Below are positions 1-41,647 of a stretch of 41,647 nucleotides of DNA, in pieces. Each line of letters begins with the position of its first letter. Position 1 is the first letter of the stretch. This stretch comes from a virus, in IMG/VR virus record IMGVR_UViG_3300025108_000120, positions 1 to 41,647 of that record, one strand, 5' to 3'. The translations under genes were made by a program, and so were the position numbers. A model generated the notes under the pieces. The model was not told the origin of the DNA, did no database searches, and was given only the letters and a program-made list of their open reading frames with translations.

Positions 1-19
1 AAGAAATCTGAGATAAGAC

Positions 20-48
20 TTGACAGGACACAAAACCTGTAGTAAAGT
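20..48 (+). promoter_or_regulatory. Sigma70-like promoter for the DUF932-like gene
   Basis: TTGACA at 20-25 and TAAAGT at 43-48 are separated by 17 bp. The predicted start near 55 leaves a leader of about 30 nt holding GGAGG at 76-80, just before the ATG at 88. Confidence 0.75.
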
Positions 49-87
49 TCTTTCAGTAATAACAACTAGCGACCAGGAGGTCACACA

Positions 88-987
88 ATGGGTTACATGC
101 TTTCCACCAACACCGACTACAACAAGGGTGTAGACGCCCGAGATGCGGCCATCGACGCCGATGCACTGTTCATCCCTAAGACCACGGGGACCATCCTTCC
201 CAACGGTACCGTAGACGAGAACTCGTTCACCGTCTACCGTGAGTACGCAGACGGCACTCAGGCCGTCCTCAAGGCCGGTGCAGGAGCCAGCTTCTACAGC
301 GGGTCATACGAATCCATCCTGAACACTGCTGAGGCAATGTTCCCTAACTCGGTGACCAGCATGAAAACGTGGCACCACGGTTCAATCCTCGTTTTCACTC
401 AGGACATTGACGAGCCGTACACGTTCGCTGACGGGGACATCATCACCCGTTCAATCATGTACACGGCGAGCATGAACAGCGTGTTCTCCACCCGTGCCAT
501 CGGATTCTCGTTCCGCCCCTTCTGCACCAACCAAGAGGGTCAGGGTCAGCTTCAGATGAGCCAGAAGCGTTCCAAGAACCACGATGAAATGCTGTTCAGC
601 AAGGCAGCGATCATGGCAGAGGCAGCGAATCGTTTCGACGCCTTTATCACGGACGCCAAGATGCTGAAGGGTCTCCAGATGACACACAGTCTCCGTAACC
701 GGATTCTGGAGGCTGTAGCGCCTCTCATCACCGACCCTGATGCCAACACTAAGGCCGTCAATCACGCTGAGAGCCGTCGTGAGGGTATCCTGTACTTCTA
801 CGGCGAGGAGGCCGACAAGTTCGGTGAGAACGCCTTCAGCCTGTACCAAGCGGTCCAGAGCTACGAATACCACACAGGCACCAAGGGCAAGAACAAGGAC
901 ATGAAGCAGACCAAGGTCGTCACGGACCCTGCCGAGGCTCAGGCCCTGACTTGCCTCACCCGTGAGATGCTGCTCGCCGCAGCCTGA
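88..987 (+). CDS. DUF932-like phage/plasmid protein
   Basis: A 299-residue soluble protein with the overall look of the DUF932 family (phage/plasmid-like proteins of unknown function, usually about 300 residues). The central stretch resembles that family's core, in which a conserved segment around residues 150-165 ends in a Cys-Thr-Asn triplet (here FCTN). No catalytic motif is evident and no signal peptide or membrane segment is seen. The ATG at 88 is chosen because GGAGG lies 7 nt upstream and a consensus promoter precedes it. It opens a run of plus-strand genes with individual promoters, which suggests early expression. The family assignment is from general sequence resemblance only. Confidence 0.6.
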   Translation: MGYMLSTNTDYNKGVDARDAAIDADALFIPKTTGTILPNGTVDENSFTVYREYADGTQAVLKAGAGASFYSGSYESILNTAEAMFPNSVTSMKTWHHGSILVFTQDIDEPYTFADGDIITRSIMYTASMNSVFSTRAIGFSFRPFCTNQEGQGQLQMSQKRSKNHDEMLFSKAAIMAEAANRFDAFITDAKMLKGLQMTHSLRNRILEAVAPLITDPDANTKAVNHAESRREGILYFYGEEADKFGENAFSLYQAVQSYEYHTGTKGKNKDMKQTKVVTDPAEAQALTCLTREMLLAAA

Positions 988-992
988 TCCAT

Positions 993-1091
993 CCTCCTGA
1001 GCAAGAGGCAAAACTGCTCACCCGCCCTCCTGAGCACGAGGCATAGGGCACATAACTGCCCGAGTGCCATGAGGTTAAACTGCTCCCCTTC
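993..1091 (+). repeat. Triple hairpin/repeat cluster between genes
   Basis: An 18-nt unit (CCTCCTGAGCAMGAGGCA) occurs at 993-1010 and 1026-1043. Each copy is followed by an AACTG-containing element: AACTGCTC near 1012, AACTGCCC near 1054 and AACTGCTC near 1078. GAGCA/TGCTC and GGGCA/TGCCC can pair as short stems. It may terminate the upstream gene or act in the RNA. No protein is encoded here. Confidence 0.5.
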
Positions 1092-1102
1092 TCCCCTACG
1101 AT

Positions 1103-1132
1103 TTGACACACCGTAGGGAAGTGTAGTACAAT
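1103..1132 (+). promoter_or_regulatory. Sigma70-like promoter for 1163-1474
   Basis: TTGACA (1103-1108) and TACAAT (1127-1132) are 18 bp apart. The surrounding bases (CTACGATTTGACA and GTAGTACA) are shared with the promoter at 2377. The -10 box lies at position 1127-1132, so an ATG at 1133 cannot be the real start. Confidence 0.75.
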
Positions 1133-1162
1133 GTGTCATTCACCACCACGAAAGGAACGAAC

Positions 1163-1474
1163 ATGAAGTACGCACCAGCAGATCAGACCACACTAATCGT
1201 TCACCCCGGCACAGGAACCATCCTAGATGCCGACGAGTGTTTCATCTACAACACCGACGACACCTGCATTGCGATGGAAGATGACCAGATCGTAGAAGAG
1301 GCAGAGGCCAACGGCGACACGCTGAATGGCTTGCACGTAGTCCTTGTGGGTAACATGTTTGACGGCACCACGGTCGTCGGCCCGTTCCTCAGTTTTGAAG
1401 ATGCAAACATGTGGGCGGAAGGGAATGCTTCCCAAGAATGGTGGATCACATCCATTGAGGGGGTTGGCCGATGA
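1163..1474 (+). CDS. Hypothetical small acidic protein
   Basis: A 103-residue acidic protein that I do not recognise. The in-frame ATG at 1133 directly abuts the -10 box, so the ATG at 1163 with AAAGGA at 1151-1156 is preferred. The sequence alternates predicted beta strands with an Asp/Glu-rich middle (residues 38-50) and has a Trp-rich end. Its stop overlaps the start of the next gene by 4 nt, so the two are probably co-translated. No signal peptide or membrane span is visible. Confidence 0.7.
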   Translation: MKYAPADQTTLIVHPGTGTILDADECFIYNTDDTCIAMEDDQIVEEAEANGDTLNGLHVVLVGNMFDGTTVVGPFLSFEDANMWAEGNASQEWWITSIEGVGR

Positions 1475-2067
1475 ACGCTCCCATAGCAGCGCTGTACGTC
1501 ATTACAGACGGCCACTATTTCAACCAGCCAGGTATTGATCCGTGGGATAAGGATCGGAACGCACGCCTATACGATGGCCCGCACCCTGTTGTTGCCCACC
1601 CTCCCTGCGCCCGCTGGTGTCAGCTTGCATCCGTGAATCATAAACGATGGGGCACCCCTATCGCTGAGGACGGCGGGTTGTTTGCACGGGCACTAGAGCA
1701 GGTGCGCCTTTATGGCGGCGTCCTAGAGCACCCTGCCTACTCCCTGGCATACGAAAAGTTTGGACTACCTCGCCCAGTTCGGGGTGAGTGGTCTGAGCCT
1801 GACCAGTACGGCGGAGTGAGTATCCAAGTATCTCAGTGCGCCTACGGTCATCCTGCTCGCAAACGCACGTGGCTATACGGTGTGGGAATCGACACTTCCA
1901 TTCCACTCCGTCACGACGAGCCGCCCACTACTGGCGGTGTGGGTAACGGTGTCAAAACGGGGAACCGACAGAAAAAGCGTATATCGGCAGTTGAGGCAAT
2001 GGCTACCCCTCCAGAGTTTCGTGAGGTTCTGATCTCGCTGGCCCGTTCGGTTAAGGTGGACATCTGA
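1471..2067 (+). CDS. Methyltransferase-like phage protein with HPPC and EHP motifs
   Basis: A 198-residue protein of a family seen in phages and prophages. Around residue 43 it has VVAHPPC, which recalls the Pro-Pro-Cys of cytosine-5 DNA methyltransferases. About 40 residues later LEHP sits where the ENV motif would be. A segment with Gly-His and Arg-Lys-Arg follows (about residues 124-131). It is much shorter than a working C5 methyltransferase (usually over 300 residues) and I see no S-adenosylmethionine loop (FxGxG) at the N-terminus. Catalytic activity is therefore uncertain. It overlaps the gene before by 4 nt and the next by 1 nt, forming a three-gene unit from the 1103 promoter. Confidence 0.5.
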   Translation: MNAPIAALYVITDGHYFNQPGIDPWDKDRNARLYDGPHPVVAHPPCARWCQLASVNHKRWGTPIAEDGGLFARALEQVRLYGGVLEHPAYSLAYEKFGLPRPVRGEWSEPDQYGGVSIQVSQCAYGHPARKRTWLYGVGIDTSIPLRHDEPPTTGGVGNGVKTGNRQKKRISAVEAMATPPEFREVLISLARSVKVDI

Positions 2068-2330
2068 TGGACGCTCCCACCCTGCACGTGAACGATCTTC
2101 ACACGAGCCTATGGCAAGGCACCGTAGACCTTGGTGACGGGGAGACACTGACCGTCACCATTACCCACGAGGGGATCATCATGGATCACGACGTAGGTCA
2201 CCCGCATGGCCCGGAGACAGTAGGCATGACGTTCGAAGAGTGGACCGAGTGGATGCACTCAGGGTCCCCCGAGAGCGAAGAAAACCTGAAACAAGAAATG
2301 GAAGGCCAGTCGTCAATTTTTGACTTCTAA
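2067..2330 (+). CDS. Hypothetical protein, 87 aa
   Basis: An acidic 87-residue protein with no recognised family. The ATG shares one base with the TGA of the previous gene (TGATG), so translation is probably coupled. The middle is His/Asp/Gly-rich (about residues 37-50) and the C-terminus is a Glu-rich predicted helix ending in Phe-Asp-Phe. It is the last gene of the 1163-2330 unit. Confidence 0.65.
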   Translation: MDAPTLHVNDLHTSLWQGTVDLGDGETLTVTITHEGIIMDHDVGHPHGPETVGMTFEEWTEWMHSGSPESEENLKQEMEGQSSIFDF

Positions 2331-2341
2331 TGGAAACTGCC

Positions 2342-2353
2342 GATGGTGTCCCT
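2342..2353 (+). promoter_or_regulatory. Recurrent motif RATGGTGTMCCT, copy 1
   Basis: GATGGTGTCCCT, followed by GCGGGG, lies in the gap upstream of the 2377 promoter. It is one of five near-identical 12-mers in the same orientation between 2342 and 7207. See the findings. Confidence 0.45.
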
Positions 2354-2376
2354 GCGGGGATATCTAGTACTACGAT

Positions 2377-2405
2377 TTGACAGCGGCGTCAAGATGTAGT
2401 ACACT
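2377..2405 (+). promoter_or_regulatory. Sigma70-like promoter for 2445-2858
   Basis: TTGACA (2377-2382), a 17-bp spacer and TACACT (2400-2405). The leader after it contains CGTAATCAACCA, which recurs in the leader of the AAA ATPase gene. Confidence 0.75.
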
Positions 2406-2444
2406 TACGTTCGTAATCAACCACCAACCACAAGGAGGCCCATC

Positions 2445-2858
2445 ATGGGCGATAGAGCAACCATCCGAATCAAGCAACACGGAAGCGACACCGCTATTCA
2501 CTTCTACACCCACTGGCGAGGAGGCTACGTCAACAGCATTGTAGCCGACGCCCTAGAGCGGGCAGACAAGGAAGGTCGTATCACTGACGACTCTTACTGC
2601 ACCCGAATCATCTTCGACACTCTCACCGAACTGGAAGGCGGTAGCACCGGCTACGGCATCATCATCGGTGACAGCCAGCGACCCGGCGACGTTGAGCACG
2701 ACAGCCCTAGCATCGAATGGGACAGTTTCGGCGCTGAACCTCTCGTTCGCATGTATTACACTTCAGGCTATTTTTCTCCCGCTGTAGTACCCTGGAAACA
2801 ATGGGTGGCAGATCAAAAACTTTCTGATTTTCCCAGCCACGACTTGACAGCCGTCTGA
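2445..2858 (+). CDS. Hypothetical phage protein, 137 aa
   Basis: A 137-residue protein starting MGDRATIRI. The beta-rich pattern (ATIRIK, AIHFYTHW, YGIIIGD) resembles small conserved proteins common in actinophages and plasmids whose role is unknown. A strong AAGGAGG lies 6 nt before the ATG. The last codons overlap the -35 box of the next promoter (2844). No membrane segment or catalytic motif is seen. Confidence 0.65.
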   Translation: MGDRATIRIKQHGSDTAIHFYTHWRGGYVNSIVADALERADKEGRITDDSYCTRIIFDTLTELEGGSTGYGIIIGDSQRPGDVEHDSPSIEWDSFGAEPLVRMYYTSGYFSPAVVPWKQWVADQKLSDFPSHDLTAV

Positions 2859-2872
2859 GTACCTGCTACAAT
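2844..2872 (+). promoter_or_regulatory. Sigma70-like promoter for the AAA ATPase gene
   Basis: TTGACA (2844-2849), a 17-bp spacer and TACAAT (2867-2872). The -35 box lies inside the 3' end of the preceding coding region. The leader carries CGTAATCAACCA and an AAAGGA before the ATG at 2911. Confidence 0.75.
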
Positions 2873-2910
2873 TACAAACGTAATCAACCAACCCCGAAAG
2901 GACACCAACC

Positions 2911-3627
2911 ATGAGCACCAAAACCGACACCGAGACAACTTGCTGGGACACCTTTAATCAGGTCCTCAGCGCAGGCGTAGACCGTATCATCCTTTACGGT
3001 CCCCCCGGAACCGGCAAGACCTTCTCCGCTCTCCACGTCAACAAGACGCCGGGTAAGGAGTCACACCGACTCACCTGTACCGACGACATGACCAACATGG
3101 ACGTTACGGGCGGGTTCCTTCCCAGCAAGGACGGCTTTGAATACATTGAAGGTGCGGCCATCAAGGCACGCCGTAGCGGCGGTCGTCTGGTCGTAGACGA
3201 GATTGACAAGGCTGGCGGCGATGTCTTCGCTACCCTTCTCAACATGACAGACTCAGCAGAGTCGGCAGAGTGGGAGCACCCAGTAACGGGCGAGAAAACT
3301 TACCCTAATCCTGGATACACGGTCATCATGACGACCAACGTGGAACAGATCGAAGAGTTGCCAGAGGCACTGACCGACAGGTTCCCCGTCCGGGTCCGCA
3401 TTGACCGTCCGCATCCTGATGCTCTGCTGACACTCCCAACTCACTGGAGGGGTTACGCCGACCGTATGGCCGACGCTGGCTCACAGCGCATGTCACTGCG
3501 ACTGTTCCAGTCCATGCACAAGCTTACTCACCAGATGGGTGAGGAGAAAGCTGCCGAACTGATTCTCGGTGATCGGGCACATGCCTTCCTTGAGGCAATC
3601 CGCATTGACCAGTTTCAGAGCAGCTAA
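2911..3627 (+). CDS. MoxR/CobS-like AAA+ ATPase
   Basis: A 238-residue AAA+ ATPase of the MoxR/CobS (AAA_5) type. Visible elements are Walker A GPPGTGKT at residues 30-37, Walker B LVVDEID ending near residue 99, a sensor-1-like MTTN at 140-143 and an arginine-finger-like TDR at 155-157. MoxR-type ATPases usually work as chaperones with a VWA-domain partner encoded next door, and exactly such a gene follows at 3794. By analogy the pair would remodel a protein or insert a metal; the substrate is unknown. The start is supported by AAAGGA and the promoter at 2844. A G/C hairpin follows at 3690-3724. Confidence 0.88.
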   Translation: MSTKTDTETTCWDTFNQVLSAGVDRIILYGPPGTGKTFSALHVNKTPGKESHRLTCTDDMTNMDVTGGFLPSKDGFEYIEGAAIKARRSGGRLVVDEIDKAGGDVFATLLNMTDSAESAEWEHPVTGEKTYPNPGYTVIMTTNVEQIEELPEALTDRFPVRVRIDRPHPDALLTLPTHWRGYADRMADAGSQRMSLRLFQSMHKLTHQMGEEKAAELILGDRAHAFLEAIRIDQFQSS

Positions 3628-3689
3628 GATCGTGCCGAGTCGGTAGGTTGAGCGCCGGAGTGGTGCTGGCGCTCCCTATCAGGCACAAC

Positions 3690-3724
3690 GAGGGGAGGGG
3701 GGTTTGGTTGGCCCCCTTCCCCTC
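3690..3724 (+). terminator. Strong hairpin after the AAA ATPase gene
   Basis: GAGGGGAGGGGG (3690-3701) can pair with CCCCCTTCCCCTC (3712-3724) around a T/G-rich loop. No clear T-run follows. A smaller GAGCGCC/GGCGCTC stem lies just upstream at about 3650-3674. It probably separates the ATPase gene from the next promoter. Confidence 0.55.
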
Positions 3725-3733
3725 ACCTTCGAC

Positions 3734-3763
3734 TTGACAACCACTCACCACCTGTGTTACAAT
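3734..3763 (+). promoter_or_regulatory. Sigma70-like promoter for the VWA gene
   Basis: TTGACA (3734-3739), an 18-bp spacer and TACAAT (3758-3763). The leader has GAGGAG at 3783-3788 ahead of the ATG at 3794. Confidence 0.75.
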
Positions 3764-3793
3764 CAGAGTCATCATCTACGAGAGGAGAATGAT

Positions 3794-5395
3794 ATGACCA
3801 ACATCATCAACGAGGTTCACCAAAAGAACCGGCCAATGCCAGAAATCTTTACCCGGCAGGACATTCGTAATACGGGCGGATGGGACGTTGCTAACGTTCG
3901 TGCCGTCCGGGGCGAACCCTACATCACTGTCTCAGGACGAGTCATGAGGGTCCCACTTGACGACTCACTGCTCGCTCAAGCCATTCGGGCGCACGAGCAA
4001 ATTCACGTGAAAGTTTCACCTCAAGATTTGACCCCGTACATCAACGAGGTTACCGGCGTAGAAGCAATCCGTGCGGCGGAAGAGGCACGAGTCAACTTCA
4101 TTGCAAACGAACTTGGTTTCCCAATGAAATCGCTCGTCACAGGCTCTGAAAAGTTTGACGGAGAAATTCTGGCAGACAACGGTGCATGGCAGGAGGCCGT
4201 TTGGTCCGTGGCAGCATCGGTCCACACAGGTAGTCTTAATCCCCTGATCGTCGGTATCCGGCGCAACGCTCCAGAGTGGGCAGACGTTCTTCGAGACATC
4301 GCTAAAGAGATCGTCTCCTTCCAGAAGAAGCAGATCAAAGGGATCAAGAAGAGCATGGACGGTGCCAACCTGACCAGCGACAGGGAAGCGCTACTTCGCT
4401 ACGGGGCAACTTACGAAAACCGGCAGAGCGCCACAATAGTTGGTATGAACTTTACTATTGAGCTTGCCATGCTTATTGAGTCCATCGCAGCGATGCCTGC
4501 CCCCCGGCAGAGGCCACCAGAGCCAGAGCCAGAGCCAGAGAACTCCGACGACTCCGACGACTCCGACGACAGCGCAGACAGCGATGGTGGCGAAGAGACC
4601 GACGAGGACGGCAACCCTAAAGGCAGCAGTGGCGACACCAACGAGGGACTGCAAGACGACGGCGAAGCCAAAGAACTCGCTGACAAAGATCAGACCATTG
4701 ACCGTAAGGCTATCCAAGATAAAGCTAACAAAGCTTTAAACGGAGGCATCGAAAAGAACGGCATTGGTGAATGGCTCCCCCTGAGAGTCAAAGCCCTACC
4801 GCTCACCATTACCATCCCTGGAGCTATCGGGCGCAAACGAGTGGCATCCAACATGGGACGCAACCCTCGCCGGATGCATCGTATGCTCACCGACCCTGAC
4901 CGTCGTGTGTTTGACAAGTTTGTCAAGTCCAGCGGCGGCGTCGTACTCATTGACTGCTCAGGCTCCATGTCACTCTCCAAAGATCAGGTGCGAGAAATGA
5001 TGGAAGCAGCACCTGGATGCACCGTCATGGGTTACTCCACAGGCTACGACGGAGACAACTGCTTCATCCTCGCAGACAAGGGCAAGATGACAGCCAAACT
5101 TCCTCGGTTCCGTGGAGGCAACGGCAACGACAGGCCCGCACTCGAATACGCTGTGTCCCGACGCATCAACCGGAAGTCCCCAGTCATCTGGGTGACCGAT
5201 GGGTTGGTCTACCGTCCACGAGGAGGCTCCTCCGTCTTTGACGAGACCGAGTGCGCTATCCTCGCACAGAAGAACAACGTTCACATGGAGTACTCCCCAA
5301 AGGATGCGATTACCTTCCTTCAGAGTCTCCAGCGTGGGCAGGCTTACAAGCCACAGGTTCTGCCACGATGGAAGGAGTACCTGCGGCAGCGCTGA
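3794..5395 (+). CDS. VWA-domain protein with N-terminal HEXXH metallopeptidase-like motif
   Basis: A 533-residue protein with two parts. The N-terminal region has HEQIH at residues 67-71 followed by AAEEAR at about 94-99, the zinc-ligand pattern of gluzincin-like domains fused to VWA domains. An acidic linker (Pro-Glu then Ser-Asp repeats, about residues 240-290) follows. The C-terminal VWA domain has the MIDAS signature DCSGS from D387 and a later TDG. CobT-like VWA proteins act with MoxR/CobS ATPases, and that ATPase is the gene just upstream. The ATG at 3794 is chosen because it follows a Shine-Dalgarno and the promoter; the upstream in-frame ATG at 3704 lies before the promoter. Whether it cleaves protein or is an inactive scaffold cannot be told. 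Confidence 0.82.
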   Translation: MTNIINEVHQKNRPMPEIFTRQDIRNTGGWDVANVRAVRGEPYITVSGRVMRVPLDDSLLAQAIRAHEQIHVKVSPQDLTPYINEVTGVEAIRAAEEARVNFIANELGFPMKSLVTGSEKFDGEILADNGAWQEAVWSVAASVHTGSLNPLIVGIRRNAPEWADVLRDIAKEIVSFQKKQIKGIKKSMDGANLTSDREALLRYGATYENRQSATIVGMNFTIELAMLIESIAAMPAPRQRPPEPEPEPENSDDSDDSDDSADSDGGEETDEDGNPKGSSGDTNEGLQDDGEAKELADKDQTIDRKAIQDKANKALNGGIEKNGIGEWLPLRVKALPLTITIPGAIGRKRVASNMGRNPRRMHRMLTDPDRRVFDKFVKSSGGVVLIDCSGSMSLSKDQVREMMEAAPGCTVMGYSTGYDGDNCFILADKGKMTAKLPRFRGGNGNDRPALEYAVSRRINRKSPVIWVTDGLVYRPRGGSSVFDETECAILAQKNNVHMEYSPKDAITFLQSLQRGQAYKPQVLPRWKEYLRQR

Positions 5396-5409
5396 TGCCC
5401 ACACAGACA

Positions 5410-5448
5410 GGAAGGGCCGGGGGAATCCTCTCTCCCCTCGGCCCTTCC
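5410..5448 (+). terminator. Hairpin terminator after the VWA gene
   Basis: GGAAGGGCCGGGGG (5410-5423) pairs with CCCCTCGGCCCTTCC (5434-5448) around a loop of about 10 nt. It begins 14 bp after the stop codon. Only a weak T-rich tail follows. Confidence 0.7.
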
Positions 5449-5528
5449 GTCGTTCTGAACGGCTAACCCCGACGAAAACCGTTCAAACAATATGTTATCT
5501 TACAAATCTATTATCGGAAGGAGGAACA

Positions 5529-5885
5529 GTGGAAGAACAAAACTTATTCAATCTAAAAGATACCAATGGTGTACCTGCGGAGACTGTACAAGCAGTCTTC
5601 GACTTCTGGAAGAACACGTGCAACAGGACTGAAGGTACTAAACTAGACGAGGCACGGGAAAAGAAAATCGCCTCCGCTCTCAAGCTGTACGGTGAAGAGA
5701 CATGCCGTCAAGCTATCATCGGATGTACGCTATCCGAATGGCACAACGGGCGGAACCCCCGCAACAAGAAGTACAACGACATAACTCTTATCTTTCGGAA
5801 CGCCGACAAGGTGGAAACGTTCGTGGCACTATATCATCAGGAGAAAGACGGACAGAAAGAAATGGACGAATGGCTAAACATGTAG
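5529..5885 (+). CDS. Replication-initiator C-terminal-like protein
   Basis: A 118-residue protein starting with GTG at 5529, preceded by AAGGAGGA. The body matches the C-terminal module seen at the end of many phage replication initiators and replisome organisers. It has a Phe-x-x-Trp start, a helix with 'ALKLYG', a 'GCTLSEWH' segment and an ending with ITLIFRNADKVETFV. The usual N-terminal winged helix is missing, so this is either a stand-alone module or a trimmed initiator. The open frame extends further upstream but crosses the VWA gene and the hairpin, so the GTG is preferred. It overlaps the next gene by 16 nt. Confidence 0.6.
   Translation: MEEQNLFNLKDTNGVPAETVQAVFDFWKNTCNRTEGTKLDEAREKKIASALKLYGEETCRQAIIGCTLSEWHNGRNPRNKKYNDITLIFRNADKVETFVALYHQEKDGQKEMDEWLNM
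5565..5576 (+). promoter_or_regulatory. Recurrent motif RATGGTGTMCCT, copy 2
   Basis: AATGGTGTACCT, followed by GCGG, lies within the first 16 codons of the replication-initiator-like gene. It differs from the majority motif at one base. Confidence 0.35.
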
Positions 5886-6145
5886 GAGAACCAAGATACC
5901 TAACCCTCTACAGATGGGTTAAGTACGTATACGAACAGATCATCGAATGGCTAATGCCTTCCGACTTCTGTCTAGTAGACGCAGAAAAGAACAAAGTAAT
6001 TTTTCATGGACGATTCCACGAAGTCGAACATCGCATGGACCAACAGTACGGGCGACCACTCATGATCCTCAGAGACCACGAACTCCCCAAAGACTGCGAT
6101 ATCACCGAACTTCAGCAGTCACATACGCCAGCAGGACGGTACTAA
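5870..6145 (+). CDS. Hypothetical protein, 91 aa
   Basis: A 91-residue protein that I do not recognise. The ATG at 5870 lies inside the end of the previous gene, which is typical of coupled translation; a start at 5954 is possible. The N-terminal half is aromatic and helical (TLYRWVKYVYEQIIEWL). The second half is beta-like with Asp/Glu. The gene ends 4 nt into the convergent minus-strand gene. Confidence 0.5.
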   Translation: MAKHVGEPRYLTLYRWVKYVYEQIIEWLMPSDFCLVDAEKNKVIFHGRFHEVEHRMDQQYGRPLMILRDHELPKDCDITELQQSHTPAGRY

Positions 6146-6477
6146 TGAACCCGCACGTTACACGAGCCGCAGAACTCGGCGTCACCGATGAACTTGCTAG
6201 CCTCTTCGCTGTACTCGCAGGGCCACGCATTACCACACGGCCCGATCATCTTGCTGCCCTCAATGTATGTGCGCAACACATCCGAGACAGTCGGCAACGC
6301 AGCCACAGCAGGCGGGGGTTCAGGAATGCCAATGGTGTCCCTAGCACACCCAGCTAACACATGAGCACAATACTGTGCCATCGCCATACCCTCCGCAGCA
6401 GCAGCCTCAGCCACAAGCTCCTTCACCCAAGCAGGCATACGCAAATGCAAACTGACATTCTCGTTAGGATCAGTCAC
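6142..6477 (-). CDS. Ribbon-helix-helix-like protein with C-terminal Cys cluster
   Basis: A 111-residue protein. Residues 8-45 have the short beta strand plus two-helix pattern of ribbon-helix-helix DNA-binding proteins (SLHLRMP, then WVKELVAEAAAAEG, then AQYCAHVLAGC). A Pro-rich hinge follows, then a Cys cluster at C81, C87, C103 and C106 that could bind zinc. It overlaps the upstream 6474-6686 gene by ATGA, so the two small regulators are co-transcribed. The recurrent 12-mer at 6331-6342 lies inside this gene. Function as a repressor or antitoxin is inferred; no toxin partner is evident. Confidence 0.6.
   Translation of the reverse strand: MTDPNENVSLHLRMPAWVKELVAEAAAAEGMAMAQYCAHVLAGCARDTIGIPEPPPAVAALPTVSDVLRTYIEGSKMIGPCGNAWPCEYSEEASKFIGDAEFCGSCNVRVH
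6331..6342 (+). promoter_or_regulatory. Recurrent motif RATGGTGTMCCT, copy 3
   Basis: AATGGTGTCCCT with flanking CC and A, inside the ribbon-helix-helix gene 6142-6477 on its non-coding strand. Confidence 0.4.
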
Positions 6478-6686
6478 TCCAAGTCCTCTAAGTACTCTAC
6501 GCCCGCTTCCTTCATCGCCATCATCAACAACAACTCTGTCATCGAAATCCCATAACCATCAGCGATATCCATCAACAAATTCTTTAAACGAGGGTCAACC
6601 TTAAACGACATGCCCACGTTTTTACTTTCTACATCAGCACGCTTCGGTGGACGCCCCGGACCAGCCACATCAAATAAATCATTCAT
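6474..6686 (-). CDS. Ribbon-helix-helix-like DNA-binding protein, 70 aa
   Basis: A 70-residue protein beginning MNDLFDVAGPGRPPKR. The C-terminal 45 residues fit the ribbon-helix-helix fold: strand VGMSFKV, helix LKNLLMDIADGYG, then helix MTELLLMMAMKEAG. The basic Gly-Arg-Pro-Pro-Lys stretch near the N-terminus resembles an AT-hook-like arm. A TTG start 18 nt further upstream is possible. I prefer the ATG at 6686 because TATTAT lies exactly 6 nt upstream, the same leaderless geometry seen at several other genes here. It may autoregulate through the motif at 6721 that overlaps its -35. Confidence 0.65.
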   Translation of the reverse strand: MNDLFDVAGPGRPPKRADVESKNVGMSFKVDPRLKNLLMDIADGYGISMTELLLMMAMKEAGVEYLEDLE

Positions 6687-6692
6687 ATTTAT

Positions 6693-6722
6693 ATAATACC
6701 CCAAACTACACTAAAAGGCCAA
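6693..6722 (-). promoter_or_regulatory. Promoter of the 70-aa RHH gene, probably leaderless
   Basis: Read on the minus strand, TTGGCC (6717-6722) and TATTAT (6693-6698) are 18 bp apart. The -10 box is 6 nt from the ATG. The repeated 12-mer at 6721-6732 overlaps the -35 box by 2 bp. Confidence 0.5.
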
Positions 6723-6732
6723 TGGTGTCCCT
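6721..6732 (+). promoter_or_regulatory. Recurrent motif RATGGTGTMCCT, copy 4, possible operator
   Basis: AATGGTGTCCCT with CC before and AC after. It abuts and slightly overlaps the -35 box of the minus-strand ribbon-helix-helix gene, a position suited to repression. Confidence 0.45.
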
Positions 6733-6783
6733 ACGTGCCCACATACACACCCCCGCCTGTGACTACCTTCACCCAACCCGCAC

Positions 6784-6835
6784 TATACATACCCGACCAG
6801 TCCCGCTAGAATAGAGTTTGGCTAATAAGCTAAAC
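6784..6835 (+). promoter_or_regulatory. Promoter and inverted repeat before the 49-aa gene
   Basis: A TATACA/TAGAAT pair (6784-6789 and 6807-6812, 17-bp spacer) precedes the small gene at 6862. Just downstream GTTTGGCT (6816-6823) and AGCTAAAC (6828-6835) form an imperfect inverted repeat around AATA. It could be an operator or a leader hairpin. Confidence 0.45.
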
Positions 6836-6861
6836 CACACCCCAAGGAGGTGAACCAACAC

Positions 6862-7011
6862 ATGACAAAGAAAATCATTACCCGGCTCAAAGACCGTCGA
6901 AAAGCCCGCAAGAAGCTACTCTACATCAACGGCATCAGCGTCCCACGAGACCGCTCCCTATGGACCGACGACCTAGAACGAGAAATCGCAGCAGCACGAG
7001 CACGCTGGTAA
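6862..7011 (+). CDS. Small basic hypothetical protein, 49 aa
   Basis: A 49-residue protein (start MTKKIITRLKDRRKARKK) with a very basic N-terminal half and a C-terminal predicted helix ending ARARW. A strong AAGGAGG (6844-6850) precedes the ATG, a promoter-like pair lies upstream, and a strong hairpin terminator begins 31 bp after the stop. The gene is thus a self-contained plus-strand unit inside minus-strand genes. The basic charge suggests nucleic-acid binding; the family is not recognised. Confidence 0.7.
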   Translation: MTKKIITRLKDRRKARKKLLYINGISVPRDRSLWTDDLEREIAAARARW

Positions 7012-7041
7012 ACATCTAACAACACACCAATTAACACAGAG

Positions 7042-7076
7042 AGGGGACCCTAGCAGTAAAGTTGCTAAGGTCCCCT
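7042..7076 (+). terminator. Strong hairpin terminator after the 49-aa gene
   Basis: AGGGGACC (7042-7049) pairs with GGTCCCCT (7069-7076) and TAGCA (7051-7055) with TGCTA (7063-7067), with one C/A mismatch between and a 7-nt loop. TTTCTC follows. It could serve both strands. Confidence 0.8.
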
Positions 7077-7195
7077 TTCTCATTCCCAACCATCAAGGTA
7101 AACCAGCCCCGCCCCACAGGCCCACACCGCTAAACCTGCGGGACTCGCCAACCCCAGCCCACTCAAGACCGGGACTAACCCACCCAAATACCCTC

Positions 7196-7207
7196 AATGG
7201 TGTCCCT
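7196..7207 (+). promoter_or_regulatory. Recurrent motif RATGGTGTMCCT, copy 5
   Basis: AATGGTGTCCCT followed by ACC. It overlaps the last two bases of the stop codon of the minus-strand gene 7206-7541. Confidence 0.4.
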
Positions 7208-7541
7208 ACCGCAGCTTCGTACCACAATCCAAACAAATCTCAGACCAAGGATACACCTGCCGCCGCTCCAACGGATGCGTACACGTATAAATCTCACGCC
7301 ACCGTGCATCAGCCATCTGCCTCAACCACTCAGACACAGAAGCCCCATCAGACTCAGCCGCCGCCTGCCACTGAGACCGCTGAGTTTCCCCAACACGAAT
7401 CAACACCTGACGGTCACGAGGCTCATCATCCACCAACGCCGGGGCTACATCACCCTCCAGCACAGCATCGACCGCACCAGCAACCTCAGCCTTCCGCACC
7501 TCATCCGCCAACAAAGTTTGTTTCAAATAATCACTAGACAT
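7206..7541 (-). CDS. Second RHH-like protein with C-terminal Cys/His cluster
   Basis: A 111-residue protein. The ATG at 7541 is chosen because GAGGAGG lies 6 nt upstream; an in-frame start 18 nt earlier overlaps the ribosome binding site. Residues 46-81 fit a ribbon-helix-helix pattern (QVLIRVG, QRSQWQAAAESDG, VSEWLRQMAD). The tail has C87-x-H89 and C103-x-x-C106, so a small zinc site is plausible. The architecture repeats that of 6142-6477. It overlaps the upstream HTH gene by 8 nt and should be co-expressed with it. Confidence 0.6.
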   Translation of the reverse strand: MSSDYLKQTLLADEVRKAEVAGAVDAVLEGDVAPALVDDEPRDRQVLIRVGETQRSQWQAAAESDGASVSEWLRQMADARWREIYTCTHPLERRQVYPWSEICLDCGTKLR

Positions 7542-8151
7542 CACTGTCCTCCTCAACAATCACAGCATCAACCACATCATCATCACGATCAACACTATCC
7601 AAAATATTATTAACAACACCAGAATCCAACACACCCGACGAAGACATCAACTCCAACAACGCCAAAGCCTCACCCTTAGCATCACCCGCAACCGACACCT
7701 CACCACCAACCCCAGCCAACGACGACGTAACCTCAACAGACGACGCCCCCTCCAAACCAGAAATCGCAACCTCAGACCGCTCAACATTCATACCCAACAA
7801 CTTAGCACGCCTATCCATAATACCCAACACAGTACGCACAGCATTCTGATCCGGCTCCAACATCACCTCAGAACCATCATCCAACACCTCACGCCTAAAC
7901 TGAGTCAAAGGCCACACAGACTTCTGCATCTCATCCAACCGCTCCAACTCCAAACGCAACACATCAGGATACGACAACCACGCCTCAGAATTCAACCGAC
8001 CCAACTGACGCCTCGTAGCCGCCGCCACAGCCGAAGCCGACATATTAAACCGCTTCCCAATATCCTGATTCGACAACCCAGACTTACGCAACCCAAAAAT
8101 ACGGGCATCCCTCTCCGCCAAAAACTCCTTAGAAAGCTTATTAGAATCCAT
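7534..8151 (-). CDS. HTH protein resembling phage terminase small subunit
   Basis: A 205-residue protein. Residues 10-50 form a helix-turn-helix of the kind that starts phage terminase small subunits (RIFGLRKSGLSNQDIGKRFNM). The middle has the LELERLDEMQ, VWPLT and IMDRRAKLLGM blocks common to that group in actinophages. The C-terminal 75 residues are acidic and low-complexity. No large terminase gene is nearby, so a general DNA-binding role is possible. The ATG has no Shine-Dalgarno, but TAGTAT lies 6 nt upstream, which suggests a leaderless mRNA. Confidence 0.6.
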   Translation of the reverse strand: MDSNKLSKEFLAERDARIFGLRKSGLSNQDIGKRFNMSASAVAAATRRQLGRLNSEAWLSYPDVLRLELERLDEMQKSVWPLTQFRREVLDDGSEVMLEPDQNAVRTVLGIMDRRAKLLGMNVERSEVAISGLEGASSVEVTSSLAGVGGEVSVAGDAKGEALALLELMSSSGVLDSGVVNNILDSVDRDDDVVDAVIVEEDSDV

Positions 8152-8157
8152 ACAACT

Positions 8158-8163
8158 ATACTA
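8158..8163 (-). promoter_or_regulatory. Probable -10 box of the HTH gene
   Basis: TAGTAT on the minus strand ends 6 nt before the ATG at 8151. I see no convincing -35 box 16-18 bp upstream. Confidence 0.35.
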
Positions 8164-8239
8164 CCACGTATCTACAACCACTATACAAACAAACACAAAA
8201 CACACAAACAACTTGACACAATCCCCACCGGCCGGACAC

Positions 8240-8638
8240 TCAACCCCGATTCAAATGCGACCAAACCTGAGCCAAAGTAAAACGCTCAACCCGAACCCCA
8301 CGACGCTTAGCCTCAGAATCCAACTGCCGAGGAGTCAACCCAGCCCAAACCCCATGCTGATCCGAAGCCGGAAACGACAAAGCATACTCCAAACAATCCT
8401 TACGCACAGGACACTGCCTACACATACGACGAGCCTCCGAAATATACGACAAATCCTTATGCTCCTTAGGGAACATCTGATCCGTCTTACCCTTACACAA
8501 AGCGTCATCAGACCAGTGTTTAGCGGGTTCTGGGGGGTTTTGGTGGGGGTCAATGGGGGGTTGTGGGGTGTTTGGGGGTTGTATAGGTGTTCGGATGTTT
8601 TTGGTTATGCGTGTGAGTGGGTTTGTGTTGTTGTCCAC
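8240..8638 (-). CDS. WhiB-family transcriptional regulator
   Basis: A 132-residue WhiB-type protein, a family confined to Actinobacteria and their phages that binds a [4Fe-4S] cluster and contacts the housekeeping sigma factor. The four cluster Cys are C48, C73, C76 and C82 (C-x24-C-x2-C-x5-C). The G[VI]W motif is GVWAG at 96-100, followed by the basic KRRGVRV tail that usually binds DNA. The first 40 residues form a Pro/Thr/Asn-rich extension encoded by a G-run-rich stretch. The start is GTG at 8638, with AAGGA upstream and a promoter at 8704-8733. Phage WhiB proteins can interfere with host regulators; the target here is unknown. Confidence 0.93.
   Translation of the reverse strand: MDNNTNPLTRITKNIRTPIQPPNTPQPPIDPHQNPPEPAKHWSDDALCKGKTDQMFPKEHKDLSYISEARRMCRQCPVRKDCLEYALSFPASDQHGVWAGLTPRQLDSEAKRRGVRVERFTLAQVWSHLNRG
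8525..8578 (+). other. G-run cluster and base-skew switch
   Basis: Six runs of 3-6 G occur on the plus strand (8525-8527, 8532-8537, 8545-8549, 8555-8560, 8564-8567, 8574-8578), enough for a G-quadruplex. To the left (about 7200-8510) the plus strand is C/A-rich and G-poor. To the right (to about 9600) it is G/T-rich. Genes on both sides are on the minus strand, so gene direction does not explain the switch. Confidence 0.6.
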
Positions 8639-8703
8639 AGTTAGGGTCCTTCTAGTATGGGTTTTGTTGTTTGGGTTTAATACTAGTAGGGTGTTATGGT
8701 TGT

Positions 8704-8733
8704 AGTTTACTGTAGAGGGTGGGTGGGTGTCAA
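8704..8733 (-). promoter_or_regulatory. Promoter for whiB
   Basis: On the minus strand TTGACA (8728-8733) and TAAACT (8704-8709) are 18 bp apart. The -35 box overlaps the stop of the 28-aa membrane protein gene. The predicted leader is about 60 nt. Confidence 0.6.
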
Positions 8734-8816
8734 CTTGTGTATGAGTCTAACGCTAATACTAGGGTTATGGCTATAATGGTGAAGGCTATGCCTATCATGT
8801 AGTCTTGGGGTAGCAT
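8730..8816 (-). CDS. Tiny membrane protein, 28 aa
   Basis: A 28-residue protein (MLPQDY then a hydrophobic helix IGIAFTIIAITLVLAL, then a short polar tail). AAAGGA is 7 nt before the ATG at 8816. The longer open frame upstream encodes a Pro/His/Thr-rich stretch typical of non-coding C/A-rich sequence, so it is excluded. A single transmembrane segment is predicted. Confidence 0.5.
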   Translation of the reverse strand: MLPQDYMIGIAFTIIAITLVLALDSYTS

Positions 8817-8890
8817 TGGTTTGTCCTTTAGGGCTTTTTGTTGTGTGTTGCTTGGGGGTGTTTGTGATCGTGGTAGGATTTGCGGGGTTT

Positions 8891-9025
8891 CTATTTGGGG
8901 TGTTGTCCTGTTTGGGCGTGTTCGTGTAGTCGGGTGATTTGGGTGATTGTTTGGTGGATTGCGAGGGTGATGAGTCCTGCTGCGATGATTGGGGCGGCTA
9001 TGAGCCATCCTAAATTTTTGGTCAT
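8891..9025 (-). CDS. Small membrane protein, 44 aa
   Basis: A 44-residue protein beginning MTKNLG with one hydrophobic helix (WLIAAPIIAAGLITLAI) and a polar His/Gln-rich tail. AAGAAGGA precedes the ATG, which overlaps the TGA of the next gene upstream. With 9022-9159 it forms a pair of adjacent single-span proteins. Holin or accessory lysis roles are possible but unproven. Confidence 0.6.
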   Translation of the reverse strand: MTKNLGWLIAAPIIAAGLITLAIHQTITQITRLHEHAQTGQHPK

Positions 9026-9159
9026 TTGGGGTTCCTTCTTTTGTATGTTGAGAGTAGTTTGTCGGTGAGTGTGGTTACTATTGCGGATAGTGACCAGAGT
9101 GCTGTTGCGGCTCCTGACAGGATGAGCCATACGATGCCTGCGAATAGAATGTTATCCAT
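9022..9159 (-). CDS. Small membrane protein, 45 aa
   Basis: A 45-residue protein (MDNILFAG...) with a hydrophobic helix over about residues 5-30 and a basic tail ending KRRNPK. The positive tail predicts a cytoplasmic C-terminus. Its stop overlaps the start of the 44-aa membrane protein by 4 nt. Upstream spacing is short (3 nt after the preceding stop), so it belongs to the same transcript. Confidence 0.6.
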   Translation of the reverse strand: MDNILFAGIVWLILSGAATALWSLSAIVTTLTDKLLSTYKRRNPK

Positions 9160-9162
9160 TTG

Positions 9163-9447
9163 TTAGAACCTTGCTGTCGAGTTTTTGACTTGTGATACGG
9201 TGAGTTCGTCGCCGTAGTTGTCGTGTATTGTGTGTATGTTGGACGGTATCCATCCTCCTACCCATTTGCCTTTCTGTTTCCCTTTGGGGGGTAGGTACCA
9301 TCCGATTTTGGTGTGGTCACTACAGTAGGGCTGTACACTTGATGTATAGTTGTTTTCTTTGTCTGTGAATTGGACGTGGTATTGTGCTGAATTGCCGCAC
9401 CTGCTTACGGAGCAGTACTTGAGGCTGAGGTTACCTGATAGGGGCAT
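9163..9447 (-). CDS. Hypothetical protein with Cys/His pairs, 94 aa
   Basis: A 94-residue protein. Cys residues at 12, 17 and 42 with His45 (YCSVSRC, then YCSDH) suggest a small zinc-binding fold. The remainder is Lys/Gly/Trp-rich. The ATG at 9447 lies 2 bp after the stop of the zinc-ribbon gene. No family is recognised. Confidence 0.55.
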   Translation of the reverse strand: MPLSGNLSLKYCSVSRCGNSAQYHVQFTDKENNYTSSVQPYCSDHTKIGWYLPPKGKQKGKWVGGWIPSNIHTIHDNYGDELTVSQVKNSTARF

Positions 9448-9449
9448 AG

Positions 9450-9605
9450 TCAGTCATGTGTCCTGATAAGTCGTGTCCGGGGGGATACTAGTCGTTTCTG
9501 GTATTCTCCGGGCTGTTTGCATATCCAGCAGGGGGTTCCTTCTAGTTGTTCCCAGTAGACTTCGCAGTCGGGACAGTACATTGGGGGGAGCCATAGGGGG
9601 TCCAT
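9450..9605 (-). CDS. Small zinc-ribbon protein, 51 aa
   Basis: A 51-residue protein with CPDC at residues 11-14 and CWIC at 26-29, the two knuckles of a zinc ribbon, followed by a basic tail (RLVSPRTRLIR). It lies tightly between two other minus-strand genes (6 bp after the preceding stop, 2 bp before the next ATG). A start at Met9 is possible. It probably binds nucleic acid or protein. Confidence 0.6.
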   Translation of the reverse strand: MDPLWLPPMYCPDCEVYWEQLEGTPCWICKQPGEYQKRLVSPRTRLIRTHD

Positions 9606-9611
9606 TTTATC

Positions 9612-10049
9612 TCATGTTTCTGTCAGGTAGAGGTCTGTGGTCTTTACGTCGTAGAACAGTTCACCCTTTTGTACGTATTTGTTGGATACTTCGACTAGCG
9701 GGGCGTTGAGCACGGTTTCTGCTTTGCACACAAACATTTGGGTGTGTTTCTCGTTGACGGAGAAGAACAGGGTAGGTAGATCGTTGTCTAACAGTTTCTT
9801 CTTACGTTCAGGCACATGCAGGCTTTTGAACGGGAAAACTGTAGCTTTCCAGTTCGTCCGTACTTCTACTTCACCGTAACCTACGAGTCTATCGTATTTG
9901 TAGAACAGTAAGTCTACCCCGTATTCGTCAGGGTTATCTTTAGCGATAAGCCCATCTTTGTGTGCGCTCACATAGTTCTTCACGGTTTCCCGGCCTTGTA
10001 CGTCGTGCCGGTTATGTAGGTCACGGTCAAAGTCCTTATAAATAGGCAT
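9612..10049 (-). CDS. PD-(D/E)XK-like protein of unknown substrate
   Basis: A 145-residue protein. The segment EYGVDLLFY, a short loop, then YGEVEVR at about residues 42-64 has the Asp...Glu-x-x pattern of PD-(D/E)XK nuclease folds, although the final Lys is replaced (EVEVR). The first 30 residues are charged and helical (HDVQGRETVKNYV), as in small restriction-like folds. The ATG at 10049 overlaps the previous gene by 14 nt. Nuclease activity is a guess from the motif; a structural comparison would decide. Confidence 0.5.
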   Translation of the reverse strand: MPIYKDFDRDLHNRHDVQGRETVKNYVSAHKDGLIAKDNPDEYGVDLLFYKYDRLVGYGEVEVRTNWKATVFPFKSLHVPERKKKLLDNDLPTLFFSVNEKHTQMFVCKAETVLNAPLVEVSNKYVQKGELFYDVKTTDLYLTET

Positions 10050-10344
10050 TGTCTACCTCAACTTCTTCCTCAAGTTCTTCTGTCATTCCGGGTCGCCATA
10101 TGATACGATTTGCCTCTTTGCCTCCTTCTAGGAAGAAGTGAGTCGTGGTAATCGTGGGGGAAACGCCGATCATTGCATAGGTGCCCTCGTAGGCCGCAAT
10201 ACGGTTACCTTCCAACTGGGCTAGTAAACCTAAGTTGTGGTTTTCTTTGATAACACGTTGGTCAATGTTGTCAAAAATCTTCACGTAGGTCTTGTCGGTG
10301 TCAACGTACCAGTGCTCTGTTCCTGCGGTAAACTCGCAAATCAT
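10036..10344 (-). CDS. Hypothetical protein, 102 aa
   Basis: A 102-residue protein, beta-rich in its first two thirds (EHWYVDTDKTYVKIF, IAAYEGTYAMIGV) with an acidic tail (EELEEEVEVD). No catalytic motif or membrane span is evident. The start is 4 nt past the preceding stop and its end overlaps the PD-(D/E)XK-like gene, so all belong to the operon starting at 10827. Confidence 0.6.
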   Translation of the reverse strand: MICEFTAGTEHWYVDTDKTYVKIFDNIDQRVIKENHNLGLLAQLEGNRIAAYEGTYAMIGVSPTITTTHFFLEGGKEANRIIWRPGMTEELEEEVEVDNAYL

Positions 10345-10347
10345 AGG

Positions 10348-10509
10348 TCATTCGTCTTCTAAAGCGTTTGCCATATTCAACAGGTCTAACAATCCGTCAC
10401 GCATATCGGCAGCGGGGACGTTGTTATGCCCGGATACGTCAATAAGCATGGATTCAATCTGTTGGATCATAGTCTCTACTTGGGACTTGGAAATATCGGT
10501 TTCGGTCAT
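10348..10509 (-). CDS. Small acidic helical protein, 53 aa
   Basis: A 53-residue acidic protein (MTETDISKS...), largely helical with two Met-rich segments. It is joined to the preceding gene by an ATGA overlap and ends 3 bp before the next ATG. The family is not recognised. Confidence 0.55.
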   Translation of the reverse strand: MTETDISKSQVETMIQQIESMLIDVSGHNNVPAADMRDGLLDLLNMANALEDE

Positions 10510-10697
10510 TTGGAAGTGCTCCCTTTTGATCGACGGCGGGGTGATGTAACTGCGGGCGACGATAACGCCGTCACGCTTTCGTAGTCTTCTTCAGTGATGG
10601 GTGTGTATTCGTCAAGATCAAATGTATATCCATCAAAGGCTGACTTCTTATAGAAGAGTAGCCTCAACCACTTAATCAATGTCTGCATGTATATCAT
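10506..10697 (-). CDS. Small protein, 63 aa
   Basis: A 63-residue protein. I choose the ATG at 10697 because GAGAGG lies 6 nt upstream; ATGs at 10703 and 10688 are alternatives. The N-terminus is hydrophobic/basic (LIKWLRLLFYKK), the middle is acidic and aromatic and the tail is Ser/Arg/Lys-rich. It overlaps the upstream gene by 26 nt and the downstream gene by 4 nt. Confidence 0.5.
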   Translation of the reverse strand: MIYMQTLIKWLRLLFYKKSAFDGYTFDLDEYTPITEEDYESVTALSSPAVTSPRRRSKGSTSK

Positions 10698-10827
10698 CTT
10701 CATCCTCTCTCCAAAAGTCACCGTGAAAGAAGTAGTGATTCCAGCCACTAGGCTTATCAGGCTTAGTGTACACCCAGTCAGGCTCACTAGCATAATCATA
10801 CGGAGTATTAGGGTCAGCGTTGCTCAT
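10672..10827 (-). CDS. First gene of the minus-strand small-gene operon, 51 aa
   Basis: A 51-residue, very acidic protein rich in Trp, Tyr and Phe (MSNADPNTPYDY...). There is no ribosome binding site, but a full promoter puts the transcript start on the ATG at 10827. It heads the run of small genes that continues to 9022. The family is not recognised. Confidence 0.6.
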   Translation of the reverse strand: MSNADPNTPYDYASEPDWVYTKPDKPSGWNHYFFHGDFWREDEDDIHADID

Positions 10828-10833
10828 GCCGCT

Positions 10834-10862
10834 ATTGTACCACACTCACCTGTGCAGGTCAA
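10834..10862 (-). promoter_or_regulatory. Leaderless promoter of the small-gene operon
   Basis: On the minus strand TTGACC (10857-10862), 17 bp, TACAAT (10834-10839), then 6 nt to the ATG at 10827. The predicted +1 falls on or next to the start codon. Confidence 0.75.
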
Positions 10863-10875
10863 TACTACACTTGTG

Positions 10876-10955
10876 TCCCGTGGGAAGGAATCGAACCTCC
10901 CTAGCCAACGGCAGCAGGTTTACAGCCTGCCTCTACTCCCAGGTAGTTCCACGGG
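10876..10955 (-). tRNA. tRNA-Tyr (GUA)
   Basis: Acceptor stem CCCGTGG/CCACGGG is perfect. The anticodon stem is GCAGG/CCTGC with loop CTGTAAA, giving anticodon GUA. The T-arm contains TTCGATT. A class II variable arm is present, as expected for bacterial tRNA-Tyr. The 3' CCA is not encoded (CAC follows the discriminator A). It lies 2 bp from tRNA-Ser. Confidence 0.93.
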
Positions 10956-10957
10956 TA

Positions 10958-11045
10958 TGGCGGAGCGAGTGGGATTTGAACCCACGGAGGCTTTCACCTC
11001 GCTTGTTTTCAAGACAAGTACATTCGGCCGCTCTGTCACCGCTCC
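10958..11045 (-). tRNA. tRNA-Ser (UGA)
   Basis: Acceptor stem GGAGCGG/TCGCTCC has one G-T pair. The anticodon stem is CTTGT/ACAAG with loop CTTGAAA, giving anticodon UGA. A long variable arm (GAGG/CCTC) and the TTCAAAT loop are present. Unlike its neighbour, the 3' CCA is encoded. Confidence 0.94.
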
Positions 11046-11052
11046 GATGCTA

Positions 11053-11082
11053 ATGATAGCACACTTTATCGTGTGCGGTCAA
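11053..11082 (-). promoter_or_regulatory. Promoter of the tRNA pair with a palindromic spacer
   Basis: On the minus strand TTGACC (11077-11082), 18 bp, TATCAT (11053-11058). The whole spacer (11059-11076) is a perfect inverted repeat, GCACAC/GTGTGC around a 6-bp centre, which looks like a binding site between the two boxes. The tRNA-Ser 5' end is 8 bp from the -10 box. Confidence 0.6.
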
Positions 11083-11083
11083 G

Positions 11084-11740
11084 TCACAGATTGCGATACA
11101 AGCAACTATAGTTTCCACCTGTGGCCCACGGGCCGTTACCACAGACTTTACGCAAAGTAATAGCCGCATTAGCCCACTCAGAACTCAGAGTGTTTTGCCG
11201 GGTACGCAGTCCGTGGAGAGCCATCAGCCAGCCGCCGTCACCGAAATAGCGTCCCCCGAAGTAACCTGCTCGGTTATGCACTGGGTTAAGTTGCACAACA
11301 CCCGTGTCTCCAGAACTTTCATTTAAAGTATCTGTACCGCAACGAGTCTCCCTGTAGGCAATTCCACCGTCCACAAAAAATGCGGCAGAGTTTCCACTCG
11401 GATCGTAATAGTTAAACACTCGTCTGACTGACTCACAGTCGCCAGGAATGATCGAAGGGGGTCCAGAGGGGGCAGGAATCCTCTCAGCGGGCGCAGGCTG
11501 TTCAGGAGCCGTCTCAGGGGCCTGTGTGGCCGGAGGAGCCGTTACGGGCGGCTGTGTGGCCGGAGGAGCCGTCTCAGGGGGCGGTGTAACACGAGGAGGC
11601 GGGGGATTGACCCTGACCGCCGTCTCAGTAACCGTAGCCGGTCGATTGAGAATCCCTTCGTGCCACGGGTACGGTTCCGCTTCCACAGCAGCCGATCCCA
11701 TAAACAGGGCGAGCACAAAAACACCTAGAAAAACCTTCAT
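11084..11740 (-). CDS. Secreted lysozyme/transglycosylase-like protein
   Basis: A 218-residue protein. Residues 1-21 are a signal peptide (MKVFLGVFVLALF, then a small-residue cleavage region near AAVEA). Residues 45-100 are a Pro/Thr/Ala linker with repeated APPATQ- and APETAP-like units. The C-terminal domain has GIAYRETRCG with E131 in the position of the catalytic Glu of lysozyme/lytic-transglycosylase folds, followed by TGVVQLNP. Likely role: peptidoglycan cleavage outside the membrane, in lysis or entry. The ATG at 11740 follows GAGGTG; a GTG 9 nt upstream overlaps that site. Transcription probably starts from TATAAT at 11792-11797. Confidence 0.8.
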   Translation of the reverse strand: MKVFLGVFVLALFMGSAAVEAEPYPWHEGILNRPATVTETAVRVNPPPPRVTPPPETAPPATQPPVTAPPATQAPETAPEQPAPAERIPAPSGPPSIIPGDCESVRRVFNYYDPSGNSAAFFVDGGIAYRETRCGTDTLNESSGDTGVVQLNPVHNRAGYFGGRYFGDGGWLMALHGLRTRQNTLSSEWANAAITLRKVCGNGPWATGGNYSCLYRNL

Positions 11741-11767
11741 TGTTAACACCTCGTCGTCCGTATCTGG

Positions 11768-11796
11768 TTGATTAAAGAACTAACTTAGAATATTAT
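11768..11796 (+). promoter_or_regulatory. Plus-strand promoter reading into the hairpin-rich region
   Basis: TTGATT (11768-11773), a 17-bp spacer and TATTAT (11791-11796). The predicted transcript starts near 11803, shortly before the folded region at 11821-12044. Confidence 0.5.
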
Positions 11797-11797
11797 A
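11792..11797 (-). promoter_or_regulatory. Extended -10 box for the lysozyme-like gene
   Basis: TGGTATAAT on the minus strand. No good -35 box is seen. It shares five bases with the plus-strand -10 box, so the two promoters overlap back to back and are likely mutually exclusive. Confidence 0.5.
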
Positions 11798-11802
11798 CCA
11801 TT

Positions 11803-12048
11803 TTTGTGGTGTTGTGGTAGCCAGTTGGGGTGCGACCCCTTACACCTCTAGAGGACTGGTAACTCCCCAGCCGTTGTATTTGTACGAATACAACAGATAC
11901 ATGCTAAGCCGTACAGCCTTCAGAGAAAAGACTGGCAAAGTCTTACGCTGTGAAATGCCATTCACACGCCTCAACGCCACCTCCCCACCCTAGAGTGGGG
12001 AACGCTCTGAGCTTAAGTTCTATTTAAACGTCGCTCAGACGACGGAAG
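11803..12048 (+). ncRNA. Candidate structured RNA, about 245 nt
   Basis: No open frame fits this gap, yet it holds eight perfect stems: CCAGT/ACTGG (11821/11855) enclosing GGGGT/ACCCC (11827/11835) and the palindrome CCTCTAGAGG (11845-11854), then GTTGTATT/AATACAAC (11873/11887), AAGACT/AGTCTT (11928/11939), TGTGAA/TTCACA (11949/11961), CCCCAC/GTGGGG (11983/11995) and CGTCG/CGACG (12029/12040). The first three make a three-way junction. A plus-strand promoter lies at 11768-11796. Strand and 3' end are inferred. I do not recognise the family; a DNA-level role such as an origin or recombination site is the alternative. Confidence 0.45.
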
Positions 12049-12050
12049 GA

Positions 12051-12335
12051 TCAGCGAACGGACGAGACCACCTCGCCCCACGCCATACCCTTGTTCGCAC
12101 GAGTGTTCGCCTCACGAACCCAAGCGGTAGCCGCAGGATTCAAGAAACGGTCGTACTTCCGGCTACCCTGAAGAGACTTGATCTCACGGGGTGAAAGACC
12201 GGCAGTGTGAAGAGTGTTGCCAATCAGGCCACGAGGATGACGATAAGTCACCATCTTCGATGAACGATTCCGGGAAGACGGGGAACGATCCGCCACCTCG
12301 GTTGCTGCCTGAATAATTGCCTTCTTAGTAATCAA
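12051..12335 (-). CDS. Small basic hypothetical protein, 94 aa
   Basis: A 94-residue basic protein. The start is taken as TTG at 12335 because AAAGGAG lies 6 nt upstream and a consensus promoter precedes it; there is no ATG in a better position. The sequence (RSPSSRNRSSKM, then HPRGLIGNTLHTAGLSPREIKSLQG) is rich in Arg/Ser with a helix-turn-helix-like central segment. DNA binding is possible. The stop lies directly beside the hairpin-rich region. Confidence 0.55.
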   Translation of the reverse strand: MITKKAIIQAATEVADRSPSSRNRSSKMVTYRHPRGLIGNTLHTAGLSPREIKSLQGSRKYDRFLNPAATAWVREANTRANKGMAWGEVVSSVR

Positions 12336-12372
12336 CTTGATCTCCTTTTGTTTGTCGTTGTTGATACTGGCT

Positions 12373-12401
12373 AGTATAGTAGCCTCGGCGCAGTCTGTCA
12401 A
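12373..12401 (-). promoter_or_regulatory. Promoter for 12051-12335
   Basis: On the minus strand TTGACA (12396-12401), 17 bp, TATACT (12373-12378). It is close to consensus, with a leader of about 30 nt carrying AAAGGAG. Confidence 0.8.
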
Positions 12402-12425
12402 GACCAAACTTTTTAAATCAACACC

Positions 12426-12593
12426 TTACTTAACTTCAGGTGATCCAAAAACTTGTCGCAGCTTTCCCTCGGCATCCTCGCCACGCTCTTTTTTCTTAAC
12501 CTCAGCAGGAGCCACTACCTCTTTAGACAAGCAGTCAGCCGGGGGGCGGTCTCCCATCATCTCAGGCGGCAGATCATCCCACAGGTCAGGCAT
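12426..12593 (-). CDS. Hypothetical protein, 55 aa
   Basis: A 55-residue charged protein (MPDLWDDLPPEMMGD...). The N-terminus is acidic and Pro-rich, the middle is Lys/Glu-rich (EVKKKERGEDAEGK). The ATG overlaps the thioredoxin stop by one base (TGATG), so it is translated from the thioredoxin mRNA. The family is not recognised. Confidence 0.6.
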   Translation of the reverse strand: MPDLWDDLPPEMMGDRPPADCLSKEVVAPAEVKKKERGEDAEGKLRQVFGSPEVK

Positions 12594-12979
12594 CAGGCGT
12601 CCTTTGTCTCCACCCAGATGTACGCACCCAGTTCTTTCTCTAACATCCCAAGCGGCCTCCCGCCTACCAAGCTGTACTCTGCTTTACCGTCCACAAAGAC
12701 CATCAAAGTAGGGATGCTGGTAATGTCGAACCGCTCCATGAGCAACGGTGCTTTCTCCGCTTCAACTTTAATGACCTGAATCTCATCTGCATACTTTGCG
12801 GCAAACTCATCCAGAACAGGTGCCATAGCCTTACACGGTCCACACCATTCAGCCCAGAAATCTACAAGCACCGGCTTTGCCGACGTGGATACCATGTGCT
12901 CAAACTGCTTCTCGTCTACTGGAACGGCAAATCCTTCTGCCACCACAACACGCTTTACTGATTCTTCGTCTCGTTTCAT
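12593..12979 (-). CDS. Thioredoxin
   Basis: A 128-residue thioredoxin-fold protein with the classic WCGPC active site at residues 45-49 and the cis-proline segment SIPT further on. A 20-residue N-terminal extension precedes the fold. Expected role: dithiol/disulphide exchange in the cytoplasm. Its promoter gives a leaderless message and faces, back to back, the promoter of the first oxygenase gene, so both may be controlled together. It could keep oxygenases or the GPx-like protein reduced; that link is inference. Confidence 0.93.
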   Translation of the reverse strand: MKRDEESVKRVVVAEGFAVPVDEKQFEHMVSTSAKPVLVDFWAEWCGPCKAMAPVLDEFAAKYADEIQVIKVEAEKAPLLMERFDITSIPTLMVFVDGKAEYSLVGGRPLGMLEKELGAYIWVETKDA

Positions 12980-12985
12980 GGTACT

Positions 12986-13043
12986 ACTCTACCACAAATT
13001 GTGTAGGCAAGCAATTGCACCAACCCACATATTTGACTAAAAT
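12986..13043. promoter_or_regulatory. Divergent leaderless promoters sharing a palindrome
   Basis: Minus strand: TTGCTT (13009-13014), 17 bp, TAGAGT (12986-12991), 6 nt, ATG at 12979. Plus strand: TTGCAC (13015-13020), 17 bp, TAAAAT (13038-13043), 6 nt, ATG at 13050. The -35 boxes are adjacent, and the palindrome GCAATTGC (13011-13018) covers the junction. Confidence 0.65.
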
Positions 13044-13049
13044 ATAGAC

Positions 13050-13751
13050 ATGTACGTCCAAGATAACTTCCTCACCGACCCAGACTTGATTCAAGCCATC
13101 AAAGAAGATGAGAGCTTCTTCCCTCCCCTCATGGACACCTTTGAGGACCGCAATAATATTGGGGACTCTCACGGCATGATGTACCACACCGAAGCGTCAT
13201 CGTGTTTTGCGCCGTACATGTTTTGGGACGGCTGGTGGAACTCTCCTGCCGACACTCTAAAGAAGCAAGTAATTCAGGCTATCTGGGAAAACCCTGCGAT
13301 AAGAAACTTTAGTTTAGACGACGTTATTGGATTTGAGTACTGGACAAGATCATGTGTACCCCCGCAGTACCTCGCACACCACGTCGATGAAGACACATTT
13401 CTTTACGCAAAGTATAAAAGATTCAACGCTCCGATTGCGGGAAGTGTGTGGTACGGATTCACTGAAGCGCCTGAAGGCGGAATGTTAGAAGTTCATAAAG
13501 CCAGCATTGAGGGCTTCCCTGACAATATCTTAGAGCAAGAATCAGTAGAAGCGTACCTGTCTCCTAAGGATGATCGAGAACGTATTGCATATGTGCCTAA
13601 CAGAGTAGTATCGTTTGATGTAGGCAGGAGAATGCACGAAACTACACCGGTCCTATCAGGAATTCGTCAGGTGCTAGTTGTTAACGTGTGGCATAAGGAT
13701 CGTCCACCGTTTGCGTTAGAGGCAGGGGAATTTTTCTATGAGAGTAAATGA
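13050..13751 (+). CDS. 2OG-Fe(II) oxygenase-like protein 1
   Basis: A 233-residue protein with the facial-triad pattern H111-x-D113 and H196, and R206 ten residues later in the place of the 2-oxoglutarate-binding Arg. Unlike most of its neighbours it lacks the 'YxND.(Y/F).GG' block, so it is a more distant branch. No Shine-Dalgarno is present; the ATG at 13050 lies 6 nt after its -10 box. It leads a four-gene plus-strand operon (overlaps of 14, 8 and 8 nt follow). Substrate unknown. Confidence 0.75.
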   Translation: MYVQDNFLTDPDLIQAIKEDESFFPPLMDTFEDRNNIGDSHGMMYHTEASSCFAPYMFWDGWWNSPADTLKKQVIQAIWENPAIRNFSLDDVIGFEYWTRSCVPPQYLAHHVDEDTFLYAKYKRFNAPIAGSVWYGFTEAPEGGMLEVHKASIEGFPDNILEQESVEAYLSPKDDRERIAYVPNRVVSFDVGRRMHETTPVLSGIRQVLVVNVWHKDRPPFALEAGEFFYESK

Positions 13752-14550
13752 ACTTGATTACGGTGTTATCTACATTGAAGATGCGCTACCTAACGCTGCC
13801 GAGTTTATGCGTGTAATTGAAGAACACGACACTAACGCCGATTTGTATCCAGTTATCCCAGCGTGGGAAGAATGGTACGACGGCGGTCCAGTACGCACCG
13901 AAGACGGCTGGAAACAGATTGTAGAGCATACCCATGAAAGCCACAGAGGGCGAGCAAAGCATTTCGACTGGGACCTAAACGAAAATCAACACTGGCCCCG
14001 GAAACAAACAACTCCAGATTTTAGTAAAGCGCACAACCTAGCTGACAAGATAATCAACTTAATTGAACCAGACTACATTAAAGCTCTGGATGTTTGGGCA
14101 GGGATAACCGGCAACACGATGCCCGCCTATATTACACGCAACTACTGCTTACGAGAGTACAGAACTGGTGGCGCTATGGGCGCACACATTGACAAAAACA
14201 TTGAAAATCCTATAAACACAATGGATTGGACTGCATTGCTTTACTTAAACGATGATTACGAAGGGGGCGACCTTTCCTTCCATGCCCGTTCACCGGAAGA
14301 ATTAGACGCACTAGGCACGGACTACAATAAACACGCTGATTTTTTTCTGTCCCCTAAAGCCGGAAGTATCGTGATGTTACCGTGTACCGTAACGCACGCC
14401 GTTTCAGAAATAACAGCAGGTAATAAAGCCTATCTCTTTCTGTTTATGCACACCAAGACCAACATAACCAGCGGATTAGGTGAGCCATACTATCCCATAA
14501 ACGACGCTATCGAAAGGCACCAAAAAGAAATGAACCACGGCAATGTCTGA
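13738..14550 (+). CDS. Prolyl-4-hydroxylase-like 2OG oxygenase 2
   Basis: A 270-residue protein with H150-x-D152, H220 and K230 (Lys, as in true prolyl 4-hydroxylases, instead of Arg). The block YLNDDYEGGDLSF at about 169-181 and the PKAGS turn at 206-210 are typical of the P4H fold. The first 120 residues are a divergent N-terminal region rich in Trp and His. AGGGG lies upstream of the ATG, inside the end of the previous gene. Confidence 0.87.
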   Translation: MRVNELDYGVIYIEDALPNAAEFMRVIEEHDTNADLYPVIPAWEEWYDGGPVRTEDGWKQIVEHTHESHRGRAKHFDWDLNENQHWPRKQTTPDFSKAHNLADKIINLIEPDYIKALDVWAGITGNTMPAYITRNYCLREYRTGGAMGAHIDKNIENPINTMDWTALLYLNDDYEGGDLSFHARSPEELDALGTDYNKHADFFLSPKAGSIVMLPCTVTHAVSEITAGNKAYLFLFMHTKTNITSGLGEPYYPINDAIERHQKEMNHGNV

Positions 14551-15385
14551 GCACTTAGGAATGGGAATCGTCAGGATTGCAGACGCAGTATCCATTGATT
14601 CAAACATCTTCCCTACCATTGAGGCCCTAAGAGCCGAAGCCTTAGCGAAACACTACACATACATTTATGACGACGCCGGTAATGTGCTACACGCCACCAA
14701 CTTAAGTGGACACCGCTTCACACCAGAAGAAATTGAAGCAAACTGTGTCAGGATAAATAACTTTAATGACCTTCAACACGAGTGGGAACAAAGCTATTTT
14801 AAAACCATAGAAACAGAAGTCTACAACGCACTGTTACAGTACGCCACAGAGTTTCCTATGATTGTTCCCTGCCTCTGGTGGAAAACAAAAGGACACGTAC
14901 TTTCGTACAAGGCGGGATCGGCACTTGGACTACACGCTGACAATGACATCAACTACCAGCCCCACTACGAGCCAGACTTTCAACTAGGCGTCAAACACGT
15001 TTTGGCTGCGATTGCATACTTGAACGACGACTATGAAGGAGGCGACATTGTTTTCCCCTACGCCAACGTGACGTACTCGCCTAAGGCCGGAGACGTACTC
15101 CTGTTTCCCGCAAACTTTGTTTGTGCTCACGAAGTCAACCCAATTACCGCAGGCAACCGCTATGCGTACTTATCATACTTTGGACAAGGTTCATCTGCCC
15201 CGGAATATGGAGTCAACATAGTAGAGGACAGCAGTAACATTTACAGCGGTCAAGTCTGGATGCACGACTTTTTTGTAGACTACGAAGAATATGTTACAAA
15301 TCATGAACTCAGTGGAGACTTACTTCTCCCTGTGCTAAGATCGTTCAACTCAAAAGGTACCCGAAAGGAACTTAGTAATGGATAA
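14543..15385 (+). CDS. P4H-like 2OG oxygenase 3 (WWxxxGHV subfamily)
   Basis: A 280-residue protein with H131-x-D133, H196 and R206. The core has YLNDDYEGGDIVF, and PKAGDVLLFP follows. A LWWKTKGHVLSY segment lies just before the first His. The N-terminus has GMGIVRI and the C-terminus VWMHDFFVDYEEY. Those three blocks recur in 15941, 16708 and 18429, marking a paralogous subfamily. This is the only member on the plus strand. The ATG overlaps the preceding stop by 8 nt. Confidence 0.87.
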   Translation: MSEHLGMGIVRIADAVSIDSNIFPTIEALRAEALAKHYTYIYDDAGNVLHATNLSGHRFTPEEIEANCVRINNFNDLQHEWEQSYFKTIETEVYNALLQYATEFPMIVPCLWWKTKGHVLSYKAGSALGLHADNDINYQPHYEPDFQLGVKHVLAAIAYLNDDYEGGDIVFPYANVTYSPKAGDVLLFPANFVCAHEVNPITAGNRYAYLSYFGQGSSAPEYGVNIVEDSSNIYSGQVWMHDFFVDYEEYVTNHELSGDLLLPVLRSFNSKGTRKELSNG

Positions 15386-15974
15386 AAAATCACTAGTCAA
15401 TATCCCCTTCTTCCAAGGACATCTTGATGACATCGACAACGAGTTAATCTCCCATCAAATCACACAGTACGGTGAACCCTGTGGCGATGAAGAGGAGCCG
15501 TGGGACGACCAAGACATTCTGTTACCCGACACCCCGGAGATAAACGAGCTACTAACTCGCATGACTCGTCTAGTTCAGTATGGCGCAGAAAACAATGACT
15601 TAATTCTGAAGAACCAGTGGGCACTAAACTTACAGCACGGGAAGAGTGTCGGACCTCACTCTCACCACGCCAACTTTCACATTCACCCCGAAGACTACTG
15701 GTCGGCAGTCTACTACCCTATAGCCGATGAGAAATCTGCCAAACTCATCCTATCAGCCACTTGGTGTAACACAGTACACAGAAACACACACGTACAGCCG
15801 CAATCGGGAATGTACGTTATTTTTCCGTCCTACGTCCTACACTGGACAGAACGCCAACAGTCACCGGAGACACGTCTTGTAATTGGCGCAAACTTTGATC
15901 CCGCAGAACCAAACATGAACGCAAATGTAGACTTCTCAATCTACGAACGGCGTCCTTCTGTTGACCCCGCCTGA
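15378..15974 (+). CDS. Putative 2OG-Fe(II) oxygenase 4 (Oxy_5-like)
   Basis: A 198-residue protein resembling the 2OG-FeII_Oxy_5 group frequent in marine phages. The blocks are W81ALNLQ, a His-rich metal-binding region (PHSHH, then FHIHPED at 100-106) leading into WSAVYYP, then MYVIFPSYVLHW with H155, and R166. The first metal ligand motif is His-x-His rather than His-x-Asp. AAAGGA precedes the ATG. The 3' end overlaps the convergent minus-strand oxygenase gene by 34 bp, an unusually tight arrangement. Confidence 0.72.
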   Translation: MDKKSLVNIPFFQGHLDDIDNELISHQITQYGEPCGDEEEPWDDQDILLPDTPEINELLTRMTRLVQYGAENNDLILKNQWALNLQHGKSVGPHSHHANFHIHPEDYWSAVYYPIADEKSAKLILSATWCNTVHRNTHVQPQSGMYVIFPSYVLHWTERQQSPETRLVIGANFDPAEPNMNANVDFSIYERRPSVDPA

Positions 15975-16708
15975 CTGTCAGCAATCAGATTGGGCATCCA
16001 AATCCTAGCGCCTTCTTGCCCGACAATCTCGTTGTTCGGGGTATCCACACCATAGCAGGCCATGCTTAAAAAGGCAACTCGTCTCCCTGACTCTACAGGA
16101 TACACTTCATGCCTTCCGACATAACTGGAGGGGTAAATAGCGACCGACCCAGCTTCCGGCGTAAACGCATAATCTGCATGAGGGAAGTTAATTTCTCCGC
16201 CAGTATAATCCGTCCCACAGTTGTTTAGATAAAGATTAATGCTGGTACTGTTGTGCATCGAAACCTGATTAGGTGGAGATTCACCCCATTCAAACGGTAC
16301 CTGATCGTCACAGTGGGGACCAATGTGCTGCCCTGCGTCGTACACCGCCACATGCCCCTTCGGTCGCCACCAAGCCGTTGTAGCCGCATCCGGGAAGATC
16401 GTGCAGTACTCTACAAGTGCCCGATACAGTGCATCCTCACACGAGTCCACAAAGTCTAAGTACTCCTGAGGAACTTCAGTTGCACGGCTAGCCCCACGAG
16501 TTTCCAAGAAGCGCTGTGGGGCCATCCCGATATCCTCAAGGCTAAACTTGAACCCTGTCTGATTAACGGCATGATCTTTCTCAAACTTAAAAGTCTGCTC
16601 CGACTCACCCGTAAGCCAACCACAATACTTCGCAAAAAAGTCAGGATCAACTTCCAATACGTTGCGGCAAATCACAACGCCCATACCAACATGCTCTGCT
16701 TGAATCAT
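15941..16708 (-). CDS. P4H-like 2OG oxygenase 5 (WWxxxGHV subfamily)
   Basis: A 255-residue protein with H132-x-D134, H200 and R210. TAWWRPKGHV lies before the first ligand; YLNNCGTDYTGGEINF and PEAGSVAIYP form the core. The N-terminus has GMGVVICRN and the end has IWMPNLIAD, matching the subfamily blocks. GGAGGGG precedes the ATG, which shares a base with the stop of 16708-17601. It is the last gene of its minus-strand set. Confidence 0.87.
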   Translation of the reverse strand: MIQAEHVGMGVVICRNVLEVDPDFFAKYCGWLTGESEQTFKFEKDHAVNQTGFKFSLEDIGMAPQRFLETRGASRATEVPQEYLDFVDSCEDALYRALVEYCTIFPDAATTAWWRPKGHVAVYDAGQHIGPHCDDQVPFEWGESPPNQVSMHNSTSINLYLNNCGTDYTGGEINFPHADYAFTPEAGSVAIYPSSYVGRHEVYPVESGRRVAFLSMACYGVDTPNNEIVGQEGARIWMPNLIADSQAGSTEGRRS

Positions 16709-17601
16709 TACCCCTCCGAGTTTAACAAAGTAGTTCTGTATTGCTCTGAGCGCTCGTCATAGCCACGCTCTTCTAAAAAGGCCCGGTAATCTTCACGCAA
16801 CGTGGGCATCCACACATTCGTACTGGATTCAGCCCCTTCAGGATTTACCAAAGGATCAATAACGTCTTCCCGGACAGCGGAATTAGGGGTACCCTGAGAG
16901 TACCAACCCAAATACGACATCCTACGCCCCTTCCCCACCGGGCAAACTTCGTGAGCCGCCACATAGTTAGAAGGGAAGAATATAATCGTGCCCGCCTCAG
17001 GGACAATAGGGTCGATATTTAAATAGTTGAAATTGTGGGCACCTTCTGTAAAGTTTCTAGCGTTCAACTCTGACTCAGGCACAGAAGAGTTTAGATATGT
17101 CACATTAGACACAACATTACGTAAAGCTAACTCCTGCGATGTCCGGTGAACTCCGTACACATACTCAGCACTGATATCTGAGTGTGATCCTAGATAAACA
17201 CCGTCACCATAGGACACCACATGCCCCTTCACCTTCCACCAAACGCAATTGTACGCCAAAGGGTAACAAGTAAAATACTTAAGTAAACAAGCGTCTTTAG
17301 CATCTTCCAGCGCACGTAGCAAGTGTCTTACATCTTCTCGTGGGTTTAGGTGAAGAGAAGAACCACGGCGGGGCATAGACTCGTATGTGTCTAACCCAAA
17401 CAGATATCCACTTTTGTTCTCGTAAGCAATCTCGCCCGTTTCAGGGTTGGTGACCTCTGTGTACATTCCGGCATACTCTTCGTCAACAAGCAGAGAAACC
17501 TCATCATAAAGTTTCTCCCACTCGCACGAAACGGCATTGCGGAAAACAACTACACCGCCGCCTAAATCTTCTGGCTCGGGATCATTGTACGAAACAAACA
17601 T
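16708..17601 (-). CDS. P4H-like 2OG oxygenase 6 (WWxxxGHV subfamily)
   Basis: A 297-residue protein with H140-x-D142, H217 and R227. CVWWKVKGHVVSY precedes the first ligand. The YLN...EG core is interrupted by a longer insertion (about 170-190) than in its paralogs. The C-terminus has NVWMPTLREDY. It starts at an ATG with no Shine-Dalgarno but a perfect-geometry leaderless promoter at 17608-17636, which lies in the end of the TauD-like gene. Confidence 0.86.
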   Translation of the reverse strand: MFVSYNDPEPEDLGGGVVVFRNAVSCEWEKLYDEVSLLVDEEYAGMYTEVTNPETGEIAYENKSGYLFGLDTYESMPRRGSSLHLNPREDVRHLLRALEDAKDACLLKYFTCYPLAYNCVWWKVKGHVVSYGDGVYLGSHSDISAEYVYGVHRTSQELALRNVVSNVTYLNSSVPESELNARNFTEGAHNFNYLNIDPIVPEAGTIIFFPSNYVAAHEVCPVGKGRRMSYLGWYSQGTPNSAVREDVIDPLVNPEGAESSTNVWMPTLREDYRAFLEERGYDERSEQYRTTLLNSEG

Positions 17602-17607
17602 ACACGT

Positions 17608-17636
17608 AGTCTACTGAAACAGAGAAGCACTGTCAA
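17608..17636 (-). promoter_or_regulatory. Leaderless promoter inside the end of the TauD-like gene
   Basis: On the minus strand TTGACA (17631-17636), 17 bp, TAGACT (17608-17613), 6 nt, ATG at 17601. Confidence 0.72.
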
Positions 17637-18432
17637 TGGCTGGGTGGCTGCAAAAGTAGCCTAAAAACTTTCGCTCACTCTGCTTAAAGCCACCAGAAAC
17701 AGCGTGTGACATCGTAAACAAATCGCTCACAAGCATATCCCCCACTTGCCAATTCCAAGTCAGTCTACGTTTAAGGTCCCGCATAATTTCTACTTGAATA
17801 GTATCAACATGCGCTTCAAGCTCATCTATCTCACTAGGTGAAGGATCACGCCCGTCAAAAGAAACTAGAGACACATACCCCTGACAGACTCTAATGACTT
17901 CTGCATCTTTAAACGGGTGGCGCTCAACTGCGTGACGTAAATTGATAGAAGCCCTATGACCCTTCCTGTCCACAATATCTTGGTCAGAAATCACACACTT
18001 CCGTAAGAACTTTACCACCTCTGCGGGCAAGTCCTCAACTAACTTAGAGTTATCTTTAAAGTATGTCGCCCCCACATCCGTCGAACAATCAAACTTAAGC
18101 ATGTTCCAGAACCCTGCCACTGTAGAATTCTCTAATGATGCCTCAACATGCTCTAAATGCCAATTCACGGAAAGATCACTGCCGGTATGCTCTCCATAGT
18201 CAAACGTGTGCGAATGATCTTCAACATACCGGCGAAGACAAGACCGATCAAAGTCAGCAGTCCGTGGAACCCACCCGATCTCGTCACCTAACGCCACAAT
18301 AATGTTTAACTGTTCTTCTTCGGTAGCGTGTAATCCACGCAACCCAAAAACCCCATCGTGTAGAAACTTATCGGCAAAGTATGCAGAATCGTTAATTACA
18401 TCGCTGTAACAGCAATCAATTACATCAATCAT
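17611..18432 (-). CDS. TauD/TfdA-like 2OG dioxygenase
   Basis: A 273-residue protein of the TauD/clavaminate-synthase type. H92-x-E94 lies in NWHLEHVEAS and H243 and R254 in SHAVSGGFKQSERKF. The WNWQVGDMLVSDLF block before the second His is typical of the family. A His-x-Glu metal motif is normal in this group. TauD enzymes hydroxylate small molecules or amino acids, so this member may act on a metabolite or a free amino acid rather than a peptide. The ATG overlaps the stop of 18429-19496 by 4 nt. Confidence 0.82.
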   Translation of the reverse strand: MIDVIDCCYSDVINDSAYFADKFLHDGVFGLRGLHATEEEQLNIIVALGDEIGWVPRTADFDRSCLRRYVEDHSHTFDYGEHTGSDLSVNWHLEHVEASLENSTVAGFWNMLKFDCSTDVGATYFKDNSKLVEDLPAEVVKFLRKCVISDQDIVDRKGHRASINLRHAVERHPFKDAEVIRVCQGYVSLVSFDGRDPSPSEIDELEAHVDTIQVEIMRDLKRRLTWNWQVGDMLVSDLFTMSHAVSGGFKQSERKFLGYFCSHPAIDSASLFQ

Positions 18433-19496
18433 GGCTCAATCGGCGCACCCTCCGTACCACAGTTAGCCGCCCCGTCAAGTTCTTCGGCCTCGTGAGTATC
18501 CCCGTACTGGGCCACACACCGCCCCTGATACACGGGATTGATCCCGATGTTCTGTTCCTCGCCCGTAGAAAAGCGAGAATAGTCAGACTTGCAGTACCGC
18601 TCATAATCATCGTAAATGTTATTCATCCACATTGCGGGACACCACTGAAAGCTGTCGTCTGGCTCTACGATATTGATGTTTCCTTCTTGGTGCGGAGAGC
18701 CTTGACCAAAGAAAGATAGATAAGTATAACGTACCCCAGCGTCCATTCGGCTTACCTGATGGGACGCCATGTAATTCGTTGGGAAAAATACGATGTCGCC
18801 TTTCTTGGGCTTGTACTCAATACCCAGATGAAAGAACTCTAGCATTCCGCCAGTAAAGTTTGTACCGTCTAACTCGTCTTCACTCTCAACAGAGTCGTTT
18901 AGATACACTAGGCATCCACAAGTCTGCCGTGCGGCCATCTGCCCACGAGGCATATAACGCACGCCCTCGGTTACTTTATAGTTTGTATCATTATCGCAGT
19001 GAGCGCCCAAGATACCTTCATCGGCATAACGAAGAATGTGCCCCCGATTTTTCCACCACACGCACCCAACAAGCAGCGGGAAGTAGTCGATATAACGCAG
19101 AAGCGCTTTGTAAATCGTGTCCTCCATGCCGTGAAAAAACTCACGTGGGACATCCGGCGTGTCTTTTGTTACAGGGTGAAGTAACCGAACGGGTGTTGCA
19201 GGAATATCTTCAGGCCGATATCTAAAACCATCTTCGTTGATGCCATACTTTTCCCCGTCCTCACCAACAATATACTCCCACCTGTTCTGATGAGATACCT
19301 CGGACTGTGCATCAATATACTTGAATACTTCTTCTGTATCTCCTGTAACGGCCTTTCTGAACACCATAACACCGCCGCCCAAGTCCTCTACCTCAAACTC
19401 ACCAATTTCCTTGAGAGCAGCATCATCAATAACAGGTGTGTCGGGATGGGGGTCCCCACTACGCCAATCGTCGGGCTGAACATTGTCGTCGGTCAT
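18429..19496 (-). CDS. P4H-like 2OG oxygenase 7 (WWxxxGHV subfamily), longest
   Basis: A 355-residue protein, the longest oxygenase here. H166-x-D168, H246 and R256 form the active-site set. CVWWKNRGHILRY precedes the first ligand and GGGVMVFRKAV and AMWMNNIYDDYERY are the subfamily end blocks. It adds an acidic N-terminal extension (about 35 residues) and a C-terminal tail of about 60 residues that is Asp/Glu/Gly-rich with two Cys. Only a weak GAAG precedes the ATG. Confidence 0.87.
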   Translation of the reverse strand: MTDDNVQPDDWRSGDPHPDTPVIDDAALKEIGEFEVEDLGGGVMVFRKAVTGDTEEVFKYIDAQSEVSHQNRWEYIVGEDGEKYGINEDGFRYRPEDIPATPVRLLHPVTKDTPDVPREFFHGMEDTIYKALLRYIDYFPLLVGCVWWKNRGHILRYADEGILGAHCDNDTNYKVTEGVRYMPRGQMAARQTCGCLVYLNDSVESEDELDGTNFTGGMLEFFHLGIEYKPKKGDIVFFPTNYMASHQVSRMDAGVRYTYLSFFGQGSPHQEGNINIVEPDDSFQWCPAMWMNNIYDDYERYCKSDYSRFSTGEEQNIGINPVYQGRCVAQYGDTHEAEELDGAANCGTEGAPIEP

Positions 19497-19497
19497 G

Positions 19498-20241
19498 TTA
19501 CTTCTTTACTAAAATTTGGAACCCAATTGCATGAGGGATATGGTAGCTTGTAATGTCTGTGCGTTCATCAAGCGCCTCGTACAAGTCGTACAACGGCTCA
19601 ATGTAGTAGTCAGGAGAGTAGAGACGCATCATTTCGTTCACGCCTGAAAGATACAGCGCCCCACCGGAATTTGTAATATCAACAATCTTCCCGATCAGCG
19701 CAGGATTAAGAGTAAGGTCAGGTGAGTGCATGTGAACGAAATCAAACTGTGGCTCTGTCATTGCTTCTAATTCGGCATACTCAATTACAGTGTAATCTCC
19801 AGTGAACTTGTATTCAGGGTGTGTGAGAACATGCGCCTCAAAAGCCTGTAAACAATCGTTATTTAAGAAAGTTAAAGCACACCCCCTTCTGTTTAAATCT
19901 GAAACAAAGTCAAAGTTTCTATCGGGTGACGCAACTAACGCCGAAGTCGGTTTAATCAAATCGACAACCATCTGCGAGTAGATACCAGTGGAAATGTAAA
20001 CCATCTCTTTCCAGCCCGCAACTTTGCCTGATAGCAAGTCCCACACATGCATATAAAAGTCGGTGCCGACCGCAATTGAACGACGGTCAAGATTCTTAGA
20101 GCGCCAGTCAGCGTTAACCGCCCGGACAATATCATCATGCACCGAAAAGAAATCGTAGTCAAGCTCCTGAGATGCGTTTTTGGAAAACTCGTAAGTCAGT
20201 GCGTTCGCAATTAAAAACTTATTACCTAGAATCTTATCCAT
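19498..20241 (-). CDS. Possible Rossmann-fold methyltransferase-like protein
   Basis: A 247-residue protein. The second half alternates strands and helices in the manner of class I methyltransferases: FTGDYTVIEY, then FDFVHMHSPDLTLNPALIGKI, then GGALYLSGVNEM. A clear S-adenosylmethionine loop (GxGxG) is not visible. I cannot name a substrate. The ATG at 20241 overlaps the preceding gene by 8 nt; an upstream TTG is less likely. It sits between two oxygenase groups and so may belong to the same modification pathway. Confidence 0.35.
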   Translation of the reverse strand: MDKILGNKFLIANALTYEFSKNASQELDYDFFSVHDDIVRAVNADWRSKNLDRRSIAVGTDFYMHVWDLLSGKVAGWKEMVYISTGIYSQMVVDLIKPTSALVASPDRNFDFVSDLNRRGCALTFLNNDCLQAFEAHVLTHPEYKFTGDYTVIEYAELEAMTEPQFDFVHMHSPDLTLNPALIGKIVDITNSGGALYLSGVNEMMRLYSPDYYIEPLYDLYEALDERTDITSYHIPHAIGFQILVKK

Positions 20242-20533
20242 TAACAATACTCTCCGCTAGCTGCCAGCGATGCCACAGTCGCCGCACATTCACCATCAAT
20301 AACACGTTAATTTCCTTCAATGCATCGTTAGAAGCTAATGTGTGGCCCTGCTCTAAACGAATGAAAGGGAAGGTTGATTTAATACCAGCAACGATCTCAT
20401 CAAACGAAGAAGACGAAATAGTTTCTGTATTCATGCCGAGAGAGTACATCACCGTAATTAACTCTCGCTCCACATGCGCCAAATCTGCTACAGCATTATA
20501 AGCCGGTGAACTTGCATTCCCAACCCTACTCAT
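20234..20533 (-). CDS. Hypothetical helical protein, 99 aa
   Basis: A 99-residue, mostly helical protein (AHVERELITVMYSLGM, then EINVLLMVNVRRLWHRW). No motif or membrane span is recognised. The ATG lies within the end of the upstream gene (8-nt overlap). Confidence 0.6.
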   Translation of the reverse strand: MSRVGNASSPAYNAVADLAHVERELITVMYSLGMNTETISSSSFDEIVAGIKSTFPFIRLEQGHTLASNDALKEINVLLMVNVRRLWHRWQLAESIVNG

Positions 20534-20801
20534 CGGCAAACTCGTCTAAGCTCTCAGCGGACAACGGTAAAGAAGTCCTTAACGGATCAGTGTCACCGGA
20601 GTAGAAATGACAAAGGAAGCCCTCGCCCGAAGGCACATTCCACGCAGTCGTGGACGAATCGAACTTTACAGGCTCTTCAGACACCCGAGAAGCGTCTGTC
20701 GGCTCTGGGCCTTGGTCAGACTCCCCAAAGGCGTTAATATCTACACCGTCTGCTGCGGCCTCTCGCTCCACGGAGCTATCAACGACGACATACTTCTTCA
20801 T
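20526..20801 (-). CDS. Hypothetical acidic protein, 91 aa
   Basis: A 91-residue acidic protein. It has a short beta start (MKKYVVVDSS), a Ser/Asp/Glu-rich middle with no predicted fold and a more hydrophobic patch (GFLCHFYSG). It may be largely disordered. It overlaps both neighbours by a few bases. Confidence 0.6.
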   Translation of the reverse strand: MKKYVVVDSSVEREAAADGVDINAFGESDQGPEPTDASRVSEEPVKFDSSTTAWNVPSGEGFLCHFYSGDTDPLRTSLPLSAESLDEFADE

Positions 20802-21016
20802 GATTCCAAGGCTTCCAAGTTGCCTACCATCGTCAAAAGCGAACGATACGCAGGGTAATCAGTGTCATTCTCGGACACCGGAATAACATAGCTTGACGTT
20901 AGTGTGCTCGGATCAATGTTCAGCATCATCGCCATAGACACAATGTTTTGATTTAAAAAATCCATTGCTTTTTCTTTAGCTTTTTGCCGCTGGGCATCGG
21001 AAACTGTTACAGCCAT
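20798..21016 (-). CDS. Hypothetical protein, 72 aa
   Basis: A 72-residue protein with a charged N-terminal helix (DAQRQKAKEKAMDFLNQN) followed by a Met-rich helix and a short C-terminal region. It overlaps the next gene by ATGA. No known family is recognised. Confidence 0.6.
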   Translation of the reverse strand: MAVTVSDAQRQKAKEKAMDFLNQNIVSMAMMLNIDPSTLTSSYVIPVSENDTDYPAYRSLLTMVGNLEALES

Positions 21017-21023
21017 AGGTTTC

Positions 21024-21875
21024 TCACAATCTTCCTAAATCTTTCTCGATGTTCTTATATGATACACAATCAATGTATAGTTGCGCAAGTATCGGGCGAG
21101 GCTCTTCCATCAGATTCTTCGTTGCCGCCCAGAGCCTGAAAGACAAAGGCATGTCGGGGGTAACTTGATTCAGAGAACACTCCCCCGTTCTCACATATTG
21201 TGCCACCTGCATATCGGGAAGAGCCATCAAATCCCGAACAATTTCGTTAGAATCCTCTTCGTCAACATGCAATTCAAAATACTCCAACACGTCACTTGCT
21301 AACTGAGCAACCGGCTCGGTGTTATCTGCGTACAGCAAAGCCCACTGCCACTCCAGTAAAAGTTTAAAGAACTCATGCAAAGAGCAGGCAGCAGTGTACG
21401 GATGAGTCATCTGTAACTTTTCAATAATTCCTGCACCCACATCAGAGTCAACTTGCGTATAAATGATATGAGCCAGCCCTTCGTGGTGTAACAGAGTTAA
21501 ATGCTTTTCAATCATTCTCAGAAAATCAGAACCCGTGTGGTCCAGAACAGTAGACTTGTAGTCTTCTCTACCATATAACTCGTCTACGGTCATAGGCATA
21601 TGCGTCTCTGTAGAAGAGCACAGCGCATTCATCCAATGATCGGGATGGTCGGTACGTGGCACCGACGCCCACAGCCTATAACCTCCTCTGAATCTAACTG
21701 GATCGCCATCATTAATGATGGGCATCATGCCCGGAATTGTATCAATTAAATCCTGAACATCTGGATACTCGTCAGGATCAATACCCTCCAGCCGCATAGA
21801 CTGTTCTAAAAATGGACGAAGCCGACTCAACTTATCTTCAAGCGCAATTTTCTGCACACTGTTTCTTAAACGCAT
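21024..21875 (-). CDS. Hypothetical protein, 283 aa
   Basis: A 283-residue, mainly helical protein that I cannot place. His and Trp are frequent in the middle (LTLLHHEGLAHIIYTQ; EFFKLLLEWQWALLY), which might suit a helical metal-binding or haem-oxygenase-like fold, but no complete signature is seen. GAAAGG lies 9 nt before the ATG and a TATAAT box about 22 nt upstream. It heads the group of four unknown genes and the methyltransferase-like gene. Confidence 0.6.
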   Translation of the reverse strand: MRLRNSVQKIALEDKLSRLRPFLEQSMRLEGIDPDEYPDVQDLIDTIPGMMPIINDGDPVRFRGGYRLWASVPRTDHPDHWMNALCSSTETHMPMTVDELYGREDYKSTVLDHTGSDFLRMIEKHLTLLHHEGLAHIIYTQVDSDVGAGIIEKLQMTHPYTAACSLHEFFKLLLEWQWALLYADNTEPVAQLASDVLEYFELHVDEEDSNEIVRDLMALPDMQVAQYVRTGECSLNQVTPDMPLSFRLWAATKNLMEEPRPILAQLYIDCVSYKNIEKDLGRL

Positions 21876-21897
21876 AAAAGTACCTTTCGCTACTACT

Positions 21898-21903
21898 ATT
21901 ATA
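21898..21903 (-). promoter_or_regulatory. -10 box upstream of 21024-21875
   Basis: TATAAT on the minus strand, 22 nt before the ATG. No acceptable -35 at 16-18 bp is visible, and the box lies just after the stop of the GPx-like gene. Confidence 0.4.
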
Positions 21904-21907
21904 CCGT

Positions 21908-22525
21908 TTAGTAGTCCAGTACCTCGTCAATGCACTCTCGGATTGTCCAACTTTCACCAGTAGTTAGAGGAACGTCGTCTAGCGGATCGCTCTGCCAATT
22001 GAAACGAGTAATCATCTCACCGCTCCTGCTGACAACAAACTTTTCCCAACTGTGCGGAATACGGGCGACTGCACCACCCGACTTGTTCCAGCCTAAATAT
22101 GCCGCCTCTGAAGTGTCGGCAGGAGACGCATCCTTAACACGGGTCACGTTACCCAGTAAAGCAGAGTACACTAGACTTCCGCCCTTACCGTTAACTTCAA
22201 TTTTTTCAGACAGCGGAAAATTAACAAATGGATACGTCTGCTTTACCCACTCAGAAATCTCCTCGTTTTCACCAGGCTCCATCTGCCCGAACTGATTGCA
22301 GGGGAAGCCAACAACGCTAAACCCACGATCTTTAAACTCGTCATGAACTTTCTGTAACTGCCACAACTGGCGTGTCGTGCGTCCAAAAGACCAGAAGGTG
22401 CTGCACTGGGGAGTATACCCCAACTTTGACACAATGTTCACGACCAGCGTCACCTTACCATCAAATTGTTGCATGAAGTCTGCTTTGCCATCAATTGACT
22501 TCATCTGCACATCATAAACGCTCAT
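21908..22525 (-). CDS. Glutathione-peroxidase-like protein lacking the peroxidatic Cys
   Basis: A 205-residue protein of the GPx family. The blocks VNIVSKLGYTPQC (30-41), GFPCNQFGQMEPGENEEI (73-90) and a Trp-containing SWEKF segment line up with classic GPx sequences. In normal members the first block reads SKCG or SKUG; here residue 35 is Leu (codon TTG) and the nearest Cys is C41. C76, the position used by resolving-Cys enzymes, is kept. It may therefore not act as an ordinary peroxidase. The ATG at 22525 follows GGAGG; a start 12 nt earlier overlaps that site. It overlaps 22522-22884 by 4 nt. Confidence 0.8.
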   Translation of the reverse strand: MSVYDVQMKSIDGKADFMQQFDGKVTLVVNIVSKLGYTPQCSTFWSFGRTTRQLWQLQKVHDEFKDRGFSVVGFPCNQFGQMEPGENEEISEWVKQTYPFVNFPLSEKIEVNGKGGSLVYSALLGNVTRVKDASPADTSEAAYLGWNKSGGAVARIPHSWEKFVVSRSGEMITRFNWQSDPLDDVPLTTGESWTIRECIDEVLDY

Positions 22526-22884
22526 TGGTCCCTCCATTTATATTTTTCGCTCCAAGCAGCATGTTGATCAATCCAAGGATGCGGATTGCTAGAAACTTGT
22601 CCGTCGATAGGGCACGAGAACATGATTTCGCCTGTGTCACTATCACCAATCTCAACAACCCCGGTCAACGTTTCATCACTAGGTGTACACTGTACTCTAA
22701 CCAAGCAGCTAAATGGGACCTCAGTAAATGCAGATAAAACATAAGTCTCATTCATTTTGTTGAACGAAGTAAAATCTAAACTACCCTTAAGCATGTGGGC
22801 GCTCCCACAGTTATCTTCCGTGGGTAAATCCAACAAGAACTTCTCAATACCCAGAGGGGTGTGTACATTCATTGCGTATGCCAT
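22522..22884 (-). CDS. Hypothetical beta-rich protein, 120 aa
   Basis: A 120-residue protein with many short beta strands (ETYVLSAFTEVPF, CLVRVQCTP, GVVEIGD, EIMFSCPI). The ATG at 22884 follows GGAGG within the end of the DUF6065-like gene (16-nt overlap), so a functional link with that gene is plausible. The family is not recognised. Confidence 0.6.
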   Translation of the reverse strand: MAYAMNVHTPLGIEKFLLDLPTEDNCGSAHMLKGSLDFTSFNKMNETYVLSAFTEVPFSCLVRVQCTPSDETLTGVVEIGDSDTGEIMFSCPIDGQVSSNPHPWIDQHAAWSEKYKWRDQ

Positions 22885-23597
22885 GATACCTCCGGCACTT
22901 CTGGTACGTCTAATTTCACGGACCCCTCGTAGCGTGGGCCAATCTGATTGCCTTGCTCGTCTAACCCTGTACGGATTCCGTTCATCCAAGTCCACGGCGC
23001 TTCCTGCATCTTCTTCATCTTGGCCTCGCTGTAGCGCATACGGCTTTCCATCAAATCGGGCTTATCCCATAAATTCTCAACATTACACTCAATAGCAGGC
23101 ATAAGGTTTGTATCAAAAACGAAAAAGAATGCGAACGGCATACCCTTAGGAAACACAACCTCTTTACCTGGCTCCGTCAGTTTCCAAGCCGTTGGAACTT
23201 CATCCGGCCACCAGTCGCTAGGGATGATTGAAGACAGCGGGACAGCGCCCTCTACAAAATAGTTAGGGGACCCAGTTACCCACGTATGATAGCCCTCGTC
23301 AGTATTGAATGCCCAACCCAACGGAAAATCGACCATGCCTATCTTATTGCAGTCCGCAACCATACGGTTGTTGTACTCTCCGCCCGAGACAAGTGTGGGA
23401 ACAGTGTCACCCCCATCCCACTTTACGACAACATCACACGGTAACAAAATTTCCCAACCGTTCACATTTGCCATAGACAAAGGCAAGCAGCGGTAAGCGT
23501 GTTTATTGTAAGTGTCGTCCATCCAGCCACGCATAAGCCGTGACTGTTGAATCTCCGGCGAACCTTGATGGGTACGCAAAAGAGTTAGTTTGCTCAT
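22869..23597 (-). CDS. DUF6065-like protein
   Basis: A 242-residue protein that resembles DUF6065. The characteristic blocks are YRCLPLSMANVNGWEIL near residue 40, DFPLGWAFNT, VTGSPNYF, PSDWWP and a VFPKGMPFAFFF block. The family is of unknown function but is often found in aquatic phages and in bacteria near 2OG oxygenase genes. The ATG at 23597 follows GAGGA and overlaps the preceding oxygenase gene by 4 nt, which ties it to the island. Confidence 0.62.
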   Translation of the reverse strand: MSKLTLLRTHQGSPEIQQSRLMRGWMDDTYNKHAYRCLPLSMANVNGWEILLPCDVVVKWDGGDTVPTLVSGGEYNNRMVADCNKIGMVDFPLGWAFNTDEGYHTWVTGSPNYFVEGAVPLSSIIPSDWWPDEVPTAWKLTEPGKEVVFPKGMPFAFFFVFDTNLMPAIECNVENLWDKPDLMESRMRYSEAKMKKMQEAPWTWMNGIRTGLDEQGNQIGPRYEGSVKLDVPEVPEVSWHTQ

Positions 23598-24463
23598 TGT
23601 TTCCTCATCTGATCTTGTGTGTAGCCCTGATTGGCTTCCCAACTAGCAACAGCGTACTTGTGAATCTCATCGTAAATAATTTTGCGTAACTGCTCTTCAT
23701 CAAAGGCGGCTACCTGTGTCGGGCTACTTTCAGGCTGTGTCTGACCGCCCTCAGGGAAGGCAGGCTGAGCAGGTTGCTCAGAAGACTGCCCGAAGTCTCG
23801 TGAGAACCCACCATGCTGATGTGAGTCATCGTTGTAGTCAAACATTGTTACCGCAGCGTATTTGAACCCTGATGTCACCGGCAGAGATGCATGAGCGTAG
23901 ATGTACGTTGAAGGGAAAAATATTGAATCACCCGCTTCAGGCTTATACGAAATGTCCAGCAGCGGAAAGTGTAGCTCCCCACCCTCGTACCCGTCATTAA
24001 AGTACACAATGTTAGATACCGTACAAATGTAAGAAAATCCGTGGTCAGTATGCACTGCGAAGTGCTCCCCTGGCCCGTACCGAACAAAGTTGATTGCCTC
24101 CATGTAGCGCATAGTAATGTTGTACATGCTCTGATAGTGATTCAATCCAGACTTAATCCGGCCCGCAACATCTGTGTACACATTGTTGATCTCCGAAAAT
24201 GAAGGCGGCGTATTAGGGATGTACTCCTCAGCCATCTTAAAGTCGGTACAATCCCGGTACTCAGGCATTTTTACGCCCTCACCCACTAACGACTCGTGCC
24301 ACTTAAAGTAATCGTGTGAACTATCATCGAGCGCAGCATGTAAACGGTCAGGAACGTAGTCTACTCCATCTAAACAGTTTTTGTAAACAACAATCCCCAA
24401 CTGTGGATTACCAATATATTCATAGTCAAACTCGGATGCTGCGCTATAGTTACCGTAACTCAT
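23594..24463 (-). CDS. P4H-like 2OG oxygenase 8 with a disordered tail
   Basis: A 289-residue protein with H138-x-D140, H191 and K201, so it has the Lys variant of the cosubstrate-binding residue, as in prolyl 4-hydroxylases. YFNDGYEGGELHF and PEAGDSIFFP form the core. After the fold a 70-residue tail is Pro/Gln/Ser-rich and probably disordered, ending in a helix (EEQLRKIIYDEIHKY). The ATG has no Shine-Dalgarno but is 6 nt from the -10 box of the 24470-24498 promoter. Confidence 0.88.
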   Translation of the reverse strand: MSYGNYSAASEFDYEYIGNPQLGIVVYKNCLDGVDYVPDRLHAALDDSSHDYFKWHESLVGEGVKMPEYRDCTDFKMAEEYIPNTPPSFSEINNVYTDVAGRIKSGLNHYQSMYNITMRYMEAINFVRYGPGEHFAVHTDHGFSYICTVSNIVYFNDGYEGGELHFPLLDISYKPEAGDSIFFPSTYIYAHASLPVTSGFKYAAVTMFDYNDDSHQHGGFSRDFGQSSEQPAQPAFPEGGQTQPESSPTQVAAFDEEQLRKIIYDEIHKYAVASWEANQGYTQDQMRKQ

Positions 24464-24469
24464 GCTGTT

Positions 24470-24498
24470 ATCGTATCAGACGTATCGGGTAGAGTCAA
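24470..24498 (-). promoter_or_regulatory. Leaderless promoter of oxygenase 8
   Basis: On the minus strand TTGACT (24493-24498), 17 bp, TACGAT (24470-24475), 6 nt, ATG at 24463. It lies at the stop of the next oxygenase gene upstream. Confidence 0.7.
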
Positions 24499-25048
24499 AT
24501 CTTTCTAGGACATGCCAAAACGTAGTGATGTTTAATCGCTCACCAGACTGAATTTTAGCCACTTGATGCAGATACTTTTCGCTTGTTGGGAACGCAACCA
24601 GTGTCCCTGCTTTTGGAAAAATAAACAAATCTTGATTCGGCATAAAAAGATCACCACCAGTAAAATCGGTGCCGTGATCGTTAAAATACAGAAGCGTGGA
24701 AATGTCACGGGAGGGGTAGCCTCCGTAAGTTCCTAAGTTCAAGGCCGTATCTTGAAGGGTGTCAGCGTGAAGCTGTAACTCCCATCCGGGAAGCCCACTA
24801 ACTAGCGAGGCTAGTTCTTCATGCCCGACCACACATGAATAGTAGTCTTCAATAAACTCTTTAACATTTGATCTTAAGTCTCCCATCAAGGGACTCAAGA
24901 CATCGCTCTCACCCATCTGAACACACTTATCGTATAAGTGGTCTTCAATATCGTGACGAGGGAGCTTGGATATTTCTTCGGTAAACAGCGCAACAGTGTC
25001 AGGAGCTAAAAAATCAGGTACAACTACTACACCATCTCGCTCTTTCAC
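24476..25048 (-). CDS. P4H-like 2OG oxygenase 9
   Basis: A 190-residue compact member with H94-x-D96, H161 and R171. Core blocks are YFNDHGTDFTGGDLFMP and FPKAGTLVAFP. It starts with GTG at 25048, overlapping the preceding stop (GTGA), with GAGGGGG upstream. The short N-terminal region suggests a minimal catalytic domain. Confidence 0.85.
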   Translation of the reverse strand: MKERDGVVVVPDFLAPDTVALFTEEISKLPRHDIEDHLYDKCVQMGESDVLSPLMGDLRSNVKEFIEDYYSCVVGHEELASLVSGLPGWELQLHADTLQDTALNLGTYGGYPSRDISTLLYFNDHGTDFTGGDLFMPNQDLFIFPKAGTLVAFPTSEKYLHQVAKIQSGERLNITTFWHVLERFDSTRYV

Positions 25049-25683
25049 CAGGCCCCCTCGTTATAGTTCTCCACAACAGTATAAAACGACGGCGTGGTCC
25101 AGCGTTCACCACTCGTTACCGTGCGGACCCCATGAAGATAGTTTCGATCACCTACGAACATTACTGCCAAACCTGGCTTTGGGGTAATTTCAATATCGTG
25201 GTCAGGGAAGTACAGTTCCCCACCAGTAAAATCGTCGTTGTAATAAATTAGAGAGTTGAGGTCATACGTGGGAAAAGGATTGGGGCTTCCGCAATTTAGC
25301 TCTTTGTCAGCGTGCGGCTGTTGCTCAATACCCTCAAACCATCGCATCAAAACAGGGTTACGTGATGACACTTTAACGTTGAAAAACTCCTGCACTTTAC
25401 CGGCCATCTTTTCAATATATTTTTCAATAGTCTGGTACACCACAGGATTCTTTCGTCCTATAATCCCACCACTGCACATACGATCATTCCAATAGGCAGC
25501 ATCATAAATGCATACACCGTTCTCGTCGTACTCCGTATCTTTACCGTTGTCCCATTCATCAATCGTGGGTAAGAAAGCCTGAACCAGACTTAGATCGTCA
25601 GGGTCAATAAAATTTTCAAACACAACGATGTTGTTAGAACTGTCACCAAAGTACCCTGAAGGGATAATTGAAACTTCTTCCAT
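25045..25683 (-). CDS. P4H-like 2OG oxygenase 10
   Basis: A 212-residue protein with H124-x-D126, H184 and R194. Core blocks are YYNDDFTGGELYFPDHDIEI and PKPGLAVMF. It is the first oxygenase gene after the proline-repeat protein gene, with 38 bp between them, and has its own leaderless promoter there. It shares the 'ALIKE' layout of oxygenase 9 and could be its duplicate. Of all the oxygenases it lies closest to the PP[F/Y]F repeat gene. Confidence 0.87.
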   Translation of the reverse strand: MEEVSIIPSGYFGDSSNNIVVFENFIDPDDLSLVQAFLPTIDEWDNGKDTEYDENGVCIYDAAYWNDRMCSGGIIGRKNPVVYQTIEKYIEKMAGKVQEFFNVKVSSRNPVLMRWFEGIEQQPHADKELNCGSPNPFPTYDLNSLIYYNDDFTGGELYFPDHDIEITPKPGLAVMFVGDRNYLHGVRTVTSGERWTTPSFYTVVENYNEGAW

Positions 25684-25689
25684 ACCGTT

Positions 25690-25718
25690 ATTCTAACGCA
25701 CACTCCCGGCGAAGTCAA
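25690..25718 (-). promoter_or_regulatory. Leaderless promoter of oxygenase 10
   Basis: On the minus strand TTGACT (25713-25718), 17 bp, TAGAAT (25690-25695), 6 nt, ATG at 25683. It lies between the stop of the proline-repeat gene and the oxygenase gene. Confidence 0.75.
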
Positions 25719-25721
25719 TCC

Positions 25722-26777
25722 TTACTTGAACGCCGGGGGAAAGTACGGTGGGAAGTAAGGCGGGAAGAACGGTGGGAAGAACGGTGGGAAGAAGGGCGGG
25801 AAGAACGGGGGGAAGTAAGGCGGGAAGAAGGGCGGGAAGAACGGGGGGAAGTAAGGCGGGAAGAACGGTGGGAAAAAGGGCGGGAAGTAAGGCGGGAAGA
25901 ACGGTGGGAAGAACGGCGGGAAGTAAGGCGGGAAGAACGGGGGAAAGAACGGCGGGAAGAACGGGGGGAAGAACGGCGGGAAGAACGGTGGGAAAAAGGG
26001 CGGAAAGAACGGGGGGAAGTAAGGTGGAGCCACAGGGGTGACCGTTACAGTATTCGACCAGTTTCCAACAATATGATCGTTTTCTAACCTACCTCGGATA
26101 CTGTACTCAGTACCATTAGTCAAGCCAGAGAGAACCTTAGACGAAGACGTAGGAGAGTTTGTAATAGTTGTTGTTGAAGCGCTGCCACCCGCAGGGGTAA
26201 CCTCCAACTTGATATAGTTGTCGTAACTTTCATCATAGTAGTCTGAACTGGAATCCGATGCGCCGAAGTTACCTACAGTATGTGCTGTCCAAGAAACAGT
26301 AGTACTAGCGTCATCACCAGTAGTAGCACTAATAGTGTTCAAAGTGGAGGGCTTTTTGACTGGAATGAAATCACCGATTTCTTCAGTCTCTGTAGTGCCG
26401 TCTTCCGCAATAGTGGACCGCATGAACGTGTAAGCAAAACCTGCCCTCACCTCATCTTGCGCAGAAGTGTGAGAGGTAACAACGTCAAACGTACAGTCCT
26501 GCTCTACCCCCTGCGCTACGTTAGCCGCACCCGCAGAAGTAGCGGAAGGGCCACCCTTGCCCGCAGTGTCAGAACCGGCAGGTCCAGTAGTGTTAGTCCA
26601 GGCCCGGATATCTGCTGTGTTGCCTTTACCTGTGTAGGACGCAGTAATACCAAACGTCACGTCGTTGGCAGTTGAGTTGCCAATGAGAGGCGTACCTCCG
26701 CCAGACTGCCCCGGAGATTTAGTTACAGTGCTCTCGGGCAGCTTACCGCCTTGCCCTACATCTTTGCCTACAGCCAT
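25722..26777 (-). CDS. Virion-like fibronectin-III protein with a PP[F/Y]F repeat tail
   Basis: A 351-residue protein. The N-terminal 130 residues are Gly/Thr/Ser-rich (structural-protein style). Residues of about 148-245 fit a fibronectin type III domain (ASTTVSWTAH, YIKLEVTP, LSGLTNGTEYSIRGR, NTVTVTP). The rest is 25 tandem tetrapeptides PPFF or PPYF with PPAF last, followed by Lys. Pro-Pro-aromatic repeats of this kind occur on FN3 proteins of marine phages. It ends the structural gene block and is immediately followed by prolyl-hydroxylase-like genes. An adhesin or tail-decorating role is inferred. Confidence 0.8.
   Translation of the reverse strand: MAVGKDVGQGGKLPESTVTKSPGQSGGGTPLIGNSTANDVTFGITASYTGKGNTADIRAWTNTTGPAGSDTAGKGGPSATSAGAANVAQGVEQDCTFDVVTSHTSAQDEVRAGFAYTFMRSTIAEDGTTETEEIGDFIPVKKPSTLNTISATTGDDASTTVSWTAHTVGNFGASDSSSDYYDESYDNYIKLEVTPAGGSASTTTITNSPTSSSKVLSGLTNGTEYSIRGRLENDHIVGNWSNTVTVTPVAPPYFPPFFPPFFPPFFPPFFPPFFPPFFPPFFPPYFPPFFPPFFPPYFPPFFPPFFPPYFPPFFPPFFPPYFPPFFPPFFPPFFPPFFPPYFPPYFPPAFK
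25728..26027 (-). repeat. 25 tandem 12-bp units encoding PP[F/Y]F
   Basis: 25 contiguous 12-bp units (300 bp) with synonymous variation. Purine-rich on the plus strand (G/A with only short C/T interruptions). Sixteen units read PPFF, eight PPYF and one PPAF. The unit length keeps the frame on expansion or contraction. Confidence 0.95.
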
Positions 26778-26788
26778 ACCTCTACACC

Positions 26789-29674
26789 TTAGTCAGAAAG
26801 GTCGCCAACAGCAACCCACGTATCTGTGCCTCTTTTTATTAGTGTAGCAGATGACCACTGGTCACGCAACTTAAGTCCTGGCGTCCCGTTAACAGTAACA
26901 CCCGCCCCCGCAGTAAGCGTGGTCTGCCCAGCACCAGTCTGTAACACAGTAATTTGAGTGCCTATCGGAAAAGCAACTGAAGAGTTAGGCGGAACCGTCA
27001 CAGTGTTAGCGCCGCCTGCACCTATTTCCACAAGCTTATCCTTGTCAACCAAGCTGAGTGTCCAACTTGAAGTCTGTGCGTTGGTCTTTAAGGTAGAGGA
27101 CGCAAACTCACGCTGTGTAGAGCCATCGCCAACAATAATCTTGTCATTCGTGGCATCCCACGCAATGCGGCCCTCCGAAGAAGAGGCAGTAGTCGAAAGC
27201 AGCGAAACTGCAACAGCCGTACCAAGCGCTGAAGCCGACAGAACAGAAGTATTGTTGATGTAGAATGCTTTACCCGATGCAAGATCAATATGTTCTGATG
27301 AAGTCCACGAATCAGTAGCATTTACCCAGTTGAAAGTTTTATCCGTTGCGCCCTTAAGAGTGATACCACCACCGTCCGCAGTTGTGTCACTGGGACTGGC
27401 AACAGAACCTAGTTCAATGTTTTTGTCATCTACAGTAATCGTGGTAGAATTAATGGTCGATGTGGTGCCGTCAACTGTTAGGTTTCCCGAGACTGTCACA
27501 TCACCAGCTACTGAAAGACCCACACCATTAATTAACTGTAGTTCGTCGGCCCTTTGTCTACTAACAATTGTGAAGGAGCCGCCACCCTTGATCGCTGTCT
27601 CAATCAACCCGTCTTCAGTGGTGTGTGTAGCATCAAGAATTTTACCAGTAACTTTAGCGTAAATTTCTGTTCCGCCGTTTGAGTTCTCACCGGAATACTG
27701 AATCTGTCCAAGATAGTCAGCGGCGGTAGGAGACGAAGAGTTGCGGTAAAGCTCAATAATGGGTCCGGCTGAAGAACCAGCGTCTGTTGAAGTTAACGTC
27801 AAATCTCCAGCAATCGTAGCATTATCGTCAATTGCAACGGTACCCCCAGCAGAATCAAGTGTGAGATTACCTGAAGACGTATCAATTTCATTATCCCCTG
27901 CAATACCAAACTGAAGATTACCTGAAGTTACGTCCCCGGTGATGTTTCCTGCCAGAGTCGTGGTAGTGAGAACACCCGTGCTAGGATTATACGACAAGCC
28001 CGTGTCGGTTTCTAACCCTTGACTGCCTGTCGCCCCATCTACAAAAGTTAAGTAAACTGTCTCATCAGTAGAGTTGTTTGCAGTAATTGTCATCTGATTC
28101 ACCGACGTTGCAGTGTCTGCATTGCCTGTCAGATCGCCCGTTAAGTTAAACGCCGCATTGGAAACCGTTGCACCGTTAAGGTTTACTGTGCCTGAGAACG
28201 TAGATGTTCCAGAAGATGTGATATTTCCTGTCACGTCACCAGTAACATCACCGACAACACTACCCGTAAGTTGAGCGTCTGTGCCGTCAGTTCCGTTATC
28301 TAAAATCTTACTTGTTCCGTTGGATGCAAAAACATCTCCAGTTAAGTCCCCTGCGACATCACCCGTCACATCGCCAGTAACGTTGCCAGTAAGAGCACCA
28401 GTCACATCACCCGTCACGTTACCCGTCACGTTGCCAGTTACATCACCCGTCACATCGCCAGTCACGTTACCAGTAAGAGCACCAGTCACATCACCCGTCA
28501 CATCGCCCGTCACGTTACCCGTAACGTTGCCAGTAAGGGCACCAGTCACATCACCAGTCACGTTGCCCGTGACATTACCCGTAAGGTTGCCGGTTGCATT
28601 ACCAGTTAGATCGCCTGTCACGTCGCCCGTGACGTTGCCGGTCACGTTACCAGTCAGATTACCCGTCACAGAAGTAGTTCCAATAACTCCAGTACTCGGA
28701 TTGTAAGTCAACCCCGTGTCGGTTTCGACACCCTGCGTACCCGTGTCACCGTCAACAAATGTGATATAAACTGTTTCATCAGTAGAGTTATTAGCAGTAA
28801 CAGTCACACTTGTCGCAAGGGATGATGTGCCCGTAACATCACCGGTAACATCGCCAGTCACATCGCCAGTCACGTCGCCTGTGAGATTACCAGTCACATC
28901 GCCAGTCACACCGCCTGTGAGATTACCAGTCACGTTACCAGTCACGTTACCGCTAACATTACCAGTCAAATCGCCAGTGACATCACCAGTCAAACCGCCC
29001 GTAAACGCAGTAGACGTAACAGCCGACAAACCAGTCAAAGAAGCATCAAGGTTAATCGTGTTACCTGTCTTCGTCAAATTTGTTCCAGCAGTAACAGAAC
29101 TGACACCCGAAAACTGTGTATACGTCAAAGAATCCGTACCGAGCGTATGCACCTCATTAGTACCACTACCCTCAGACGTAAGGATAAAACCCTGATTAGC
29201 GTTAGACGATCCGCCCAAAACCCACGTAGCATCACCAGCATAAAGACTTGAGTCATTATCGGTCGCACGAGTTAACACATACGCAGTTGAACCATCACCC
29301 TGAGTTGTGACCGCATAAATACCATTCTGAGCCGCAGCCGCCTGATTCTTAACAAGAACCCTATCACCCACCGTACCATTCACACCATCAACAGCGATAC
29401 GTGCATTAGAGCCAGCCGTAAGCGTAGCCCCAACACCAGAAGAACCATTGTCATACGTGGGAGAATTAGGAAGCACAGCCGCAGTCGCTAAGTCTACAGC
29501 CTCGTTCCAACGCACACCAGTTTCAACAGTTGAGTCCACGTACTCTGTCGTCGCTATGGCACCAGAAGCGCTACTGACCACGATAGACCAGTATGTTCCG
29601 TTCCATTGCCATGTACGGTTGCTGACTGTGTGGGTGTCGTTTACGGATGGGGAATCAGGAAAATTGATAGCCAT
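26789..29674 (-). CDS. Tail-fibre-like protein with VTG repeats
   Basis: A 961-residue structural protein. The N-terminus FPDSPSVNDTHTVSNRTWQWNGTYW is typical of aquatic-phage fibre proteins. Two blocks of (V/L)TG(D/N) heptad-like repeats (about residues 225-285 and 340-475), as seen in beta-helical fibre shafts, flank two copies of a 'VTANNSTDETVYITFVDGDTG'-type segment. The C-terminal third carries further beta-strand repeats and ends with DTWVAVGDLSD. No catalytic motif is visible. The ATG shares one base with the stop of the S74 protein gene (TAATG). Confidence 0.85.
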   Translation of the reverse strand: MAINFPDSPSVNDTHTVSNRTWQWNGTYWSIVVSSASGAIATTEYVDSTVETGVRWNEAVDLATAAVLPNSPTYDNGSSGVGATLTAGSNARIAVDGVNGTVGDRVLVKNQAAAAQNGIYAVTTQGDGSTAYVLTRATDNDSSLYAGDATWVLGGSSNANQGFILTSEGSGTNEVHTLGTDSLTYTQFSGVSSVTAGTNLTKTGNTINLDASLTGLSAVTSTAFTGGLTGDVTGDLTGNVSGNVTGNVTGNLTGGVTGDVTGNLTGDVTGDVTGDVTGDVTGTSSLATSVTVTANNSTDETVYITFVDGDTGTQGVETDTGLTYNPSTGVIGTTSVTGNLTGNVTGNVTGDVTGDLTGNATGNLTGNVTGNVTGDVTGALTGNVTGNVTGDVTGDVTGALTGNVTGDVTGDVTGNVTGNVTGDVTGALTGNVTGDVTGDVAGDLTGDVFASNGTSKILDNGTDGTDAQLTGSVVGDVTGDVTGNITSSGTSTFSGTVNLNGATVSNAAFNLTGDLTGNADTATSVNQMTITANNSTDETVYLTFVDGATGSQGLETDTGLSYNPSTGVLTTTTLAGNITGDVTSGNLQFGIAGDNEIDTSSGNLTLDSAGGTVAIDDNATIAGDLTLTSTDAGSSAGPIIELYRNSSSPTAADYLGQIQYSGENSNGGTEIYAKVTGKILDATHTTEDGLIETAIKGGGSFTIVSRQRADELQLINGVGLSVAGDVTVSGNLTVDGTTSTINSTTITVDDKNIELGSVASPSDTTADGGGITLKGATDKTFNWVNATDSWTSSEHIDLASGKAFYINNTSVLSASALGTAVAVSLLSTTASSSEGRIAWDATNDKIIVGDGSTQREFASSTLKTNAQTSSWTLSLVDKDKLVEIGAGGANTVTVPPNSSVAFPIGTQITVLQTGAGQTTLTAGAGVTVNGTPGLKLRDQWSSATLIKRGTDTWVAVGDLSD

Positions 29675-32376
29675 TAGTTATTCTCCAATACTTCAATACG
29701 AGCCACTAGGTCAGCCACACTTCTCTCAGCCCTACGACGAGCGTGAATAGCTGCCGCCGCTCGATCTCGCATCTCGTCTCTATCCTCTAACAGATGGGTT
29801 ACCGTATTAATAAGTTCGGTTGTAATGACAGCGTAATCAATACCAAGGTGACCGCCGTGGGCGTCTCGTGAAACAGCCTTCGGATAGATTTCCTTAACTT
29901 CCTCAGCAATCAAGCCGGGACGGTCAACATGCCGCTCAATCAGCCAACATGGCTCTTCGTTAGTTCCCCCACACAGGTAGTCGTCGCACACGTGCAACTT
30001 CTTGATCATGTTGTCTTTTCCGTCACACTTGGCTTCAGTGCATTCGTCACGAGTTTCATGAAGCCCATCAGGGCATCCGTCCCACTCATACAGAGTTTCC
30101 TGAACGGCGTCATCAAAGATCACCGGACGCAACTTGCGTGCCTGCTTGAACGCCATTTTGCGGGGACCTGGTACAGCGTAGTCCAACACGCCACGCTCGT
30201 CCCTGCCGGTGCGAATACGCTCCTTCGTTTCGGCACTTGAACTGACCGTATAGAACGCCGCTTGATGTCCGGTCCACGCCGTGTTCTCATAGTTACGCCA
30301 AGTCATTACGTCGCCGCTACTCCAAAATACTCGGCCATGCACGTGACGATCAGTGCTGTACGTAGTCTGACAAAGAAAACCAGTCAGCCCGCCCGTCGCC
30401 TCGCTGGAAGAAGAACGGCTAACGATACGCAACCCTGCTTTCTTACCTGCGTCCGTGTAGCTGTCTACCTGTCCCTGATAGATCAGCGCCGAACCGTTTA
30501 CGTTCGCCGCAGCGTCCAACGTCATAACCGTCGTACCGGAGTCTTGTAGCGACAAGTTTTCGTTGTATGACGACACCTTGCCTTCATCAACCCAAATTTC
30601 TTTGTTGATGTAGAACTTGCCACGGTCAGTTTCAAGGCGACCCCAAGTACTGTCCGCACCCAGCGTACACCAACCGGTGTTGAGCACCTTGATGCGGCCA
30701 GGGTAAAACTCGTGACGGACGGACCCGTCAGCAATCAACTTAAAGTAGTTAGTTGAGTCGTCGTAATCAATGTAGTCGTTTGCGCCCATGTAGATGTTGC
30801 CAGCAATGTAGGCATTCCGCCAAAAATCCGACGACGTACCAAGGTCGTAAGTGTTGGAAGCGGATGGTGCGAAGTGGCCTGTCAACGTCAGGCGGTCTGT
30901 GTCTCCTGGCTCCTGATACATCGTGACGTTCGGCCAGGCGATGCCCTCGCCCTCGTCGTTGATCGTCATCTGGTTGACGCCAGTAATGTTGTAGTTGTCG
31001 CCAGCGATGCCGTCGTTAGCTAACGTCAATCCGTCGATACCGTTTGCCGCCGTCAACTTGCCAACAGAGCGAACCGTACCGTTAACATCTAACGTGTACG
31101 ACGGTGAACTATCACCAATTCCGACATTGCCAGACGAATTAACAATTAAGCGCCGAGAGCCATTAGTCATTATTGCAAAAGAATGAGACGAAGTTGACCC
31201 AACAGACAAGTATGGTTCTGAATCATTAGCGGTTAATGCAGCAATACGCCCACCAGTTGTACCAATTTTTATGGCTCCAGAAGTACCAGCGTCAATATGC
31301 AACAAATCGCTAGGCGACGTGGTGCCGATACCGACATTGCCAGAGGAGTCAATCGCTATCCGAGTGCTGTTGTTGTAGCCTCGCAACTGCAACTGGTTAG
31401 CAGAAGTATCAAAACCGATACCGCCACGAACAGCATCAACCTGATCGCCAAAATAGATAAACGGGTCGCTACTGTCCGTTGACTGGAAACGAATCTCAGG
31501 ATTAGATGCACCCTTGATATCCAACTCTGCGCTAGGTGACGCTGTACCGATACCGACATTGCCAGAATCGTTGATACGCATACGCTCAACGCCGTCGCTC
31601 TTAAAGACGATATTCGTACCAGCCTGTTCATTGCTGAAGTCAGCATCAATAATCAATGATCCGACACTAGAAGATGCGGAAATCCGAGATTCTGCGTTCG
31701 TGTCCGTGTCAGTAAAGATCAAATACGGGTCTGCGTTGCTGATGTGTATGTCTCCGGCCACATCTAATTTGTAAGCAGGAGAGGTTGTACCGATACCGAC
31801 ATTGCCCGACGCATCAATAATCATCCGCTCCGAACCAGCAGTATCAAAACGAATCTTATCCTCATCCGAAGACTCCTCAACCTGAATCTTCGTATCTTCA
31901 TCCAAATCCGTAATAAAAGGAGACGAAGGTGGCGATGCACCAACCTCAATCCAAAACGAATCATAATAAACAAATGTTTTGCCCGTGTCCGACTCGTACC
32001 AAATTTGACCAGTCGCCGGAGACGACGGAGGGGTCTCAGACACCGACGCATTCGCAGAAACATCAGACCAAGTTAACGTACCAGAACCATTAGTCGTAAT
32101 AACCTGATCCGCAGAACCATCCGACGTAGGGAAAGTAAACTGGCCCGTAACAGCCAAAGACGTGGCAGTGAAAGCATCATCCGTCTTCAGAGTATCAGCG
32201 GTAGCCCTGTAAAGTGTTGTGTCGCCAGTGGCAGAACCAGAACCCCAAGTAATCTTACCGCCCGCATCAATATTGATACGATTCTGTGAATCACCATCTA
32301 CATTAGCAGCCAGCGCCTGCGAAGAAGCAGAGCCTAAATCGTCAATAGTTATAGGAGTCTTGAATTTTCTTGCCAC
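29674..32376 (-). CDS. Tail fibre with C-terminal peptidase-S74 chaperone
   Basis: A 900-residue fibre protein starting with GTG at 32376 (TTGAGG upstream). The middle has at least five copies of a 'GNVGIGT(T/A)SP' motif with 'LDVxG' that mark fibre repeat units. The C-terminal region (about 715-895) fits the S74 intramolecular chaperone: KERIRTG, AFKQARKLRPVIFDD, GLIAEEVKEIYPKAV and DYAVITTELINTV. That domain normally folds the trimer and then cleaves itself off. It contains a Cys-rich insertion with six Cys (about 755-810), not usual in the family. Confidence 0.85.
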   Translation of the reverse strand: MARKFKTPITIDDLGSASSQALAANVDGDSQNRINIDAGGKITWGSGSATGDTTLYRATADTLKTDDAFTATSLAVTGQFTFPTSDGSADQVITTNGSGTLTWSDVSANASVSETPPSSPATGQIWYESDTGKTFVYYDSFWIEVGASPPSSPFITDLDEDTKIQVEESSDEDKIRFDTAGSERMIIDASGNVGIGTTSPAYKLDVAGDIHISNADPYLIFTDTDTNAESRISASSSVGSLIIDADFSNEQAGTNIVFKSDGVERMRINDSGNVGIGTASPSAELDIKGASNPEIRFQSTDSSDPFIYFGDQVDAVRGGIGFDTSANQLQLRGYNNSTRIAIDSSGNVGIGTTSPSDLLHIDAGTSGAIKIGTTGGRIAALTANDSEPYLSVGSTSSHSFAIMTNGSRRLIVNSSGNVGIGDSSPSYTLDVNGTVRSVGKLTAANGIDGLTLANDGIAGDNYNITGVNQMTINDEGEGIAWPNVTMYQEPGDTDRLTLTGHFAPSASNTYDLGTSSDFWRNAYIAGNIYMGANDYIDYDDSTNYFKLIADGSVRHEFYPGRIKVLNTGWCTLGADSTWGRLETDRGKFYINKEIWVDEGKVSSYNENLSLQDSGTTVMTLDAAANVNGSALIYQGQVDSYTDAGKKAGLRIVSRSSSSEATGGLTGFLCQTTYSTDRHVHGRVFWSSGDVMTWRNYENTAWTGHQAAFYTVSSSAETKERIRTGRDERGVLDYAVPGPRKMAFKQARKLRPVIFDDAVQETLYEWDGCPDGLHETRDECTEAKCDGKDNMIKKLHVCDDYLCGGTNEEPCWLIERHVDRPGLIAEEVKEIYPKAVSRDAHGGHLGIDYAVITTELINTVTHLLEDRDEMRDRAAAAIHARRRAERSVADLVARIEVLENN

Positions 32377-32442
32377 GGCCTCAACCGATCCTTAGAACAG
32401 TGTGCCCTCAAGCACATCAGTAGTACTACCCTTATTCTAGCA

Positions 32443-32482
32443 CAAGAGGTGGGGCGGATTCTACAACCAGCCCCACCCCTTG
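32443..32482 (-). terminator. Hairpin between fibre genes
   Basis: CAAGAGGTGGGGC (32443-32455) pairs with GCCCCACCCCTTG (32470-32482) with one mismatch around a 14-nt loop. The 196-bp gap around it (32377-32572) has no gene. TAGAAT, read on the minus strand at 32434-32439, could be a -10 box for the next gene. Confidence 0.65.
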
Positions 32483-32572
32483 TCGGGTAATCGCCTGCAC
32501 GGCGGAGTAACTACTGATCCTCACTGTCGCATGGACCCGTAGCGCCACGGTTTGTTTTCCCGTGACATCTTA

Positions 32573-34447
32573 TCAGCCAATAATAACGACCCGGAGAGCG
32601 TTAGTGTCGGGGGCTGAGGAGAACGTCAATGTGACCTCGTTAGCACTTGTACGGTCAACATCACAAATAACAGTTTCTTTAGTGGCGGCGTCGTAGACTT
32701 CGACAATTACATCCTCAGACCCGAGGCTGTGTGTCACGGCGATTGCAGCGTCGGAGTTATTTCCAATTGTCGCCGCATACCGGGTCATAAACCCTAGATT
32801 GGTTTTAGCTCCAGCCGCATCAGAAGCGCCCGTACCGCCGTGGGCAACAGCAACATCCGTAGCAGCCCACACACCTGTAGCAATGGTACCGAGAGAGGTC
32901 AACGAAGAAGTAACAACCGAAGAGTTTAGCTCCGTACCAGTGAGTGTACCCGCTGCCGCAGTTACAGTAATATTTGCTGTACCGTCAAAAGAAACACCGT
33001 TAATTGTGCGGGCAGTCTCTAGGGCAGTAGCGCTAGCTGCGTTGCCTGACGTATCCTGATTACCCGACGTATTGACGCCAGGCAGATCAATATTAGCTGT
33101 CCCATCAAACGATACACCGCCAATAGTGCGAGCAGTTTCCAGCGCCGTAGCCGTACCAGCGTTCCCAGTAATGTCACCCTCAATATTGGCGACAAGCGAA
33201 GCAATCGAATAGCCCGTACCGCCGATATCCACGGTACCGGTCGGAGCCGCCTGCGAATCCTTAAACAAACGGAACTTACCGTCTGAAGCGTCACGGAAAA
33301 GGCCAGCGTATAGGTCTTGTGAACCCGAGGTGTCGTAAAGGCCGTAAAAACCAATGTCCACCGAATCAGCAGCATCGTTACCACTAGCTAAAATGATAAG
33401 AGAGTCTTCAACAGAAAGGGTAGCAGTGTTAATAGTTGTCGTCGTACCGCTGACCGTCAGATCGCCAGATACCGTAAGATCATTGAAAGTTACATTGTCG
33501 CTAGTCCCTACAGCCTGACCAATCGCCACAGTAGGAGTCTGGCCTTCACCAGAAGTAACCGAAACAGATACACCGGTTCCAGCAACAAGATTCTGAACAT
33601 AATCTCCGGTAGTATGCGTCCCAAGATCGACACTATTATTTGCCATCGCTGTAGTTAAAGTGATGTTACCTGTTCCATCAAAAGCTACGCCCGAGGCAGT
33701 AACATCACCAGAAAGTCCGATAGTGCGGGCCGTTTCAAGCGCAGTGGCCGTAGCCGCATTGCCTGAAGTGTCTTGATTGCCCGACGTGTTTACGCCTGGA
33801 AGGTCGATGTTCGCTGTGCCGTCAAACGAGACTCCGCCGAGGGTGCGAGCAGTTTCAAGAGCAGTCGCTGTATCTGCGTTACCCGTAACGTCACCTGTCA
33901 GATCAGCAGTAACAGAGTTGAACGTAACATCAGCAGTAGTGCCTACCGCCTGACCAATTGAAACCGTAAGTGAATCAGAAGAATCGTTAGCAGACGTGCT
34001 GACACCAGTGCCGCCAAGAATGCTCAGTGTGCCGCCATTAAGGGCAACACTAGCAGACGTGGTGTTGTCATCTGTGAACGCAAGGTTGGTTGAAATGGAG
34101 GCTGTGCTAACCGCAGTCAAGCGGCCTTGTGCATCCACCGTAAATGTAGGAATAGAAGTGGCAGAGCCATACGAGCCTGCCGAAACAGCAGTGTCCGCTA
34201 AGTTTACTGTAACCGTACCACTGGTACCACCGCCAGACAACCCAGTGCCCGCAGTAACGCCAGAAATGTCACCTTCGTGAAGGTTAATCCACGAGGTACC
34301 GTCATAAATCTTTAGAGCGTTGTCGCCCGTATCAAAGTAAACTTGACCATCTTCAGGAGAACTAGGAGCAGTGCCAAGATTCTGAATCTTAGCGTTCTGC
34401 AACTCATTCTTATTTAGATCAAGATTAGTTAAGAATTTTTGAGCCAT
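32573..34447 (-). CDS. Tail-fibre-like protein, 624 aa
   Basis: A 624-residue protein. The N-terminal FLTNLDLNKNELQNAKIQNLG...PSSPEDGQVYFDT block is common in phage fibres. Repeats of ATALETARTI.GVSFDGTANI and NTSGNQDTSGNA fill the middle (six or so units). The C-terminal 60 residues (THSLGSEDVIVEVYD...VTLTFSSAP...LRVVIIG) form a beta module shared with 34461-34940. GGAGAGG precedes the ATG. It is the last gene before the terminator. Confidence 0.85.
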   Translation of the reverse strand: MAQKFLTNLDLNKNELQNAKIQNLGTAPSSPEDGQVYFDTGDNALKIYDGTSWINLHEGDISGVTAGTGLSGGGTSGTVTVNLADTAVSAGSYGSATSIPTFTVDAQGRLTAVSTASISTNLAFTDDNTTSASVALNGGTLSILGGTGVSTSANDSSDSLTVSIGQAVGTTADVTFNSVTADLTGDVTGNADTATALETARTLGGVSFDGTANIDLPGVNTSGNQDTSGNAATATALETARTIGLSGDVTASGVAFDGTGNITLTTAMANNSVDLGTHTTGDYVQNLVAGTGVSVSVTSGEGQTPTVAIGQAVGTSDNVTFNDLTVSGDLTVSGTTTTINTATLSVEDSLIILASGNDAADSVDIGFYGLYDTSGSQDLYAGLFRDASDGKFRLFKDSQAAPTGTVDIGGTGYSIASLVANIEGDITGNAGTATALETARTIGGVSFDGTANIDLPGVNTSGNQDTSGNAASATALETARTINGVSFDGTANITVTAAAGTLTGTELNSSVVTSSLTSLGTIATGVWAATDVAVAHGGTGASDAAGAKTNLGFMTRYAATIGNNSDAAIAVTHSLGSEDVIVEVYDAATKETVICDVDRTSANEVTLTFSSAPDTNALRVVIIG

Positions 34448-34460
34448 TGCCTCTCCAAAC

Positions 34461-34940
34461 TTATGTTAGGTACGCTTTACCCGCAAATGCAGATTCAAAC
34501 GAAACTGTCACACTGCTTGTACTATTATATGATACCGTACCAACCACCACTGTCCCCGCAGAATCTACAACAGTTACAGACGGGAAACCATCCAAAGTAT
34601 GCGCAATTGACCAAGAACTAGCAGCAGACGCCTGTGTGAAAGTAAACCGTTTAGGGATCAACGGTAAAGGATCGTTCCCCCACGACGTTTCGCCCTTCGG
34701 TCCCCAAAGATTACCCGAAGAAGTGTCAATATAAAAAGCTCCTTCGTCACCTAAAGAGTCGGCAGGGGGAGAGGCAGCATAAAATAAGTTAGACGATGCA
34801 CCAGCATCATTAATGAACGTAGATGCAACAACAGTAACTGCGTTAGCATCAGTTTCCGAAATGGTGATAGCATTAACGATGTCTTGGGCCGTGACAATGT
34901 TGCCCGCCGTATCTTCAACAGTTACAGTATAGTCTGCCAT
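34461..34940 (-). CDS. Virion protein with lectin-like C-terminal module, 159 aa
   Basis: A 159-residue protein. Residues 1-95 resemble short fibre/decoration proteins (GDEGAFYIDTSSGNLWGPKG). The C-terminal 55 residues (SIAHTLDGFPSVTVVDSAG...VTVSFESAF.GKAYL) match the end module of the 624-residue fibre gene. GGAG is upstream of the ATG. Probably an attached tail component. Confidence 0.78.
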   Translation of the reverse strand: MADYTVTVEDTAGNIVTAQDIVNAITISETDANAVTVVASTFINDAGASSNLFYAASPPADSLGDEGAFYIDTSSGNLWGPKGETSWGNDPLPLIPKRFTFTQASAASSWSIAHTLDGFPSVTVVDSAGTVVVGTVSYNSTSSVTVSFESAFAGKAYLT

Positions 34941-34942
34941 TT

Positions 34943-35284
34943 TTACTCCACACTAAACGTGCCCTTAATTAGCCTCACAATAGCAGGCTTGGAGCCAGTT
35001 GAATAAACCTCAAGGTCGTACACATGATCACCAAGTTCTAAGCCACTTGTTTCGCTAGCCGATAAACTTAATGTTATTTTAGCAGTTTCTGAGTCATGCT
35101 GAATCCTACCATTCGTGGTAGATAGTTCGATGAGAGCAGAATCTGATCTATATGACCTACGCACCTGCATACGTGATCCCCAGTACTGTAACGATGCCAC
35201 AGCTAAATCTGGATTCTGTACAGTAATTGTGCCTGTAAAATCGGAACCCGGAGTGCAAAAAAAGTCAGCCCTAGCCGCAGTCAT
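34943..35284 (-). CDS. Baseplate/tail-associated Ig-like protein, 113 aa
   Basis: A 113-residue protein beginning MTAARADFF. The pattern FTGTITVQ, MQVRRS...ALIELSTTNGRI, AKITLSLSA and DLEVYSTG...IVRLIKGTFSV is that of small immunoglobulin-like baseplate or tail-wedge proteins of phages. The ATG at 35284 lies inside the preceding stop region (14-nt overlap); the in-frame ATG 27 nt upstream lacks support. Confidence 0.72.
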   Translation of the reverse strand: MTAARADFFCTPGSDFTGTITVQNPDLAVASLQYWGSRMQVRRSYRSDSALIELSTTNGRIQHDSETAKITLSLSASETSGLELGDHVYDLEVYSTGSKPAIVRLIKGTFSVE

Positions 35285-35609
35285 CAATCGCACCCCCGGC
35301 AATGTAATCATCCGCAGCCATAATCATGCCACGGGCCACCCACTCAGGCATGTTGTCTGACGTGACAACCATTAAGTGAGCAGTACCGTCTTCATCAATA
35401 ACTTCGCCAGCAAAAATAAAATGACCTAAAATGCCGGTCTCGCCTCGGGAATCAAAAACGTTGGAAACTAACTCGTCCACCACTTCACTAGGGGTTCCGT
35501 GCTTTGTGGGAGATTTAGTTTCTTCTAAGGCGTCAGCAAGCAGACCTAGCAAATCATCTACTGACTCATCATCGCTACGCTCACTCCACGGCACAACATC
35601 TTCTGACAT
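35271..35609 (-). CDS. Hypothetical acidic protein, 112 aa
   Basis: A 112-residue acidic protein with a helical first half (DDLLGLLADALEE) and a beta-like second half (GHFIFAGEVIDEDGTAHLMVVTS). The GGAGAG upstream of the ATG fits. It lies in the tail operon but I do not recognise the family. Confidence 0.65.
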   Translation of the reverse strand: MSEDVVPWSERSDDESVDDLLGLLADALEETKSPTKHGTPSEVVDELVSNVFDSRGETGILGHFIFAGEVIDEDGTAHLMVVTSDNMPEWVARGMIMAADDYIAGGAIDDCG

Positions 35610-35618
35610 GTAACTCTC

Positions 35619-35921
35619 CTAATCATATAGTGAACGTAGCCTCAACAATTCTGCTTGCATATCAGCATTTTTTTGCTCTAAGACCGAAATCTCCTCTTGC
35701 AGATGATGGCTTATATACCTTAGCCGATTGTTTTCTTTTCTCTGTAATGCGTATTCTATACGACTTTGCTTCACTAAGTCTAGCCAGACAATATCTTGTG
35801 CAGCATCCATATCTAAGTTTAGCTTTTGAGTTTTTCGACGGTTTGAAAAAATAATTCCGCTAAACGTGACCGCCGAACCAACCAAAGCGGGCACAGTCAT
35901 GTTTAAAAATTGTACCCACAT
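35619..35921 (-). CDS. Membrane-anchored coiled-coil protein, 100 aa
   Basis: A 100-residue protein. Residues 8-28 are a transmembrane segment (MTVPALVGSAVTFSGIIF), followed by a basic turn (SNRRKTQK) and a long coiled coil to the end (EEISVLEQKNADMQAELLRLRSLY). The layout is like spanin or membrane-tether proteins but is not diagnostic. The start at 35921 is chosen because GAGAGGGG lies upstream; the longer open frame starts in the neighbouring gene. It is placed between tail genes. Confidence 0.65.
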   Translation of the reverse strand: MWVQFLNMTVPALVGSAVTFSGIIFSNRRKTQKLNLDMDAAQDIVWLDLVKQSRIEYALQRKENNRLRYISHHLQEEISVLEQKNADMQAELLRLRSLYD

Positions 35922-35956
35922 TGTATACCCCTCTCGTATTCCCCCCTTTCGGAGTC

Positions 35957-36817
35957 TTAAACGTAATCTAACGTAACAATCAACGTAGGGCCAATGTGTA
36001 CACCGTAGACCATTGCACCGGCAGGCCAAAAGTTCCAATAGTTTGCCTGTTCTGCATAGCTTGCAGCGTACAGACTGCCAAGCCCTCGGCTTCCACCGTG
36101 GTTAGACAGGGTGTGTGACATACACAACGCTCCGCCAGTTAAGTGACTGACTAAGCTTTGGCGGTGACCTCCAAGCTCCAAACCATTGCCCGCAATATTT
36201 CCCTGATTAGGGAAACCTATGGGGTCGCCACCAATAAACTCAGACCTCGTGAGATATCCGTCGTTGTAGTAAACAGTCGTACCTACCCGCCCGCTTGGTG
36301 TCTGATTATAGTTTTTACCAACATAAGCAGAAAAGTCGCAAAGTGTATTACTAGGTGTGTTTGCATAGTAATTTCCTTGGTACCTGCCAAGGTAAAAGTT
36401 CCCGTAGCCCGAACCAAACCCGCCCGAACCCCATCGCATAACATTGAAGTAGGCTGACTTAACTATAGGGCGTTCCGCCATTCTCGTCGCTAAAGAAACG
36501 CCCGACGTGTCCAAGTAAAAGTTGATAAGACCATACCAAGGAAAAACACCATAGCTAGTCTCATATCGGCTAATTTGAGGATAGGCTGCGCCGCCCTGAT
36601 TTGAATTTGTTTTCCATACCGTCCCACGGGCCGCTTTCGTGCCGCTACTTACAAAATAGTAGGTTTGTGGATCGGAGCCAACGTAAACTTCGTCCCAAAA
36701 GGAACCTGTACTACGATAGGCTTTCTTCACTGTTTTCCAAGACGAACCGTTAGATGCTTTTAAATCTCCGCTTGCTACTGGTCGCCAACTGCTGCCGTTA
36801 CTTCCGTAAATCGCCAT
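35957..36817 (-). CDS. Minor tail protein-like, 286 aa
   Basis: A 286-residue protein with an N-terminal fibre-type block (MAIYGSNGSSWRPVASGD, then KTVKKAYRSTGSFWDEVYVG). The remainder is Gly/Tyr/Asn-rich with many aromatic residues, in the style of a receptor-binding or tail-tip domain (YYNDGYLTRSEFIGGDPIGF, LGSLYAASYAEQANYWNF). AAAGGA precedes the ATG. No enzyme motif is evident. Confidence 0.72.
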   Translation of the reverse strand: MAIYGSNGSSWRPVASGDLKASNGSSWKTVKKAYRSTGSFWDEVYVGSDPQTYYFVSSGTKAARGTVWKTNSNQGGAAYPQISRYETSYGVFPWYGLINFYLDTSGVSLATRMAERPIVKSAYFNVMRWGSGGFGSGYGNFYLGRYQGNYYANTPSNTLCDFSAYVGKNYNQTPSGRVGTTVYYNDGYLTRSEFIGGDPIGFPNQGNIAGNGLELGGHRQSLVSHLTGGALCMSHTLSNHGGSRGLGSLYAASYAEQANYWNFWPAGAMVYGVHIGPTLIVTLDYV

Positions 36818-36826
36818 AATGTTCCT

Positions 36827-38257
36827 TTAAATCTGGAACCATAGGTTACCAGACGAGCCAACAGCAGGGGTTCCTGACTGGACGTAAATTCTCCGACCAT
36901 TGTTAGCACTTGAATCGCCGTAGGAATTGCCCTTACGTAAGAAAAAAGTATCCATGTCACGGGTACCTACACCAGTGACATGACCGTTAGAGTCAACAGT
37001 AATATCTTCAATAACATTAGCGTTATTGTTGCCGCCGTAGAAGCCGTTTAGGTTAGAAGTGTTTCCATGCTCGATAGTCACTGAAGAAGTCTCGGTATCG
37101 TTACTTGACACACCGATACTCGTTCCAGCAATAATACGGCGAACATATGCGCCAGTGGTTTTCGTCCCTAAAGCAATAGTATCGTTTAGAATTTTTGCAC
37201 CAGTAACAGCGGAGTTTTGAATCGCAGCAGTATCAACAGCACTGTTAGCCAACTCAGATGAACCAACAGCGTTAGCATTAATCTGCGTGGCAGTAATAGA
37301 GTTACTAGTGATATGATTACCGTCAATCTTACCAAACCCCAAGTTACCAGAACCATCACGACGCAGAACAGAATCTGTCCCTGCTGTGATTTCAGCAACA
37401 TTACCAGCCCCTGTACCTGTCTTACCTAAAATACTGTAACCACTAGAAATGTTTTGCATCTTAGCGTAAGAAACAGCAGAAGTAGCGATCATGTCTGTTT
37501 TGATTTGCGTGCTACTCAGATTATTTGAGCCATCACGACCCAAAACACGGTTAGCAGCAATTGCAAGATCGCCGGGATCGCCAGTAGAACCAGCGTTCCT
37601 AACCTTAACCGAGTTAGCAGCCATATGTGAAATCTGTGCGTTAGTAATAGAGTTTGATGCAATACGAGCGGAGTCAAGCGTGCCCGTCGTAAACTTCGTA
37701 GCATCCAAACCAGTCGAAGCCAACTTAGCGTTCGTAACAGCGCCATTAGCCAACTTAACCGTAGCAATAGCACCAGAAGCAATACGAGCATCAGGAAGGA
37801 CACCAGTCGTCAACTTATCCGCAGACAAACCAGAAGCAACCTTAGCATTAGTAACATTTGAGTCCGCAATCTTCACCGTAGTCACAGCAGCATCGTTAAT
37901 CTTAGCTGTCGTAACAATACTGTCATCCAAAGAGTGCTTATGATCAGAACGAGCAAAAGTTGTGGCGGTACCACTAGCCAAAGCACCATCTAACGAAACA
38001 GCCGCACCCGGCGCAGCAATATCGAAATAAGTGTCGCCGTTACAGTACGACAACTGACCAACGGCAGAATCAGTCGTGGTGTAGTGGAAGAAACCGGCCT
38101 TAACCGAACTCCCAGTCGGCTGACTACCGCCGTTATCAAAACCAGCAACTCTGGACTCTAATTCGTTGTGTGAGTCATCCATATCTGCACGAGTAAACGC
38201 ATCAGCGCCTGAAGTCCAGCGTGTAATACCAAGCCGTGCTGTGGTTGAAATAGTCAT
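36827..38257 (-). CDS. Tail-fibre-like protein, 476 aa
   Basis: A 476-residue protein. The N-terminus (FTRADMDDSHNELESRVA) resembles phage fibre start regions. The middle is a beta-helical repeat shaft with units such as VTTVKIADSNVTNAKVASG, LTTGVLPDARIASG and ITNAQI. The C-terminal part (VEDITVDSNGHVTGVGTRD...PAVGSSGNLWFQI) resembles known fibre ends. GGAGG precedes the ATG. Confidence 0.82.
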   Translation of the reverse strand: MTISTTARLGITRWTSGADAFTRADMDDSHNELESRVAGFDNGGSQPTGSSVKAGFFHYTTTDSAVGQLSYCNGDTYFDIAAPGAAVSLDGALASGTATTFARSDHKHSLDDSIVTTAKINDAAVTTVKIADSNVTNAKVASGLSADKLTTGVLPDARIASGAIATVKLANGAVTNAKLASTGLDATKFTTGTLDSARIASNSITNAQISHMAANSVKVRNAGSTGDPGDLAIAANRVLGRDGSNNLSSTQIKTDMIATSAVSYAKMQNISSGYSILGKTGTGAGNVAEITAGTDSVLRRDGSGNLGFGKIDGNHITSNSITATQINANAVGSSELANSAVDTAAIQNSAVTGAKILNDTIALGTKTTGAYVRRIIAGTSIGVSSNDTETSSVTIEHGNTSNLNGFYGGNNNANVIEDITVDSNGHVTGVGTRDMDTFFLRKGNSYGDSSANNGRRIYVQSGTPAVGSSGNLWFQI

Positions 38258-38283
38258 AATTAAGCCTCCTACAAGATATTGTA

Positions 38284-41200
38284 CTACGAAATTTCGCTGT
38301 TTAAGAGCGTAATTTCATTGTCTTCTACATACCTATCAAATATTGCAAAGTGCGACAACGCAAACCGAGAATTGAAAGTGTTACCAGCGCCCTGACCAAT
38401 CCGACCAAGGTTAACCGGATCAGCGAAAGTTTGGGTCGCACTAATCGTGGCAGTCTGTACATCCACGCCGTCCACGTTCAAAACAAGCCCAGCCTCAGGA
38501 TCACGCCTAACTACGACAACATGCCACTCACCAAACGCAGGTACCTCAGTGTAAGAAACAGACTCTGTTTCTGTACCGTCCGTAAAGTCAACCTTAATGC
38601 TGACACCATCGTAGTACACCCGTAGACCGTAGCCGTCAGCATTTTCTAATCTGAAAATGTCCATAGTTACACCGGTATCATTCCAGAACCTACGAACCTG
38701 CAAAGCGACCGAGAACTTATCGTACACCTCTACGGTCGGAGTATTGTTAAGGTATGGGCTACCCTCATACATGTGAATAGCGTCTTTGGTTAATGACTGC
38801 GCTGGAACGTAAGCCACCGCAGATGCTGGGAAGTTTCTTGTCAGTGTCCAAGTGATTGAGTCGTCGTCAATTCCGCTTGTCGCTGATCCGCTAATCGTCG
38901 TAGGGAGGTAGTAGGCTACCCTAGTTCCTGAGGCTGATCCGTCTGTTGAATCCCAGACTTCAATCTTTGATAATGTTTTACCACTGTAGTAACCTGACTG
39001 AATCGTGGTATCCAATGTGAGGTCGCCCGATCCGTCCGCAGCGATTGTGTGGGCAGTGCTCGTTTCAGCACCAGTAGCTGCATCAACTGCATAAGATTTA
39101 ACATCGTATGACGTAGACGCAGTTAGCGCAGCGGCTAGTGTGTCGCCCGCAGAAGGGGCAGCACCAAAGTACCAAAGAGTTGGATTGCCGTTGCCGTCAA
39201 GATTGCTTTTGATTGCCATGACACGATAGTCGTTATCGGCCAGCGGGGACGAGTTTACAGTCGTATTCAAGTTAGAGGAAGCACCATCAACAGTGAGTGT
39301 ACAATCAAAGGTCGAATCATATACAGACAGTTCTCTAAAATCCATATCCAACAAAGGATTGTTGTACCCAAACATTGCGTGAGAAGTTGTCCCACGACCG
39401 TCAATATAGGCAATGTTTGACGACGACGTAACACCATCATTCGCAAATGATATCGGTGCAGCAAAGACTTTAGCGTGTTTAACTCCACAAGATAACGCCG
39501 GAGCATACGACCACACAGAAGATGATACATCAGTGTGCCCCAACAACTGAACAGTTGCAGTGGCCCCAGCAGATACAGAGGCACCAGTAATAGTAGAGGT
39601 TCCCAAAGTATTTGAACCCCAGTCGTCGTGGTCATCGGGCTGAGCAAAGAACGACACTGCGCCCCCAGAAGTCACCGAAACTCTAACATAAAATGTTCCC
39701 TGTTTGGCAAGCGACGACTTATCAAGAGGGCTTGAATACGCATAATTATTTGCGTTCTGGGTGCGATAGCCGTCAATAAACAAAAGACGCACATCAGAGT
39801 CTGAGCCAGAAGTCAAACCTGACACCATATAAAGCGCCCAATCGTTACCAGGGGTACCAGTGTCAGTGTCGGCACCGCAAATAATTAAACGCTTTTCTCT
39901 GAACAGCCAGTCGGCGGGAGTGTTGCCACCATCCCCTGCCGTGTCTACAGCCGCTTCAGGGAAAGTTACATCTGAAAGTTCAACAACCACATCAAGCCCG
40001 GTACTTAAACCACCAAGGTCTAAGCTCACCGACGCATCAGTTACGACAGAGCCTGAATCAAACGGCGACCCATCCTGTTGCCCATAAAAGTACTGAGTAC
40101 CAGTAGAAAAGTGAGCAGAACCAATACCACCAGCAACTTCGGGCACACTCGCTGACTCGTCGTCGTTCATCAAAAGATGACGGGCAAACCCGTCTTTGTC
40201 ATCAATAAATGACGTATCCATTTCTGCCAAACCCTTAGCAGCCGCATTAGAGTACGTAGCCGGATACAAAACCTTTGACATATCAAACGAGCCTACCCCC
40301 GAGTCATACACCGCTGAAACTTTACGGATTTGACTGCCCGCTGAACCGCTAGCATTCAACGCATCGACAATAAGCGATCCGGTCGGATCAGGGTCCACAG
40401 AAGGATCAACTAACATTTTACCCTTGAAAGAATTCTCAAAATCGCTGTGAACAAATACAACAATTTCTGCATCAGGGGCAGCAGCGTCTAAAAGCGTTCT
40501 TGTGTAAGCAACTAAGGCATCAGGTCGCCCACCATTAATGCCTGAAACTCCTGTAGCAATCTGATCTCGGTAGCCTTGTACAGTATCAAAAAAGTCGGGA
40601 TTGAGCGCCTGTAGTTGTGACCAGTCGGGCAGCGCCTCCCAGTCATCCCACTCGCCCGGAGTAGTGCCGGAGTCTGGGCCATCATACTCTTCTAAACCCA
40701 ACCAAGGCGTGAAACCCGAAGAGGACGTAAGCAGCGTGGTACCGGTCACCGAAGCTAGCCAAGGAAGTGCCGAAGCTGGTGCAGTCGCAGGATCAACTAA
40801 CTTCGATTTACTTTCAGTACCCTCAGTTGCACGAACGTACACATAATCAGCAGCTTCATCGTCAACGTGGTCTAACACAAAACACATTGTCTCAGTGAAT
40901 CTGAACAACGGTAACTGAGGCTGACTATTTTTGACAAGATCGTTAATGTTTGTGTCGTCTAACTTCATAAACGCCGGGAAGTCATCATACACTAGCCTAG
41001 TAACTGCGCCTGACTTATTCAATCCGTACTCACCAAATACCGGATCAAACAACCACATAAAACGATCCGCCGACAGATTGCCGCCATCCTTATTAGTCGC
41101 TCTAACAATTAATTTAATGAACTGATATGAAGAGTCGCCGGTTCTCGCCCCGTTAGAAACATCTAAGCCAGCCTTACCCCCAGTATTTTCTGAAAACTCT

Positions 41201-41577
41201 ACAGCGCTAGAAGTAGATATCGTAGTGGCACCAGAGTCCGCAGCAACACTGTTACCTTGGGCCTCCAGAACAACATTAAAGCCACCAAATTGTGCGAACA
41301 TCATAAGGCTAAACATGTATAACGTGCCAGGCTCCACGCTCATCCACGGAGAGTGAACTTCCATCTTCGCCGCAGTAGCTGTAGTGTATACTCCCAAAGA
41401 GTTCTTTATGAAGGTAGCTCTGTCGTTGGGGTTATACGTAGCATAAAAACCACGCTTATCTAGACGCTTCGCACTAGTATCACTGGAATCAACCGTCCAG
41501 CCGCCAAGGTTAGAACGATCCCTATTAGTGAAATTAGACTGGTTACCGTCGAAGAGGTTGAGGTGTCTATGCGCCAT
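38284..41577 (-). CDS. Large virion protein with LamG/concanavalin-like C-terminus
   Basis: A 1097-residue structural protein. It is rich in Ser/Thr/Asp/Gly throughout, with beta-strand patterns and no membrane segment. The last 150 residues (FSVALQVRRFW, RLENADGYGLRVYYDG, FGEWHVVVVRRDPEAGLVLNVDGV, LGRIGQG...FALSHFAIFDRYV) are a LamG/concanavalin-like lectin domain, suggesting carbohydrate binding to host surface. The ATG at 41577 has GGGGGA upstream. Its length and place suggest a long tail fibre or tail-tip adhesin. Confidence 0.82.
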   Translation of the reverse strand: MAHRHLNLFDGNQSNFTNRDRSNLGGWTVDSSDTSAKRLDKRGFYATYNPNDRATFIKNSLGVYTTATAAKMEVHSPWMSVEPGTLYMFSLMMFAQFGGFNVVLEAQGNSVAADSGATTISTSSAVEFSENTGGKAGLDVSNGARTGDSSYQFIKLIVRATNKDGGNLSADRFMWLFDPVFGEYGLNKSGAVTRLVYDDFPAFMKLDDTNINDLVKNSQPQLPLFRFTETMCFVLDHVDDEAADYVYVRATEGTESKSKLVDPATAPASALPWLASVTGTTLLTSSSGFTPWLGLEEYDGPDSGTTPGEWDDWEALPDWSQLQALNPDFFDTVQGYRDQIATGVSGINGGRPDALVAYTRTLLDAAAPDAEIVVFVHSDFENSFKGKMLVDPSVDPDPTGSLIVDALNASGSAGSQIRKVSAVYDSGVGSFDMSKVLYPATYSNAAAKGLAEMDTSFIDDKDGFARHLLMNDDESASVPEVAGGIGSAHFSTGTQYFYGQQDGSPFDSGSVVTDASVSLDLGGLSTGLDVVVELSDVTFPEAAVDTAGDGGNTPADWLFREKRLIICGADTDTGTPGNDWALYMVSGLTSGSDSDVRLLFIDGYRTQNANNYAYSSPLDKSSLAKQGTFYVRVSVTSGGAVSFFAQPDDHDDWGSNTLGTSTITGASVSAGATATVQLLGHTDVSSSVWSYAPALSCGVKHAKVFAAPISFANDGVTSSSNIAYIDGRGTTSHAMFGYNNPLLDMDFRELSVYDSTFDCTLTVDGASSNLNTTVNSSPLADNDYRVMAIKSNLDGNGNPTLWYFGAAPSAGDTLAAALTASTSYDVKSYAVDAATGAETSTAHTIAADGSGDLTLDTTIQSGYYSGKTLSKIEVWDSTDGSASGTRVAYYLPTTISGSATSGIDDDSITWTLTRNFPASAVAYVPAQSLTKDAIHMYEGSPYLNNTPTVEVYDKFSVALQVRRFWNDTGVTMDIFRLENADGYGLRVYYDGVSIKVDFTDGTETESVSYTEVPAFGEWHVVVVRRDPEAGLVLNVDGVDVQTATISATQTFADPVNLGRIGQGAGNTFNSRFALSHFAIFDRYVEDNEITLLNSEIS

Positions 41578-41588
41578 AGCCGTCCCCC

Positions 41589-41647
41589 TTATGATAGGAA
41601 TGTGATAGTGATGTCACCGGACGTAACAATTGTTCCGAGATTACGTA
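41589..41647 (-). CDS. 3' end of the next structural gene (partial)
   Basis: The last 18 codons and stop of a minus-strand gene (ending LGTIVTSGDITITFLS) lie 11 bp upstream of the 1097-residue gene. The beta-strand character suits another structural protein. Its start lies beyond the window. Confidence 0.5.
   Translation of the reverse strand, partial: RNLGTIVTSGDITITFLS

Follow-up and report, generated by a model that had tools for sequence, protein, structure and literature searches.

A conserved island of 2OG-Fe(II) oxygenase genes adjoins a Pro-Pro-aromatic-Phe repeat gene in uncultured tailed phages

We analyzed a 41,647-nt stretch of DNA (IMG/VR record IMGVR_UViG_3300025108_000120; hereafter, the window), which comes from a tailed phage. 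An island of oxygenase genes lies at 13050-25683 (12.6 kb; Table 1), and similar islands are present in dozens of related uncultured phages. Across these phages, the island is a block of 7 to 12 oxygen-using enzymes, prolyl-hydroxylase-like for the most part, which adjoins a gene in the tail-fibre region that encodes a PP[F/Y]F repeat. In our judgment, the island is probably a dedicated post-translational system that hydroxylates virion appendage proteins, with the PPFF tail as its main substrate. We found no description of the PPFF repeat or of the oxygenase array in the open-licence literature. We also found no cultured relative with DUF6065, OX8, OX9, and the glutathione-peroxidase-like (GPx) protein as queries; in that search, no phage record matched DUF6065.

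Table 1. Features of the oxygenase island and its surroundings (positions in the window)
Feature	Position	Strand	Basis or remark
Thioredoxin	12593..12979	-	PF00085; stays beside 13050 in relatives
OX1, 2OG oxygenase outside Pfam/PHROG/NCBIfam families, predicted PHD2/PPHD-like fold	13050..13751	+	AlphaFold model, conserved residues
OX2, P4H-like 2OG oxygenase	13738..14550	+	PF13640; the only island oxygenase frequently absent from relatives
OX3, P4H-like	14543..15385	+	PF13640; paralog of OX5, OX6, OX8 over full length
OX4, 2OG-FeII_Oxy_5	15378..15974	+	PF13759; G010/G011 orthologs lack the distal His
OX5, P4H-like	15941..16708	-	PF13640
OX6, P4H-like	16708..17601	-	PF13640
OX7, TauD-like 2OG oxygenase	17611..18432	-	PF02668
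OX8, P4H-like	18429..19496	-	PF13640
Conserved island protein, Rossmann-methyltransferase-like by eye	19498..20247	-	HMM matches in 49 ORFs of OX1 loci; no family match
Three small ORFs (20234, 20526, 20798)	20234..21016	-	Conserved in relatives
Island protein without family match	21024..21875	-	Conserved in relatives
Glutathione-peroxidase-like	21908..22537	-	PF00255; recurs in islands, frequently as two copies
DUF6065 protein, likely start 23597	22869..23642	-	PF19541, 4e-44; matches in 65 ORFs of OX1 loci
OX9, P4H-like	23594..24463	-	PF13640; phmmer match to solved P4Hs
OX10, P4H-like	24476..25048	-	PF13640; paralog pair with OX11
OX11, P4H-like	25045..25683	-	PF13640
fn3-like protein, C-terminal (PP[F/Y]F)25 tail ending PPAFK, candidate substrate	25722..26777	-	Adjoins OX11 in all relatives examined there
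PP[F/Y]F-repeat-encoding DNA	25722..26038	-	Synonymous codons variable, residues constant
Tail-fibre / virion appendage genes, 5' of repeat gene	26789..41577	-	Same strand as repeat gene; PHROG tail fibre and virion structural matches for most large ORFs

Eleven oxygenases and their neighbours

The initial annotation had listed eleven 2OG-Fe(II) oxygenase genes, and all eleven open reading frames are present at the coordinates it gave. Ten match 2OG oxygenase families by profile; the other, OX1 (gene 13050), is assigned by predicted fold and conserved residues. PF13640 scores above its curated cut-off in eight genes (13738, 14543, 15941, 16708, 18429, 23594, 24476, and 25045). Their number at one locus is indeed unusual and exceeds chance expectation: there are 8 PF13640 domains in the 12.6-kb island, versus 7 in 1.59 Mb of control phage contigs. 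Prolyl 4-hydroxylase (P4H) activity on peptidyl proline is predicted for these genes; membership in PF13640 does not fix the substrate. With OX9 as the phmmer query, the closest relatives of solved structure were protein prolyl and lysyl hydroxylases (P4Hs 3itq and 5hv0, E = 9e-6; 5c5t, E = 2e-3). OX4 matches PF13759 at 32.2 bits and OX7 matches the TauD/TfdA family PF02668 at 31.3 bits, each against a cut-off of 27. The accessory genes named in the annotation, thioredoxin and a GPx-like gene, were confirmed by family matches.

OX1 had no match in Pfam, PHROG, or NCBIfam, and with thin alignments hhalign connected none of OX1, OX4, and OX7 with the P4H group. OX1 was then placed through a deeper alignment and AlphaFold. 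The model (pLDDT 86, input alignment of 39 sequences) matched the 2OG oxygenases PiuC, HIF prolyl hydroxylase PHD2, and Pseudomonas P4H in the PDB (E = 1e-5 to 1e-4, probability 1.00). As modelled, OX1 folds as a 2OG oxygenase (double-stranded beta-helix), with prolyl hydroxylases nearest. Its orthologs conserve His-x-Asp, the distal His, and Arg; OX1 has 101 viral relatives.

The HxD...H triad and the R/K are intact in all eight PF13640 genes of the window, and the catalytic residues are complete in 576 of 579 P4H domains of related loci. In OX7, HLE, H, and R are conserved in the alignment. The claim that metal-site residues are kept in all eleven genes holds for the window only, because the distal His of OX4 is replaced by Gln (HWT to QWT) in G010 and G011, the most diverged syntenic records that carry OX4. 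The His-x-His proposed for OX4 did not stand either: the FHIHPED site is not conserved (HIY in orthologs), and the conserved motif is PHSHH. Across the oxygenase genes, dN is low while dS is high or saturated, which indicates that all eleven are under purifying selection. This pattern and the retained metal residues rule out decay of the oxygenase genes, as the annotation had argued.

DUF6065 was considered as a twelfth oxygenase and rejected because its AF2 model (pLDDT 79) is dUTPase-like, with a predicted beta-clip fold (Foldseek match to dUTPases, E = 2e-4). A dUTPase-like protein is not explained by a protein-modification model. The proteins encoded at 19498 and 21024 had no match in family profile searches, and no glycosyltransferase was recognised in the window island. 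A Sulfotransfer_2 match near some islands is too weak to support any reading. An origin in anti-phage defence was rejected as well: when ten island proteins were compared with PADLOC's system-specific models, only a generic 2OG accessory model matched.

The repeat protein and its linkage to the oxygenases

The repeat gene lies directly upstream of OX11, after the tail-fibre genes. It encodes an fn3-like protein whose C terminus has about 25 PP[F/Y]F units, followed by FK. In the window, all units but the last, which is PPAF, read PP[F/Y]F, and Pro codons are used interchangeably. Across loci, position 4 is Phe in 815 of 822 units and position 3 is F, Y, H, or W in 766, and the C-terminal FK is present in 43 of 45 repeat proteins of OX1 islands. 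An artefact of tandem repetition at the DNA level can be rejected because the codons are shuffled while the residues are constant. As judged from these sequences, selection acts on the repeat as well as on the enzymes. The PPFF tail is retained in relatives in which an unrelated N-terminal part replaces the original, and the gene immediately precedes OX11 in every relative examined at that stretch, including where the N terminus was swapped. A fusion of the repeat protein with the fibre chaperone Peptidase_S74 was also found.

The annotation had proposed comparing the locus across related phages, where finding just one or two of these genes, or folds without a metal site, would count against it. 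Neither was found: the oxygenase set is conserved. The island has the same gene order in 12 relatives, and about 70 more distant loci have it in a looser form. Among related contigs, one of 105 kb has a tail sheath closest to Arthrobacter, Gordonia, and Brevibacterium phages, which makes aquatic actinobacteria candidate hosts.

The linkage between repeat and enzymes is present in both directions. Among 79 IMG/VR contigs selected by the PP[F/Y]F repeat, 67 contain PF13640, mostly in 4 to 11 copies (at least four domains in 47 of the 67), for a density of 1.46 domains per 10 kb. In contrast, just 6 of 77 fibre-repeat control contigs, which have a repeat of the gene 26789 type, contain PF13640 (0.044 per 10 kb; Fisher p = 3e-24 versus the PPFF set). 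Two codon-pattern controls, Pro-Thr and Pro-Pro-Ala, each gave 3 of 50. These three control sets led us to reject proline richness or fibre content in general as the cause of the link. Conversely, when loci were found via OX1 alone, 67 of 70 contained P4H (at least four in 56) and 57 of 70 contained the repeat. In these OX1 loci, the repeat gene is 0 to 1.6 kb from the nearest P4H and frequently at the head of the oxygenase array. The 80 repeat loci fall into 67 unrelated clusters, and only 17 repeat matches were found among 84,980 prokaryote genomes. PF13640 is absent from 12 of the 79 repeat contigs, some of them 36 to 39 kb long; therefore, either the repeat can occur with no enzyme linked to it or the contig ends short of the enzyme gene. 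Repeat length and P4H number were not significantly correlated (rho = 0.21, p = 0.16).

A proposed modification system and the alternatives

Of the readings considered, the annotation's suggestion of a dedicated modification system has the most support, from the conservation of the set, the intact catalytic residues, and the low dN. The annotation did not name a target; the PP[F/Y]F-repeat protein is a specific candidate partner. Since a conserved oxygenase block adjoins the repeat gene, we suggest that the enzymes modify the repeat. P4H-like and other 2OG oxygenases would hydroxylate residues of appendage proteins during infection, with prolines as the main targets and perhaps other residues too. 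The gene-25722 protein would supply the main substrate, its C-terminal (Pro-Pro-Phe/Tyr-Phe)n tail, and hydroxylation would take place before the tail-fibre region is assembled or while assembly proceeds. PPFFPPYFPPFF peptides would then be expected targets of OX3, OX9, OX10, and OX11, with 2OG turnover and +16 Da. Several paralogs may be kept because they are specific for the first or second Pro of the pair or for other residues, or carry out sequential steps. About ten enzymes exceed the obvious need of one simple repeat, so some of them probably have other targets: OX1, OX4, and the TauD-like OX7 might act on neighbouring aromatic residues or on other fibre proteins. A plausible role for thioredoxin and the GPx-like protein is to maintain the Fe(II) enzymes, or thiols of the substrate, in reduced form. 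On the virion surface, the product might form a polyproline-type rod that is stiff and polar, and possibly adhesive, which could benefit the phage.

We considered four other explanations. First, the oxygenases might act on other virion proteins, such as the long tail fibres, or on lysines or other residues, with the PPFF tail a mere neighbour in an appendage module. Fibre genes do share a block with the oxygenases. Also, cyanophages (cultured or single-cell-derived) have 2OG genes beside tail fibres with other Pro-bearing repeats: collagen-like Gly-X-Y in S-CAM7 and AG-345-F15 and RQPRNF-type in S-SCSM1, with PPFF absent from the six T4-like records checked. The T4-like cyanophages share 2OG-Fe(II) oxygenases of the phrog_61 and phrog_81 families, and six such genes surround a tail-fibre pair in S-SCSM1, but their best matches to OX9 of the window are only about 26-35% identical. 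However, in syntenic relatives the fibres have diverged far beyond the oxygenases and the PPFF tail, and the statistical association is with PPFF, as contigs with the 26789-type fibre repeat seldom carry P4H. We consider this explanation unlikely.

Second, the island might be a pathway for hypermodification or repair of DNA or nucleotides, with AlkB/TET-like enzymes. A role in DNA repair was proposed for cyanophage 2OG genes (PMC3037559), and the island includes a methyltransferase-like ORF as well as DUF6065 with its dUTPase-like predicted fold. Yet no AlkB-type or TET/JBP Pfam model matched within the window, OX9 resembles enzymes that act on proteins, and the island adjoins fibre genes and follows a protein repeat, which leaves this pathway quite improbable.

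Third, instead of being a part of the virion, the repeat protein might be a secreted or injected RiPP-like peptide precursor on which the oxygenases act as maturation enzymes. Its constant C-terminal FK and swappable N-terminal part recall a precursor with a constant core, but no peptidase or transporter was recognised in the island, and the fn3 domains, the Peptidase_S74 fusion, and the position in the fibre block indicate a virion appendage; we give this very little weight. Finally, an auxiliary metabolic role (shifting the host 2-oxoglutarate pool, as put forward for cyanophages with NtcA [PMC3037559], or small-molecule metabolism of taurine or amino acids, as the one TauD-like enzyme might suggest) is highly unlikely, since it needs neither eight diverged P4H paralogs nor linkage to a structural repeat nor a fixed place behind fibre genes.

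Relation to known systems

In viruses of the Baltic water column, P4H is one of the most abundant auxiliary genes; its viral use "remains cryptic" (PMC9301287). A conserved multi-enzyme block tied to one repeat provides a defined set of enzymes together with a defined peptide, and hydroxylation of the PPFF tail is a candidate, testable answer to why prolyl hydroxylases are frequent in aquatic viruses. If it is correct, a major "auxiliary metabolic gene" would belong to virion construction instead of host metabolism, and prolyl hydroxylases that function in bacteria would acquire a new substrate and perhaps yield a new fibre material too. More tentatively, and with more doubt than confidence, we suggest that these islands represent an undescribed but widespread class of tailed phages with a hyper-hydroxylated Pro-Pro-aromatic-Phe fibre ending in FK, made by 7 to 12 position- or residue-specific oxygenases and DUF6065; such a fibre would be a new biomaterial and the reason that prolyl hydroxylases are so common in aquatic viruses.

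Chlorovirus PBCV-1 is described as having a prolyl 4-hydroxylase (Eriksson et al. 1999, as cited in PMC9301287 and PMC7019647), and hydroxyproline was sought in chlorovirus virions and not detected (PMC7019647). As in the phage island, one virus encodes both a P4H and a Pro-rich repeat protein, but PBCV-1 has one enzyme instead of an array, an algal host, and a different repeat. We know of no operon that joins the chlorovirus P4H with its substrate.

Collagen-like fibres with prolyl or lysyl hydroxylases, in phages and mimivirus, are similar in having a hydroxylase next to a fibrous, Pro-rich protein of the virion. We found no Gly-X-Y collagen repeat in the window, and Pro-Pro-aromatic-Phe cannot form a collagen helix because Gly is absent from every third place. 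Among eukaryotes, plants have several P4H paralogs (PMC7960765), and the Chlamydomonas mastigoneme contains hydroxyproline-rich helices in extracellular filaments (PMC11015965). The hydroxyproline-rich glycoproteins of plants and algae are O-glycosylated and come from unrelated organisms, whereas the phage repeat is rich in aromatic residues.

Family, fold, and conservation of the oxygenase genes

The eleven genes that the initial annotation called 2OG oxygenases (named by their start coordinates) were all found. Eight exceeded the Pfam cut-off for PF13640, the prolyl 4-hydroxylase (P4H) family; one matched PF13759 and another matched TauD. Gene 13050 did not match any family in Pfam, PHROGs, or NCBIfam. 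Scanning IMG/VR with its alignment identified 101 relatives, and the best solved-structure matches of its AlphaFold model (from a 39-sequence alignment; pLDDT 86) were 2OG oxygenases, including HIF prolyl hydroxylase 2 and a Pseudomonas prolyl hydroxylase. Thus, all eleven are 2OG oxygenases, ten by family and 13050 by predicted fold. Among the P4H-like proteins, 14543, 15941, 16708, and 18429 are full-length paralogs, 24476 and 25045 are a separate paralog pair, and 23594 is related in sequence to solved prolyl 4-hydroxylases.

The annotation also held that every metal site is kept. This is so for nearly all P4H domains: His, Asp/Glu, His, and Arg/Lys were all present in 576 of 579 complete domains from related loci. 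But the proposed His-x-His motif of 15378 is variable among relatives (the conserved histidines are instead in PHSHH), and its distal His is Gln in two of them (G010 and G011). Relative to four related contigs, nonsynonymous divergence of the oxygenases was 0.00-0.29; for the three contigs at greater distance, synonymous divergence was high or saturated. Given this and the intact active-site residues, the oxygenase genes are not decaying, in agreement with the annotation.

Gene 14543 has relatives at 51-100% identity in twelve viral contigs, each with five to eight PF13640 domains. These contigs keep the oxygenases, thioredoxin, GPx-like, DUF6065, and small ORFs in order, although G012, the most distant one, is partly rearranged. 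Only 13738 is often absent. Another 70 loci were found solely via gene 13050 (47-55% identity): 67 contain P4H genes, with at least four copies in 56 of these. DUF6065, GPx-like genes, and orthologs of 15378 and 19498 recur, frequently in the order PPFF gene (see below), several P4H, DUF6065, 19498-type, 13050-type, 15378-type, GPx, several P4H. Related phages thus share the locus, not just one or two of its genes.

A proline-aromatic repeat linked to P4H arrays

The annotation overlooked gene 25722, whose protein ends in about 25 Pro-Pro-(Phe/Tyr)-Phe units (PPFF) and then PPAFK. Both within a genome and from one genome to another, synonymous codons are freely mixed but the encoded residues are fixed, which places selection at the protein level. 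The tail keeps its position even where the N-terminal part differs: this part is unrelated in two relatives (G007 and G008) and comprises many fn3-like repeats in G012. FK is C-terminal in 43 of 45 repeat proteins from islands (oxygenase gene blocks) found via 13050. In contig L080, a PPFF-type tail is continued by a Peptidase_S74 fibre chaperone: the match to the chaperone profile starts at residue 126, immediately after PPAFK. Peptidase_S74 proteins are known to cleave themselves; cleavage at this point would leave the same PPAFK end. In three other phages (L045, L101, and L114), the tract precedes Hint/intein-like sequences (weak Pfam Intein_splicing matches in L101 and L114), which suggests other ways of processing the repeat.

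We searched IMG/VR at the DNA level for three PP[FY][FY] units; the repeat ORF was in frame at the matching loci. PF13640 genes were present in 67 of 79 repeat contigs, with at least four in 47 of these (1.46 domains per 10 kb). For GNVTGNVTG, a tail-fibre repeat as in the window, just 6 of 77 contigs had PF13640 (0.044 per 10 kb; Fisher p 3e-24, but the sets are unmatched and may differ in habitat). Pro-Thr and Pro-Pro-Ala codon patterns each gave 3 of 50 contigs (DNA-level patterns, frame unchecked, habitat unmatched). The 80 repeat loci form 67 groups without appreciable shared DNA. Conversely, starting from gene 13050, we found the repeat in 44 of the 70 loci and 13 further records; of the 13 in this set without it, 12 are fragments under 38 kb. 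In a prokaryote genome collection (257 billion bases), the pattern occurred at only 17 places. The repeat is characteristic of phages and goes with P4H arrays.

Features of the island, its surroundings, and related loci
Feature	Source	Coordinates	Remarks
PPFF-repeat gene	window	25722-26777	between tail-fibre genes and 25045; fn3-like protein
PPFF repeat	window	25722-26038	three units shorter in the near-identical contig G002 (L027; most neighbouring genes 100% identical); possibly a fast-changing repeat number or an assembly difference
DUF6065	window	22869-23642	in nearly all islands; predicted dUTPase-like beta-clip fold
Secreted-looking protein	window	11084-11749	Pro/Thr/Ala-rich linker PPPRVTPPPETAPPATQPPVT; C-terminal stretch lysozyme-like by eye, no family match
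Fibre protein	window	29674-32376	C-terminal part S74-like fibre chaperone by eye; cysteine-rich insert
HIPRTSG-motif protein	L352	1656-2456	weak Sulfotransfer_2 match
HIPRTSG-motif protein	L373	2680-3462	
Short tail fibre protein	Synechococcus phage S-SCSM1 (L405)	2081-3346	between 2OG genes; long RQPRNF/RVPFR-type insertion, missing from neighbour fibre with otherwise similar ends

Proposed role and comparison with known systems

The island is real and conserved, with a specific, testable candidate substrate. The same-strand genes upstream of the repeat gene encode mostly fibre and virion structural proteins. Together with the catalytic residues, selection, co-conservation in both directions, and the relation of 23594 to P4H, this makes hydroxylation of the PPFF tail during virion production the most economical reading of the sequences. 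Other fibre residues might be hydroxylated too. Hydroxylation could make this very hydrophobic tail more soluble and stiffer, or could aid adhesion. Repeat length does not predict the number of oxygenases. The HIPRTSG proteins of some islands hint at sulfation as a further step.

Searches with island proteins (DUF6065, GPx-like, 18429, and 23594) found no close relatives in cultured phages. The hosts may be actinobacteria, as suggested, though not proven, by a syntenic 105-kb contig: its contractile tail sheath is nearest to those of Arthrobacter, Gordonia, and Brevibacterium phages.

How viruses use P4H has been described as unknown (PMC9301287, PMC7019647), and cyanophage 2OG genes were proposed to act in DNA repair or 2OG signalling (PMC3037559). 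The island would work like chlorovirus prolyl 4-hydroxylase with viral proline-rich repeats, like hydroxyproline-rich glycoprotein maturation, and like collagen maturation but without the Gly-X-Y repeat. It differs in having an array instead of one enzyme, the PPFF candidate substrate, the 13050 family (absent from the libraries searched), and the DUF6065 protein.

Cyanophages show a weaker version of this oxygenase-fibre theme. All six records checked lack PPFF; Gly-X-Y stretches lie near a P4H in S-CAM7 and AG-345-F15. In S-SCSM1, six 2OG genes surround a tail-fibre pair, and the proline-containing RQPRNF-type repeats of one fibre are possibly another oxygenase-linked fibre repeat.
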